Of a stretch of 64,000 nucleotides of DNA, positions 1-64,000 are shown piece by piece; position 1 is the first letter of the stretch, and each line of letters begins with the position of its first letter. Both the position numbers and the translations under genes were made by a program. Location of the stretch: NCBI GenBank assembly GCA_004764695.1, contig SMSO01000033.1, forward strand, positions 1,007,001 through 1,071,000, in the 5' to 3' direction. The notes beneath the pieces are model-generated. The model was not told the DNA's origin. It worked only from the letters and a program-made list of their open reading frames with translations, and did not search any database. Source of the stretch: Schizochytrium sp. TIO01 (lineage: Eukaryota > Sar > Bigyra > Thraustochytrida > Thraustochytriidae).

Positions 1-268
1 CAGCCTCCGAGTTGCTTGGCCAAAAGCTCTGCAAAGCCTGCTGTTTCCTTCTCGTTTACGGCCGTTCCCGCTAAGGAGGCGCCCGCTTCCGTCGGCCTCT
101 GCCTTTTCCTGCCTGTCCTGAGCGTCTCACTCCCCCCACTGCCTCTCCCTATCTGCTTCCTGTTTATGATCCTGGCGAGGAAAAGAGAGAAAGGCTGAGA
201 AACTGTGCTGCATATTTGTTTTTTTCTTCTGATAATTAGTAGTTTTTCTCTCCCAGACAATCTTTTTT
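1..268 (-). CDS. Possible partial exon running off the left window edge (unrecognised)
   Basis: On the minus strand one frame stays open from an in-frame TAA near 269-271 to the window edge, about 88 codons, with no in-frame ATG seen. The part nearest the edge reads like charged protein (for example AGFAELLAKQLGG at its end). A pyrimidine-rich stretch ending in CAG lies at about 174-195 in minus orientation and could be a splice acceptor, in which case only about 1-173 would be coding. No family is recognised. Chance openness is a real alternative, because an opposing plus-strand frame at 16-198 is also open. Low confidence. Confidence 0.2.
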
Positions 269-2262
269 AATTTTTTAAATTAATTTTTTTATTTAAATTT
301 CAATAGGCCTCCGCCTCCCCTCATAGTAACCTCGTATCAGCCTCTGCGCAGCACCGGTTTCCTTTTTGCCACAAAACTACGATCGTTCTGTAGGACTCGG
401 GTAGAGACACATAGGCGAATCTCCCTGTCTCCTTCTTTCTGTTTCCTGGATACAGACAAACAAACAAACAAACAAACAGACAGTCATACATATTATCCAT
501 ATATAGGTGTATATAGAGAGATCGATTGATTGATTAATTGATCGAAGAAAGGCCCTGTGTCTCTTGCTCTCTTGCTCCCCTTCTCTTCCGGCCGTCGCGA
601 AGGCCCGTTCCGCCTGCCTCAATCTGGCTCCAGCGAGGCCTCTGAGCGCCTTCCCCGCTGCCTTCTGAGCTGCCTTGGCAGCTTTGGCCTTCTCGCGTCC
701 TTCTATTGCGGAGCTGAGTGTCAGCGTGCCCTCCATCCTGTGTTTTTATTGACAGGCACGGAAGGACGTCTTTGATGATTTATGTCTTGTTGCGGAGTAG
801 TAGTTAGGTATCTGGCACTAGCACGCATCCAATCTATTTTGAGACTAATTTTTCAAATTGAAACATCACTGGAGGAACAGAAGGACGATGGGTCCGGTAA
901 TGATTGCACGTGATGATACAAATATTGTAGTCTGTCAGAGTACAGGTGATCACATTAAACGATCAAGAGTAGAGAGGATAGATGAGACGGTGTTAGGGGA
1001 GTCGAAAGAATGGGGCTTTTGGAATGACTGTCTCTTTTTTTCCCCTTTCTCGAATGGCTCTCTCACCAGGCGTAGCTTTAGCATTATGTGACCCTTATTA
1101 GAAATCTCTCTTTGGGCCCAGTGGGGGGCACTCACATAAGTCCTCCTTTTCGGATAATTTTCTCCTCTGTCTCCACTGGCGCTTCGATCGATTTTCCTCT
1201 CTGTGTGTGGCCTCGTTATTTCCTCTGAGACTCACTGCGGAGGCGCCTGTTTGGGTTTGTATGTGCTGCGGCCTGTTCTGCGCCGCAAAGAGAGCGCCAA
1301 AGAGAGAGCGAAAGAGAAGAGCGAATCCAAATCATTAACGCCGCGACTCGCTCAGCTCTCGCTTCTCAGACTTCGCAGGTACGTTTACACAGCGCTGCGC
1401 TCGGCACGAGATGGCCTCCGTCCTGGATGGAGGACAGGCCGGGCTACATACAATGCAAAAGGCTCCATCGCGGAGCCCGCACCTCGATTCGCAAGGCCAT
1501 GAAGCGTCGCCAGTTAGTTGCCTTGCTGTCTGCTTGTCTGGCCATCAATCTTTCTTTGATCAGCTCTGTTGAGTGTCAGATTGGTTGATTGATCTATTCT
1601 TTTCTTTGTTTGGTTTGCTTGTTTCTGTTGGAGTATTCTCTGCTTCTTAGCACAATGTCATAGTGTTGTTGAATAAACTGTGGAATATGCGATATGTGTC
1701 ATATGCTGTACAAAATGCCAGGCCGATCTGCTTGTGACCTCAGCGACGTGGAGTACGAATCTCGAGGGGGCTGTGTGGATTATCAGAGCTCGCAGAGATG
1801 GAGGAGTACTGCCACCGCGATGGAGACAACAGCCTGGCGCAACGGAGTAGAGGATGAGAAGAAATGGATAACTCTTGGAATCATTCTTCTCGAATAAGTA
1901 AAGAATCAATGAATTGGTAGATCAACGAGTTGACCATCGGTTAGGTTCGAGGCCATGGTTGAGGACCCTGTAGATCTACCTGTGAAACAGTTGATCAGAA
2001 TGTGCGGGACGATGGTTGTCTGTAGAGGCGTCACAGACAGACAAGACAGAGAAACATAACAAGACGACACGTAAAGGACAAATAGACAAAAGAGCTGAGA
2101 TACCTTGTCCCCTGGATGGATCTTAACCCTTTTCTGAAGAATCTGGCTATGTTTTGTTTGCAATTACATGAAAAGAAATAACTAACGCTCGTGTAAAAAC
2201 ATGTATTGCCATGGATTGAATAATAATTATTGCCATTCACAGTTTAACACCCTTTTAGCAAA
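269..2262. other. Intergenic region upstream of VDAC, with short repeats
   Basis: No gene is supported here. It holds an AT-rich island (about 265-303), a short AAAC run (about 459-478) and a GATT-type run (about 521-547). A minus-strand frame at 377-736 has an Ala/Lys/Arg-rich half (about 550-736) that could be an exon or coiled-coil fragment, but it runs into simple-repeat translation and no clean donor site is visible. The last 30 bases before the VDAC ATG look like a short intron end, with TTAAC followed by CTTTTAG at 2252-2258, so the VDAC 5' leader may be spliced. No donor was identified. Confidence 0.4.
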
Positions 2263-3105
2263 ATGGCCCCTTCCAAGTTCAAGGATGTCGGCGGCGCTGC
2301 CAACGACCTCATCAACAACGACTACTGCTTCGACCGCAAGTTCAAGCTCAAGACCAAGAGCGTCAACGGCCTCGTCCTCACCACCGAGGGTACCCTCAAG
2401 CCCAAGGGTGTCGCCGGTAAGCTCTCCGCCAGCTTCAGCCCCTTCGATGGCATCACCATGAAGAAGGTCTGCGTGACCACCGAGGGCCGCTTCCAGACCG
2501 AGGCCTCCCTCGACAACGCCCTCGAGGGCGTCACCTTCACCGTCAAGGCTGAGGACGGTGCCAACAAGCCCCCCGCTGGTGAGCTCTGCGTGGACTACAA
2601 GTCTGCCAACGCCACCGTCAACACTAGCGTTGACGTCTGTGACGTGAACGGCCCCACCCTCTACGGTGCCTCAACCGTCGCCTACGAGAACTTCCTCGTT
2701 GGTGGTGAGGTTCGCTACAACACCGGCTTCGACTCCACCGACGGCTCCCCCTCCGTCGTTGACTACAACGCCGCTGTTGCCTACCACGGTGGTGACTTCG
2801 TTGCTTCCCTCTCTACCAAGAAGAAGCTCTCCAACGTTACCTTCAACCTCCACCAGCGTTACTCCAAGGATGTTGAGCTCGCCACCACCTACAACCACTC
2901 CTCCAAGCTCCTCACCGTCGGTGGTATCTACAAGCTCGATGCCGCCACCCTCCTCCAGGGTAAGATCAACTCCAACGGTATCGCCTCCGCTAACGCCATC
3001 CAGGCTATCAGCCCCGGTGTCAAGCTCATCTCCTCCGTCGAGGTCGACGCCAAGAACTTCGCCGGCGACTCCCACAAGTTCGGTCTCCAGCTCATCCTCG
3101 GCTAA
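2263..3105 (+). CDS. Voltage-dependent anion channel (mitochondrial porin, VDAC)
   Basis: A 280-residue protein, the usual length of VDAC, the beta-barrel of the mitochondrial outer membrane that passes ATP, ADP and other small anions. The sequence shows an N-terminal helix-like stretch (MAPSKFKDVGGAANDLI), then alternating hydrophobic and polar strands throughout. A eukaryotic-porin-like signature lies at about residues 223-236 (YKLDAATLLQGKIN), and the protein ends in a strand (KFGLQLILG) that fits the outer-membrane beta-signal. No transmembrane helix or cleavable presequence is seen, as expected for VDAC. The ATG has A at -3 and G at +4. Codon use is extreme (nearly all CTC, ATC, AAC, AAG, GCC, with GGT for Gly), unlike every other gene here, which suggests very high expression. 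It converges on the LRR gene downstream. Confidence 0.95.
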   Translation: MAPSKFKDVGGAANDLINNDYCFDRKFKLKTKSVNGLVLTTEGTLKPKGVAGKLSASFSPFDGITMKKVCVTTEGRFQTEASLDNALEGVTFTVKAEDGANKPPAGELCVDYKSANATVNTSVDVCDVNGPTLYGASTVAYENFLVGGEVRYNTGFDSTDGSPSVVDYNAAVAYHGGDFVASLSTKKKLSNVTFNLHQRYSKDVELATTYNHSSKLLTVGGIYKLDAATLLQGKINSNGIASANAIQAISPGVKLISSVEVDAKNFAGDSHKFGLQLILG

Positions 3106-3688
3106 GTGCAAAGATACACGTTCTTTTTTATTTTCAATTGGACAAAGTGTTTTGATATTTTCCTTCTTGAACCTTTCTTACTATTAGAGCAAATCCCCCT
3201 CTTGCCCTTGTTCTATTCTGAACCTTGCTCTTCTTGTCCTCAAATCGTTTAGGTACGCATTTTCTCCCAGAGGAGCAGCAAAAACCTATAACGCTCTGTA
3301 TTCTGAACCCCCTCAATGTTTAGTTCTTATACTCTCACATAAGTCCGCACTGCAAAATGGGGAGTATGTGTTACGAAGATGAAATGGTGTATTACATCGA
3401 TGCGAAAGAATTAGTTGTGCTGAGACTTTTGATTTTGCGAAGGATTTAAAAACACCTATCTCTTAAAATGAAATAAACATGTACTTTCAAATATAACATT
3501 TATAAGATTTCAATAATGACAACCTGATCTGAGCATTGGCAAATTGCAAAAGAGCAAAGATCAAGTTTGGGCGTGCAGATTGTGAAGAAATGCTTACACA
3601 GAAGTTGCAGAAAGAACGTTCAAGAAATACCTACACACTTAAACCAATGCCAATGCAAAGGGGTCACTGACCGTAAATTGTCTTGCAA
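3106..3688. other. Convergent intergenic region between VDAC and LRR genes
   Basis: 583 bases between two convergent genes, presumably holding both 3' untranslated regions. A T-rich stretch (TTCTTTTTTATTTTC, about 3120-3136) follows the VDAC stop. No clear AATAAA was found close to either stop. Nothing else is recognised. Confidence 0.5.
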
Positions 3689-6073
3689 CTACTTTTCACG
3701 CCGCTCACGTTCTAGTTGCTTTTGTTGCGAGCGACCAAGCATCACTAAAATCGACTGGTTTTTACAGTCTTCAAGCATGCCAACCTCTTGAAGCCACAAC
3801 ATACAAGCTGTGTACACGGCAACCTCTGTACTCGACATCGCCATGGCCATTTTTGTCAAGGTCTTCTCTGAAGAGACAGACCCCATCATCGAGTCAAGCT
3901 GTCCTACCAAGAAATCGTCCTCTTCGTTCTCTTCCATTATACCACTTGGGCGGGATAGTACACCTCGAGAACCACCACCAGTGTTATTACTGCCGACAGA
4001 TAAGGTACGCCCGCTATTACCCAAACTCCTGCGACTCGAAGAAGAGCGAGCGCCGCCTCGGAAGGTATCATTTTTCATGGCAGTGAGCATGTTCAACTTG
4101 TCTACATCACGAAGAAACATATCACCCAATTGAGTTTTGCGAGCTTCAATTGGAATACTAGCAAGCTGGCTTAAAACATATTGAGCATCAGACCCGAGTG
4201 TACCCTCTGCGACGGTAAGACTCGTTAGCACTTCGTTAACTTTGAGCATCTCCAAGAGTCGAGCCGCCCCTTCATCGCAAACTCCGTGTGTGGACAGAGG
4301 CGGCAATACCGGTCCACCAACCGTGAGTCGCTCAACACTTGTGTTTACCTCGAGGCCTTCTGCTAGAGCAAAACATCCCTCGACACCTAATGCGCACGAA
4401 CGAAGATCTAAAGCACGCAAGGTACATCCCGGGTCGGCAAGGGCTGCAGAGAGTATCATAACTCCGTCTGCATCAATCTGCGTATAGCTTAGATCAATGT
4501 CCTCTACAGGACCGTCTCCACGAAACATGGCAGCTAGGTCCTCACAGCACGCGCTTGTGATAGGATTACCACTAAGATCGATGATAAGAATTTCCCGTGC
4601 ATAGTCTACAATGCCAGCAGCCAAGGTGCTTGCCGAAGCATCATCGAGGCCACATGCACGAAGCACAAGCTCTTGAGTTTGTTCAAGTCCACCCGATGAC
4701 AGTAAAACTTCCAAAGTCTCCTCCGACAGATCATTTCCGCTCAAGTCCAACTTGACAACAGATGTAGATGGAAGCACATTAGAGAGCATTGCAATTTGGG
4801 AAGTAGAAAGCATGCACATCCGCAGGGTCAATTCACGAAGTGCAGGCATGTTCTCAAGCGCATGCACAAACTGTTTAAATACTCGGTCCAGCGGCGTCCG
4901 GCTCAAATTGAGAGACTCAAGCACCTCACCAGCACCTTCACTGAGAGCATGCATCATCATTTCTAATCCATCATCACCCCGAGCACCTGAAATGTCAAGC
5001 GCGACTGGTCCGTTTTCACCAGCATCTGCAAGAACCGTAGCGAGACCTGTAAGGGCAACTTCCGAGGCGTCGGAGAAACGCACATACCGCGCTTCACCCT
5101 CACCAATAGCTGCACGAAGAATGTCAATGTCCTTGGATGTTTTAATCACAACATCAGCAGACGACTCGATGTGTCTCTTTGCACGTGCCTCACTGGACCG
5201 AGCAGAGACATGAATGCTACGTCGAGCCCCAGAGCTCCGCTGCCGAGACCAATCTTTCTTATTCAAAGACTTGCCTTTACTAGATGAATATTCCGCGAGA
5301 TCCTCAGCAGACTCACCTTCTGTGCGTAGCATTCCCTTCGACCTTAGACTCTCCCGGCGGGAAGCATCATTTGCACGACTTTTGTTAATGGATCGCTGGC
5401 TCGATCGTTGAGCAGAGCGACGCTTGACTGACATTGACAACCGACGAAGTACATTGTTTGATGCAGTACTAGTCTCCTCCTCCTCCGGCTCATTCGACTG
5501 TGTTAAGTCGCGCGTTGTTGGTGCATCGGACGGAAAGTCTTCAATGCTTTTTATCGACACGCGTTTGGACGATGCAGTTGTAATGGATCGAGTAGCAGCT
5601 GAGGTGCGGGACGAGCTTGACGAAGAAGCTGATGACGATGCTCTTGACATAGAAAGCCTTGGCGAAGGCGCCATTGTTGGGTCTTCGCAGTCCTGCTCAG
5701 TGGATCTTAAGCTCTGTCGCATAGAGCGTCTGGAAGCTCGCTTTGAATGACGTTTTGTGCTCGATGGCTTGGGGTTATCAAGAGGCAAATCAAACTCTAA
5801 CGCGTCAGACTCCAACGAGTCAAGCTCAAGCTGGACATCACGATGAGGATTCTCACAAAAAATTTCAGAGCTGGTTTGACCATCTTCGGCTGCCGCAGCT
5901 GCTGCGAAGCCAGCCATTTCATCGACAGGTCTTGATGGACGACGCTGCGTGAAGATGCGTGGCATCTTCACCATGTTCATCATGCCAGAGACAAGGCTTC
6001 CTGAACGAGAGGCTTTTGCAGAACTCTCGCGCGGCTCACTCTCGCCAGGCGTTTTGCCTTGACGCCTCCTCAT
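3689..6073 (-). CDS. Leucine-rich repeat (RNI-like) protein with basic Ser-rich N-terminus
   Basis: 794 residues from the ATG at 6071-6073. The frame stays open 12 codons further upstream, to a TTG at 6109, but the ATG has A at -3 and is the better start. Residues 1-310 are low complexity: Arg/Ser-rich, a short poly-Ala, a poly-Ser block and several basic RxxS-type sites, so probably disordered and phosphorylated. Residues about 320-630 hold roughly ten LRRs of the ribonuclease-inhibitor type, with units such as VVKLDLSGNDLSEETLEVLL and LRALDLRSCALGVEGCFALA. Such domains bind protein partners. The tail (about 650-794) is Ser/Gly-rich and then helical, ending in a charged segment. There is no signal peptide, membrane segment, NACHT or kinase domain, so it is probably an intracellular scaffold. 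The partner and pathway are unknown. Confidence 0.85.
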   Translation of the reverse strand: MRRRQGKTPGESEPRESSAKASRSGSLVSGMMNMVKMPRIFTQRRPSRPVDEMAGFAAAAAAEDGQTSSEIFCENPHRDVQLELDSLESDALEFDLPLDNPKPSSTKRHSKRASRRSMRQSLRSTEQDCEDPTMAPSPRLSMSRASSSASSSSSSRTSAATRSITTASSKRVSIKSIEDFPSDAPTTRDLTQSNEPEEEETSTASNNVLRRLSMSVKRRSAQRSSQRSINKSRANDASRRESLRSKGMLRTEGESAEDLAEYSSSKGKSLNKKDWSRQRSSGARRSIHVSARSSEARAKRHIESSADVVIKTSKDIDILRAAIGEGEARYVRFSDASEVALTGLATVLADAGENGPVALDISGARGDDGLEMMMHALSEGAGEVLESLNLSRTPLDRVFKQFVHALENMPALRELTLRMCMLSTSQIAMLSNVLPSTSVVKLDLSGNDLSEETLEVLLSSGGLEQTQELVLRACGLDDASASTLAAGIVDYAREILIIDLSGNPITSACCEDLAAMFRGDGPVEDIDLSYTQIDADGVMILSAALADPGCTLRALDLRSCALGVEGCFALAEGLEVNTSVERLTVGGPVLPPLSTHGVCDEGAARLLEMLKVNEVLTSLTVAEGTLGSDAQYVLSQLASIPIEARKTQLGDMFLRDVDKLNMLTAMKNDTFRGGARSSSSRRSLGNSGRTLSVGSNNTGGGSRGVLSRPSGIMEENEEDDFLVGQLDSMMGSVSSEKTLTKMAMAMSSTEVAVYTACMLWLQEVGMLEDCKNQSILVMLGRSQQKQLERERREK

Positions 6074-7571
6074 TGTGTATTTATTTCTTTGCTCAAAATG
6101 GACTGTCAACTGTCGTTTATTTGCCCTGGCCCCGAGCCTGCCGTGTTTAAAGGCTGGATGGATACGACCAAAGCTACAGAAAGTTTTGAGACAGGCGTGT
6201 ATTTAGCAATTCTCTGAATGGAAGTACTAGATCTGGAGCTTCAAAACGTCGTAGTAGCGGTACTCTGCAAAAGTATACAGCGCAGAAGCTACGCTTTTCG
6301 ACTAGAGATTACAAATGTATGTTGCGTTCGACGAGACCCTTGCCCTCTTCAAGAACAGTTTACAGCAGTTCTACCGTACTAATCGGGCTTGTAAAGTCTT
6401 CGCGGTCCTTTAGAATGATTTGTTGCGATTTGCGACGATCCTGATGGAGTTTAATGATCAGCTAGAGAATAATATTCAGTCCTTTGGCTTGAACTCGCAG
6501 AGGTCAAGAGAGTTTATCACAAGAGAGTTTGTAAAAATGAACGCCTGCCTTCGCGTAAGGTGGTTCGAGGCAAAGAATACGCTGGTATGTTGCTTGTCTG
6601 TAGCCGTGGTTTCTTTGTTTCTTTCTAGAGCTGATTCAACTTGCTCCTTTCCTTGATCAATACTCACTTACCCGGACAGCGCCACCCAAAGCTCATGCAC
6701 TACGTTGCACACTCACGAAACCCGTTCAGAGGCCACGCACGCCCCAAGACACGTCTGTGAACCCAGGCGCCTGGCCCGCGGTGATCTCTGCAGCAAAGCA
6801 AGGGGCCGCGAGGGAGTCGAGATTGGGCCTCGTTTGCTCAAAGAAGGAGAAAGAAGAAGAGGATTGCTCGTTCACTTTCACTCTATAAATCCATCGACAA
6901 ACATAAACAGCTTGAAATAATAAGAGGGCAGAACATAAAGGAAGTTGCCACTGACTGCATTGATAAGGAAGGAGAATGCTAGTTTTACCAGCACTAATGC
7001 ATCATAGCCAAAATACACAAAGACCGTGCACGCGCCGCAATAAATACTACTCTAGAGTATGCTTTTGTTAGGTTTGTGATGAATTGATTGACTTGATTCA
7101 TTAGGCCCACATAAGTACTACTGGTAATGTGTGCGTGTGAAGTGTTTTTTATTTTATTTTAAACAGGTTTCCAAAACACTGTTAGTGAGTAAGTAGATAG
7201 AGGGTGGGTACATAATTAAGCATAAGGAAGTGCTACAGAAATAAGGAGGAATGGGTGCACGTGCAGAACCTGAAGAATTCATAAACTAGCAGAGCAATAG
7301 TAACAGTAAGATCACGTGTTGGAATGACAACCTCAGTCGTTGAAGAAGAAGATAGTGACTAACTCTTCACTCCACTCAAAGACCAAAGTGAATGTATGCG
7401 GTAGCCTCCGGTTGGACAAATTGCAGACTTTGGGCTCTCCTGACACATCGAGGAAAACTCTCTGGTACACGAAGACTGGAAATGCATTTCTTTCTGCGAA
7501 TATATATTGGGGTTCTCAACTGTTCAACCTGCTTTGCAAGCAGAGGCACGTTTTGTCAAATACTGGGATAG

Positions 7572-7604
<33 letters not shown>

Positions 7605-8248
7605 TAATTAATCGTATTGTGTCACTTGTATCGCTGATAGGCTGCATGATGGAAGGGCGACAGACATCGTAACAATTCGTTAGACTGACGACGGTCCTTT
7701 GGGTTGAAACTTTGCTACCTAGGATTTGATAATCATAATATTTTAAATTAAATACCTACCCAGACTATTTTTTTAGTCAAGGACACACTCAAGAGCGGGG
7801 AAAGAGGCCACTTCGTGCAACGTGGACATGCGCAATTGAGCTGCTGCAAACCAAGCCGGTAAGTGCTTAGAAGATAGAAGTAGCTTGAGTATTGGTTCAT
7901 CAGTAAATTCAATTTTAATGAGCAAAGAGAGCATATACACACACTTTTTTTTTACTTTTTTTTTTTTAAGAATTACTATTTATTTGAAAAATAAAGTTAG
8001 AATGACATATGGAGAGATATATACCAGCATGTATAGATATGTGAGAACCAAAATGTAACCCGTCAATATCATATATTGCCTTAGTTTTTCATAATAATCC
8101 GAATTGCACACAAGATGGAGTAGACCAGCAGCATCTCTGCGATAGACGCATAGTGTTGTTTGCATTTTTATAAATTGCTGTGTTGATTTTGTCTTTTGAT
8201 ACTTTGCCAGTCCTTGATAAGAATTTGCTGAAATTATAAAGTTATAAA
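6074..8248. other. Intergenic region between the LRR and myosin genes
   Basis: About 2.2 kb upstream of the LRR gene and downstream of the myosin gene (both on the minus strand). It should contain the LRR promoter, but no core promoter element is convincing. It holds a (CAAT)n tract at 7574-7606 and A/T runs at 7140-7160 and 7945-7970. Small open frames (for example 6420-6656 +) lack a good ATG and recognisable motifs and are not called. Confidence 0.5.
7574..7606. repeat. (CAAT)n tetranucleotide microsatellite
   Basis: About eight perfect CAAT units, decaying into AATT units at the right edge. Confidence 0.9.
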
Positions 8249-11200
8249 TCAAGAATACTCGTAAGGAGGAATGTTAAGCCTTGCAGGAACGAATGTTCGC
8301 CTTGCAGGTTGTCTTGCAGCTGCCGCAGCAGCAGATGACGCTGACTCAAATGCATCATCATCATACTCGTCGTCGACATCATTGGTATTGCCATAGTTTT
8401 CATAATGAGCGGCATGGTTCGTGAAATTATAATTCTGATTGTGCTCTACCTCTGCATCCTGCATGAGTGACTGTTTAGGAGAATGATGGCCATTACCCAG
8501 ATTATACCGATTAGGTGAGACTAAGCCCATACCTGTAGAAGTTAAACGGCTATGCTCCGAAGGATTAACTTGCAAAAGGTGGTGCACCTCATCCAATGGT
8601 GGAATTGCATCAGCTGGACCTCGAAAAACAATTCGATGCATCTGGTTTAAACAAAGGTGAGCCCAGTTATTTGTTTCACTGGATCCTGCCCGCGCTCGAA
8701 GCTCCACGCCCTTACGACGCAACCAAAGCTCCAAGTAGTTTTCAAAGAGTTCTGAAGGAGGGAATGTGCGCAAAACCAAACTCATCAATAGCCACCCTCT
8801 CTGTCGTGACTTTGCAGAAGGGTTATCGGTGAGCTGTTTCAAAATCTGCAGTAGAATTTCATCACGTAGCTCTGTTACTGCAAGACCCACTTGCAGAATC
8901 TCCTGTGCTAGTGATGCTGGGTATGAGTACTCTCGATCACCCATGTAGCCCAAGAGAGCTCGAAATACTTTTACAGCAAGAGAGGTAGCTGGTGTCGAGG
9001 GCAAGCGAGACAGAGAGGTTGGAATTGGCGTTGAAGAATGAGCAAGCATCCCAGACGCAAGACCAGGAGCCACAGCTCCAGTGTTTGCAGCGAATTCTGA
9101 TGGACTCTTCAGTGCTGGAAAAAGCTCCAGTCGGTGTTTTTCGCGCGTGGCTTCTTGCTCGAAAAACCGGGATTTGATTGCAAGAGTCACGTCCACAACT
9201 GTATCTTCATCGCCGCGCTCAACAGCAGCATTCAAGCGCAACCGTTCCAGTTGCGCTGGAGGCATTGACAGGAGTCTGCGCATTTCATCCGTCCTAGGCA
9301 GATCAATATGTTCACGCCGAGCCTGCTCAAGTAAAGCCCGCATTGCAGTAACATCCACTGTTTCAACAGCACGCTCAGCTTGTGTGAAAGCTGTATGCAA
9401 GCGATCACGAAGCTCCATTGCAGTCGAAGCAGTTCGTGGATTATACTTGAGGCGCCGAGCCTCCTCAAGAGTTGAATCTAGTCCTTGCAAGTCAGCCCGT
9501 TTGAAGCATTGGTCAAGACGCTCGTCAACCATCATTAAGCGGTCAAGGAGTTGTCGGGCCTTATTCACACGGGAAAGCACATGTAAATCAGGGCTGGCAC
9601 TCAATCGAAGGGTCTCGGCCTCTTCTAGAGCCTGCTCAAGAGCATCTACGTCGCGATGTTTCGTTGCTTCCTGCAGACGAACGAGAACACTTTTAATGAC
9701 GTTATGAAGGTGAGTTTCACGACGAAGCAAATTTAGCTCGTCTGCTGCAGCCTCGTGAATACGCATCTCAGCACAATCACGCAACAAATTATCTAAATCT
9801 TGCCAACTCCCATCCAAAAGAGCTTCGCGGCATCGCAATATTACACTTGACGAGAATTGCAGCGATGTAAGCTCGTCTGTTCGAGTAGGAACTTTCTTTG
9901 CAGTAGTAATTGCAGCCTCCAAAGCACCTGTCTTAACAGTAGCAACATCAACGAACCCTCCAAGAAACTTTGCATGTCCACTTCCAAGAGCTCGGACCAA
10001 GCTTTGCACTGCTTCGCGGTGCTGAATTTCATCCAGAAGCAGTGCCAACTCTCGTCGTGCCTCGGGGTGACACCATAATAGGCTAAACGAACGTGCATCC
10101 CGATCGCTGGACATAACTGATGCTCCTCCTTGGCTTCCTGGTGAAAGTGGCGATTGGGAGCGCCTCCGATTAAGTCCAGCAGGCGCGGTACTAACCATGG
10201 ATACCCAACCTTCATCTTCTTGCACAGGAATATTGCCTTCAGGAACATTGGCAACTGCACTACGCAGAACCTGAATTGCAGTTTCCCACATTTGAGGAGC
10301 GCGAGATATTTCATCATAATGGGTCAAAGCTCCGAAAGCGGGGGAGTCCATTAAAATTTGGCGGAGACGAAGAACCACACGACAAGAATGAACTAAAGCT
10401 CGAGTCTCGTCTGTTATGCGTGCAAGGGATTCCGCCTTAGCCATTGCGCGCTCAAGGCTACTAACGTTTGAGCTGGTAATACTAACAGCACCCACGCGCC
10501 CACTGACGGCACCTGAGCGAAGTGCTGCCTTCAATGCGCGGCCTGCCAATTTGTTTTCTACTTCGTGATGCAATAGTTCGATTTCTGAACCAGCTACTGG
10601 AAGCCTATGGAAAAGTACAGCTCCTTCAGATCTGCCATTGTTGCTTTGGCCCAATGATGAAGCATAAGATTGTGCTTCAGCCAGAACAACGGATGCCGTT
10701 GTATAATCTTCATTTCGAACAGCCATGCGCAGCTGACGCAACAAGCTCGCAGTTTTGCGCAGTGTAATCGACTCTTCAGACCGACAACGTGCACGCGATG
10801 CACGCCCTAGAGCTTTATCAAGAAAACTTACATCAAGTCGGTCGATGCGCAAATAGCCAAATTGCCCTGGGGCTTGGCCTGACGAAAGTGCCTGACGAAG
10901 CTCACTTACAGTTTCTAAGGTTTCAATCTCATCACGTGCTCGTTCCACCTCAGGCTGAATGAGTGCCAGTGCTGCACGCCACTGCCCAGACTCGCCACTT
11001 TGCGTGGAGATAGGGGCCTCGCGACTGCACACGCGATCGCGAATACGATCGATCGCAGTAATGCACGACGATGCGTGATCCCAAGCTGTTTCAAGGCAGG
11101 CCGCACGAAGATCGCGCACAAAAAATGCGAGTTTGTACAATGCTCGAGAATACACAGTATGGCACTTTGATTCCTGCGTTTTTGCTATCGCACTACTTAG

Positions 11201-14200
11201 TTTATCGACATTAATTCTCGATGGCAGGTATCGAGAGTAGCGACGTGCTTTCGCAGGCTTCTTCGTTGCCTTCCCCCCTGATTCGGACCTTCCTTTAGAA
11301 GATAAGCTCTTGGAACGATACTGGGACTGGTCTCGAGCAGAAGCAATTTTACCCTCACGACCATCGTGAGTTTTCACTTCCTCCTCCCCAGGAACAGTAC
11401 TAGATTTGCTCGCCTCTACACTTTCGTCATCTTCGTCATTGCGATCATCATTGCTGCTTGCCGCCATTTCTTCATCTCCGTGATGGACTTGCAGGCCAAA
11501 AGCATTGATGCCATCTTCCTCCTCCTGGCCTTCATCAAAACCATCGAGAGAGTCGCCTCCCTCTTCCTCGCTTATCTCTTCATCATCACTGAATTCCTCA
11601 CGGCTCGACGACCACACGGTTTCAGGCCCAGCCCACGCGAGTGCATCGGTCAGAAGCCGTGAAGAATCCTGATCTTCAAGTTCGTGCTTAATAAGCAGAA
11701 TTTCCCGGCGTGCAACTTCAGGAAGGCCATCTTCACCATCATGTTCTTCTTCGCAGGTTCGTAGTGCATCGCGGACAAGCGGGCAATCAACATGGCCATC
11801 CCCACCACCTTCGTCTGGACTAGCAAGAATACCATTTCGAATTTGCCGTACAGTATGCGCAGCCAACATTAACTGTTGTGCATCTGGTGTATTAACACCG
11901 ACTTCTAAAGCGCGTGCAATGGCACGGTTCAGCTGTGCTACAGAGACGTGTTGTGTACTTAGCTCTCCTGGGACACCAACGATACCTCCAGTTGAAAGAG
12001 CATGAGAGAGATCGTCAACCACGACACGACGTGTTGATTCTTCACTCGCAAGTGACCTCTCCGCAGTGAAGACTCTCACTAATGCATTCAGGTCCTTGTA
12101 TAGATCCCCAGAGGTTGAGTGCTCTGGCGTATCTTCGCGCCAATGTTTTATAATATCATAAGTAGCTTGCCAGTCGTCAGAAAGTATGGCTCTGCGCATG
12201 TCCAGCAAATATTTCGCCTCGCGCAAATATGCTAGCATTTTGCGAGACGGTCGCTGTGCTGACCCTGCAGCTTCTACAGCACCCTGGAGGGCTGCAACCT
12301 GAAGAGACGACGTGGAAATCGAGCCAACGCGACCTTGTAATGCTCCATCGCTCATTGCTTCCAAAAGCATACGTTGGACCATGCGGTCCTCGTGGCGCCC
12401 ACGAATCTCTTCATATTCTGTGCGAATGTCATCCTTCACAAGGTCAATTGATGAGTCGTGCTCACTTAAGTAAGCCAAGGTTCCAGCAGCTGCCTGTGCG
12501 CGATATTCATCCTCCTGAATACGAAAGAAATTACTCATAGCTGTAAGTTTGGCGCTCACAGAGGCCCATTGATCAGAATTAGAAATACGGAAGGCATCAC
12601 GAAGCTCAGCCAAATGTTCGCATAAATCGCAAAGTTTTATAACTTCGGGGTCATACTCGCCTCCGATTTGCTTTTGTGCGTTTTTGAGGGTTTCCCAGAG
12701 AACGCGGGCGCTCACCACAGATTTTGGGGATGCTTCAATTTTCTTCTCATCTCCTCCTACGATTGTGCCTGTCTTAACAGCCTCTGCAAGGGCTGTGACG
12801 GTGTCATGGTTAACCAACAGGCAGCGCGCATGGTACACCTGATCCTTTGCTGATGACATGCGAGCGATACACGAGTTGTCAAGTGCTTCATTTAGAATGT
12901 AGCGAAGGGCTTCGTAGTCACGCTTGAGAAGTGCTGTTCTCATTTGCAATATAAGATCAGCACCATTGACTAAATCCTGTGCTTCACGGGACTTTGGACC
13001 ACCAAGAGCAGAGTTTACAGCACTCACTGCATCGCGCAGGCCAGTGACATCGATATCAGCGATGCGAAGAGGGTGGCCACCATGGCCATTCTGAACCGCA
13101 TTTTGAATTGTTGTACGTATCCGGAAATCATTGACGTGGTCATGTGCAAGTTCGAGCTCTTTACGTGTGACAGCCGGGATAGCCACTTCGCCTAGCGTAT
13201 CAAATGAAGGAAGTTTAGCTAAAGCTGCAGCTATTATCTCAACTTCATCACCCTCCCGACCTCCATGTTCAAAACCTTCTCTAACGAGCAAAAGTATGGA
13301 GGCCAATGAGGCTAAATCTTTTGAGTAGGAGCTTAAATGTTTGCGAGCCCGGTCTGCAAAGGCAATAGCTTGTGTGAGCGATTTTGTATCCAAATTTGAG
13401 ATATTTACAACTCCAGGAGTTCCTTGCACAGAGCCATGTTCAAGTGCGTGCAGGGTTTGTGAAGTGACGGCACGCTCGCGGCACTCATCAACTAGACGCT
13501 GGAACTCACCACTCGCCTCGTCTGCACAACCAGCAAAGGTATCCGGCGGAGCGCCACCTTGAACGCTGACACCAAGATTCTTTTCTAAAAGTTGAGGCAT
13601 TTTCGACCACCCATCGGTTAAAAGTGACTTGCGTAACTGTGCCACAAGCTTTGCGGTCTTTTCAAGCTTTTTGGCTCGCTCGGTTTTACATACCAGAGTA
13701 TGAACACAGTCAAGTGCAGCATCTAAACGTTCGACGTTGCAGGAACTAGGATCGGTGTCGCCGATTTTCCCATCTACCTGGCCTTGGCTGAGTGCCGCAC
13801 AAAGTTCTCGAACAATTTTAATGTCGTCCACATGGTTCTGAATTAACTTGAGTTCATCGTTTGCGACTGATGCTATTTTAGATGCATGTGCCTTATCCAA
13901 AGCAACTTGAACAGCCCCAAGCCATTGCACAGCGTCTGGAGAACCATCAGGACGCGCTGCACCGTCTGCATCTGCAACACATGCCCGCACGTCACGTAGT
14001 CGTTTTGCTGTTTCGAAGAGCTGTTTAGACTCTGAAGATTTGCACTGCATTTTCTTCACCTTTTCTATAGCGTCATTCAGGACAACAACAGAAAGCTGGT
14101 CAAGATCGAGAGCACCGATGGAGCCTCCGACAGCACCCTGGCGGATTGCTGATGTTAAAGACGCAACAATCTTGCGGTTCTCGATTTCATCGCTGATCAG

Positions 14201-17200
14201 AGTCACCTCTTGTTCGACACTATCGACAAGACTAAACCCGTGTTGCGCCAATATTGTCTCAGGAGAGTATCTTTTGAGAATTGCTTCTGCAGCAGTCCAG
14301 TCAGGCCCCGCGAGAAGTGCTTCACGCAAAGAAACCGCTACCTTGGCACTTTCAAGGAGTTGAGCCGCACTTGTGGTCTTGGATTCATGCTCACTGTACT
14401 TCTCTGTTACTTTGATAAGGTTTCCAAGTTTTACAGAAGCTAGATCAATCGCACCAATGCGACCCTTTGGTTGGCCTTGAAGAAGCGCTTCAGCTAGATC
14501 ATGGCACATGGACTCGTCTTCATACTTATCGCGCATCAATTCTAGCTCTTTCTGTGCTGGCTCAACATCGCGGAGCTTTGTCTCGTCAATACCGACATCA
14601 TGATCCTCAACACGAAGGAAACTTTGACGCACCGCATCATCCACGAGCGGGCCGAGTTGAATGAATCTCTTTTCAGCCAGTGCTGCTCGTGCTGCGCGCA
14701 CAATTTTACTAGCTGCAAAAAGATGCTGAGCTCGACCCGATTCACATCGAAGCTTTTGTGCAAGGGCCAAAGCTTCATCAAGCACATGAAAGGTAATTGT
14801 GTCAACACGAAGGTCTTCGAGGGTGCCCGACGGCCCACCTGACCGGAGAGCATGCTCCAGCGAATGAAGAATACGCCTATTATTCATTTCTTTTGTAGCT
14901 GTCTTCACCTCATCTTCAGCAAGTGGAAGAATGCGCTTAAATCTAGCCTCGTCAAGCGCATGTTCAACCATGTCCCAATCTTCAGATACAAGACCGCGAC
15001 GAATGCGAAGGACAAGGTTTGCGTTTTCCAAAAGTTCCTTGGCTTCTTTCGTATGGCATCCAAGCTCGTTTGCATCATTTACATCTGCCTGTAGAGACTC
15101 AACATCAATGGATGACAGATCAAGCTCTCCAATAGGTCCACTGGGAGCACCAGAGCTCAAAGCTTTCGTAAGCTCTGCAATAATAGTTCGATTATTAAGC
15201 TCATCCTGGATAAGCTCAACTTCAATTTCCGTGGCATCAAAGCTCTCCTTTTGCTCTGCACCCGCGAGCAGGATTGACTCAACCTGGTCCCAGTTATCGT
15301 CAATAATTGCGCTCCGCAAATCGATAAGTTCTTGAATTGCAAAGAAGGCCTCCTGAGCAAGTGTCGATTGGGGCTGTGATCCGGATGCTATCGCGTCTAG
15401 TTTACTTTGAGCATCTTTTAGCGCTGATTCTAAAGGTTTGGTGTCAATTTTATTTACCTTAAGGTGGCCAACCGTTCCACTTACAGCTCCCGACGCCCTA
15501 ACTGCTTTTTGAAGGATATGGATGCACTCCTTTTCAGTCAGATCATGCAATACAAGATTGAGCTCGTCTCGGCACTGATCTGGAGCATCATGTTTTTTCA
15601 CGAGCTTTTGTGCTTCGCGAACGTTCTCTAGTATGCTGAAATCATTAGCATTTTTCAAGAGATCGACCCGAATTGAGCGCATGTATTGTACGAGAATGAG
15701 AAGGGCTGCACTACGTGCAGAGGGTCCGACACCGTTGAGGATCTTTTTTACCCAGTCAATCACTTCATCAAGATCCCGTGTAGACTTTGACGATGAAACC
15801 TTAAGCTTGCCGACCTTTCCAGAGATTGCTGGTTTACATAATGCCTCTGAAGCTTTGGATTCGAGAAGGTGAGCATAATATATCTTCCAAATGAGCTCTT
15901 GCTCCGACTTGACTGCCTCAAGATACATTTTCGCATACATATCGTTCGGGTCAAGTCCCTCATTCAAAGCAATCTGTGCACCATCAGTCTCCAAGAGAGG
16001 CGCCATTGCCTCAAAGTGAAAGTCGCGTGCTGCTTCGCGAAGCCGGGAGTGTTTTTCTGCGCTCCTGATTACGTTCTTGGCAACTGCTGCCGACGAGCCA
16101 AGCATTTTTGCATCTTCGATGTCTTCCCGCAGACGTGTTGAGGAAGCCTGTGACACGTCTGGGTTGGTCGCGTCTCCCGCTACAGCATCATGTTGCACAG
16201 ATGAGCTAATTTCCGCAACGACTGTGTAGCATGCAACTTCAGCCTTGCAAAGGTCAAGCTCTTGGCGAGGAAGATGAAAACGTTCTAGTTCACCATTCTC
16301 TTCTAATTGGTTTGCACGAGCAAGTAAAGTTTCAGAAGATGGCCAATCACATTTTTTCATACTGTCGCGGAGTGCCAGAATGAGTTCTGCATAATCTGCA
16401 AGAGCCTTTCCGCGTGGAGTGAGATCATCCTGCATATTTGCAGCTTTTGTCCACGCTTTGCGAAGAGAATCTGAACTTATCTTCGATCGATCTAGATTTC
16501 CTGGTTCGCCCCGAGGCCCTCCCTTCTCAAGACCAGCTAGAAGGGCTTCACTAACCTTTTCTTCACGCACAACTTGTTCCAATCTATCTTTAGCTTCACG
16601 AAGCTCTTCCTCACAGAACGGAGCTCCGTGCTCGTTTTGCAGAGCTTCTACCCTTTTGATAGCTTCTACTAAGTCGGGCTTGAAAGACGCATGTGTTGCG
16701 CTACGAAGTTCTTTCTTAGCTTGAATAAGATTCCTCACGCCCTGGATGCGACGATCGAAGTTTTTAATAACCGGTGCCAGCTCAGGATATTTTTCTGCTA
16801 TTTGTAGACGCTCACATGCAGACAGAGTATCTTCGATTTCCTCATAACGATCTGCAGCAGCAGCAGGTTGAGCTTGAAGCACGGCTTCAAGGTCTTCTAC
16901 TTGAGCACAAAGTGTGAGCTCCTTCTCGATTTCCGCCATCGTTTCTCGCGCTTCCCGAAGTTCCCTGTGCAAATTAAACGGAGGTTTGACTCTCTCTTCA
17001 GCATCAAACACTGCCTCGGAAATGTCCATAAGCTCACGAGACTGAATAGCTGCGTTAAGAGATTGCTGGATTTCACGGAAGTTGGCTACACGCGCGCGCG
17101 CAAGAAATCCTCTACCAATTCTAGTTAATACTCTTCCAGCAACGGCACGAGCAGCTTCACGTTTGGCTTCCAAGTATAAATGCTCTGGAGCACGGTACAG

Positions 17201-19858
17201 TACCATTGTTCTACCAATGCGGCAGTCTGTTAGGTCTGCCTTCTTGCCATCGCGAGTGCTTTCATCTTGGTGTGCTTGAAGGTCATCGAGTAAAGCCTTG
17301 CATCGATCGATTGAGGATTTGCTCATAAGAGTTCCTTCGGTCTTACTAATGAATTGTTCGCTTGCCAGAACTCGATAACGACGATAAAACATTTCGTGCA
17401 AGCGTCTGAAAGGGAAACCTTGCTTACGGATCTCGATGGCCTCAAAGACACCGGAGTAGCGCAGCTGCTCAAGACACAGGAATGGGTCGAATCTGTCAGG
17501 TGCCTTTTCATTATTCGGTTTGATGCAGCGTACATAATGAGGATTAGTGTCATTGAGAGCCCTCATGAGTTCCTCAAGTTGCTTGCAGAAAAAGCTAGCT
17601 TGGGTCTTATGGCGGCGCTTAGTTGTAGAGACAGTCCCATCGTCCTCAATGGTGTTACTGGTGAAGAGATATTCTCCCATCAGCCGATTAGAGGAGCCCA
17701 GAGCTAGGCTTAGTAAGTTTTCTCGGAGATCATCCTTATTTTTCTCTAGAAAACCCTCTGCGCTATATACTACAAGACCAGCGTAATGCTCCACGGCGAA
17801 CGAAAGCTCACGCTTCGCACGAATTTTGGGTCCAGATTGAAAGCGGGAATGTCCCGTGTTCCCGCCGTGAAATTGAACAATTTTGCTATTGTATGAAGCA
17901 TCTGAGCCTCGAGGAAGAACACACTCTTCATCAAGAAGGACCAAGAGGCCACGTGGTCGATCTTCGAGAAGCGAAAGCACATCAGCATTATCTTTGAATT
18001 GAGGAGTGATAAAGTCAATGCCCTCATCCTCATAGACATGTTGCTCCGTCTTGAAGGTATGTTGATTAAAATGCTGCTGGAGTTTCTCATTTGCAAAATT
18101 AATGCAAAGTTGCTCAAAAGAATTATGTTCAAAAATCTCAAATCCAAAAATATCGAGCGCACCAATCATGCGAACAGAGGTACTGCTGCTGCTGTTGTTG
18201 TTGTTGTTCTTGTTGTTGTTACTGCCTACATTGTTTTTGGACTGTTTCGCTTCCTCTCCGGCAAGCGTAACATTGACCCGTTTTACAAGCCAATCGAATA
18301 ATCGTCCGTAGATTTCTCGTGCGAGAGCTGCGCATGATTCCTCCGCAGCCTGGGCATTGAGAGGGCTTGCTATGACTTGGCCTCCCATTGTACGGATGCG
18401 ATTTTGCACATTATTCAAAAGCTCTTTGCGTGTGAAGCCGAGAAGATCGCAAACTGCTGTGATAGCAGACTCGCTAGTGGGAAGATGAACTTCGCAGGCA
18501 TCATCTGCTGACCCGCCAGTTGGTGTTCTAAACTCAAGATTACCTAGCCACATTACACCCGCCACAACTCGCAGAATGTCCGTTTGTTCATCATCTGAGA
18601 AGCCAAGTTCATCGAGTGCTTCGGTCGTCTCTGCAAATGCCTCTTCATCGTCAACCCCAAGAATATCTGTACAGCCCCCTACATGAAGGTATTTAATTAA
18701 GCTGCATGCTTTGGGCAGGCGTAGAACATCCCTTTGTTTCTCTGAAGCACCCTTGACAAGCTGATAAAAGATGTGAAAGTTTCGCTCGCCTGCGATTTGT
18801 GTGGACACTCGACTTTTCTCTAACAAATAGTTGACAATATGACCACTTGCAATTCGATCGAGCGCATCAAATTGGACAGCTGTCCATTTACCAAAGCGAC
18901 TCGAATTTCCATTACGAAGAGTTTTGGCGTTACCGAATGCCTCCAAAATAGGATTGGTTGCAAGAAGTTTGTTCTCCAGCCCGATGGTTGACCCAGCTAC
19001 ATCGGCAAGGTACTGAAGGCACTTTTTCGTGGCTTCTGTTTTGCCAGCTCCACTCTCACCGCTAATGATGATGCTTTGACTGGTCCTATCGTCGCGGAGA
19101 CCTCTGTATGCGTTGTCTGAAATCTCAAAAAAATGCGGTGGGACATCGTCACCTATGGCTCGTTCACGATAGAGTGCAAACTGCTCTGCTGTGTATAGCT
19201 TGTCGATCCACTTAAATGGGTTTACGCTGATGAGGATGCTACCAACATTTGTGAAATAGTCATCACGTTCTGTTCTCAAGCGCAGGTTATGCAGTACAGT
19301 AGCCTCGTTGATTACTTGCATTTTAACCATATCATCTGTGTCCTTGTTAATTCTATCGATGTTCAGCACTGGTCCCAATACGTCCTTCTCTGGATCTTCC
19401 ACTGTAATTTCGCGACCATCCAACGTCTTAAATTTCCTCCCGTTTTTCTCGTTGCGTTGCGCTACTGCGAAGCAAAATATTTCGTCCCGCACCCATGCCC
19501 ATTCACCTTGGCCCGCAAGAACCTCGGAACCACTTTTGCGACGCGTTTCGCGCAGAGCAAAATCAGTTGGTGTGTCCCAGGTAGTCTTTCGCGTCAAAGA
19601 ATTGAAGTAGTAAGTGGCGCCTTCCTTCGTTGTGTGCTCTGTCCATGCGGCCTCGATCGCATCGGATGACGGACCTTGATCAAGCCCATCTTCGCGCAAT
19701 AATGGAGCGCTCCCACGGCTCAATGTGAGTGATCCACGTCGGATGCGCTCTCGAACTTGCTCTGTGGTCAACGGGCTGGATGGTGATGGTGGTGACGGCG
19801 GACTATCATCGCCAATGCTTCGCCGCCGCGAAGCTGTACGTGGCACTTTTGTTGGCAT
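8249..19858 (-). CDS. Giant unconventional myosin: WW + motor + IQ + tandem modules + MyTH4
   Basis: A single 3869-codon exon. The ATG at 19856-19858 has A at -3 and an in-frame TAG lies upstream with no Met between. Residues 1-65 are Ser/Pro/Arg-rich. A WW domain spans about 70-97 (W72, YYF 83-85, W94). The motor runs about 155-890: P-loop GESGAGKT at 267-274, switch I NGNSSRFGKW at 316-325, switch II DIFGFE at 569-574, and an actin-binding or relay region with NPHYVRCIKPN and a converter RKQGFPFRR. One IQ-like segment (IGRGFLARARV) follows at about 915-927. From about 1100 to 3363 come about 18 tandem modules, then shorter helical repeats to about 3560, MyTH4 (about 3627-3762) and an acidic/Ala tail. 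It should be an actin-based ATPase motor; WW binds proline-rich partners and MyTH4 often binds microtubules. The class is not assigned. The length is close to twice that of ordinary long myosins. Confidence 0.93.
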   Translation of the reverse strand: MPTKVPRTASRRRSIGDDSPPSPPSPSSPLTTEQVRERIRRGSLTLSRGSAPLLREDGLDQGPSSDAIEAAWTEHTTKEGATYYFNSLTRKTTWDTPTDFALRETRRKSGSEVLAGQGEWAWVRDEIFCFAVAQRNEKNGRKFKTLDGREITVEDPEKDVLGPVLNIDRINKDTDDMVKMQVINEATVLHNLRLRTERDDYFTNVGSILISVNPFKWIDKLYTAEQFALYRERAIGDDVPPHFFEISDNAYRGLRDDRTSQSIIISGESGAGKTEATKKCLQYLADVAGSTIGLENKLLATNPILEAFGNAKTLRNGNSSRFGKWTAVQFDALDRIASGHIVNYLLEKSRVSTQIAGERNFHIFYQLVKGASEKQRDVLRLPKACSLIKYLHVGGCTDILGVDDEEAFAETTEALDELGFSDDEQTDILRVVAGVMWLGNLEFRTPTGGSADDACEVHLPTSESAITAVCDLLGFTRKELLNNVQNRIRTMGGQVIASPLNAQAAEESCAALAREIYGRLFDWLVKRVNVTLAGEEAKQSKNNVGSNNNKNNNNNSSSSTSVRMIGALDIFGFEIFEHNSFEQLCINFANEKLQQHFNQHTFKTEQHVYEDEGIDFITPQFKDNADVLSLLEDRPRGLLVLLDEECVLPRGSDASYNSKIVQFHGGNTGHSRFQSGPKIRAKRELSFAVEHYAGLVVYSAEGFLEKNKDDLRENLLSLALGSSNRLMGEYLFTSNTIEDDGTVSTTKRRHKTQASFFCKQLEELMRALNDTNPHYVRCIKPNNEKAPDRFDPFLCLEQLRYSGVFEAIEIRKQGFPFRRLHEMFYRRYRVLASEQFISKTEGTLMSKSSIDRCKALLDDLQAHQDESTRDGKKADLTDCRIGRTMVLYRAPEHLYLEAKREAARAVAGRVLTRIGRGFLARARVANFREIQQSLNAAIQSRELMDISEAVFDAEERVKPPFNLHRELREARETMAEIEKELTLCAQVEDLEAVLQAQPAAAADRYEEIEDTLSACERLQIAEKYPELAPVIKNFDRRIQGVRNLIQAKKELRSATHASFKPDLVEAIKRVEALQNEHGAPFCEEELREAKDRLEQVVREEKVSEALLAGLEKGGPRGEPGNLDRSKISSDSLRKAWTKAANMQDDLTPRGKALADYAELILALRDSMKKCDWPSSETLLARANQLEENGELERFHLPRQELDLCKAEVACYTVVAEISSSVQHDAVAGDATNPDVSQASSTRLREDIEDAKMLGSSAAVAKNVIRSAEKHSRLREAARDFHFEAMAPLLETDGAQIALNEGLDPNDMYAKMYLEAVKSEQELIWKIYYAHLLESKASEALCKPAISGKVGKLKVSSSKSTRDLDEVIDWVKKILNGVGPSARSAALLILVQYMRSIRVDLLKNANDFSILENVREAQKLVKKHDAPDQCRDELNLVLHDLTEKECIHILQKAVRASGAVSGTVGHLKVNKIDTKPLESALKDAQSKLDAIASGSQPQSTLAQEAFFAIQELIDLRSAIIDDNWDQVESILLAGAEQKESFDATEIEVELIQDELNNRTIIAELTKALSSGAPSGPIGELDLSSIDVESLQADVNDANELGCHTKEAKELLENANLVLRIRRGLVSEDWDMVEHALDEARFKRILPLAEDEVKTATKEMNNRRILHSLEHALRSGGPSGTLEDLRVDTITFHVLDEALALAQKLRCESGRAQHLFAASKIVRAARAALAEKRFIQLGPLVDDAVRQSFLRVEDHDVGIDETKLRDVEPAQKELELMRDKYEDESMCHDLAEALLQGQPKGRIGAIDLASVKLGNLIKVTEKYSEHESKTTSAAQLLESAKVAVSLREALLAGPDWTAAEAILKRYSPETILAQHGFSLVDSVEQEVTLISDEIENRKIVASLTSAIRQGAVGGSIGALDLDQLSVVVLNDAIEKVKKMQCKSSESKQLFETAKRLRDVRACVADADGAARPDGSPDAVQWLGAVQVALDKAHASKIASVANDELKLIQNHVDDIKIVRELCAALSQGQVDGKIGDTDPSSCNVERLDAALDCVHTLVCKTERAKKLEKTAKLVAQLRKSLLTDGWSKMPQLLEKNLGVSVQGGAPPDTFAGCADEASGEFQRLVDECRERAVTSQTLHALEHGSVQGTPGVVNISNLDTKSLTQAIAFADRARKHLSSYSKDLASLASILLLVREGFEHGGREGDEVEIIAAALAKLPSFDTLGEVAIPAVTRKELELAHDHVNDFRIRTTIQNAVQNGHGGHPLRIADIDVTGLRDAVSAVNSALGGPKSREAQDLVNGADLILQMRTALLKRDYEALRYILNEALDNSCIARMSSAKDQVYHARCLLVNHDTVTALAEAVKTGTIVGGDEKKIEASPKSVVSARVLWETLKNAQKQIGGEYDPEVIKLCDLCEHLAELRDAFRISNSDQWASVSAKLTAMSNFFRIQEDEYRAQAAAGTLAYLSEHDSSIDLVKDDIRTEYEEIRGRHEDRMVQRMLLEAMSDGALQGRVGSISTSSLQVAALQGAVEAAGSAQRPSRKMLAYLREAKYLLDMRRAILSDDWQATYDIIKHWREDTPEHSTSGDLYKDLNALVRVFTAERSLASEESTRRVVVDDLSHALSTGGIVGVPGELSTQHVSVAQLNRAIARALEVGVNTPDAQQLMLAAHTVRQIRNGILASPDEGGGDGHVDCPLVRDALRTCEEEHDGEDGLPEVARREILLIKHELEDQDSSRLLTDALAWAGPETVWSSSREEFSDDEEISEEEGGDSLDGFDEGQEEEDGINAFGLQVHHGDEEMAASSNDDRNDEDDESVEASKSSTVPGEEEVKTHDGREGKIASARDQSQYRSKSLSSKGRSESGGKATKKPAKARRYSRYLPSRINVDKLSSAIAKTQESKCHTVYSRALYKLAFFVRDLRAACLETAWDHASSCITAIDRIRDRVCSREAPISTQSGESGQWRAALALIQPEVERARDEIETLETVSELRQALSSGQAPGQFGYLRIDRLDVSFLDKALGRASRARCRSEESITLRKTASLLRQLRMAVRNEDYTTASVVLAEAQSYASSLGQSNNGRSEGAVLFHRLPVAGSEIELLHHEVENKLAGRALKAALRSGAVSGRVGAVSITSSNVSSLERAMAKAESLARITDETRALVHSCRVVLRLRQILMDSPAFGALTHYDEISRAPQMWETAIQVLRSAVANVPEGNIPVQEDEGWVSMVSTAPAGLNRRRSQSPLSPGSQGGASVMSSDRDARSFSLLWCHPEARRELALLLDEIQHREAVQSLVRALGSGHAKFLGGFVDVATVKTGALEAAITTAKKVPTRTDELTSLQFSSSVILRCREALLDGSWQDLDNLLRDCAEMRIHEAAADELNLLRRETHLHNVIKSVLVRLQEATKHRDVDALEQALEEAETLRLSASPDLHVLSRVNKARQLLDRLMMVDERLDQCFKRADLQGLDSTLEEARRLKYNPRTASTAMELRDRLHTAFTQAERAVETVDVTAMRALLEQARREHIDLPRTDEMRRLLSMPPAQLERLRLNAAVERGDEDTVVDVTLAIKSRFFEQEATREKHRLELFPALKSPSEFAANTGAVAPGLASGMLAHSSTPIPTSLSRLPSTPATSLAVKVFRALLGYMGDREYSYPASLAQEILQVGLAVTELRDEILLQILKQLTDNPSAKSRQRGWLLMSLVLRTFPPSELFENYLELWLRRKGVELRARAGSSETNNWAHLCLNQMHRIVFRGPADAIPPLDEVHHLLQVNPSEHSRLTSTGMGLVSPNRYNLGNGHHSPKQSLMQDAEVEHNQNYNFTNHAAHYENYGNTNDVDDEYDDDAFESASSAAAAAARQPARRTFVPARLNIPPYEYS
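8570..8980 (-). other. MyTH4 domain of the giant myosin
   Basis: Residues about 3627-3762 carry MyTH4 hallmarks: a start like KVFRALLGYMGD, the core LRDEILLQILKQLTDNP, then RGWLLMSLVLRTFPPS and a closing PPLDEVHHLL. In metazoan, amoebozoan and other MyTH4 myosins this domain is usually followed by FERM. Here only about 100 residues of low-complexity Asn/Asp/Ala sequence follow and no FERM is visible. Confidence 0.85.
9768..16560 (-). repeat. About 18 tandem protein modules in the myosin tail (unassigned family)
   Basis: Successive units share one pattern: a helix ending in Ala-Leu-x-Ser/x-Gly (for example ELTKALSSGAPSG), then G-x-[ILV]-G-x-[LIV] (such as GPIGELDLSS), then a helix starting Val/Leu-x-x-Leu-x-x-Ala-[IL] (LDEALALAQKL), a Cys-x-Ser/Thr pair, and a final helix LRxALxxxxW with an acidic cap. 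Units are spaced about 100-150 residues apart and I count 18 by eye. They are too diverged at DNA level to be a recent expansion. I know no family with this signature and assign no function; an elongated helical lever or cargo-binding rod is inference. Confidence 0.75.
17180..19400 (-). other. Myosin motor domain of the giant myosin
   Basis: This part encodes the ATPase head. All nucleotide-binding motifs are intact (P-loop at 19037-19060, DIFGFE at 18137-18154), so an active motor is expected. A low-complexity Asn/Ser insert (about residues 536-558, around 18180-18250) sits just before the strand leading into switch II, where most myosins have a short loop. Motor limits are estimated by eye. 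Confidence 0.9.
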
Positions 19859-20733
19859 CGTGGATGCACGTATTTTCCTTTGGTGATGTAGATGTAATGT
19901 AATCTAGACGTAGAGTTTTGGTTTGGGTTTAGCTTCAAATATTGTGGTAACACAATTTATAGATTGCAATCCGCAACTACAAGGACTGAAGTTCCAGGTT
20001 ATTCGTATCAAAGCCAAATTTAACTTCAGGATTAAAGAGGGCCGCTTCTTGACAGCGATGACAGGACTCTTCAAATCCTCGAGCACTCTGGAGCGGGAGG
20101 GTGAGCGTAAGTATGCACAATCTTTGGCAAAGGCACCCTCGAATTCAAACCAAGTGGCCCTCGTGCGACGCCAGCGGGTACGGCGAACCCTAGTCGGGAT
20201 TGCCGGGTCTCCCGCGGCCCCTACACCGCCAGAGACCTACCTGCTGCCTTTTCACAAACGCGTGCCCCGCGTGTCTCGCGCAAGCAGCGACTCCGTTCTG
20301 CCAAACTTTTTGCACAGTGATTGCAATTTCATACAATAATGGGGATGCTAGGTACTGTTGTTCTACTGTTATAGTTTAGGTTAAGTACAAGCTCTTTTTG
20401 GGCACATGCACAAAGTGAAGAAGAAGACGGCCACGGAAGGTTAGGTAAACGAACCAAGTTAATCGCAGACAAACTGATCTTCTCTTTATCAAAGTCTTCG
20501 ATTTGCCGCTAAGCGGCGACAAAAGGTCAAATATTGCAAGCAATTGAAGATGCAGGCAAGTAATAGTTCTCTTTGAATGCCATTGGGGGCGTGAAAGTAG
20601 TAGTAGTTTTTTAATGCATTCCTAGAAGTACGGTGGTGTAACATCTGTTATAGTACTGCTAAGAAATACTGTTATAGCTTTATCTACCTCCCTGCCTAGA
20701 GCATATAATGGTAACTACTACTACTACTACTAC

Positions 20734-20764
<31 letters not shown>

Positions 20765-22601
20765 CGTAGGATTAGGATTAGGAGTAGATGTTGACGAAAG
20801 AATTATGATCGTGGCCGCATCCTTGCTAGCTAATACTAATAGCATACTCGTAAGAAAGGGCGTCCTGTCGTAACGCTTCTGTCTGTGAAGCCTCTTTGCA
20901 CGGGTCAAGGGAGGCGCAGGCTTGGGCTTACAGACAGGGATAAACAGGTGTTGCCATGCTTCGTGGTATGTTGCTCAATTTATAGACCAGGCTACGCAAG
21001 GTTATTAAACGGCTTGGCGGAATCCTTGCACACGAGAGTTTGGGTTAGTAGCAGGTGAGATGAACTTGAACTACAGCTGGAACGGTCATTTCTTTTTAAT
21101 TGAGAGAGGCCCTTGTTTTGATTGAAAAGAGAAGGAACTTACACATTTGGGATGAATATAGAGATGATGTAGTGTATTACAGTGAGTCAGTGTCTACGAT
21201 ATGGACATGTGGTGGTTGCAAAAATCCCCAAAGGGTACGGAGAGTGAAATTGGTGGTTTACTAACTAACAACTTGAGTTGCAGAGATTGTGCACGGAAAG
21301 TGAACCATCACACTCTTCACAAAGTCTTTAGTTAAATAAGGTAGTCTACAATTGCATTTCAGAACATGTAATGATTTCTTCTTGCTGAGAATTTTACGTA
21401 AAAATTCATGTCGCCAAGATATAAGGACCCAATGATCAATCTCAAAGATCAATCGATGAAGTCGAAGTGCGCATGCCATAGGGGTGTCTATATGGTAGGG
21501 TTGTACTTGATAATTTAATTGCTTCTCAACCAGATGGTGCCTCTAACTAAGGAAATCAATGACTTTACTAGGAAAAATAAGACTCGCAAAGTCTTCTCCT
21601 GAATCTTTATGAAAGACCGAGGAGAAGTCATTGTTCAATTAATATATATATATATTTTTTTTTTCTGGACTTGATAATTTGATCCAACGTCTGCTCTCGT
21701 CATTCAAGCTAGGCACCTGGTGATCTGTACCCAACTTTTTAGTACGTTCTTCAAGCTGTTAGTTTATGATGTGCTGTTATTCATGTACTCGCGTTTCTGC
21801 TTTAATAGTGGCAGCGGTCTTCGTGTGATATGCGAGCTTTAGACATATCTCAGGGGATATTTGGTTCGAAAAGTTGAAAATCAAATATGCGACTGATTTT
21901 TTCAATATGGTTTTTTTTTTTTCAAGTGTAGACCTGTGCGTATCTCAGCTGCGCTGAACGCAGAATAGCTTCCAGTCTTAGAACTAGTCTTCCACTTTTT
22001 ATTAATCACCTTCATATTCTTCTCAAGAACGAGTGTGTCTTTAGTTCTACATAAACTCAGGGTATGTATGCTGAGATCTCCAATCGAAGGAACTAGTGAA
22101 ACGGCATTGCTAGAGTTCTTGGCGTCCATTTGTAAAACCCTCGAAGGCATAGGGCTTACAATAGAGCAAGAGTAGGCAGCCAGAGTCAAGAACCAAAAGT
22201 GTAACTACATATTACCTAGATCCACGTATTGTGTAACTTGAATCGATGGCTGAAGAGGTTGAATTAATTTAACCACATCAGGCATCTCTAACACCGTTCA
22301 AGAATGTCTTAGCCTGCTTAATTACTATATGAACCCATCTGCATTGGAACTTATTCTCCGGGACAGCAGTTTGCTAACCCTCAAATCACCCTTTATAAAG
22401 CCATCATCAAGACTTTTGCCTTCATCTTTACAGTTAACCTCAAGCTGACCAGAATTATATCACAGCAATGTAGTCAGTCTTGTTATTAGTTGTTTTGCAA
22501 ACCAGCCGAATGATATTGTTGTTTTTCACTTGAAAAGAAGAATAAAGAATCATTTCCTTGAATTATAAGTTCAATCAATCAAAAACCTGCTTCATCAGAA
22601 G
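19859..22601. other. Intergenic region upstream of the myosin
   Basis: Presumed promoter side of the myosin gene. A 138-codon plus-strand frame (19923-20339) begins 65 bases from the myosin ATG, but it has no recognisable domain and overlaps the expected leader, so it is not called. A perfect triplet palindrome lies at 20714-20764 and an AT microsatellite with poly-T at about 21640-21664. Otherwise AT-rich, no gene seen. Confidence 0.5.
20714..20764. repeat. (ACT)7(AGT)10 perfect palindrome
   Basis: Seven ACT units are followed directly by ten AGT units. ACT and AGT are reverse complements, so 21 bases on each side of the junction at 20734/20735 form a perfect inverted repeat with no spacer. 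The DNA can fold into a hairpin or cruciform. Confidence 0.95.
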
Positions 22602-22921
22602 ATGGTCATGTCTTTGGGCCCTTTCTCTGCGCCGTTAGGACCAGCCACATTGGAGAAAATAAATAAAAATATTTATCACTGTGTAATTTTAGGAAAGGTG
22701 CTTCAAGAAAAGCTTGCAACACGACTATATGTTATCAGGTATTTCAGAACTTGTGTTAGAAGCTGTCATCATAAGTATGTTTTCTGTTTTTGTTCTTACT
22801 GTAAGTAAATTTGATTAGATTCCTTAGCTCTGACCTTTTTTGTTTTGCAGATCAGAAGGCCAAGGAGCGCTCAAAAAGTTTTAAAGGAGTATCTCAAAGT
22901 TTTTTCTTCAAACTTTTATAA
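22602..22921 (+). CDS. Candidate small two-exon gene (unrecognised)
   Basis: An ATG frame from 22602 runs into a textbook short intron: GTAAGT at 22801, a T-rich tract and TTTTGCAG ending at 22850 (50 bases, with an internal TTGAT/TTAGC region for a branch point). Splicing joins the frame to a Lys/Ser-rich end stopping at 22919-22921, giving about 89 residues. A second possible donor, GTATGT, lies near 22776. No domain is recognised and A/T content is high, so this may be a non-coding transcript or chance. The intron is better supported than the protein. Confidence 0.25.
22801..22850 (+). other. Candidate 50-base spliceosomal intron
   Basis: It starts with the consensus donor GTAAGT and ends with a long T-rich tract and CAG. 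It is the best donor/acceptor pair at this distance that I noticed outside the large genes. Confidence 0.35.
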
Positions 22922-25659
22922 AAGTGTCTTAAATCTCCATGGGACAAACGGCGTCACAGAAATAGATCGTTTTGAAGTGTTTGTGTACATCTACCTAAGC
23001 TGCCAGGGTGTTTTTTTGAATTTCAAGCTGCGTTTTAATTGAAATCATTTTTTTCATATTGTGGTTGCTCAGAGTAAAAAACAAAAGAAGAAATTCATTT
23101 CGTATCCAATATAGTCGGGGGTTAAAGTTTCGCGGTTCTTAGGAGAAGCTTACAGAAAAGTTTGCGCGTGTTCATCTCATATTGTTTTCTTCACATTAAT
23201 CGAGGTTGTAGAGTCATCGTTTTGGTTATGCGTATCTGAGAAGCAAAATAATTCCCAGGATTCCTTGCACCGGCTAAATTCTTTGTGACTAAGGAGGTCC
23301 AAAACGTTGAGGGTCAATCACCGGGGTTAGAACGACGTTTGCTTACCGTGGAGAAGAAGGATTCGGGATTTGCTCATGGAAGTTATTGATTCTACGTCGC
23401 TGTGTTTGCGGAGACTCCTGGGTATGGTCTTCTTTTCCCGGTTATTATGACTGTTTCGTGCTGCTACGTGCCCGCCTGTGTCCATCGTTTAATTAATGGA
23501 TGATCTTTTGAACGACGTCTGACGCAGAACTTAAATGCTAATGTTAGCAGCATGTTATCGCTATGGAGACGAGTCGTGTGCGCATCTGCGCTTTTTTAAA
23601 GCTCCGGGGTGGGCGATTGATGCGAGTATATGATATGCTATTGGACTGGCTCATCGATTTCACAAATGCATGCCTTCATGATTGGAAGTCTAACATGTAG
23701 AAATATGGTTGACACATGGAAGCTATTGCTACCCCCGTGCTTCTCCGACAACTAAGCAGGTCGACTACAAAGCCGGCGCGGATGAACTTTGCTAAATTGG
23801 AAGGTTAACCCAATAATTGCATACAACTTAAAAACCCAAAATATCAAGAAAAAAAACTTGGGATAGGAGAGAGGTGTGGATTTGACCTAAAAAATGGGAC
23901 ACCTGTGTTTCCTGTAAAAAATCTATCGGTGACCAGCTTCGGCGCTGCAATGCGCTGGTGGTTTTGAATGCACCGAATCAGGCAAACTGGACAAGAAGGT
24001 AGATGATGTAAATTCTTGATCTGTCTGCAAGATTCTTGACTTTGATCCCAATTCGTGTGATTTTGATCCCACGATACAAACCTCAATCAAAGTATATTTT
24101 TGGTGCTTACTTTCGGAATTAAGCGACTGATATCTTTGTCTTTGTCTTTTGTCAACATGATTATGAAAATAAATATTGTATGGTTGATACATCTACTTCC
24201 TTGTATCTGTTTACGCTTCGAAGAGCAAGTCACAGCAACCTCGGGGGAGGATATTGCACGCATATTCTCCAGCGTTTTTGTTTCCTGGGCCGACCAGCTT
24301 GTCTTTCTATTTGGTCTCGATTCAACATCAAAGCACATCACATTATACTTAGATCTATTAAAAAAATAAAAAACCTGCACAGCTTTGTCAGATTCCCTTG
24401 TGCATAATATAAACAAGTTGAAGGATTGATAGGAGTAGCCTTTGACTAGTGGGCGGCTGGGTACGATGAGAGTCGGACTTGGCCCTCCCAAATGTCCCCA
24501 GGTATGAAGTCCCGGTTAACTGTAAGTTAGGGTGTTGGCAACTTTCGCAACGCAACAAGGGTTGTAAAGATTGGCCAAGGAGGTAGATTCAAATGTTACA
24601 AGGGTAAAGTTGGTCATTGCGTACAAGGCAATGCCTCGCTTGTGAACGGGGCGCTGCTTGTGAACGGGGCGTGCTTTTTGTACCGGGTTTAAGAAAGGTA
24701 ATCCACAGTTTTCTTTGCTTCTCCTTTCCCTTGACATTTTTATTATTTTTTAAAATAAATGTAATTTCAGAAATTAACAACAAAAATAAACATTTAGTTG
24801 TTGGTTTTCCTTCCCCCCTCCTCCCGTTCGCTGTCATGTAGGTACCTACTATCACGATGAATAAATGAATGCTACCTAACTGTCGACCACCTCCTTTTAT
24901 GTCGTTGCAATTTAATTGAGCAAATCAAGGATTTGCCAAAGAAGATAAAAGGAAAGAAATCGAAAGCAAGCGGAGAAAGAACATCAAAGCGACGAAAATG
25001 TATGATATTGTAGTGTGTATGGTAGTTGGTTTGTATGTTATCATTAATAATTATGATCCAGCTGTTGCTTGAAGGGAAGCAACAGCATTAGAAGCATGTA
25101 AAGAGAAAAGTACTTGGACAAAATTTTGCACGATAAAAGGGTGACGAGGAATCGCAGATACCACTTTCATAAAAGTACGGCAGCGGTACTTGCTTTTTTG
25201 GTTTCTTGCCTTTGCTCTTGCTTCTTTTGGTTCCTATTTGAAGGCACTTCTGAGGGGGAAAGCCACCTTTGACTTGCGATGGACCGAGATCTGTGTTTCA
25301 CACGCAGAAAGAGCGGGACATGCTTGAACAGAGGAAACAAATGAAATAGAAAGGAAAAACAAAATCTGGGAGGGACGACATGGAAGTACACAAAAAAAAA
25401 AAAGCACGTCGGTATTTGCTGCACGGACCGGCGGGTCCATACGTTTGAGATCGACGTAAGTCTAGCCACAGAAACTAGTTGGTTCGCTAGCTACTGTGAA
25501 CTGCCAGACAATCTTTAACAACAATAATAAAGAGCCGTCCCTGGCTCATGAAGGTGGACGAAGATGGAAATGAAATGAAACGAAAAAGTGGCTAACTCAA
25601 GAACTTCATAATATGAAGAGCAGTAGGAGGAGTTCGCTTGGCTTATTGTACTTGCTCGT
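22922..25659. other. Intergenic region downstream of the kinase
   Basis: No gene is supported. A 46-codon stop-free stretch (about 23260-23400 +) has no Met. Two near-copies of the 15-mer GCTTGTGAACGGGGC lie side by side at about 24636-24670. A/T-rich tracts lie near 24735-24800. The kinase 3' untranslated region is presumably at the right end. Confidence 0.45.
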
Positions 25660-26979
25660 TTACATCATTTGGAGGGTAGCGGCCAACGGGGCTTGATAGC
25701 CCTCGTTAACAAGTATATCCCAGTCAATGATACGAAAGAGCGAGTGGGTTTTGAGGTCGCGGAGGCCGAGCTCATAACAGATGCGGCGAGTGGGGTCCTT
25801 GCGAAGCATACTGCGGAGCAGGGATTTGAATTCATTCATGATGGGGCGGTCCTCAAGAGGGAAATCCAGCGGTGCAACACAGATGAGGTTACAGGTTTCC
25901 TGCGCGGTGTCAGCTCCCCAGGGCCAGCAACCGAAGCACATTTCGTAAAGAATAACGCCGAGGCTCCACCAGTCGGTTTCAAATCCATGCTTCTCGCGCT
26001 TGAGAATTTCTGGCGCAGAGTAGGACAATGTCCCTGATGTAGTGACTACCTGGAGCCGGCCTGTGACAGGGTCAAGGTGTTCTTGTTCATTAAGTTCCAT
26101 GGCGAGACCAAAATCTAGTAGACGGACGTGACCTTCTCCAGAAATGCCGATGTTTTCTGGCTTGAGGTCGCCATGCATGATGTTGTGGTCGTGAAGGTGC
26201 TGAATTGCTGCCGCAATCTCGGCGGTATAAAAGACAATTTCCTCTGGTTGAAGTTCTTCTTTGTACAAGTGGGTAAAGAGATCGCCACCAGCGCAAAGTT
26301 CCATACCAATGTAGATGTTTCCGTGAGCGTGGAGTGAAAAGTGGAAGTCGAGGATTAGTGGGCTCTTTTGGGGCATGTTTGCGATTTTACGAATCATGTC
26401 AACCTCGGCAAGGACTTGCGAGCTTCTGCTTGATGTATCTGCTCCCTCTCCTTGGAGGCTCTGCACACTGACGATTTTCAGCGCAAATGGTGCCTCGGGC
26501 TCCTCATCTGCTGCAGGCAGGTCAAAGTTCAAGGGGAGATCCACAAATGACCCGAACTCTGCCAAGAGCTCGTTAGATCTATCAATGTCCACAGAGCCTT
26601 CCCAGGTTTGCTGCTGGGCAATCACTCGCGCCAGGTCCTCACGAGGCTGCTTATATAATGAAAGTCGTGCGCCTCTATTCTTTTGCTGTCTCGAATTGTG
26701 TCGATCTGCCCAGGCTGCGATGGCAACCTGGCCACAGCTTCCGTCCGCAAGGAACCTCAAGAGCTCTACGCTGCGAATCTGTGTTGCGAGTTCCTGTTGT
26801 TGTTGTTGTTGTTGTTGTTGCGGCTGCTGCTGCTTCTGTAGTTGTTTGTGCAGCAGCTGCTGCTGCTGCTGCTGCTGGCAATCGCAGGGGCGGTGGTGGA
26901 TCTGCGGGAGGTCGTCGCGTAGACGCATTTCCGCCACGCGACTCTCGCTTGCAGGGCGTGCTTTCAAGCCGCTCATCAT
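25660..26979 (-). CDS. AGC-family serine/threonine protein kinase with poly-Gln N-terminus
   Basis: 439 residues; the first of two tandem ATGs is at 26977-26979 with A at -3. Residues 35-62 are poly-Gln broken by Leu/His/Lys. Kinase core: a weak glycine loop (LADGSCGQV, about 77-85), an insertion of about 80 residues, then the ATP-binding Lys in FALKIV (K168), helix-C Glu (E192), HGDLKPEN (269-276, so Gly replaces the usual Arg before the catalytic Asp), DFG (289-291) and SAPE (321-324). DWWSLGVILYEM and an end like the AGC pattern (HSLFRIIDW) place it with the PKA/PKC/NDR group. The HGD motif argues against classical activation-loop phosphocontrol. Catalysis is probably retained because K, E, D, N and DFG are all present. 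Substrate unknown. Confidence 0.9.
   Translation of the reverse strand: MMSGLKARPASESRVAEMRLRDDLPQIHHRPCDCQQQQQQQLLHKQLQKQQQPQQQQQQQQQELATQIRSVELLRFLADGSCGQVAIAAWADRHNSRQQKNRGARLSLYKQPREDLARVIAQQQTWEGSVDIDRSNELLAEFGSFVDLPLNFDLPAADEEPEAPFALKIVSVQSLQGEGADTSSRSSQVLAEVDMIRKIANMPQKSPLILDFHFSLHAHGNIYIGMELCAGGDLFTHLYKEELQPEEIVFYTAEIAAAIQHLHDHNIMHGDLKPENIGISGEGHVRLLDFGLAMELNEQEHLDPVTGRLQVVTTSGTLSYSAPEILKREKHGFETDWWSLGVILYEMCFGCWPWGADTAQETCNLICVAPLDFPLEDRPIMNEFKSLLRSMLRKDPTRRICYELGLRDLKTHSLFRIIDWDILVNEGYQAPLAATLQMM
26748..26878 (-). repeat. Poly-Gln coding triplet tract in the kinase
   Basis: CAA and CAG runs (read on the minus strand) encode Gln 35-41 and 50-62 of the kinase. The CAA run at about 26795-26820 is the longest. 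Such tracts vary in length between strains. Confidence 0.9.
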
Positions 26980-29640
26980 CTTGGCGTGCTCTGCCTCGAT
27001 TCTCGCCTCCTTGCGGAAGCGGATTGGGGCGTGCTTGTCGCGCGTGGGTTACGGGTTTGCTGCCACTGACTCAGACTCACTTATTCCTCGCTTTCTTTTT
27101 CTCTTTCTCCCCTTATTCTCTCTTGTTTTATCTCGCAGGTCTTTCTTTCTTTTATATTTCTTTGTTTGTTTGTTTCTTTCTTTTTAATTCTTCCTCGTGC
27201 CTTCCTCTCGCACCTCTACCATTATCCTAATGCACCCTAGAACTACTCATTATATAAAAATAAATCTGTTTACACTTCAGCACGATATGAAATCAGAAAC
27301 ATGACATTGCGGAAACAAACTTGAATTTCACTTTACTTTATAATTAGAAAGTCTCCACTGGCAATTTTTGTTAAAAAAACAAAAAAACAAAAAAAAACGT
27401 TTAGTACATTTATTTATGTAAAAGAGTAAAAAGAATAAAGACTTGAAATTAATTATCTGCCCTCAGCCAATGAAGCTTTCACTTATCATCAATCTCCTTT
27501 TTCAAGGCTGGCCGGTGAACTTTGCTGTAGGCTCTAAGGCGCCTACCCATCCGTGAGGCTACGTGAGGGGGAGGGGGAGGTACCCGCTCTCCTGCCCATA
27601 TTTTCAAACATTTCCCGCGACGTCTTCTTTCACATATACTCCCTAAGTCTTCTTTCGTCATGGTATTATGTATTTCTTCTAAAACAAATATGAAAGAAAG
27701 AAAAGAGAGAGAAAAGAAAGAAAGAGCACCGGTCTTTCGTCCTTTCATTCAGTCATTTGAACAAACAAGCCTGAGAGTGAGCAGATGCAAAGACTCCAGT
27801 CAGTCACGATAGGTACGGACCACTTCCGGTGCGCATTACTCAGGCCCCTGAGTAAATGGAGGTGTAAGTGAGCGATAGAGCTTCGATCAATACATAATTG
27901 AATAAATGAAGATAAATGAATAAGTCAACAAGTAAGGCAAAAGAGCATGACGCCTGGCTCGCGCTTTCGAATTTCTTTCTTTTTATCTCACGCAGCCTCT
28001 CTTTCTCAGCCGCTCAGAACTTCAGCACCAAAGAAAGCTCTCTTTTCCTCCATATTGATTATGATCGCAATTACTAAAGGATAATATTCTGTTTTGTTTC
28101 TGTTTGTTTTTTAAAGCTAGATGAAGGCTATACGCGGTTACCATTCAATAGGCGATTATAAGATAACTCCATAGAAGATAAAAGAAATAGTCATGTTTAG
28201 ATTTATTGCTGTCGACTATGACAGCTGCAAAGATCATGATAGCCTTTATGCCTGATTAGAAAGAAATATAATTTAATAAAGTAACCAACACAGTCTTCCA
28301 TCTTTTATCTTTTTAACCCCCAATGGGAATGAACGAGTGATAACTTTCACAATTACCCTTTCTTCCATCTTAGACTTCTTCCAACATACGTCTGGCTTGC
28401 ACTGTATATTCTCCCGTTCTCCTTTCCAAAGTTGTCTCAAAATCTTATTTTATTATTTTTTAAACAAAGGAATTATTGCTTTGTATTTTATTTAAAATCA
28501 AAAGTGTAAGTAAGACAATTAATATTTGAAATTAACAAAAAAAAATGTAGCCAGAGCCCTGCCGCATTCGATTAGGTAGCTTCCACCCCAAAGGATCTCG
28601 AGCTCAAATCTGCAAGGCTCTGGCAAAGTTGGAATGGATCTTCATCTTCTATTGGTGAATGGAATATTTAAATGCCTTGCTGCAGACCCACCTTTAGCGA
28701 CGCAGACAGCAGCATCAGCGGGAGCTACTACTCCCAGAGTAGCCGTCGTTCCATCTTCACTTTTGGCAAAGTTTCATTGAAGTCAAAATCTATATCTTCT
28801 TCTTCTTCTTTTATCTTTTATCTTTTTGAGGAATAAACAGAATAAACTGATTTCTTTTCTGTTTTGGTTACTCTTCCTTTCCTCCCTCCCTCCCAAATCA
28901 CTTTGGTCTCTCCAGCAGAATGAGAAGAAGAAGTTTTTTGTTTGTTTTTTCAGTCCTACTAGACTATTAGCCCTTCCTACCGAAATCAGGAAGAGAGAGA
29001 GAAAAAGCGGCCTCGCAGGTCTCAAAATGTTTTTCTTTCTCCTCCGAGTCGGCCTCTTTCGGGCTGCGTTTCCACCGAAGCCTTTGGGAGCACGTGGGGA
29101 ACACTTAGCCGCTAAGCCGCTGCTACTGAGCTGACCACTTCACTAAGCGAATTCGCCGCAAGAAGCTCTATCCGTCTTCGAGTTAAAATAACGATATCAA
29201 TCATCGATACCAGCTGGACAGTGAGACAACCAGGCCACTCTTGCTACCTAGCTTGCTACCTAGCTCGAGGCCTGCCTGCCTGCCTGCCTGTGATCAGGCA
29301 GTATTTATCGAGGTGCTTGCTCAGTGCTCACAGTGGTGCAGTTCCGAAGAACCAGAACAGCGAAGAAACGCAATCGCAGCTATAGCTAGCTAGCTAGCTC
29401 CCTCAGAGTCGAGGAATGCCTTTCTTCACGAGTCGAGGGACAGTCAGTCAGTCAGTTACTCGCTCCCTTCACATGCCTGCCTGCCTGCCTGCCTCGAGCA
29501 GGTTGCCTCCGCAGCCAGATCGACCTGACGATCACTTGGATAGATAGACCAGACTAGCTTGCACAAGGCAGGCGAACCGGGTTGGTTTAGTCAACCAGCG
29601 CCATCCGGGTTGTACTATTGGCTTTGCCAAATGCCATGAG
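26980..29640. other. Non-coding: kinase upstream region and start of the gene desert
   Basis: Pyrimidine-rich kinase leader (CTTT and TTTG runs at 27140-27185), a long AT-rich stretch (about 27240-27450), another near 28440-28545, and runs of CCTG (about 29276-29292 and 29475-29492) and CTAG (29383-29400). No gene is supported. Confidence 0.6.
29383..29400. repeat. CTAG self-complementary array 1
   Basis: Four overlapping TAGC units. The unit family is its own reverse complement, so the array can fold on itself. Similar arrays recur at 31238, 33944, 34205, 48419 and 51735. Confidence 0.9.
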
Positions 29641-29748
29641 TGGGGATGACGAATGCGGGGAACTCACCTGCCGAAGGTGAAATCCGTATTCTTGAGGTGC
29701 TTCGCATGAACACGCCAAAGGCCACAGCAGCAGCAGCATCATCATCAT

Positions 29749-29958
29749 CAGCAGCAGCAGCAGCAGAAGAAGAAGAAGAAGAAGAAGAAGAAGAAGCAGT
29801 TACCAGCTCATGGCTGGACCGCTTCTCTGCACAAACTCTGTGCTCTTGCTCCCAAAAGCGCATCAAGGCGAGGAAAGCAAGCCCTAAACGGGGTCTTCAC
29901 TCGCACTTGTGTCTTAGGTATCCCTCTTCTTCTTCTTCTTCTTCTGCTGCTGCTGCTG
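29749..29958. repeat. Inverted triplet repeat: (CAG)n(AAG)n ... (CTT)n(CTG)n
   Basis: (CAG)6(AAG)10 at 29749-29796 faces (CTT)6(CTG)5 at 29926-29958. The segment 29752-29784 is a perfect 33-base reverse complement of 29926-29958, with a 141-base spacer. A transcript would form a long hairpin. A 221-codon plus-strand frame (29640-30305) crosses it, but is made largely of repeat translation and is not called. Confidence 0.85.
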
Positions 29959-30234
29959 CCTGTGCATGTGCGGAAGGGTTACAAAAAGTAAAGCACCCCA
30001 AGCAGCGGCAGGCAGGCTTGAAGAAGGCGAAGCAGTGTGCTCGTTTTGCGAAGAAGGGTCTTTCACGTCGATCGCCAGCTAGCTGCAAAAGGCCGACTCA
30101 GTCTCGTAGCCTTGTGTGGAGCGGCTGCTGCTTATTAGATTGCCTGCATTCGTTCTCCAGCACCCGACCAGAATCAAGCGCTTGGCCATTTCGTGAGGTG
30201 GTGGTGCTCTTCGAGCCACCTTCCAAGCGTGCCG

Positions 30235-30239
<5 letters not shown>

Positions 30240-30278
<39 letters not shown>

Positions 30279-30279
30279 G
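30240..30279. repeat. (TCTG)10 microsatellite
   Basis: Ten perfect TCTG units. Confidence 0.95.
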
Positions 30280-30513
30280 ATCGATGGCTGGCTTATCCAC
30301 ACTGACTGGCTGGCGCAGGGTTGACTTTGTTTGCGCTGAGCTTGCATGCATGCATGCATGCTTGCATGATAGGCAGGTGCGTACCTCTTCGCTGTCTTCT
30401 TCTTCGTCCTTGCACCATTGACACAAGACGGCCCACAAAACAGGCAAACGAAAAGGGCCATTTCCGTCGTGGCGTTTCTGATCCTGCTCCAGAAAGACCC
30501 TCAAGGTCTTTCG

Positions 30514-30515
30514 CT

Positions 30516-30557
<42 letters not shown>
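30514..30557. repeat. (CTTT)n microsatellite
   Basis: About eleven CTTT units. Confidence 0.95.
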
Positions 30558-30558
<1 letters not shown>

Positions 30559-31237
30559 CTTCTCTTTTCCCTCTAACTACCTTATATCTCGTATGGCAAT
30601 GAGCTCTCTCTCTCTCTCTGTCTCCTGTGAGGCCTGGCTGCGCATGCTCTCTTTTTTATATTTATTTCATTTCTTCCACCCCTACCATTGTAAACCCAGG
30701 AGCCCAGAAAGATGAAAACAATTAGATACACGCATAGTATTTACGTACAATTTAAAATTAAATAGATGTTTGATTATCAGTTATTAGTTATTAATTATTA
30801 TTTTAAAGGAAAGTAGAGCTAAGAATTAAAAACACGATTGACAGGTCTTTCGCCTTTTCTGTCCTGAATATGTATATGGATGTATATGTGTATGAACAAA
30901 CCCCCGAAACACGCAGAAGGACTAGAACGTAGCGCACGCCTCCTCATGCATTGCTCATTGAACTTTAAACGCGTGCCAGGAAGGGATCGCCGATCGCCCG
31001 GTTCCTCGTGCGTCTGTCTGCCAACTGATCTGTCTCTCTCTGCGTCTCTCTCTTTCTGCCTGCGGCCGAGCACGGGTTGCTGTTAGACAGACACTCAGCA
31101 CTCATGTTTGGGTTTCTTTCTCTTTCAAAGTCCCTTCTTTTGTTTTCATCTCTAGAGTCGTAGTATGTAAGATACCTTCGAAGCACTGCTGACATTAAAA
31201 GCCCAATGCTCTTTTGTTTCCCATAATTGCTTCTACG

Positions 31238-31252
31238 TAGCTAGCTAGCTAG
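31238..31252. repeat. CTAG self-complementary array 2
   Basis: About three and a half TAGC units ending in AGGTACG. Confidence 0.85.
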
Positions 31253-31301
31253 GTACGTTTCTTCTTTCTTCTCTTCTCTTCTCTTCTCTTCTGTTCTCTC
31301 T

Positions 31302-31354
31302 CTTTTCTTTTCTTTTCTTTTCTTTTCTTTTCTTTTCTTTTCTTTTCTTTTCTT
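31302..31354. repeat. (CTTTT)n pentanucleotide microsatellite
   Basis: About ten CTTTT units, preceded by a CTCTT run at about 31270-31291, so two related pentamers abut. Confidence 0.95.
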
Positions 31355-32215
31355 TATCCTGCTATGCTTTCTTGCTTTCTTTCCTCCTCTCTGTTTGCCA
31401 ACTATTTCAAGAAGGTTGCGGCGAAGGCCCTTCCTGTTTTCATAACTGTTTTGTGGGTAGTATGCCCCTAAGTAGTAGATAGCGATAATGCTGCTTTCTT
31501 TTCCTCTTACTTTTCCGGTCTCTAATCTTAGTTTTATGTTTATTGAAAAAATCAAGCAAAGTTAATAAAAATATTGTCATTCTTTTCCTCTTCAATTGAG
31601 TACACAGACCGACATGTGCTCAAACTTTAGATGAAGGAATCGCATCACAAAGTCGGTGGGCCCCCTCTGAAGGAAGAAAGGACTTTCCTGCTACTTCGCT
31701 TTATAATCTAAAGGTGACTTTTTCTTTTTCTTTTTAAAAGTACATCATATATATTATATTTAATAAAATAAAATAAAACAAAATAAGCTTTGTTTTGCTC
31801 CGCATTGCCGGAAACGGTTATATCGCTCAGCAGCTCGGGGCCGCCAGTGAGCGCCTCTGTCCCTTCATCTCCACGCGACGTGGAGCCCATCACAGGCGAA
31901 GCAACGCGGCTGCCAATCTCAACTTCGATGTCGGCCGACAGCTCGTAAGAGAGGGAAACAAGTAGAAAAAGAAGGACAAGAAGGACAAGAAAAACGAGCG
32001 GAACCCGAAGACATCCATCCTCGTCACTTTCTCTTTCTTTCCAAACTTTACCCGACGCCGCGTAACTATGTAACCTGCAGGTCGTAGGTAAGACCACGCT
32101 TTGAATGAATACTTTGCGAATTTCTCAGCAGTGGAAGTATCTCGAGCTTCCAGAGGGAAGGGTCGGACGCCCTCACAACCAATTTGGAGGTCCTCTCTCT
32201 CTCTCACTCAATCAG

Positions 32216-32266
32216 AACAATCAAAACAATCAAAACAACCAAAACAACCAAAACAACCAAAACAAC
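32216..32266. repeat. 9-base minisatellite, AAAACAACC type
   Basis: About five units. The first two carry ATC in place of ACC. Confidence 0.9.
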
Positions 32267-32426
32267 CAGAGCTCCTCTGGTTCGAGGTATGAGGTTTGAT
32301 TCTGAACGAATTGAATTATCCTGCATGAATTATCTTCGGGTAAAGAGCTGCGAAACAGCGCAGGCCTTTTACGCCACCTCGAGAGAGTGAGGTGCACAGC
32401 ACGTGGTTGAAGGGTGCTGCGTAATT

Positions 32427-32470
32427 ATTCATTCATTCATTCATTCATTCGCGCAGTCAATGAATGAATG
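32427..32470. repeat. (ATTC)6 facing (AATG)3: short inverted repeat
   Basis: (ATTC)6 at 32427-32450 is separated by GCGCAGTC from three AATG units at 32459-32470. The AATG units can pair with the ATTC run to give a stem of about 12 bases with a small loop. Confidence 0.85.
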
Positions 32471-33943
32471 CGAAGACCTTTGCATTAAACACAAGCGACA
32501 GTCTGTTTGAGCCGCCTCTCGAAAAGCTTCTGTGTATGGATGGCCCAACCATCATGAATTGCCCGAAAGCATGTGAAGTTTCGAGGACTAAGTACCTAGG
32601 TACGATTAGTTGTAAGCAACAGCTTTGCGGTAGGGATCAAGGTGCGGTGATGATGATTATGAATGACCCTTCTTCTTTCAAGTTGTGCCTATGACTGTGT
32701 GTGTATCCTCTCTCTAGAGCACAGCAAGAACAGATGACGGAGGGCTTCAGGTTTTTTTGACTCGAGGTTCTTGCGAGTTCGTGGATGCAAGGGCAGACCG
32801 GAGACCTCACCCAGCCAGCGAGCAAGCGAGCAAGCAAGCAAGCAAGCGAGCAAGCGGCCGCGATGGCCTCCAGAGCTGGTGGCTCGCTAGCCAGGCTTCT
32901 CGTGTCCTCCATTTTGACTCCGGACAGGAAGATCGACTTTGACAGGTTTCCGGACATCCACCCAAATCCAACGAGATAAATACCTCTTATCTATCTGAGA
33001 GAGGGAGAGAAAGAGAGAGAGAGCAAGAGTTTTCAAGACCTCGCGCTGAGCCAAGTAGAAGGAAGGAGTCAGATGGAGGAAAGACACGCCTTCCTCTCCT
33101 ATAAGCGCCTGCGCAGCTGAACCTGCTGAGTCTATAATATTTATTATCTTCAAGATGCAAGTTGCATTCCAAGCCGCTTTCCGTCTGGCGGTTGTGCTGT
33201 TGTCTTGGTCTGATTGACGCCCGCCCATCTTCAGTCCTTGCCGTCTCTTGCGTGCTGACGGGTGGTCCTCAGCCTACCCACTGCAATGAATGCATGCCTG
33301 AGGGTACGAATGCTGAATTTTTCTTTTGAGTCCTTCACACGTTTTGAGCGCCCAAAGCAAAATTCAGGTTGAAATTCCTTGGAATAAATAAAAGCCAAGA
33401 ACTTCCTTTCCTACACAGGCTTGGCGCCTACGGCGTGCCTAGCTGATAAGCTAGAACGCAAAGGGAGCTAGGGTTTCCGCGTTCTCCAGCTAGAGCACAG
33501 ACTTTGGACGGACAGGAAGAGAGAGGCGGGGGTAATTTATAATTAATTTACTCCACATCCTCAATGCAAAAGCGTGCACCGTAGCTGTCAGGTAGGTAAC
33601 GATGTAGCGCCCAAGGTGTTTGGAGAGACTGGCCTGACTCTTTCCCGGTGAATTCCCGCATTGGACGGCACAACAGCTGGAGCATAGGCTCGACTTGAAA
33701 GACCTCGCTCAGCCGCCCCTTCTTTCTCGCGCTTACCTGGTCTTCTCCACCGTCGCGTGCCAGCTTCAGCCGCACCGTCAAGCAGTGCTGTCTTCACATG
33801 CTGTCTGTCTTCACACGGGCTTCCGTGCGAGCTACCTGCCTATCTTGCGGCCTCACTTGCTTTCACAGTGTTCAGAGGAAGGAGGGCTCGCTCATCGAAG
33901 GGAAAAGGCGCCACAGCAAACCCGCCATTTGTGTTTTTCTTCT

Positions 33944-33968
33944 CTAGCTAGCTAGCTAGCTAGCTAGT
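33944..33968. repeat. CTAG self-complementary array 3
   Basis: About six TAGC units ending in TAG. Confidence 0.85.
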
Positions 33969-34204
33969 AGAGTGGCTGTCCGAGCGAGAGCGGAGAAACA
34001 GAACATTGATTGAATACAGTCTCTACCGGCATTCTTCTCATTTGGGAAAGAAAGACTCGCTCGCCACCTAGTTCCTTGTTTGTTAGTAGAGTCTCTGATC
34101 AGGAAAACAGTGAAAGACAGGCACTTGGATGGAAGAAGGAGAGAAATCCTTCATCCCGGCGGCCAGCCTCTCCGCCAGCCACTCGAGCGCTGGCCGTGCC
34201 TGTT

Positions 34205-34220
34205 GAGCTAGCTAGCTAGC
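34205..34220. repeat. CTAG self-complementary array 4
   Basis: About four AGCT/TAGC units. Confidence 0.85.
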
Positions 34221-34470
34221 AACCAGCCAGCCACTGAGCGAGCGGGTCTTCTCTCTCTCTCACTCACGTTGGGTCGCTTCCTGCAGGCGAAAACTCTGCG
34301 GTCGAAAAGTGAGCTCCTGTGAAAGAGCAACTCAAGCACCTCGGAGCAACTTCAAGTTCTTTTCTGCGCCCTCTTCCCTTTCTTTGTCACCCATTCACGA
34401 TCGAGCGCCTCTTGTGGGATTCATGTGACTTCGAGCCATATCGCTACACCCAATTAGCTCATTTCCTCTG

Positions 34471-37400
34471 ACTTCACAATTGGCCTATCGTTTGTTCTGT
34501 TCGTTTTGTTGTGCCATTCGTTCGTTCATTCGTTCATTCATTCATTCATTTATATACATGCATATATATATAATATTCATTCATTCATTCATTCATTCAT
34601 TCATTCATTCATTCATTCATTCATTCATTCATTCATCCATCCATCCATTCATCATTCAGAGTGCTCAGTTTCCTTTTTTGAGTCCGCAACGGCAAAAGGA
34701 GGCTCCAGAGGGCAGTAGTGGGGATGCTCGACAGCAGGTTTGACTGCCTTTTCGTGGGCCTGGTGGGGCGACAGATTAGATCAATTGGAAGCGAGACTCT
34801 TATTCGAAGCAGCGATTCCATGTAGGTATGTATGTATGTAATGTCTACAAAGTAGGTAGGTAGGTAGGTACCCACGGATAAGAAGATTCATCACTTCGTT
34901 AATAAACAGTTTCTAGAGCGAAGGCTGAAAGACGGAAGGAACCATTTTCACACCACTATTTTATATTCAATTTCATAACTTGATTTTAGTTTTATAAAAA
35001 AATTAAACTATTTTATTATTATTAATTTTTTAGAAAAAGAAAACTGTAAAATAATGAGATAGCAATAGGTAGTTAGTGTACGAAGGACTACAAGCACGCA
35101 AAGTAGTGACTGCAATGGAAGAAGCGCGCGACTTGCGACCAGAGAAAGAGAGAGAGGGAGTCTGCCGGGTCTCCCAGAACAAGCAAGGCGAGGCGGGGTC
35201 TAGCTAGGTCGAAGTGGTGGAAGTAGTGGAAGTTGAGAAGCAGTGAGAGCTATTGGTTCCAAAATGAGGATAATCAGACGAGTTTTCAAAATGAGTAAGA
35301 AAGGATTTCAAGTAGACCTTATTCTAAAATGATTTTTATTTTTTTAATTAAAATAATCAAGTACCTTTGTAGGTACTTGGTTTTCACAAGTCGGTCTCTC
35401 CGCAATCGGCAGATATAAATGCTTACGTTTTCTTGAAAGCAGGGTCCACGAACTATCGCATTCTATGAAAAGAAGATACGTTTAGAAACCGCGCAGGCAT
35501 TTCCAACTTTGCATTTCATTGCACAGCAGTGCTCGTAGTAAGGCCGGGCATGCGCGCGCTTCCTTACCTTCTGATTTCGTCTCGATCAAATTGCATTGAG
35601 CTAAGAAAATGTGAAGGAACCGAGGAACGGCAGTGTGTTACTTAAATGTCCTGAAAAGAAGCAGAGCTGTGATAGACGGAGAAAGTTGCACCCGCCTTTC
35701 ATTGTGAAAGAATCGTCATTCAAGCGAGTAGGTACAGCACCAATCCATAGCGAAGTTTCGACACCGTCAGAGGTACTGAGCTAAAGTCTTTTAACTAACT
35801 CGGGTAAAAAACCCAAGTCAACTCAATTTTCTAAAACCCATCTATGTGATGAACTAGTAGGTCGACTTTCTTTTTCTTTTACACCGAAGGACATGTACGT
35901 AGATACCTACTTCTAACTCAGCATTTAGAAATTGAGTTCATATTCCATTTTGTTCCAACAAATAAAAATAGCAAATGCATACATATAAAAAGAAAGACCT
36001 GAAAGAACACGAGACTAAAAACATAAATAGAACGGAGCTTCCACTGCATCACAGCACTCACCATCTCAACGCACTTTGAGGTGGCCACACCAAGGCCTGG
36101 ACAAAACAGCAGCGTGAGCATAGGGTATCCTTGAGGGCCCACCAACAGAGCTCTGAGAGGACCCATGCGGGTCCTGCCTGCTGCCGAAGCTTGCTCGCGG
36201 CCCCCAAACCGCTGCGCATAAGGTCCTGCAGTCCACGGGTTCTGTGAGGTGAACCGTCGCCGGTCTTATCGTCGTCACGTGGCTCAGCCAAGTAAGCTAG
36301 TCTCTCCTATTTGCGGCCCTGAAGATTAGAAGTTTCGGGCGCTTTATTTGTTTATTTTTGCTTATTTCTAAGTCGGCGCTTATATAGTAAAGTCGGCCGA
36401 GGCGATATATCATTCATTCATTCATTCATTCATTCATTCATATCGCACTCACATCGCGCGTCGTGTTGGCTGTTTTGAGGTTAAACAGGTTGCGTCGATG
36501 GTCTCGTCTCACGGCGCAACGCGGTTGATACTGCCGCGTAGCTCCTCTGGTCTCGAGCAAGAGTGCCGCAAAGCAGCAGACTTTCCTTATCTCTAGACTT
36601 CGCTCCCTTTGGAATAACGAACATACATACATCTAAAGAGGCCTTCAGGATAGAGGGGAAATCGAACCGCTTCTCCCTCTGAGAGTGACTCCGTTTCATA
36701 TTGGGTCTTTCTCGTCTCCTTTCTTTCGCCTTTCTTTCATCTTTCTATCACAGTGCACCCTAAACTTTCCCTCTCTGGTTACCAAAACGGGGGCGTCTGA
36801 GCGCCCTTCCGTTAGCACCGTGTATGTCGCTTTTGAGTCTCCTTCTTTCTTGATCTGCAAGTAGGTACAAGAAAAGAAAGATTTAACAGAATGTTTTTCT
36901 TCCAAAAAAAATGCAAGGAAATAATAAAGAAGAAGTCAGCTGGCCGGTCTATAGTTTAATAATGCCAAACACATATCTTTAAAATTTAAAATTAAAATTA
37001 AAATAGTACCCCAAGCGTCTCCGACTCGAGATATTCAAAAGCTGTAACTTTAATTAATTTTGTTTTGAATAAAGAATCTCTTTTTTTTTTTTTTTAAATA
37101 TATATACATATATAGAGTAAAAGCAAGTTTACGAGAAAAGCTTTTATCCAAACACGTATTTTGAGTTTCAGTGCATCTATTTTTATTTCGGGTGCTGTCG
37201 AGGTTGTTCAAGTTCGTTGTAGGATTAATCTCCTGAAGTGGTCAAAACTGCGACGAGCAGCCTTTCAGTTAGCAGTCTGCCTTTCAGATCAACAGACAAA
37301 TGTTTGAGTCGAGACACAGATTCAGAAAAGTGGTGAAATGCCATCGTCGTCGATTTGAGTGTTCTTGTCATAGAGCGATGTGTTTATTCCACCAATAAAA

Positions 37401-37620
37401 ATTGTTTAAAACGTTTAAGACCGGGAGTTTTAAGTTTTAAGCTCATCTCTGTTTACTTACACACAGGCCCTGTCGCTTAGTTTTGCAAGGGACGCCTTTC
37501 CCAAATCTATTAGCTTTCGGTGAACCCCCTCCATTCCTCCCGCCTACTTCTGAGCCTCTCGAAGCTGCTTTAGCATATTGAGCCGATTGTGCTCTGGGCG
37601 CACTCAAGTACAACTCTGGG
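34471..37620. other. Non-coding block with ATTC array and AT islands
   Basis: Holds the (ATTC)n array, TATG and TAGG runs (34827-34872), AT islands at 34960-35060, 35325-35360, 36965-37010 and 37030-37115, a small GTAC-containing hairpin (35358-35379) and (CATT)7 at about 36410-36440. No gene is supported. Confidence 0.6.
34524..34650. repeat. (ATTC)n microsatellite, interrupted
   Basis: TTCG/TTCA units up to 34550, an AT-rich interruption (34551-34573), then about 15 perfect ATTC units to 34636 and four CATC units. Confidence 0.95.
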
Positions 37621-37627
37621 TATTTGC

Positions 37628-37720
37628 TTGTTTGTTTGTTTGTTTGTTTGTTTGTTTGTTTGTTTGTTTGTTTGTTTGTTTGTTTGTTTGTTTGTTTGTT
37701 TGTTTGTTTGTTTGTTTGTT
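37628..37720. repeat. (TTTG)23 microsatellite
   Basis: About 23 perfect TTTG units, the longest pure array in the window. Its complement, CAAA, forms the large array at 53.9 kb. Confidence 0.97.
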
Positions 37721-38893
37721 TTCTCGAGGCAGCCTACGCGGAATCGAGCATGCGCCAGGAATCCCCGACTTGGACCTTGCGCGCGCATCCTTCTTCTTCG
37801 AATTCAAGACTCAGACTTTACCGCGTGTAACTTGAATATTCCTCCACGTCGGAGCAATTTATTCCACCCAAGAGATTCTTCCTTTCTTTCTTTCTTTTCT
37901 GTCTTTCGCGTGTTTCAACGAGAGACTACTTAACCTGTCTACTCTCACCTGCTTCGCCATATCTATTCATTTATCGATCGCTTTCTGGGCACTTGAAAGG
38001 TTTCCATTCCCTCACTCATCGCGGACTAGTTTCCAGGTTTCAAAGTTCAAGATGTGGCTGTGGAATTGAGTTCTCAGAGCAGGGCAGAACGGAGCGACCG
38101 CGTTGATGAGCGGCTCCCAGGTCAAGGAGGAGGAGGAAGAGAGGCCGCCGTGAAATTTCTTTTCTGCATCCCGGCTCAGCTTTGTCTGTACCCTTGTCGC
38201 GATTCTTTCCGTTCGCTCGAGGTTCATGGAACGGCGCCGATTTGGGGTTCGCTGTAGGTATCGATCGCTTCGACTGCCGGAAGAAGAGTGCCAAATTACG
38301 AGGTGGGATAGGAAGAGGTCTCGAACTCAGGGCTAAAGACGGACTCCAGGAAGTCACTGGCACGAGAGCTGTGTAGGTGCTAGCTAATGTAAAGGAAAAG
38401 AAAAACTGGGCGTGCGCAAACGATCAAGATCTCAAGATCCAACTGTAAATACTTGGGAGTTATTTTCGCTGCTCAGTTTTCTTTATTTAGTTTAAAAATT
38501 GATGCACGTCACAACTCTGCGTACTGCATGGTGTACCTGTTACGTCATATCTTGGGAACCGCCCACGTTCTGCGAGATAACAAAGCAACCTTGTGATGTG
38601 ATGCAAGGCACGGGCCTTGAACAACAGGCAGATGTTGATGATTCTCAAATTTAACGGGCGAGCTGTTCTTGCTACAGTCAACAACATCTTTCAAGGGGCA
38701 GGTGGCTAGGTAGCACAGCGATTGTTATTTTTCTAATACGAGTTCGCACAGTTATGGTGCTCGATTTGGTATTCACTATGCTTTTAAAATTAAAAATTTA
38801 GTTTTATTTGTTTTTTAATGTTTCAAGTTCCATGGGTTAACAATCTATCTTGGCTCCTATCATCATCCATTTTGCGTAAATGAACGAAGGAAC
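37721..38893. other. Non-coding stretch between two microsatellites
   Basis: Mixed-composition DNA with short opposing open frames (38012-38363) but no recognisable protein. An AT island lies at 38780-38822. Confidence 0.5.
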
Positions 38894-38980
38894 CAATGAA
38901 TGAATGAATGAATGAATGAATGAATGAATGAATGAATGAATGAATGAATGAATGAATGAATGAATGAATGAATGAATGAA
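38894..38980. repeat. (AATG)22 microsatellite
   Basis: About 22 perfect AATG units, the reverse complement of the ATTC array at 34.6 kb. Confidence 0.97.
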
Positions 38981-41900
38981 GTTTCAGGAATCGAATTGTG
39001 CTTGCTCACTCGCTTCGCGTCCAACACACAGCATTGCAACCCCTCAGGACATGAACCCCACGTGGGGCTCGGTGCTGTGGACTTTGCTGGCGACGAGGAG
39101 GCCCAATCTTGCCTTCGTACGGAGCGTTTTCATCAGTTGAACATGAGTACGCAAGCAAGTTGAAGCAAGTACGCAAACCAATTCGAGATAACTTTCACCA
39201 GAACAGAAAGAAACCAATCAGTTACCTGCACTCAAAGCACGAGACCCCTAAAACACACAGGTCGCAGGCTAGGAAACTCGCCACCTAGTGACTCGCTAGG
39301 TACTACCTACCGCCCTGTCGAATTCACAGAGAAAAATGATACTTTCTCATATGGCCGGCCTTACGAAGACTTAAAAGGTTCGTCGACTTTTCGGTCAATG
39401 GCGGTCATTGCCCAATCTTGAGATCGAGTAACGCGTCAGATCAGATTCTCTTTGCACCAGGCTACAGTACTTTCTTGTACACAGTATGACGAAGCCTGTG
39501 AAATCTCATTTCCCCCTAGTATTCGAACGGACGAGCGCTTTCTTTCTCTTTTATTATGATGGATCTATCTGACTTCACGCAGCTAGCTACTCAGGCTGCT
39601 GACTAGCTCAGCTAATTAAATTAACTGCCAGTCGGCTCAAGACTAGCGATTGCTTACTCGAAGACGAGAATGCACTATTATGAACCGCGACGAGAAGATT
39701 GAAGGACCTTCTGTACATTATTATTATACGCATACGTGCTTGATGAGCGCTGCTACGAGCGCTTGCCCATCTACTACTACGAGGTCACGTTTCTTTCTCT
39801 TTCTCGCTTTACGAAAAAGCGCCATAGAGCAAAATACGAGAATCAGTTGCGTGTATTGCTTCGTCTGTGCTGATCGCCCGCCTTCGCGAAACAGCAATTC
39901 AATAAAAAATTGGAGCAGCAGTGAGAGACCCACAGACCGGGCCTGTTACATTTCAATACGCAGGTTCTTAGTTCTGTGACGAGGTGGCACGTCTTTTGTC
40001 TTCTTGAAATCTGCTCCTTTCCTCCTCCTCGACTGTGGCCATTCATCTCCGTGCTTTTCCTTTTCCTTGTTTCTATTTTTAATTAAAAATTTCAAACTTG
40101 AAAAATTGAAAACTTGAAAAATTGAAATGTATATGTATGTATAACTAAAGAAGGAGACCACTGAAAGACACTCTTTTCTCAGCAGGTTCTCCTTTTATTT
40201 TATTTTCAATCTCAAATCAACAAAAGTTTTGTTTCTTTCAATATAATTTAAGCTATGTATCAAAAGCCAGCAAAACTTGGAATTCCCAAGACAGCGACAG
40301 AAGAAAGCGTCCATTCGCGGCGAGTGCCCACCCAATCCACGTGCGCAGGCCTGTCCTCTGCACACCTTTTCGTGCTTGCTTGTGGAGTGCGTCAAGTTCT
40401 GCAAAAAACGTTTATAAAGCGCAGCACTTCCCCACCGATCGTGGCCCTCTCTTGCTCAGGTCGCAAAGTGCCTGCTTACTTAGGGAGCTCCTACGGGCTG
40501 GCGCCAGTCAATAAGAGCAGTTACATTTTCGAGTTGCTCCCACCACGTTTGCGTTCGGGGGGAAGGCCTGTGGATAATTGATCAGCCACTGTCCTAGGCT
40601 CTCTGTGAGTATGCATCGCACGCAAGGAGGTCTTCACTCTCTCAGCTCCCTCCGCAGCTGATCAAACTTCAACAGGAGGCGCTTGGCGCACCTGAGACTG
40701 CCTCTTTCCCTGCGACTTTCTTCGGGCAGCAGAGCGCTGAGAAGGCGGCGGTTCTTCTGGTTCCTAACGGTAAACAGAACGTGGAGTGTTCTCTTTGTGG
40801 AGTTCCGTAAGAACACCTGTTCCCTACAAGAAGCTCCTGGATTAGAAGATAGAACTCAAAGCCCCACTTGTTCCCACTGCGAGCTAGACTCTTCTTCCTC
40901 TAGCAGTTGTTTACTTCTTCGTACTTACTTTTTACTTTTTTTAAAAGCAAATAAATTAACAAATTAAAACAAACTAAATTAAATTAAGTTAATAAAATAA
41001 AATAAAATGAAGTACAGAACCTGAAAAGGTTGTCGAAAGGCAGAATAATATGAATCATGCGCGGATCAAGAAAGACAAGAAGAGAGCCCAAACCTTGGTG
41101 GGCTTTCAGGGCTTTCAAATTGGAAAGCGGGGCTTTTCGCTATAGCTTGAGTGACGCCCAGATTAGTTGAGGGAGAGCTCTCCTCCTGAACTCAGCCAGA
41201 ACCCGCCAGGTCTTCTGAGCGTCTTTTGTTTGTGTGTACGCTGCGCGTGCTCTACCTCACTGGCCGCTTCCAGCGCACCGCGAGTCAAGCAGAAATGAAG
41301 AAAGCATAATGTCCTGTCCTTTTGTTTCCAGGTTTCCAAAGAATAATACCGATTTTAAAAACAATCATCATGATGTAGATAGATTTTCGATAGAACATAA
41401 GCCAAGCTCGGACTATCTTCAAGACTGAGTGGCAAATACCCACGCGAGTATGAGATCGCACGCTGGGAAATGTTAACAGGTCACTTTGAAACGCAATAAT
41501 TGTGAATAATCGAGTACTTCAGGTGGTTGGTTAGCTACGTAGAACATTGGATAAGCTAAGTCTCTACATCAGGATTTCATTTCATTTCATTCATGTAAAA
41601 AAAAATCCTTATGGCATGGACATATTTTCTTTCTGGATTTAGTAAAATCACTTTTGTTACAATTGGAAATCTAAGTATAGTATTTTATATATACCGATTA
41701 TATTTTGTACAGAAGTATACCTACAATTCAACCAGCTAAGACACGTGAAGCCAATGACTACACTAATGAGCTCACCAAAGTGAAGGAGGGCAGCCACCAG
41801 AAAGCCCAGTGTAGCTGATGCCGGAAGAGAGCAAGTGGCTCTCTATGTAATGTTTACGAAGACAGGGCAGGACTGGAGGTGTGTCGTCCTTAGTCTAAAC

Positions 41901-44900
41901 ACTCACTCAATCACTTACTTTATCGCACAGGAAGCGTTTCGGCCGCCCGGGCCTTCACGTTTTCAGGTTGCACATTCTCCTGCACATCAGCCAAAATCTC
42001 TGCGAGAAATCACAGACTCATCTGCAAAAGCCTGGAATGAAACTCCTGGAAAGCTTACATTCTGGTGCCTGCTTTGTTTGGTTCGTTTATTTTTAGTTAA
42101 ACATCTCAGGATTTAGTTGTAACTTTTATGTTCAACTATATCTCAGGAGGAGAGGTATGATGCATGCCACTTTTTGTTTTCTTATTCCACTCAATTTATT
42201 AAAAAAATGTAAATTAAAACAGTAAATTGAATCCTTCAAGTTCATCAGAGAAAGAAGGAAACGGAGAACCACGATCAATGTCGTACATCCACTCTCGAGG
42301 GCGCTGTCAAACAGACCCCCACCTTGAACCAGCTGCCGGCATGCCACTGAGTGCTTCTGTCGATGACTGCAAGCAAGGCTGGCTAGCAGCTGAGCTGTGA
42401 ACCGTCCGCTCCAGGCTTTTGCCGTGCCAGCCCTAAGCCGCACACCGGTTGCGTTAAAAGTAGGTGGCTAGGCCGGAGGGTCTCTCTCTCTCTCTCTCTG
42501 TGAAGCCAAGAGCACCCATCCATCCACCATCTACCATTCCGCAAACTCGCCCAAACACAGTCCAAAGTAGATAGCACAAGTAAACACATTCACTTTCACT
42601 TCACTGTGGACATGGTCCCTCGGATTGTGAAAAGCTCTGAAGCAAACAAACAGCTACTATTATTCACTTTATTTATTTAAAAAAAAAGATTAAATTTAAG
42701 GTTTAAGGCGTCGTATACTACAACATCGATCTTAAGCTATATCATATGGCGATGAAAGCTTCGCTCGTTTCTCCGCTTTGGGAGCCAATAAATAATAATA
42801 AGCGCTGGCACGAGCGTTGTCCTCCACATATCGACCCTTCTACTCGGGCTAAGAGCTCATGTCTGGGTGCCAAATAAGTGCTTGTTTTGGCTTGATTGTC
42901 CACCCAAGTCGCCTGACTGACTAGTGAGAGAGTGTCTGTCTGGTACCTACCTACCTTCATCAATTCAAGGCTCGAGAAAGCAAAAGCCCCTCCGCTCCCG
43001 AGGAGGAGGAAGCTTCCTACTACCTATCAGCTGTAGGCACGAGCGTGGCCTCACTTCGTACCTTGGGCCACTCAGCAGCGGCACTTCCGCGAGGTGACTG
43101 ACTTAGTGACCGAGCACCATGTCCTCGACTACTCGTGCTCACAGCTAAGAACCGCACTGCGGCTATTACTCGCACCGGAAGCCCTGCCCAGAGACGCTCC
43201 GCGGCGCAGGACGACAGAAGGTGTAGCTGATAGTGGATAACAAACAAACAGTCTCTAGAGCCAACTTGGAGATCAACGTGCCTGCATACGCACACGCTGA
43301 GGCTTTCGAAGGGATCGATTTGCAAATTGCTTGCATGCGTTGAAGGAGTCTGTCTGCAGCTTATGCACGACGGGACGGAGCCCTTGCTACTACGAGGTGC
43401 TTGTCGGTCGTCTTGAAATGTAATGGCGACTGCGAAGTAGAGCAAAGATACCAATCAAACGGGCACTACATCAAACAAGAAGAGGTGGAATCCATCCATC
43501 CATCCACAGAACGTAAGCAAGCAAGATGCCAAGAAGGTACCACCTCCCTCCCTATCGTCGAGCGACATGCGCTTGCACTGCTCGCAGCACCCGAGTTCAA
43601 CACAGTGTGATCGAAGCTCAATGGTAGCGACGCGGAGGGGGAGGAGGAGTAAGGCCACGGCACGCAAGAACTGTGGATGGGTGGGTACCGGCGGAGACGG
43701 AGCACAGACTTACTGAGGTGAGGTGCATTTGCGCTGAGCGGTGTCTTTCAAGAAATCGCCAGCCAGGCAGCCAGCCCTAAGTAATCAATCTAACTCGTTC
43801 GAAGTCATCGCAGAAGTCGCACCGTAGCGAGCGTGTGGTACCTCGGAAACGAAGGTTGCGCTCATGAAGTGCACCGAAGAGGCGCAGATCCACGTGCGCA
43901 GAACTGGGAGGCCGGAAAAGGCCGAGCGTGAACTTGGTAGACAGACGGACGGCGGACGACTCTGCTTCGCGACCATCTGCGCGGAGCTATCATCCACCGG
44001 CGGTCGTGGCCGATGCTTGCATGGAGGGGTGGATGGATGGATAGATGGATGGGTGGATGTTATTCACTCACTCACTCACTCATTCAATCATTCACTCAAT
44101 CAATCACCCTTTCGCCTCTATACTTCAAGGTTCTCCTATGTGTTTGTATCCTTCGGTTCTTCGGGTACTCCATTTATAAGTAAGACTACCTTTAAATGTG
44201 CATGATAAACGGCAGAGGGCCGCGCGGACTTCGGCTTGGGCTTCGAGACAGTTGCGCTCGGAAACGTCTCTTCGAGGGATGGATGGGCGTGATGGCAGGC
44301 GTACGCCGAAGCAGTTTCTCACGCACTCAAGCACGAACGAACTGAGCCCAGCCCCGTCACGCCCAAGATACGCTGCCCATCTCAGGCGAGCGCTCCTTTC
44401 TGCTTACATCACAACCAACTCAGTCGAACTGACGTGCATTGCGGGTGTTGATGGAGAGGGCGGTGCTGACTTCCTTAAGACAGTCGATGAAGGGGAAGGC
44501 GAGAAGGCCCAAGGTCACTTTACTTCGCTTGCAACGGAGTGCAATGGCACAGTGAGCAGGCAAAAGACAGACCTCAATATAAATCGGATTCCCCCTTTTT
44601 TGGTATTATAAATAAACTTTTTTTCTTAATGTTTTTGTTTTTAGCTCTCCTCGTATTTTAATTTATTAAATAAATAATTAAATATTTAATAAATATTTTT
44701 TCAAGGGTCGGCTTAGTGATGAGGCAAAGAATGCTGTGGAAATTCCAAAATCGGAGCTTTTCTTGCGTCTGTAGATTTTGAGAAGGAAGTTTATTTTATA
44801 TAATTCTGATTGCTTTTAAGTTTCCTTGTAACCTTTGGGTAATTTTCTTATAAGAGAATGTTTCCCCCACAGACAGCTAGCTTGTCTTTCCTCAGGGACC

Positions 44901-47074
44901 TGTTGGTAGAGCTTTTCTTTTTCTTCCGTTCTGAACTCTTCTTTAGAGAATCATGGTCTGCTTTTCTAGCGTTGGTTTCCTTTTTAAAAGAAAGTGAATG
45001 GGTAGGTGTCTATTTGCAAATACCTCGAGCTTAAGGGTACCAGGGAGAGGAAACAATAGTAGTAGGTAAGAAAGAAGACAATCCGAGTAACGATGCTTTA
45101 CTCTCTTCTTTAGTTAGACTGAGCGCATCTCGAGTATGACTTACTTTTCGAGTCTTTCGACCAGCGAGTCGCTCGCTGGCTGGCTCTTCCAACCTACATA
45201 TGTATTGAGTAACTGACCATTGGAATTTTCGAATGCTATTAGATTTTACTAGGGTTCGCTGTGTCAGAGAAACTTAGCTTATACGAAAAGAAGGGGGATA
45301 GATAAGAAAGATATGATATGTAGAGAGAAAATGAAAACAGAAAAGATCGAGTTCCTGGACTACTGAAGTATGCGATTTTCAGCCATCGATGTGCCCTCTT
45401 ACTCGGTGGGAAGGAACTAAGAGGGAACCCCGAAAAAATAGAATTGCAAAGTGATCACACAAGTTTCAACACCGCTGGAAGATCACATTTCTATTTTCTA
45501 GTTTTGTTATTATAAACATTACTAAAAGTTGCTGCTGTAGGCGAAATTGAATTAAAAGAGATTACATCCCAATCTACAAAATTCTTTGGCTAAATTTGTC
45601 CGAGACAATAAAAACACAGAAATTTTAACGAAAAGAAAGAATTATAGCGATAACAACGCACTTCGATTTCCCTCGAAGTACGCGAGTGCTTAAAGGTGGC
45701 TCGTTATTACAGTTGGTGCTCTTTTGTTGTTATTAATTGTCAACGCGCGAAAATTGATTTTCAAGTTGATCTTCAACGGCCGCAGTCTATAGAACCCTCC
45801 TTTATCCGCATCTTCATAAACCTGGTGACGAAGCTGTCTGACATTTTCTTGAGTAACCATACGCAGGCTTCTCGTTGGGCAGAATAGCTATTGTTTATTA
45901 ATACTACAAAATCAGACTCACTGTATAAGCATCGCTGTGGTTAGCTTCAGTGCAAAGCCTCGATTGTGGGAGTGTAAGTTTTACAGTACCCCCAAAATAA
46001 AAAATTTAATTGATCAAAAATTAGACTTAGGGCCACGCCAGGGGCTAGGTTGAACCTCATTCAGTTGCTGATCTTGCCCTAGGGCGCCCTCTCTTGAATG
46101 AGTAAGGCTCTTTTCTTCTTCATTACTCATTTACTTATCAGTCGTCGTAGTAATGTACTAGCTGAGCACTGCAAAGTAAGGATTGCGATTTAAAACTTTT
46201 TTCTTTTCTTTTTTTTATAATCACAAAATATATAATGGCTAAAGGGCTTCCAAGGTCCTAGCGCCTTGCTTCGATTTTTTAAATTTATTTTTCTGCAAAG
46301 GTGTACTGGCTTCATGTGTAGAGTCCGCCCGACCTAAAATAAGTTTTCCGTTGTATGCTTGCTTATTATAGTATATATATTTATCTTTTTTTAATTTTGA
46401 TTAATTGATTTTTTAAAAAATGACCAATGTATAAAATAGTGTTTTTTGGCGTTGTGAGCACTTCGACTTATTCTAATACTCCATTTTTTCAACGCCTACT
46501 CAAGCTACAGTACTCACCTTTGCACTACTTAGTGTCCCTGAAAAGGCGCCAGAATGCTATCATGCTGTCGCCATGCGCAGCTTCGGGACCGTCGAGGCGC
46601 AAGCAAAAGCGTTGGAGAGTCCTTTTCTTTGTTGTTTTACCTTTTCTTTCTTTGTTTATCTTTCTTCAGAAAACCAGAAAAGGACAATGTATGGATAGAG
46701 ATGACGATGGAAGATTCTTCTGGTTTATCCGAGAGTACGAGAGTAGAAGCAACAACGAAGAAGAGTTAGGCGCTTGTAAGATCACGACTTTGCATCAGAA
46801 ATATCAGGCAGGAGACCGATAATGGATGAAAACGAAGCGGCCAAGCGATCGATTCACATAGCCCTTTCGAAAAGTGGTCTTTCGCTCCTGGTTCATTCAA
46901 GTCTCTCTCTCTCCCTCTGAGGCTAAGCAACGTACGCAAGCTTTCTTCAGGCTGTCATGTCTTTCCATCACCTCGAGTCAGGGGCTCGAAACGAGTCGAG
47001 TCTTTCCGGGTCGGTGAATTGCACCAATCCACGAGCGCGAGTGAATTAATTAAATTATTCCATAGCCCAATAAT
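38981..47074. other. Non-coding block, few long repeats, several AT islands
   Basis: Eight kilobases without a supportable gene. AT islands at 40075-40130, 40195-40255, 40930-41010, 42180-42230, 42660-42705, 44595-44705, 46195-46240 and 46370-46430. Short CATC, ACTC and GGAT runs at 43493-43507 and 44030-44100. Open frames of 137 and 144 codons (44198-44611 +, 43020-43454 -) have no domain or coding bias I can defend. Confidence 0.5.
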
Positions 47075-47129
47075 AAGTGAGTGAGTGAGTGAGTGAGTGA
47101 GTGAGTGAGTGAGTGAGTGAGTGAGTGAG
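47075..47129. repeat. (AGTG)13 microsatellite
   Basis: About thirteen perfect units ending in GAGG. Confidence 0.95.
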
Positions 47130-47610
47130 GTAGCAGATCATCCTTGCAGGTGCAGGTACCACGTCCAACCAAGAACTCATGAGCAATGGTTCTCCTTCCG
47201 CCTCCACGCACGGTAGCTCCAGGCTCAAGCGCCGCCGCCTTTGCGCTAGATGGCTGGCGGCAAGCAGGCAAGCAGGCAATGCGGAGAGAGAGAGAGACAG
47301 AGAGAGAGAGAGAAAGAAGTCCACTGACTGAAGAAAGAAAGAAAGAACGGGCGAGGAAGGATCTCTCGGCGTTGACTGCAGCGTAGCTTGTTTTGGACAT
47401 GCTACTGGTTCAGAAGACACAGCTCTAGCACTCCTGCGCCGCGTACTAGCTGCTACCTACGCTCCCCTAGACCGCCACAGGCAAAGCAAAGCGAACAGCG
47501 GCGGACAACAACAGTCCGTACTAGTAGGAACCAACCCGTCGCAGGACAGAGGGCCGGCGACACGGAGGACGACAGGGCGGCTAACACAGAGAGCGGAGTC
47601 GAGGTGGCTG

Positions 47611-47695
47611 AGAAGAGCAGAAGAGCAGAAGAGCAGAAGAGCAGAAGAGCAGAAGAGCAGAAGAGCAGAAGAGCAGAAGAGCAGAAGAGCAGAGC
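47611..47695. repeat. 8-base minisatellite AGAAGAGC
   Basis: About ten near-perfect AGAAGAGC units. It lies 180 bases from the 16-base array that follows. Confidence 0.95.
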
Positions 47696-47873
47696 GCCAG
47701 CGCCACACGATTTTAGCGCAAACTTCGGGCAGAGCGAAGGAGTCTTTCTTCCCCTGGTGAGTGAGTGAGCAAGTGCTCCTCTCAGAGCTGTGGGGCCCTT
47801 CATTTCCCGCAGTGCGGAGGCTTCGAAGCTTCGTGCTGGAGCGAGCTGCGAAACCCTGCGTTGCTGCTTTCTC

Positions 47874-47985
47874 CATTGCTTGCTTTCTTCATTGCTCGCT
47901 TTCTTCATTGCTCGCTTTCTTCATTGCTCGCTTTCTTCATTGCTCGCTTTCTTCATTGCTTTCTCCATTGCTCGCTTGTTCACTC
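47874..47985. repeat. 16-base minisatellite CATTGCTCGCTTTCTT
   Basis: Five 16-base units from 47874 to 47953 (the first has TG for CG), then a 12-base truncated unit and one partial unit. Confidence 0.95.
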
Positions 47986-48418
47986 GCTTGCGAGAGGCCT
48001 CCGCTGGGACGGCCGGCGCCGACGGGCCAACCCCCTCTCTGGAGCTATAGCTAGCGTTTAAGCTCGGGATCCCCTGCCTACACTGCACGCACTCTGGAGA
48101 GATCGTGGGAGCGGAGGAACGGAGGAACGGTTCGAGTTTCGACGCATTCTGCGCAGAGCACAGCCCCTGTGCAGGCAGGCAGACCTTGTAGTACTGCTAA
48201 TAGCAGCAGTGCGCCTTGTAAAGGGTCCTCGTACAAGCAGCAGCGGCGCGGTATAAGAGGCCAAAGCTGTTTCGTCGCTTGTAGTAGTAGCAGCAGCAGC
48301 AGCAGAAGGTAGGTAGGTAGCAGTTGTGCTTCCCCTCCCTCCCTTCCTCTCTGGCGCTGCGCTTTGACCGGCCCGCCAGGCACCTAGCTGAGAGTGATAG
48401 ATAGCTGCCAAAGACGCA

Positions 48419-48438
48419 GATAGCTAGCTAGCTAGCTA
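48419..48438. repeat. CTAG self-complementary array 5
   Basis: About five TAGC units. Confidence 0.9.
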
Positions 48439-49448
48439 CAGCTTTTGCACACGATGATCGCGCTGATTGTTCTTTTTTGATTTTTTGGGGCCTTTGCTTC
48501 TCTTCTTCTTCAAGCTCCTTTTTCTTCTTTGGCTTCTTCCCGGTTTTATATTATACTAGCGAGGTTATTCTTTTAGATGGGTAAATGTTTAATTTATTTC
48601 TTTGTTTCTTTATGGAATATATAACTTAATTTTTATGAAATAGCCCAGTAGAAGTGGCCATGGAGGTAGTAATTGTGAAATGTAAAATAAAGGGAAGTAA
48701 AACTGCTGCAAATAGATGGTGCCAGTGCTGCTTGTGTTGCCCTACTTAAAGCACCGAAGGCATTGCTGCTGACCCATCCGAGACAAACAAACAAGCAAAC
48801 AAATAAACATTAATCAATCCAAGCCAACACAAAAACGCGAACAAACCAATGAGTGAGTGAATGATTAATACTCGTTGATGTAGGAAACGGCCTAGGTCGA
48901 GCTTTTGATAATACACAAGACTTGAGCTGTTTCGCTGCAAAGAGGTACGTAGGTAGTCAATTCATTGAGCAATTGCTTTGGCTTGACCAGGTTTCAAAGG
49001 ATTTTCACTCAGTACCTCCCTCCTCTGCTAGCGAGAGTGACGTCCATTCTAGTATCAAAGGATGCGCGCTGTTCTGGGATTCTCGAAACCTTAGTACCAA
49101 AGAGGAGCATGTCTCTTGGGTAGAGGATTCGAACTGGTCTCGATGAAGCTGCTCTAGTCGTTTGATAAATAGCGACGATGCGATAGACTAAACTACGTCG
49201 GTAGACAGGCTTGTATCCTCAGGCAAACTTGTATCCTCAGCTCGCTGGTGCTGCTGTTTATGAAGGCCAGTCAGTTCACTTCAATTCGAGACGGTGTGCG
49301 CTAAGTTTTAAAGGTGCTGCTTGTTTTATATTTGATCGCATGAACACCGGGCTGTTCCTGGACCGAATAGGCTGCTGCGTTTTGTATGTTTGAATCAATC
49401 CATCAATCAAGCCGAGTCGAGTCGATCGATCGAAAAGTAGGGAAATGG

Positions 49449-49506
49449 TTGGCTGGCTGGCTGGCGGGCTGGCTGGGCTGGCTGGCTGGCGGGCTGGCGG
49501 GCTGGC
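49449..49506. repeat. (GGCT)n array with GGCG variants
   Basis: About fourteen GGCT/GGCG units with one phase slip. Confidence 0.9.
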
Positions 49507-51022
49507 GTATGGGGCGGGTTTCTCGAGAGGAACATTATAGTAATAGTGATCCTTCTTCTTCTTCATCATCTTGCTGTTGGTGTCTCGAAATGTAGAGACA
49601 TAAAACAAATAAAATGATACGGCCTAAATGATATATATGTATTTCTATTTTTATCATTAAGTTTAAGATTTTTACTCGAGTTATCCTCGTCATTCAAGTT
49701 ATTTATGTATTAATTAAAAATAAGTTTATAAAATATTACAAGTTAAAAACATCGCTTTCCGTGTCTCCGTGTGAGTGTGTGTGTTTGGGGAAAATCTGTT
49801 CTGTGAGCTGCTCGAAAGTTTGACTCCTCCGTCGCTATTTAGCAGCTAAGCCGCAAAAACGAATGGCCGCCACGGTGCCCAAAGGTGCAAAGGCCAATCA
49901 TAATAGAGAGAGCCCACCGTGCCTTTGCCCGACTTCTTCGCTTTTGTACTTGGCTGGCCAAGTGAACAGGCTCGTTGGGGCCGCTAGGATCACCTGCTGC
50001 ACGCATGTAACAACAGCGTGGGCCGCTGGGACGGCGACGCGGTTCTATTTCAAATTAAATTTAAACAAATGTTAAAAAAGAACTGCTTGCTCAGAAAGGC
50101 GCCTAACCTCAGCTCCTAGATTTGCGGCCCGCAGTCAATGCTTTTTGGCGCAGTTGTATAGAGAAGTGGTGGTATTATATATATATATATATTATTCTTT
50201 ATTGGTTTATATAAAGAGAAAGCACTCTTTAGATTGTTTCGTGTATACCTACCTACCTACCTACCTACCGCTTTCGAGCAATCCCATTGGTCGCAATCTT
50301 TCAAAAGAAAGAGAAGATTTTTTATTTTAAAAATCAAATCAAATAAGACGGATTTTTACCATTTTCGACGTCGCGCGAATCGTTGATTTCTTAGCAAGAC
50401 GCAACACAGCACTCGGCCTTCGCAAGGCAGCGCCCTCCCTCGAAGATTAGTTAAACTATAAAGAGAAAATGATCAGCTAACAACTGATGAATTCTAAAAA
50501 AATGGCTCTCGTGCCCCTGGCTTTAGCTGCCAAAGAGATTATACCGCCACTGTAATTTCTGGTGGAAGATAAACAACAATAGCTGTGTCGAGTTCAGTCT
50601 ATAAAAGCGAAGGGCGGCGTGTGTAACTTTTGCTCACGAATGATGAGTTGCTGTATGAAGACAGACAAAAGATGAAAATCAAAAAAAATAATAAGTAGGC
50701 ATTCGGTTTTCCTTTTTCCTTGTTCTTCGAAATCGTCGAGTCTGTGAAAAAGACGTACGTATGAAATCCCTAGACATTAAGCCCCAGTTGAGAATTTGCA
50801 GTCCTATTTCACTTTGTTTTTTATCTTCCTTTTCTTTTCTGGCTTCATACCTTGATCTTCGAAGGAAGGTAAACGAACGAAGGCGAAATTATAAGTTTGA
50901 AAAAGGACTTGCAATGCTCGGTCATGGATACACGTAAAGGTGCAGTTGATAAACACCACCACCACCACCACCACCACCAATTGATGTCTATAAAGACTCG
51001 CTGCTTCAGCAAATATATTTTC

Positions 51023-51103
51023 ACCAAGACAGCTAAAATTACAGATCCGTCCAATGAAAGGACTAACAAATAACCAAGACAGCTAAAATTACAAATCCAC
51101 CCA
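51023..51103. repeat. 31-base direct duplication, 50-base period
   Basis: 51023-51053 and 51073-51103 begin ACCAAGACAGCTAAAATTAC and match at 28 of 31 positions by eye. Confidence 0.9.
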
Positions 51104-51734
51104 GTGGCAACACAAGCAACGTGAAGGGCCAAACACCCACAAATGTGGTTTCGTCGGCAACAAAGGGATCTTTCTTCTGCCAGGGAGCTTCTTTCAAAAA
51201 GAAAATGAACGCAAAAAAGTGGGTGTCTCTCCATCCTGCTCGCGAGCTCCAAAGCAACGCACACTGTGCAAACCTAGTCCTAGCCCAACTTTAGCACCTA
51301 CTAGGTAGAAAGATACCCATTCACTGGTGAAAAAGCAATCGAACTATTACCAAAGATGAAGATCTCCTATTGAAAAGCATTGGCAGCAGACACGTTTAAA
51401 ATACAAAGCTTTTATGAATGTCTTTCTGAAAAGTATTCATTCAAGTTCCTTTTCAAGAGAGTCGAGACATAATGACGAACTATCCCGAAGACTATTTACT
51501 ACATTTAAATAAAATAAAATTTTAAAAATAGATATACAGAAAAAGTGATCAGAAGATAAGAGAGAGTCTTAAGAATACGCTTCATCTTAGAACTTCGACG
51601 ACATCGTTTACGATTTCCAGTTCTCATGTAGCCCCACTTGGTTTCAGTCAATACCGGGTATCCTTTTGAGTTTCTCTGTCCTTTTTGCGTTATTTTGAGT
51701 TATCGTTATTCGTTTTTTGTTCTTCCCAAGCTGC

Positions 51735-51762
51735 ACTAGCTAGCTAGCTAGCTAGCTAGCTA
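51735..51762. repeat. CTAG self-complementary array 6
   Basis: Seven CTAG units, the longest of the six arrays, with a pairing potential of 28 bases. Confidence 0.95.
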
Positions 51763-53856
51763 ACGGCCTACGAACATACACCCGGTACTCAGGAATCTCT
51801 TTCTTCGTTTCGCATTTATTTTAAAGTTCAAGTGCGAAGACTTAGCGTTCGAAGGGAAGCTCCGCCAAGAAAAGCTCCGGCGTGCGCACGCTCTTTTATC
51901 GCGCGGGCACTCAACGTGGGGAAGGAGTCAGTCCTAGCCTTGGGTTCTCTTTTCCACGTTTTGAGCTCGGCGCAGCAAAATAAACCCCACCGCTCACTTC
52001 TGCGAAAGGAATAAAAACTCGGCCAGTTCAAGTCTCTCCCCCCCTCTTCTTTCTCTCTCTCTCTCTCTCTCTTTTATCATCAATCTCAATTTCAATTTCA
52101 ATTTCAATTTCGAGGTTGGTTTTGTCAAATTGAGTTTATCGCAAGCATCTCAGCTCCTTGCTCCCCAGGCGTCAGGGCAGTGGGATGTTATTGCGAAGCT
52201 TGGAACGGGCTCTCCTGCGCCATCCATCCACGCATCCTTCAAGGCCCCAAGCCCCGAGATTCGTCTTCAGTCAGAACTTGCTCCAAATTTCGCTCGTCTG
52301 CAGTTGAGGCGAGCGATTCTGTTCTTTTCGGAAAAGGTTTAAAAGAGGTTGGTTTGTTTGTTTGCTTGTTTGTTTTAGTTCTTGAAAGCTCGCTCGATTT
52401 CGACCCGACTGACTTCTTTCGCTTTCCTTCTGAATGATTCTTTCTATGCGCGGTGTCCCTGAAGAGAAGCCAACGCGCACACGGACAGGCCTCTATCTGC
52501 GCAGCAGAAGAGCAGTCCTCAGATCAAAACGATTCGCCATCCCAGTGAGCGAGTTTGTGAAAATAAGTTAGTAGTGAAAATGCTCTTTTTAGTTTTTCTC
52601 TTTCCTCAGTAAAGCTGCGATTCCTTTTCTTTTAGGGCACCTAAGTGAGGTGGTGGACTGATGAGGCAACGAATGAAGAAAAAAAAACACGTACCCACTG
52701 TAGGTAGGTAGGTACCTAGTCATCTGCATACGTAGCCATGGCTGGCAGCTTCTTCATCTCTTCTGCCCACGCAAAACGATCGTGCACCAACTATCATCAT
52801 CCAAGGCTTCCTTTCGTAAACTTTAATTTTAATTTTAATTTTTAAATTGATAGCAACGAAAATCAAGAATCAAGCAAACAGAAACAAGCAGGCAGAAGCA
52901 GAGCCCGGCCAGGTCAGGGATAGCTGGAACTACACTACACTCGCACTACAGACCTCGGCTTCGTCCTGATAAGAATCGAAATGCCTCGACGTCGGCAGAC
53001 TTGGGTAGAATATGGTACACAAACGTTTGCACGAACCGTACTGCGGGGCCGTGGGGATTCCTGAAGGGCCAAGCCCCTCATAGAGCCGCCCCGCAGATGG
53101 AGGGCCTGGTGAGAAGGCCGCCCTTCTGGAGACTCGGGAATCTGAGCGAGAGCACTCAAACTGCCTCCCTTTGAAACACGAACATACACACACTCACGCG
53201 TGCTCTTTGTTTGGCAGGGACGGCGAAAGTCTTTGAGTTTGACTGAAGTGGGGCTGTTTGATAATTTTTAAAATTGTTTGCAAGTCGAAGGGTAATGGAT
53301 GTTTCGATGAGGACTAACCAGGCCAGGCCAGGCCAGACATTGACTGACTACTGACTGACTGGGTGGCTGACTGACCGAGTTCTGACTTGGCTGGCTTCGC
53401 GTTCTTTCTTCTTCTATCTGATCCGCTATTCTTGCGAGGATCAGAAAAACCTTTTGAAGTCAAAGAAATTAGAAGAAAGCCCCTCCAGACAGGTAATAGT
53501 GACAAGAAGGCTTTTTTAGCATCGTGAAGAATCTTTTGGCCTCGCTTCGCTCCGTTTCTTTGTACTCTGGGATCTTCCCTATCGCTCGAAATCATTCTAA
53601 AACATTTTCTTTCTGGGCTGGCTTTCAATTGTTTATTTTATATTTTTTTTATTGGTATTTTTTTTATTTTTGTTAATGTTTGACGATTGCTGGAACTAAC
53701 TAAGCGCATGACTGCAACGGAGATAAAGCGTCGCAAACAAATCATTTTCCAACAGTCTGAATTTTTAAAAAAAAATAAAAAAATCCAAGGCCTGGATCAA
53801 GCTATACCTTTAAACAGAAGCCTGGCTCGTAGCAGATTTACGTATATACTCTTACA

Positions 53857-54091
53857 TAAACAAACAAACAAACAAACAAACAAACAAACAAACAAACAAA
53901 CAAACAAACAAACAAACAAACAAACAAACAAACAAACAAAACAAACAAAACAAACAAACAAACAAAACAAACAAAACAAAACAAACAAACAAAACAAAAC
54001 AAAACAAAACAAAATAAAACAAAACAAAACAAAAGGCATAAATCAGAAAACAGAAAACAGAAAACAGAAAACAGAAAACAGTAAACAGAAA
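53857..54091. repeat. AAAC -> AAAAC -> AAAACAG compound array
   Basis: Three consecutive zones: about 21 pure AAAC units (53857-53940), a mixed AAAC/AAAAC zone (53941-54034) and about seven AAAACAG units (54044-54091). Unit length grows from left to right. Confidence 0.95.
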
Positions 54092-56765
54092 ACCAAAGAT
54101 TGCAACGCATTTTCTCAATCGAAATCTATAATGTCGGTCACCAAGCCAAACTACATAACGTCTCTATGAGATAACCCTGCTTTTTACCCTCCGTCCAAAG
54201 ATCAATATTACACAAGTCAAGGGACACTATTCCTTTCGAACCTGTTACTCAAATCCATTTAACTCACATGACATGTTCAATTTTTAGTAGTGTCTTGTAG
54301 TAGTGGGTAGAGATCTTCACTTTTTTTTTTGTATTGCTTGATAATCTGACACTACATTTTTATACAGGTTGAATGTATAAATATTAGTGGCTAGTGTAAG
54401 GTATCAGTGTGTGCGTAAGGCTAGTAATAGCTTCAAACGCTTCCAGTAGAACAGATACAACCCACTGCCCAAGGATCTATGTTCATTGAAAATGCTTCCC
54501 CTAGAGAAATCGCAAATCACCCCCACCGGTTTCGACCTTCAAAGATGAGAAAATGTGTTAGGGAAGATTCCAGCTGAGGCTTTTAGCCAACAGAATGCCC
54601 AAATTGTCATCCAATTTAATTTCTAAAATAAATAATAATAAAAAGAGGGAATTCAAGACACTGGTTAGTAGGTCAGCTAACTTAATAATTTAGATACTTA
54701 CAGAAGTAGGTACTACGTGCCGCTGGTGTTTTGAAAAATAAATCGAAGGGAAGCACCAAGTAAGTGAGTGAAGAATGAAAAGATCGCGACCAAATCGATA
54801 CCATCTACTTGGACAGTTGCATTTCAAAGATTAATTTTTATTGAAGCTTTTAGTTGAAGCCCGATCTGGCATTCAACAAATATATATCCTTGCTTCAAAG
54901 TCGTTGAGATACCTAGAGCCCAACGTAATGGGATGGTTAAATTCGGCTCAAATGATCAAAAATTTTCTAGGGTATGCTATTTTGTGGCCTCCCTAATCTC
55001 TGCTAGTTTGCTTTGTTTTGTTTTTTATAAGTAGAGCAGCCTGGATTAAAAATGAGTAACAAGTATCAAGCTTCGTTTTATTGTTGGATTGCGACAGTTT
55101 CTGTGCCCCCAAGCCTCATCCCAGGTACGTTGGAAGAATCAATCGACAATTACCGAGATGAATTTTGCACGGCAAAGAATGTTTTCCCCCTGATATCTCC
55201 ATATGCTTGCTAGGCTTGAAATTTGCTCACGTCTGAACTTTTAATGGTTATTTATTGTTTTGGCTTGATATACGTCACCACTAGAACAAGGCAGCAGGAG
55301 TTATGTTATTCTTTTGTCCCTAGGCGATAGTATGATCGTTGAAAATGAATTTAAGTCTTAGAGGTGAGCATCATCTTTAACTCTATTTGTGAATTTTGGC
55401 TTCCGGATGTCCCGAATGGTTATAAGTTCGTACAGATCCACAGTCATGTGCTGCAGTTTTTGCTAGGCGTATTCTCGCCAGTGATCTTGCGAATGTGCCA
55501 AATTCAACATTTTATGGCTTGATCATCATTATTCTAGTCCCCGAAGCGCACCTTGGTGTTCCTTTGCGATTCTTTGGGAAAGCACAAAGGCCAATTTTGA
55601 TACAATCACACATTATGTTGATCCCGATTTATTGTGCACAAGTCGCATGAAATTCGCTATCTAAACTAGGATCTCGTTTAACTCAAGATTAAATCATTGT
55701 ACTATTGCTGAAAGATGAACTTCGCCGTCTAAAGGCTAACAATTAAGGTGAGAGTTAGAAGCTTTGAAGGAGGCTTTGGAGAGCCTGCTCTCAAAGCTTG
55801 TGATAGGGGATACTCTTGGACCTGAACTTTAAGGCGAATAGGTTCATATTACACAATGACGGTCTTGATCTATAATACACAAAACTGAAAGCATGATTAT
55901 TCCATTTTTTAAGCCATCAGCTCATAGTTATTACTATACTGAACATGAGTGGGTGCGCGCTTAGGACGATTCTTAAATGTTTTGGACTAACAATCATGCA
56001 TGTGCTTGCTAATTCACATCTTATATACGCTCACCCTTTAATACTTGTTATTGTTTTGTTCATAAATAATCCTTGCTTGTCCGCTTGTGGACATGTGGAA
56101 ATGAATACCCTTGCTACAGAATCAAAGTTGAAGCTTTTTTCTTCAAATGTCAAACTGAAGCCAGAGACAAGAAGCATTTCTTCTTTTGTTGATAAGGAAC
56201 TAGTAAAATCATTTTTGGGAACGCCTAACCACTTGTCCACTTTGAGTTCTCACGCTACCAATCACCAAGGTTTGCCAACATAAACATTATCAGATTCTGG
56301 AGATCATTTGAGGTTAGATTTTCGGCAGATTGTCAACCGCTGGTCTAGGTTTACTTTTGTGCAGTCTAAACACCGATGAAGATTGTTGTATTTTCCCACC
56401 ATTGATGGTTTTGGACATCGCCTAGCCCATCATCAATTTATTTTATTACTCACGATGTATTACATAGGCTGAAGTCCTCAGAACAGCCCTCCTAGAACTC
56501 TAGCAATGTTAGAAATGCTTGCCCTGCCAGCTGTCAATATCTTCCGCCTCCACGCATCTAACTTAACCATCCACTGGAGACCGGACACTCGATGACATAT
56601 TGTACATTCGGAACTTCCTTATGTGACTCAGGTTTGATTTCTATCTACTAAAACCAATCATAGATGGACATGAAGTGATTTACAGCAAAGCTCCTTCGAA
56701 AACCCTCTGTAAGTCCTGGGACATTAAACATGTTTAAGGAAACCCTCAGGCATTCTGTTAAAACT
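54092..56765. other. AT-rich intergenic region left of the retrotransposon
   Basis: More uniform AT-rich DNA than the desert and without long microsatellites. A 112-codon plus frame (55945-56283) has a hydrophobic start but no domain I recognise and is not called. Confidence 0.45.
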
Positions 56766-56908
56766 TATTGCAGGGTAGTTTGTGCTGTGCTACAGGCAGG
56801 ATGAATATATCATATCAGACCAATACACAGGGAGTGTAGAACAGAAGAACCAGGTTAGGTTAGGTTAGGTGAGGTGAGGTTAGGCAGTAGCTGTATATTG
56901 CTTCAATA
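56766..56908 (-). repeat. 3' LTR of the copia element (143 bases)
   Basis: Begins and ends with the 5-base inverted repeat TATTG/CAATA. It is adjoined on the inner side by the polypurine tract. It matches the 5' LTR at both ends (about 23 and 45 bases) but not in the middle. It contains TTAGG-type units at 56853-56884. Confidence 0.85.
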
Positions 56909-56917
56909 CTCCCACGC
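56909..56917 (-). promoter_or_regulatory. Polypurine tract (plus-strand primer site)
   Basis: On the minus strand GCGTGGGAG lies directly before the 3' LTR start TATTG, as the GTGGGAG/TGTTG junction does in many copia elements. Confidence 0.75.
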
Positions 56918-57046
56918 AAATCACGCGTCAGGACCTGAAGTATTAAGTAAGCAATTAGCGTGTTTCCAATGTGATGGTGCTGCAAGTTGCTTGGTGAGTA
57001 AATCGGCTACGTTGCTTGTACCTTTAATATGGTGTACCTTGAATTG

Positions 57047-57570
57047 TTAGTTTTGTCTTCTATAAACCAGTACTGCAAGTTGTACTGCGAGATAATCATT
57101 TGGGCCATTAATCTCTTCCTTTTGGATTGTATTCTTTAATGCTTGACAATCTATATATACCTGTATTTCATTGATGTAAATGTCCATGTCTGCTAAAAGT
57201 TGTCTAATGAATTCTGCTATGCGAACACCTGCAACTGCAGCAACTAGTTCTGGTTCGTGAGTATTTCTTGCAACAGTAGATTTTTTGTTGTTTTTCATCC
57301 AACAGCACTATCATTGATCATAATAACATATCCTGAAACACTGCGGCGAACTTTGTCATGTTTCTTGCTGAAAGAAGCATCAGTATAGACATTCAAAATA
57401 AATTGTTTCTCTGAATCCACGCCTTTGAGTGTTAGAACTTTGTCCTTTCTGGCCTTGACATAACAGAATGCATGTTTAGGAACCTGTATATGATCTGCTC
57501 CATTCTTTTGACCATGACATACAAGTTGATGTAAGGTGTATGCCATATCAGGTTGAGTTTCAGTAAATAC
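57047..57570 (-). pseudogene. copia RNase H, frameshifted
   Basis: The frame 57546-57295 reads the RT end (DMAYTLHQLVCHG) and the RNase H start (VYTDASF..., RRSVSGYV). The second frame, 57298-57047, continues with KKSTVARNTHEPELVAAVAG and the closing helix. The break falls at GGATGAAAA near 57295-57300, where one base change of length would restore the Ty1/copia pattern. RNase H would remove the RNA template during reverse transcription. Now non-functional. Confidence 0.85.
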
Positions 57571-58330
57571 ATGAGAATACCGACAAGTGAACGATAATGT
57601 TCATTCACAGAGACGTCAGTATTTTCACTTAACTCTTTAAGTACGGCTGGGGTTTTAGCTCCATTGCAATGTTCCATACATTGTCGAAGGGCTTTTTCAC
57701 AGTACTCCTTTTGGCTAATGGTACAGATCTTTCGGGACTTATCATATACATGTGCATCACTAAGAGAATCGCATTGCTTTTCACGATGAACTTTGACGCC
57801 GACATTTCGTTCGAATTCTTGGACTAGCGCATTTAGTGCTTGTGGTGTGCCAAACATTCTCATGTCATCAACGTTGATAGTCATTAGAAGACCTTTGCCA
57901 ATGAAGAGTGATTCATCCGTTATTGAACGTGTTACGCCATTATTTTGCAAGATAGCTGTCAACTGGTCCATGCACCTACGAGGAGCACTTCTGAGTTCAT
58001 AGAGACTTTTACGTAGATAATAACAATGACCCTCTTGTAAGTCAAGACCTTCAATACCACGAATGTAGAGTAATTCGCTATCTGGAGTTTGTGCTTCTCG
58101 AAATGCAGCTGTTACACCAACGGTGATAGCATCATAACCTCTCGTAAAGGCAATTATAGTTGCGACACGAATGTTTTCAACATTACCTGCTGGTGAGTAT
58201 ATGTCATACACATTCTCAATAACTTCATTGAAGCCTTGGACTACAATTCGTGCTTTTAACAGATAAGCCGATGATGGCTTCTTTGTGAAGTCCCATTTAT
58301 TCCCATTATGTTTGTCCCTGTGGTAAAGTA
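57432..58330 (-). pseudogene. copia reverse transcriptase, catalytic Asp replaced
   Basis: Reads from NKWDFTKKPSSAYLLKARIV (start of the copia RT domain, upstream of the first Met at 58211) through YLRKSLYELRSAPRR to NVDDMRMFG. The third-block VDD is kept (57864-57869), but the first catalytic Asp, expected in the D-V-x-x-A-F block, is Gly (GVTAAFREA; GGT at 58116-58118). At about 57550-57570 the frame shifts, so the end of RT is in the next frame. RT copies the element RNA into DNA; this copy should be inactive. Confidence 0.9.
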
Positions 58331-59287
58331 TTTTAAGAGTAATGATTCCAGAACACCAGCGGACTGCAAATTTTAATATTCATTCATAGCAGCAACCCAT
58401 AATTGCTGGGATGCTTGTGGCAATTTTCGCATATCTGTATATGCGTCTGGAATTTTAATGTTGTCAAATGGACATGATTTTTACAAAGAGGTTGGGACCG
58501 GTTTGGTTAGTTGTTTATTATCTGTGTTTGTTGTTACGACAAAAGCAAAAAGCTCATGTTCCAAATCTTCTATTGAGGGAGTGGTTAGTTCATGTAGTGT
58601 CTCTTTCTTTTATAAAGAATCAATATCTAAGAAATCTAACCCTTTGTTCGTCATAGTACGAATACGTTTTAGACGATTGATATAGTATCGGCATTTATTT
58701 GCAGCGCCTTTGGCACTGGGACCAACATTGAGTGGTACATGTGGTTTGGGACGATGACTATCGTGTACATATGTGTGTTCAGAACTACTTTCGAGTTCAA
58801 TGTCTTCACGAGCATGATCACTTTGTGATTCACCGTCATCAACATTTAACTCAGTCGACTGTATCGTCTCTGAAAGAAATATATCTCTAGGAATTATAGC
58901 ATGATCCGTCATTTGTGACAATGGTATTAGACCTGGGGAATCTAGCACTTGCTTGTTGTTGTTCCCTTTGGGACTAATTGAGATGTGTGCTCTCTCTATG
59001 CCTCTTTGTAAAGACGATGGAGCTGGGGAATCTGGCACTTGCTCATTGTTGTTCCTTTTGGGACTATTTGAGATATGTGCTCCCTCTCGGTCTCTGATCA
59101 TCTGTGTCAAGACTGGATTTTATGTGGATGTCTCATTGGAAACTTGACGGCATGCACTTTGCGATATCTCAATGGTCCGCTCCATTATATCTGTGCTATT
59201 TATCGGTTGGTCATTATATTGTGGAGTATTAGGTGTAATAAAATGTTTAGTAATATGAACTGCTGAGGGTAAGTCAGGTGATGCATG
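58331..59287 (-). pseudogene. copia polyprotein linker between integrase and RT, with internal duplication
   Basis: A 166-codon frame (59110-58610) is Ser/Asn/Pro/Asp-rich, as the unstructured region between integrase and RT usually is. Two 90-base in-frame copies lie side by side: the marker CTGGGGAATCT recurs at 58933 and 59023, encoding HISxSPKxNNNxQVxDSP. The frame then runs toward the RT start with interruptions. Confidence 0.7.
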
Positions 59288-60160
59288 CTATTGTTCTCCT
59301 CTTATCAGTTTGTTTGACTCTTCACGTGTCCATTGAGTAATTACATCGGGTGTCAAAGCGGTTTTTAACGCCATTGTACGCTGACGAGTTTGCTCAGCTA
59401 GTGCATGATCGTAAACCTCGTGTTTGGATAATTTTAGATTTTGTTTAGGTAAGACATGAATAGTTTCAGGCGTGTAATCATCAGCATATCCAAGGAAGAT
59501 GCCTAGTCCGCCCCTGTCTTCAAACGTTTGTGGAGATTGTGCCTTGATGCCGTGCAATTCTTGGTATGTACAGCATGGGCTAGGACAGATTACCAATATT
59601 TGGCTCCTAGTAACGCAGTTTTAAAATTAGAACGAAGACCGTTCATGGGTACTCAGTTGATGCCTTCAGCAGGATTTATAGCGTGGGAATGTGGTGGTTC
59701 ATTTTCCCACTCTAAAGTGTGGAGTAATCTTGCAAATTCTCCGCCTGTGCGAATTACAATGCACGAGGTGTTTGTACCCTGGAACCAAACTTGGGCAAAA
59801 GTATGAAGGGTCGTTGAAACATGTTCAGTGAATTGCATAGGATAAACATATATAAAGTCTGAATATAAGTCTCTGTAGACTATAGTATATTTGAACTTGT
59901 TGGGTACGCCTAGAACGTGAAATAGTCCCAACACATCAGCTGTAACAACTCGTCGAATGGATATAGCGTATGCTGTGTGAGGTCCCTTTGCCACTGGAAT
60001 ACGTTCAAAATTGGCAATTTTACAATTCATGCATAGAAAGTCTATTTGTGATGCAGGAATTTCTAGTGAGGATGCCATGTGTGGGATTGAAGCATGACCT
60101 AATTTAAGGTGAGCTTCTAGCCAATCGATTCCTTTGAAATTGAATTTTTGTGCTTTTTGT
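59288..60160 (-). pseudogene. copia integrase, with stops and lost catalytic residues
   Basis: The pre-integrase zinc region HLKLGHAS ... CMNC is intact at the start (about 59995-60120). The core begins with an Asp (VVTADVLG), but the second block reads VIRTGGEFARLL, so the Asp of the usual D-N-G-G-E-F motif is missing. The third block, where a Glu is expected, reads VPMNG after a stop. Further stops and a frame change lie at 59560-59650. The C-terminal part (59596-59288) resumes with GIKAQSPQTFEDRGGLGIFL and TIHVLP, typical of copia. Confidence 0.88.
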
Positions 60161-60216
60161 AGTGGCAGAATATTGACTGTGGATGGCCTTACAGGAATAA
60201 GAATTGGAATGTCAAA

Positions 60217-60600
60217 CTACTTACTGAGTGAAATAACTTCTCCTTGTGGAGTTTTCATGCTATCCTTTAATAAGGAAAAGGAGAATTCATGATAGGGCAG
60301 AATGGAAGTTGACAGTAATGTGTGAGAAAGGGAATGCATGCAGTAGACTGTAAGCGTTAAAGGAACGGTTCTACCAGACATCGTTCTCACTTGTGTCTCC
60401 AGTGTCCCTTTCCCTAAAATTGGAACTGAGGATCCTTGAGCTGCATCCATTGATAACATATCAATGTTTTCATAATTTGAAGGAAGTTTAAGATTTGGTG
60501 TGACATGCATATTGTAACCAGAATCTATTAAAAGTCCTCCTGAGGTTGTCTGTGTTGACTTTGGATCTTATTTTAGATAATTCAGAAGTTGGGCAGTCTA
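60217..60600 (-). pseudogene. copia aspartic protease region
   Basis: The catalytic motif DSG is seen at 60517-60525 in LLIDSGYNMHVTP, the pattern of Ty1/copia proteases, which cleave the gag-pol polyprotein. The frame continues to 60217 (ILGKGTLETQ is the second typical block). It is separated from gag by stops. Confidence 0.8.
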
Positions 60601-61574
60601 GTTGAGATGGAAAGGTTCATCTTCGACAGGATGTGCAATTACTGTAAAAGGCGGTGTCGACGAGGGACGTCGACGTTTGTTATTCGACTGTTGCTGTTTC
60701 GGTGGTTTGCTAGGACAGACAGAAGGTCGGTGTCCAACTTGCTTGCAGATAGGACATGTTCTTGCTAAGAATCTGCAATTTTCCTCAACATGATTTTTGA
60801 GACCACAGCGTGAGCATTTTTCTCTTCGAGGTAACTGTTGTTGTGCTCCTCCGGAATTGTTGCTTTGACATGTAGATCGTTTTTGACGCTTGAACTGACG
60901 ATTGTTCTGGGAAGGATGGAAAGAGTTTGTTTGCAGATGTGTAAGTTCAGTGCTTCCAGTAGAGTTTTTACTGGCTAAACTCATGTATTGTATAACATCT
61001 TGAGAGTCAGTCTCTCGTAACTGTTTATGTAAATCCGCACTGAAGTGTGTAAGATGCACTGCTTTGTCAAAGGCTGCGTAGATTCCTGTACCCATGTTAT
61101 GAGTACGTGGAAGAAGACTTGTGAGAAACAGATAATCATCGAAGTTCATCCACGTAGCTTGCAGGCTACATTTGCAATTGTGTAGTTCAACGAGCCACTC
61201 TTGTAGTTCTGATGCATTCATAGACTTCAATGAGTTATCGAGATATTTTCCAAAACATCTGTGTGGAATGCTTCAACCTTTTGAAGATTCTTCAGACCAG
61301 GTGGCTTTTCGAATACGTGTTTGAGTTGAGACCAGGCTGCCCGGCCTTGTTTTTCACGGATTGGTCCACCGTAGAAAATAATTTTCTCATGAAATTCTAC
61401 ACCAGCTTGAGTTTTGAGTAGTACGAAAAGTGCACTATATAATTGATATTGTCGGACAGAATCAGTTGTAGCTTCAATGGCTTCAGGACTGCATCCTTTA
61501 TCCTCCATGATTATGATTACATAATCAGACCAGGTATCCCAGTTGCTTCCATCTATTTCTAGAGCCGATAGCAT
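60598..61574 (-). pseudogene. copia gag, frameshifted, two CCHC zinc knuckles
   Basis: The first frame (61574-61227) holds the capsid start (DGSNWDTWSDYV, GRAAWSQLKHVF). It ends at a TGA where the next frame continues (LKSMNASELQEWLVELHN and LTSLLPRT), so one frameshift near 61240-61255 splits gag. The second frame ends with two zinc knuckles, CSRCGLKNHVEENC and CPICKQVGHRPSVC, both CX2CX4HX4C, followed by a Lys/Gln-rich stretch. Gag forms the particle and packages RNA. Confidence 0.88.
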
Positions 61575-61870
61575 AGGAATCTCGAGTATTTTATCGAGTA
61601 AAGTGTCGGAATCGTCAGAGTCAGACTCCGACTCGCTGTTTAAGTCACAGCCGTTGGTTTTCTGACTTTTTTTATATAGCTTTTAAAACTTTGCTAGACC
61701 TTCTTGTAGCTTTCGAAACTCTTCCGCAGAGTTTTCATTCTGGCTCTGAGTGTTCGCCGCTTGGTTTGCAGCTTGGTTCGCAGCTTGGTTCGCCTTCTTG
61801 GCCTTGGGAGTCATCGTCGTCTCATCTCAAGATGTCTAGGAAACGAGTTGCTACGCTCATGGTTTTATGG

Positions 61871-61885
61871 CGTATCTTGGGCCCA
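61871..61885 (-). promoter_or_regulatory. Primer-binding site, initiator-Met tRNA type
   Basis: On the minus strand, five bases after the 5' LTR, lies TGGGCCCAAGATACG. TGGGCCCA is complementary to the anticodon-loop side of initiator Met tRNA (UGGGCCCA), the internal site used as a half-tRNA primer by Drosophila copia. Bases beyond the first eight match common eukaryotic tRNAs less well. Confidence 0.6.
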
Positions 61886-61890
61886 CACCC

Positions 61891-62046
61891 TATTGCAGAG
61901 TAGCTTGTGCTGTGAAGCGTGCAGAGGTAGTCTGACAAGGATTGCAAGCTCAGGAGAAAGAGAATGAGGATGAAATATGAGTTATTGGTGTTTCGGGTCT
62001 GGTTAGGTTAGGTTTGGTTAGGCAGTAGCTGTATATTACTTCAATA
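61891..62046 (-). repeat. 5' LTR of the copia element (156 bases)
   Basis: Ends TATTG/CAATA. It shares GTAGCTGTATATT and GTGCTGTG blocks with the other LTR. The central 80-90 bases differ. TTAGG-type units lie at 62001-62020. Confidence 0.85.
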
Positions 62047-64000
62047 AGGGTTTACACCTCCCTTCTTTAAATTACCATCTATACTCATGCCATTCAATAC
62101 AAGCTATCCTGCAATAATATATGGACACAGAAAACTGATCAAAGTAGAGCTAATGCTTAAGGATCCATTTGAATTTCACTTTCGTGATTGGTATTTCCAA
62201 TGTCGATTGTTTCGCAGATATATCAAAGTTATAATCATTGTAGAAATGTGCTTTCAAGGCTAACAGATTCAAATTTGTCTTTCAGCATTTCTTAAGCTCT
62301 TCTTGAATGCTGAAAGATGAGTATGGTCAGCGAAGGCTAACGATGCAGATGAAGGCAAGGTGCCCGATGAGAACTTTAAAAGGGCTTAAGAAGGCATGAT
62401 GATATACGACTTTAAGGGTTGGAAATCTGCTGTCTTTGGAATTCCAACCCGAGGCAGACTGATTCATGTTGTGCTTATGAGACTAATGTATATTTGATAT
62501 GTGCTTGACTAGAACTCTAGTAATGTGTTCCTGCGATTGGGTATTTCAGCATTGAATTCGACTTTCTATGTCAACCTCTAAGAGTAAAATTTATGAGTCT
62601 CGGTTTATAAAACTATCTAGGAATGACTACTCGCAAGATGGAGAATCTTTGCAGGAACCTTGTCATGATTCTTCTGCTTGCTAGAGCGATATTAGGAAAA
62701 GAACTAGTGATAGTCCGAAATTGTGGAAAGGATAGAAGTGGAAAGCAACAAGGAAATTAATGTAGAGCCTAATAGCTTCGATTGTTATTCTTTGTAGTCT
62801 TTGTGCTAATCTTTTTTTGTTGCTTGTAGAGTCATTGAATCTTCTGACGAACATAATCAACAGGATTGCCGTGATAATTCTCAAGACATGTTTTGGTCTT
62901 ACTGTACATAACTTTATGAATTTGCTTTGTATGTAATTCCTAGTTCCAGTACTGGCCTTAAAATTTGGTGACATGGAAGAACCTGATATCCTCACTTGCT
63001 GTACAACTATTGCATTTTTTTTTGCATTACAGGGTAGCAGCTTGATCTATATGGTTAATTCACAAAAACAGTTTAAGATCAATCACTCGCTCCCACCAAG
63101 CTCAAGTAGCAACAGTCCATGTAAATCGAAAAAAAAAAATCTTCTTTTTCTTCTTCTTGAAGGTCTCAGCAATAGTACAATTTTTCGTGAGTGGTAAGAA
63201 GTTTGAAGGTGAAATAAAAGACTGAATGAAATTCATGACTCTCTCATCGCCACTCCAGTGAATTCTACGCATGTTCTAATGCTTCACTCGAGAACCACCC
63301 AAGTGCAAGGTTTGTCTCTCCTGCCTCGCTCTATTTCTTGTAAAGGGCACACCTTCCGAATCGCCATGCAAGAAATTCATGCCTGTGGTCGGTACTTCTG
63401 TATGTGCAGAGATTGTGCTGTGGTTCCTATCTGTTGATCATCCGGTGTTCAACACATCTGCATCCTGATCACCCTCAGGAAAGTACTAAAGCCTTGACAG
63501 CCAGTCGGCAAAACTAGTTGCATAGTCATACTATGATGGGGTGTAATGAACAAAGAAAGAGATCGTAGGTTTCACTTGCTCTGAGCTCAACTGGAAGTCT
63601 CTTTGAAAAAAAAAGTAGAAACACATATGCCCGCTTGTGATCTCCATTTCACCTTCACACGACAAAATGCACAAATCGATCGATTCTTTGACTCATTTCA
63701 CTGTCCAAATTTCAGCACTAGCCAAAGGAAGTTGTACCAATAAGAAATGAACGAGATGTTAATCTTTGTCTGTAAAGTTAGAATAGAAGTTGACCTGTCG
63801 TTAGTCCGCATGTATTTGAGTTACATCAGCAAGTGTTAATTTCCGTACTTTAAAAGAAACTATAAGCGAGATCATATCATCATTTGCTACGAAGCTTGGC
63901 TCAAATGAATGTCTCTACTACATTCGAAGAATCGAGAAAAATCGCCCAATATGGAGTCCTTTCAAGAAAGCTGTTTCAAGATCTTTGGACCAAAGTTTAC
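62047..64000. other. AT-rich intergenic region right of the retrotransposon
   Basis: No gene is supported. A perfect 11-base inverted repeat (CTTTCAGCATT at 62279-62289, AATGCTGAAAG at 62306-62316, 16-base loop) could form a stem-loop. A 104-codon minus frame (62681-62995) is rich in hydrophobic codons expected from AT-rich DNA and has no motif. Confidence 0.45.

Follow-up and report, generated by a model that had tools for sequence, protein, structure and literature searches.

Results

A giant myosin frame with conventional domains at both ends

We analysed a 64,000-nucleotide stretch of DNA from Schizochytrium sp. TIO01 (the window). On its reverse strand, one frame encodes a giant myosin in which a WW domain and an intact motor are followed by a repeat region of about 2300 residues and then by a MyTH4 domain. 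The frame and its conventional features are as follows.

8249..19858 (-): whole open reading frame, 3869 amino acids (no internal stops; 3884 codons from stop to stop)
19568..19648 (-): WW domain, residues 71-97 (Pfam PF00397, 30.2 bits, cut-off 26.9)
17261..19339 (-): myosin motor, residues 174-866 (Pfam PF00063 Myosin_head, 702.8 bits)
17096..17128 (-): single degenerate IQ-like motif, LTRIGRGFLAR, residues 911-921 (by eye)
8582..8908 (-): MyTH4 domain, residues 3651-3759 (Pfam PF00784, 85.2 bits, cut-off 27)

A reading made earlier from the sequence alone (the sequence-only reading) had called the motor, WW and MyTH4 domains ordinary, and all three scored above their Pfam cut-offs. The Myosin_head match, together with an intact P-loop (GESGAGKT at 267), switch I (NGNSSRFG at 316) and switch II (DIFGFE at 569), places the protein in the myosin superfamily. 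An Asn/Ser-rich low-complexity insert, SNNNKNNNNNSSSS, lies in the motor just upstream of DIFGFE. Residues 911-921 are presumably IQ-like, judged against the IQ consensus; Pfam IQ was absent among the matches to the whole protein. About 2780 residues separate the motor from MyTH4, and no Pfam match over cut-off was observed within residues 900-3650.

Other genes were observed in the window. A mitochondrial-type porin lies at 2263-3105 (+) (Porin_3, E 2.4e-41), a leucine-rich repeat protein of 806 amino acids at 3689-6109 (-), and a protein kinase with a poly-Gln stretch at 25660-26979 (-) (Pkinase, E 5.5e-48). The segment at 57432-61682 (-) is probably a broken Copia-like retroelement: one frame matches RVT_2 (E 8.3e-19), and further short frames lie close to it, of which two had no Pfam match. 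Elsewhere in the genome, C4:608161-617209 encodes an omega-3 PfaA-type PUFA synthase in two adjoining frames, the second over cut-off with in-frame neighbours. PfaA-type PUFA synthases are linked with thraustochytrids, and together with the long uninterrupted frames this gene would fit a thraustochytrid-like stramenopile.

Eighteen diverged modules fill most of the tail

We built an iterated profile from ten seed segments anchored on a Gly motif. It settled at 18 modules and also picked up two weaker stretches after them.

9704..16585 (-): array of 18 modules in register, residues 1092-3385 (iterated profile)
11723..16585 (-): modules 1-14, residues 1092-2712 (iterated profile)
10943..11698 (-): module 15, residues 2721-2972 (split by an insert; well supported from 2879 onward)
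11225..11626 (-): charged insert of module 15, 134 residues, 2745-2878 (acidic, then basic)
9704..10942 (-): modules 16-18, residues 2973-3385 (iterated profile)

The cut segments were 94-178 residues long, mostly ~113. In a leave-one-out test, every module (18/18) outscored all 200 of its own shuffled versions, the weakest being module 12 (13.4 bits vs 4.8 for its best shuffle). This confirms the earlier estimate of about 18 copies of one repeated pattern. The motif strings proposed for that pattern were right in outline, but their strict forms occurred in only part of the modules: ALxSG in 5 of 18 and LRxAL in 6 of 18. Cys with Ser or Thr close behind was found in 7 of the 18, and Trp at any place in 12. 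The most conserved positions of a 16-module profile were Arg 72, Leu 41, Ala 18, Glu 106, Gly 22 and Gly 26.

Pairwise identity between modules had a median of 21% and a range of 12-38% (16 modules compared in 120 pairs, with modules 15 and 17 omitted for their inserts). Tandem Repeats Finder listed no DNA-level tandem repeat inside the frame. By these two results the amplification is old, and we rejected a recent tandem duplication. The insert of module 15 carries 29 D/E and 3 K/R in its first 75 residues, and 7 D/E and 15 K/R in the remainder. By position, the first helix of this module probably lies at 2723-2741 (39 of 1000 shuffles scored as high). Module 17 contains a Ser/Pro-rich loop of ~70 residues.

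The module matches no catalogued family

We observed no family match to the module in Pfam, NCBIfam or the PDB sequences. The sequence-only reading had described the repeat as unlike any named family, and had asked that a match to a known family be sought; none was significant. When 16 of the 18 modules were scanned singly (15 and 17 omitted), one module matched TPR_17 at E 0.063, and the whole-protein scan contained no TPR or other named helical repeat by sequence. The best NCBIfam match had E 0.012 and involved one member (16 modules scanned). The PDB sequences gave nine matches up to E 10, topped by a de novo designed protein (E 0.0015), which we read as a composition effect. A CBS repeat tail was rejected: neither the whole protein nor the 16 scanned modules had a CBS match.

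Viral and prokaryote sequence collections queried with modules 5-9 yielded no relatives. We also searched the organism's own genome (64.1 Mb, 37 contigs). The 2294-residue array as query matched itself alone. A consensus query found 19 places. Of these, 17 fall within the giant-myosin gene; the other two, both weak, are at C30:5203254 (E 0.086) and C6:854820 (E 0.24), where the parts of the frames inspected held no array by eye. The consensus query missed the module of the paralogue L013 described below, and its sensitivity is therefore limited. Under default filters, the module profile matched the window protein and L017 (E 0.011), and no others, among 25 frames from the 16 loci fetched for comparison.

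Modelled modules are predicted to form helical hairpins

We assessed the fold with two AlphaFold2 models that cover 4 of the 18 modules (alignments of 5 and 9 rows).

13847..15214 (-): modules 5-8, residues 1549-2004 (mean pLDDT 79.7, pTM 0.61)
14519..15214 (-): modules 5-6 and the start of 7, residues 1549-1780 (mean pLDDT 84.7, pTM 0.74)

Both models showed four helices per module plus a small Gly-rich loop, and a long helix was predicted across every modelled module boundary. The module is thus predicted to consist of two helical hairpins, one of which bears the Gly-rich loop and, within it, a very small beta hairpin. The longest predicted helix had 35 residues and breaks were present in both models, and on these models we reject a continuous coiled coil, and with it a coiled-coil myosin tail, for the four modules modelled. 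Structure prediction of three to four neighbouring modules had been proposed as a check on the repeat, and modules 5-8 indeed came out as a repeating fold rather than plain coiled coil. At a pTM of 0.61 for modules 5-8, the module-to-module angle would be compatible with a rod as well as with a coil shape. Foldseek returned no significant match for the modelled modules in the PDB or among viral models, and their structural neighbours by VIA-align were assorted helical proteins.

Motor relatives in the same genome

Myosin_head gave 67 matches in the genome, which merged by position into 47 myosin places, a large repertoire for 64 Mb. A diverged motor was observed at C33:4383771-4385930 within a frame of 3002 codons. 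MyTH4 gave 14 matches, 12 of them in myosin frames (the window protein included) and one each in the loci L021 and L020. Locus L021 encodes three WW stretches, MyTH4, an RA-like domain and FERM at 1595-3934 (+) with no motor match; judged by these domains, it is a motorless relative of the myosin tail end. At 1314-5906 (+) of L020, leucine-rich repeats and MyTH4 share one frame, also with no motor match.

We built a motor tree from 18 of the 47 places, all from this genome. The window motor fell into a seven-row branch (support 95/94) with L012, L013, L015, L016, L018 and L019. It was 38-43% identical to these six branch-mates by BLAST; over the tree columns the best value was 46% (L015). All six have MyTH4, and none matched FERM or a PTB-type domain at E 0.1. 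Pfam WW matched in five of the six at E < 0.001, over cut-off in L012 and L018 and below it in L013, L016 and L019; L015 had no Pfam WW match, and its N terminus is WW-like by eye. The pairing of the window motor with L013 had a branch support of 54/17.

The other five MyTH4 myosins (L009, L010, L011, L014 and L017) formed a separate motor branch (100/100). FERM was over cut-off in L009, L011 and L017 and just below it in L010; L014 had a weak PTB-type match only. None of the five matched Pfam WW. An AU test did not reject grouping of the window motor with these five MyTH4-FERM myosins (p-AU 0.129).

The TEDS rule expects Thr, Glu, Asp or Ser at one position of the motor. The residue that we take to be this position (494, which is 16 residues ahead of a DALAK-like motif) is Gln in the window motor. 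The DALAK-like pattern was found in six other frames, in which the residue is Gln in L024 and Gly in L013, and the rule is kept in L010, L011, L012 and L016.

The array splits a tail shared with the branch-mates

We built a tail profile from the motor-to-MyTH4 tails of L012, L015, L016, L018 and L019, with the window protein excluded. It matched the window protein in two pieces, one on each side of the array.

16811..17191 (-): neck-proximal helical part, residues 890-1016 (tail profile positions 1-129, E 0.0013)
8879..9706 (-): pre-MyTH4 helical tail, residues 3385-3660 (tail profile positions 35-332, E 9.2e-19)

The reversed window protein reached 0.093 at best. L013 likewise matched the same five-tail profile in two pieces, at residues 1039-1191 (E 4e-13) and 1487-1667 (E 2e-13). 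The ordinary tail is therefore split in both proteins. By these profile matches, the 18 modules occupy the split in the window protein: the tail that flanks the array on both sides is homologous to that of the six branch-mates, which have 249-624 residues between motor and MyTH4 and lack the array.

In L013, the split holds one diverged match to the module profile, including its Gly loop, GAPSGGNDNIDIS (6.8 bits, E 0.011, whole protein). Within a 300-residue cut, which was chosen after the whole-protein match had been seen, this module scored 10.8 bits, whereas none of 2000 shuffled versions of that cut exceeded 6.9. The single module of L013 is an apparent intermediate toward the array.

Hairpins in related tails

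The tails of the MyTH4-FERM branch contain helical hairpins of ~49 residues. A 45-position hairpin profile, whose training set consisted of paralogues and excluded the window protein, matched the window protein after the array.

9317..9676 (-): plain ~49-residue hairpins, residues 3395-3514 (E 8.5e-7, 0.0025 and 0.00021)

All five myosins of that branch (L009, L010, L011, L014 and L017) have hairpins like those at window residues 3395-3514. By eye these hairpins lack the Gly loop, whereas the window modules have it. Within the array, the hairpin profile matched a single weak stretch (3127-3145, E 0.028); on shuffled tails (n = 100) it gave a mean of 0.07 matches and a maximum of 1.

In profile-profile comparison, hairpin against module scored 20.3-21.0 and 17.0-17.5 in the two module halves. 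Column permutations (200) reached at most 14.3 and the reversed profile 8.8, and the two best of 200 heptad-block permutations scored 26.0 and 21.0. Because heptad-block permutations reach such values, the kinship of module and hairpin is suggestive only. No internal repeat was detected inside the module profile by hhalign. We also compared module-like signal in other tails with 500 shuffles. The real score was reached by no shuffle for L009, L017 and L015, by 6 for L010 and L019, and by 18-102 for L011, L012, L014, L016 and L018. These weak signals are suggestive of a common descent of the hairpins.

Discussion

A helical arm probably grown inside a short tail

Our data suggest that this is a WW-motor-MyTH4 myosin whose short helical tail was probably lengthened by an old tandem amplification into an alpha-solenoid spacer or scaffold. 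One unit of ~113 residues would have been amplified in tandem within the tail of a class-IV-like myosin. Stacked on one another, the 18 units would make up an elongated alpha-solenoid that spans some 2300 residues and separates the motor from MyTH4. Such a solenoid may serve both as a long spacer and as a multivalent binding surface, and would place the MyTH4 cargo end at a long distance from the motor on actin. The stroke would come from a short lever, because there is one degenerate IQ-like motif only and the modelled part has no long coiled coil; the array would then act as a tether or scaffold and not as a lever. Known solenoids rise 9-10 A per hairpin. If the 36 hairpins of the arm stack in the same way, it would perhaps be 30-40 nm long.

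Could the array be a stiff lever arm, or a rod that bears force, and so extend the neck rigidly and lengthen the power stroke? We consider this quite unlikely. The array does start ~170 residues past the IQ-like motif, and the long helix predicted over each modelled boundary would suit a lever, but a distinct helical stretch separates that motif from module 1, and the 134-residue charged insert of module 15 and the ~70-residue Ser/Pro-rich loop of module 17 would break stiffness. The pTM of the modules 5-8 model also argues against a rigid rod. A jointed tether or scaffold is preferred over a rigid lever because of the single IQ-like motif, the module 15 insert and the module 17 loop. Nor is it likely that the array is purely a binding scaffold whose length matters less and whose modules each bind a partner such as actin, light chains or adaptors. 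In its favour, a few residues (Arg, Leu, Ala, Glu, Gly and an aromatic) recur across modules while the rest has drifted to the low median identity reported above, yet these conserved positions are equally explicable as positions of the fold.

That the modules belong to a known solenoid family (TPR, HEAT or nucleoporin-like) whose sequence signal has faded through divergence seems improbable to us. An annotation artefact, in which two adjacent genes or a read-through frame pass for one protein, is very hard to believe. Against it stand 3884 codons without a stop, a module signal that extends over 1092-3385, GC content that differs between codon positions alike in motor, modules and MyTH4, and paralogues that hold the same two tail flanks in one short frame.

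The favoured reading, amplification within a short tail, has a bolder form that we offer tentatively and hold to be somewhat doubtful. A new alpha-solenoid family may have been born in a myosin tail from an ancestral hairpin that several myosins encoded in this genome have in common, and its 18-fold amplification may have produced a monomeric arm of tens of nanometres. Myosins are known to lengthen by IQ repeats, single alpha-helices and coiled coils. If the bolder form is true, this myosin gained reach by a folded solenoid and by none of these three routes. Tail growth could be traced copy by copy through the shorter relatives and the apparent intermediate that this genome also encodes, and the 108-position module profile would be a search tool for unassigned protist myosin tails.

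Comparison with known myosins

All class IV myosins carry WW and MyTH4, with WW either N- or C-terminal to the motor in two published arrangements (PMC3942036). The window protein has an N-terminal WW and a tail MyTH4, and shares WW, motor and MyTH4 with myosin IV; it differs by the extra ~2300 residues of helical modules between motor and MyTH4. We therefore name it a class-IV-like WW-MyTH4 myosin by architecture alone, its motor having been compared only with paralogues of its own genome. Class 4 is among the six classes common to most stramenopiles (PMC5583752).

Very long tails are also known in stramenopiles. A 2007 survey (PMC2375034) describes stramenopile myosins of class XXIX whose tails contain as many as 18 CBS domains, and states that many myosin tail regions still lacked defined domains. 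Class XXIX resembles the window protein in having a very long tail made from many copies of one domain. It differs in its CBS domains, PB1 and transmembrane segment, whereas the window protein, with no CBS match in the whole protein or in 16 modules, has a repeat predicted to be all-helical. The sequence-only reading had proposed a new myosin architecture. We do not uphold this, because WW with MyTH4 is the published arrangement of myosin IV (PMC3942036) and six shorter relatives occur in the genome, because the modules lie inside a tail otherwise homologous to that of these relatives, and because very long stramenopile repeat tails are published (class XXIX, PMC2375034). Our literature search, judged partly by title, found no paper on a helical-repeat myosin tail of this kind. 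The kind of myosin is already known, and the amplified helical arm is its new part.
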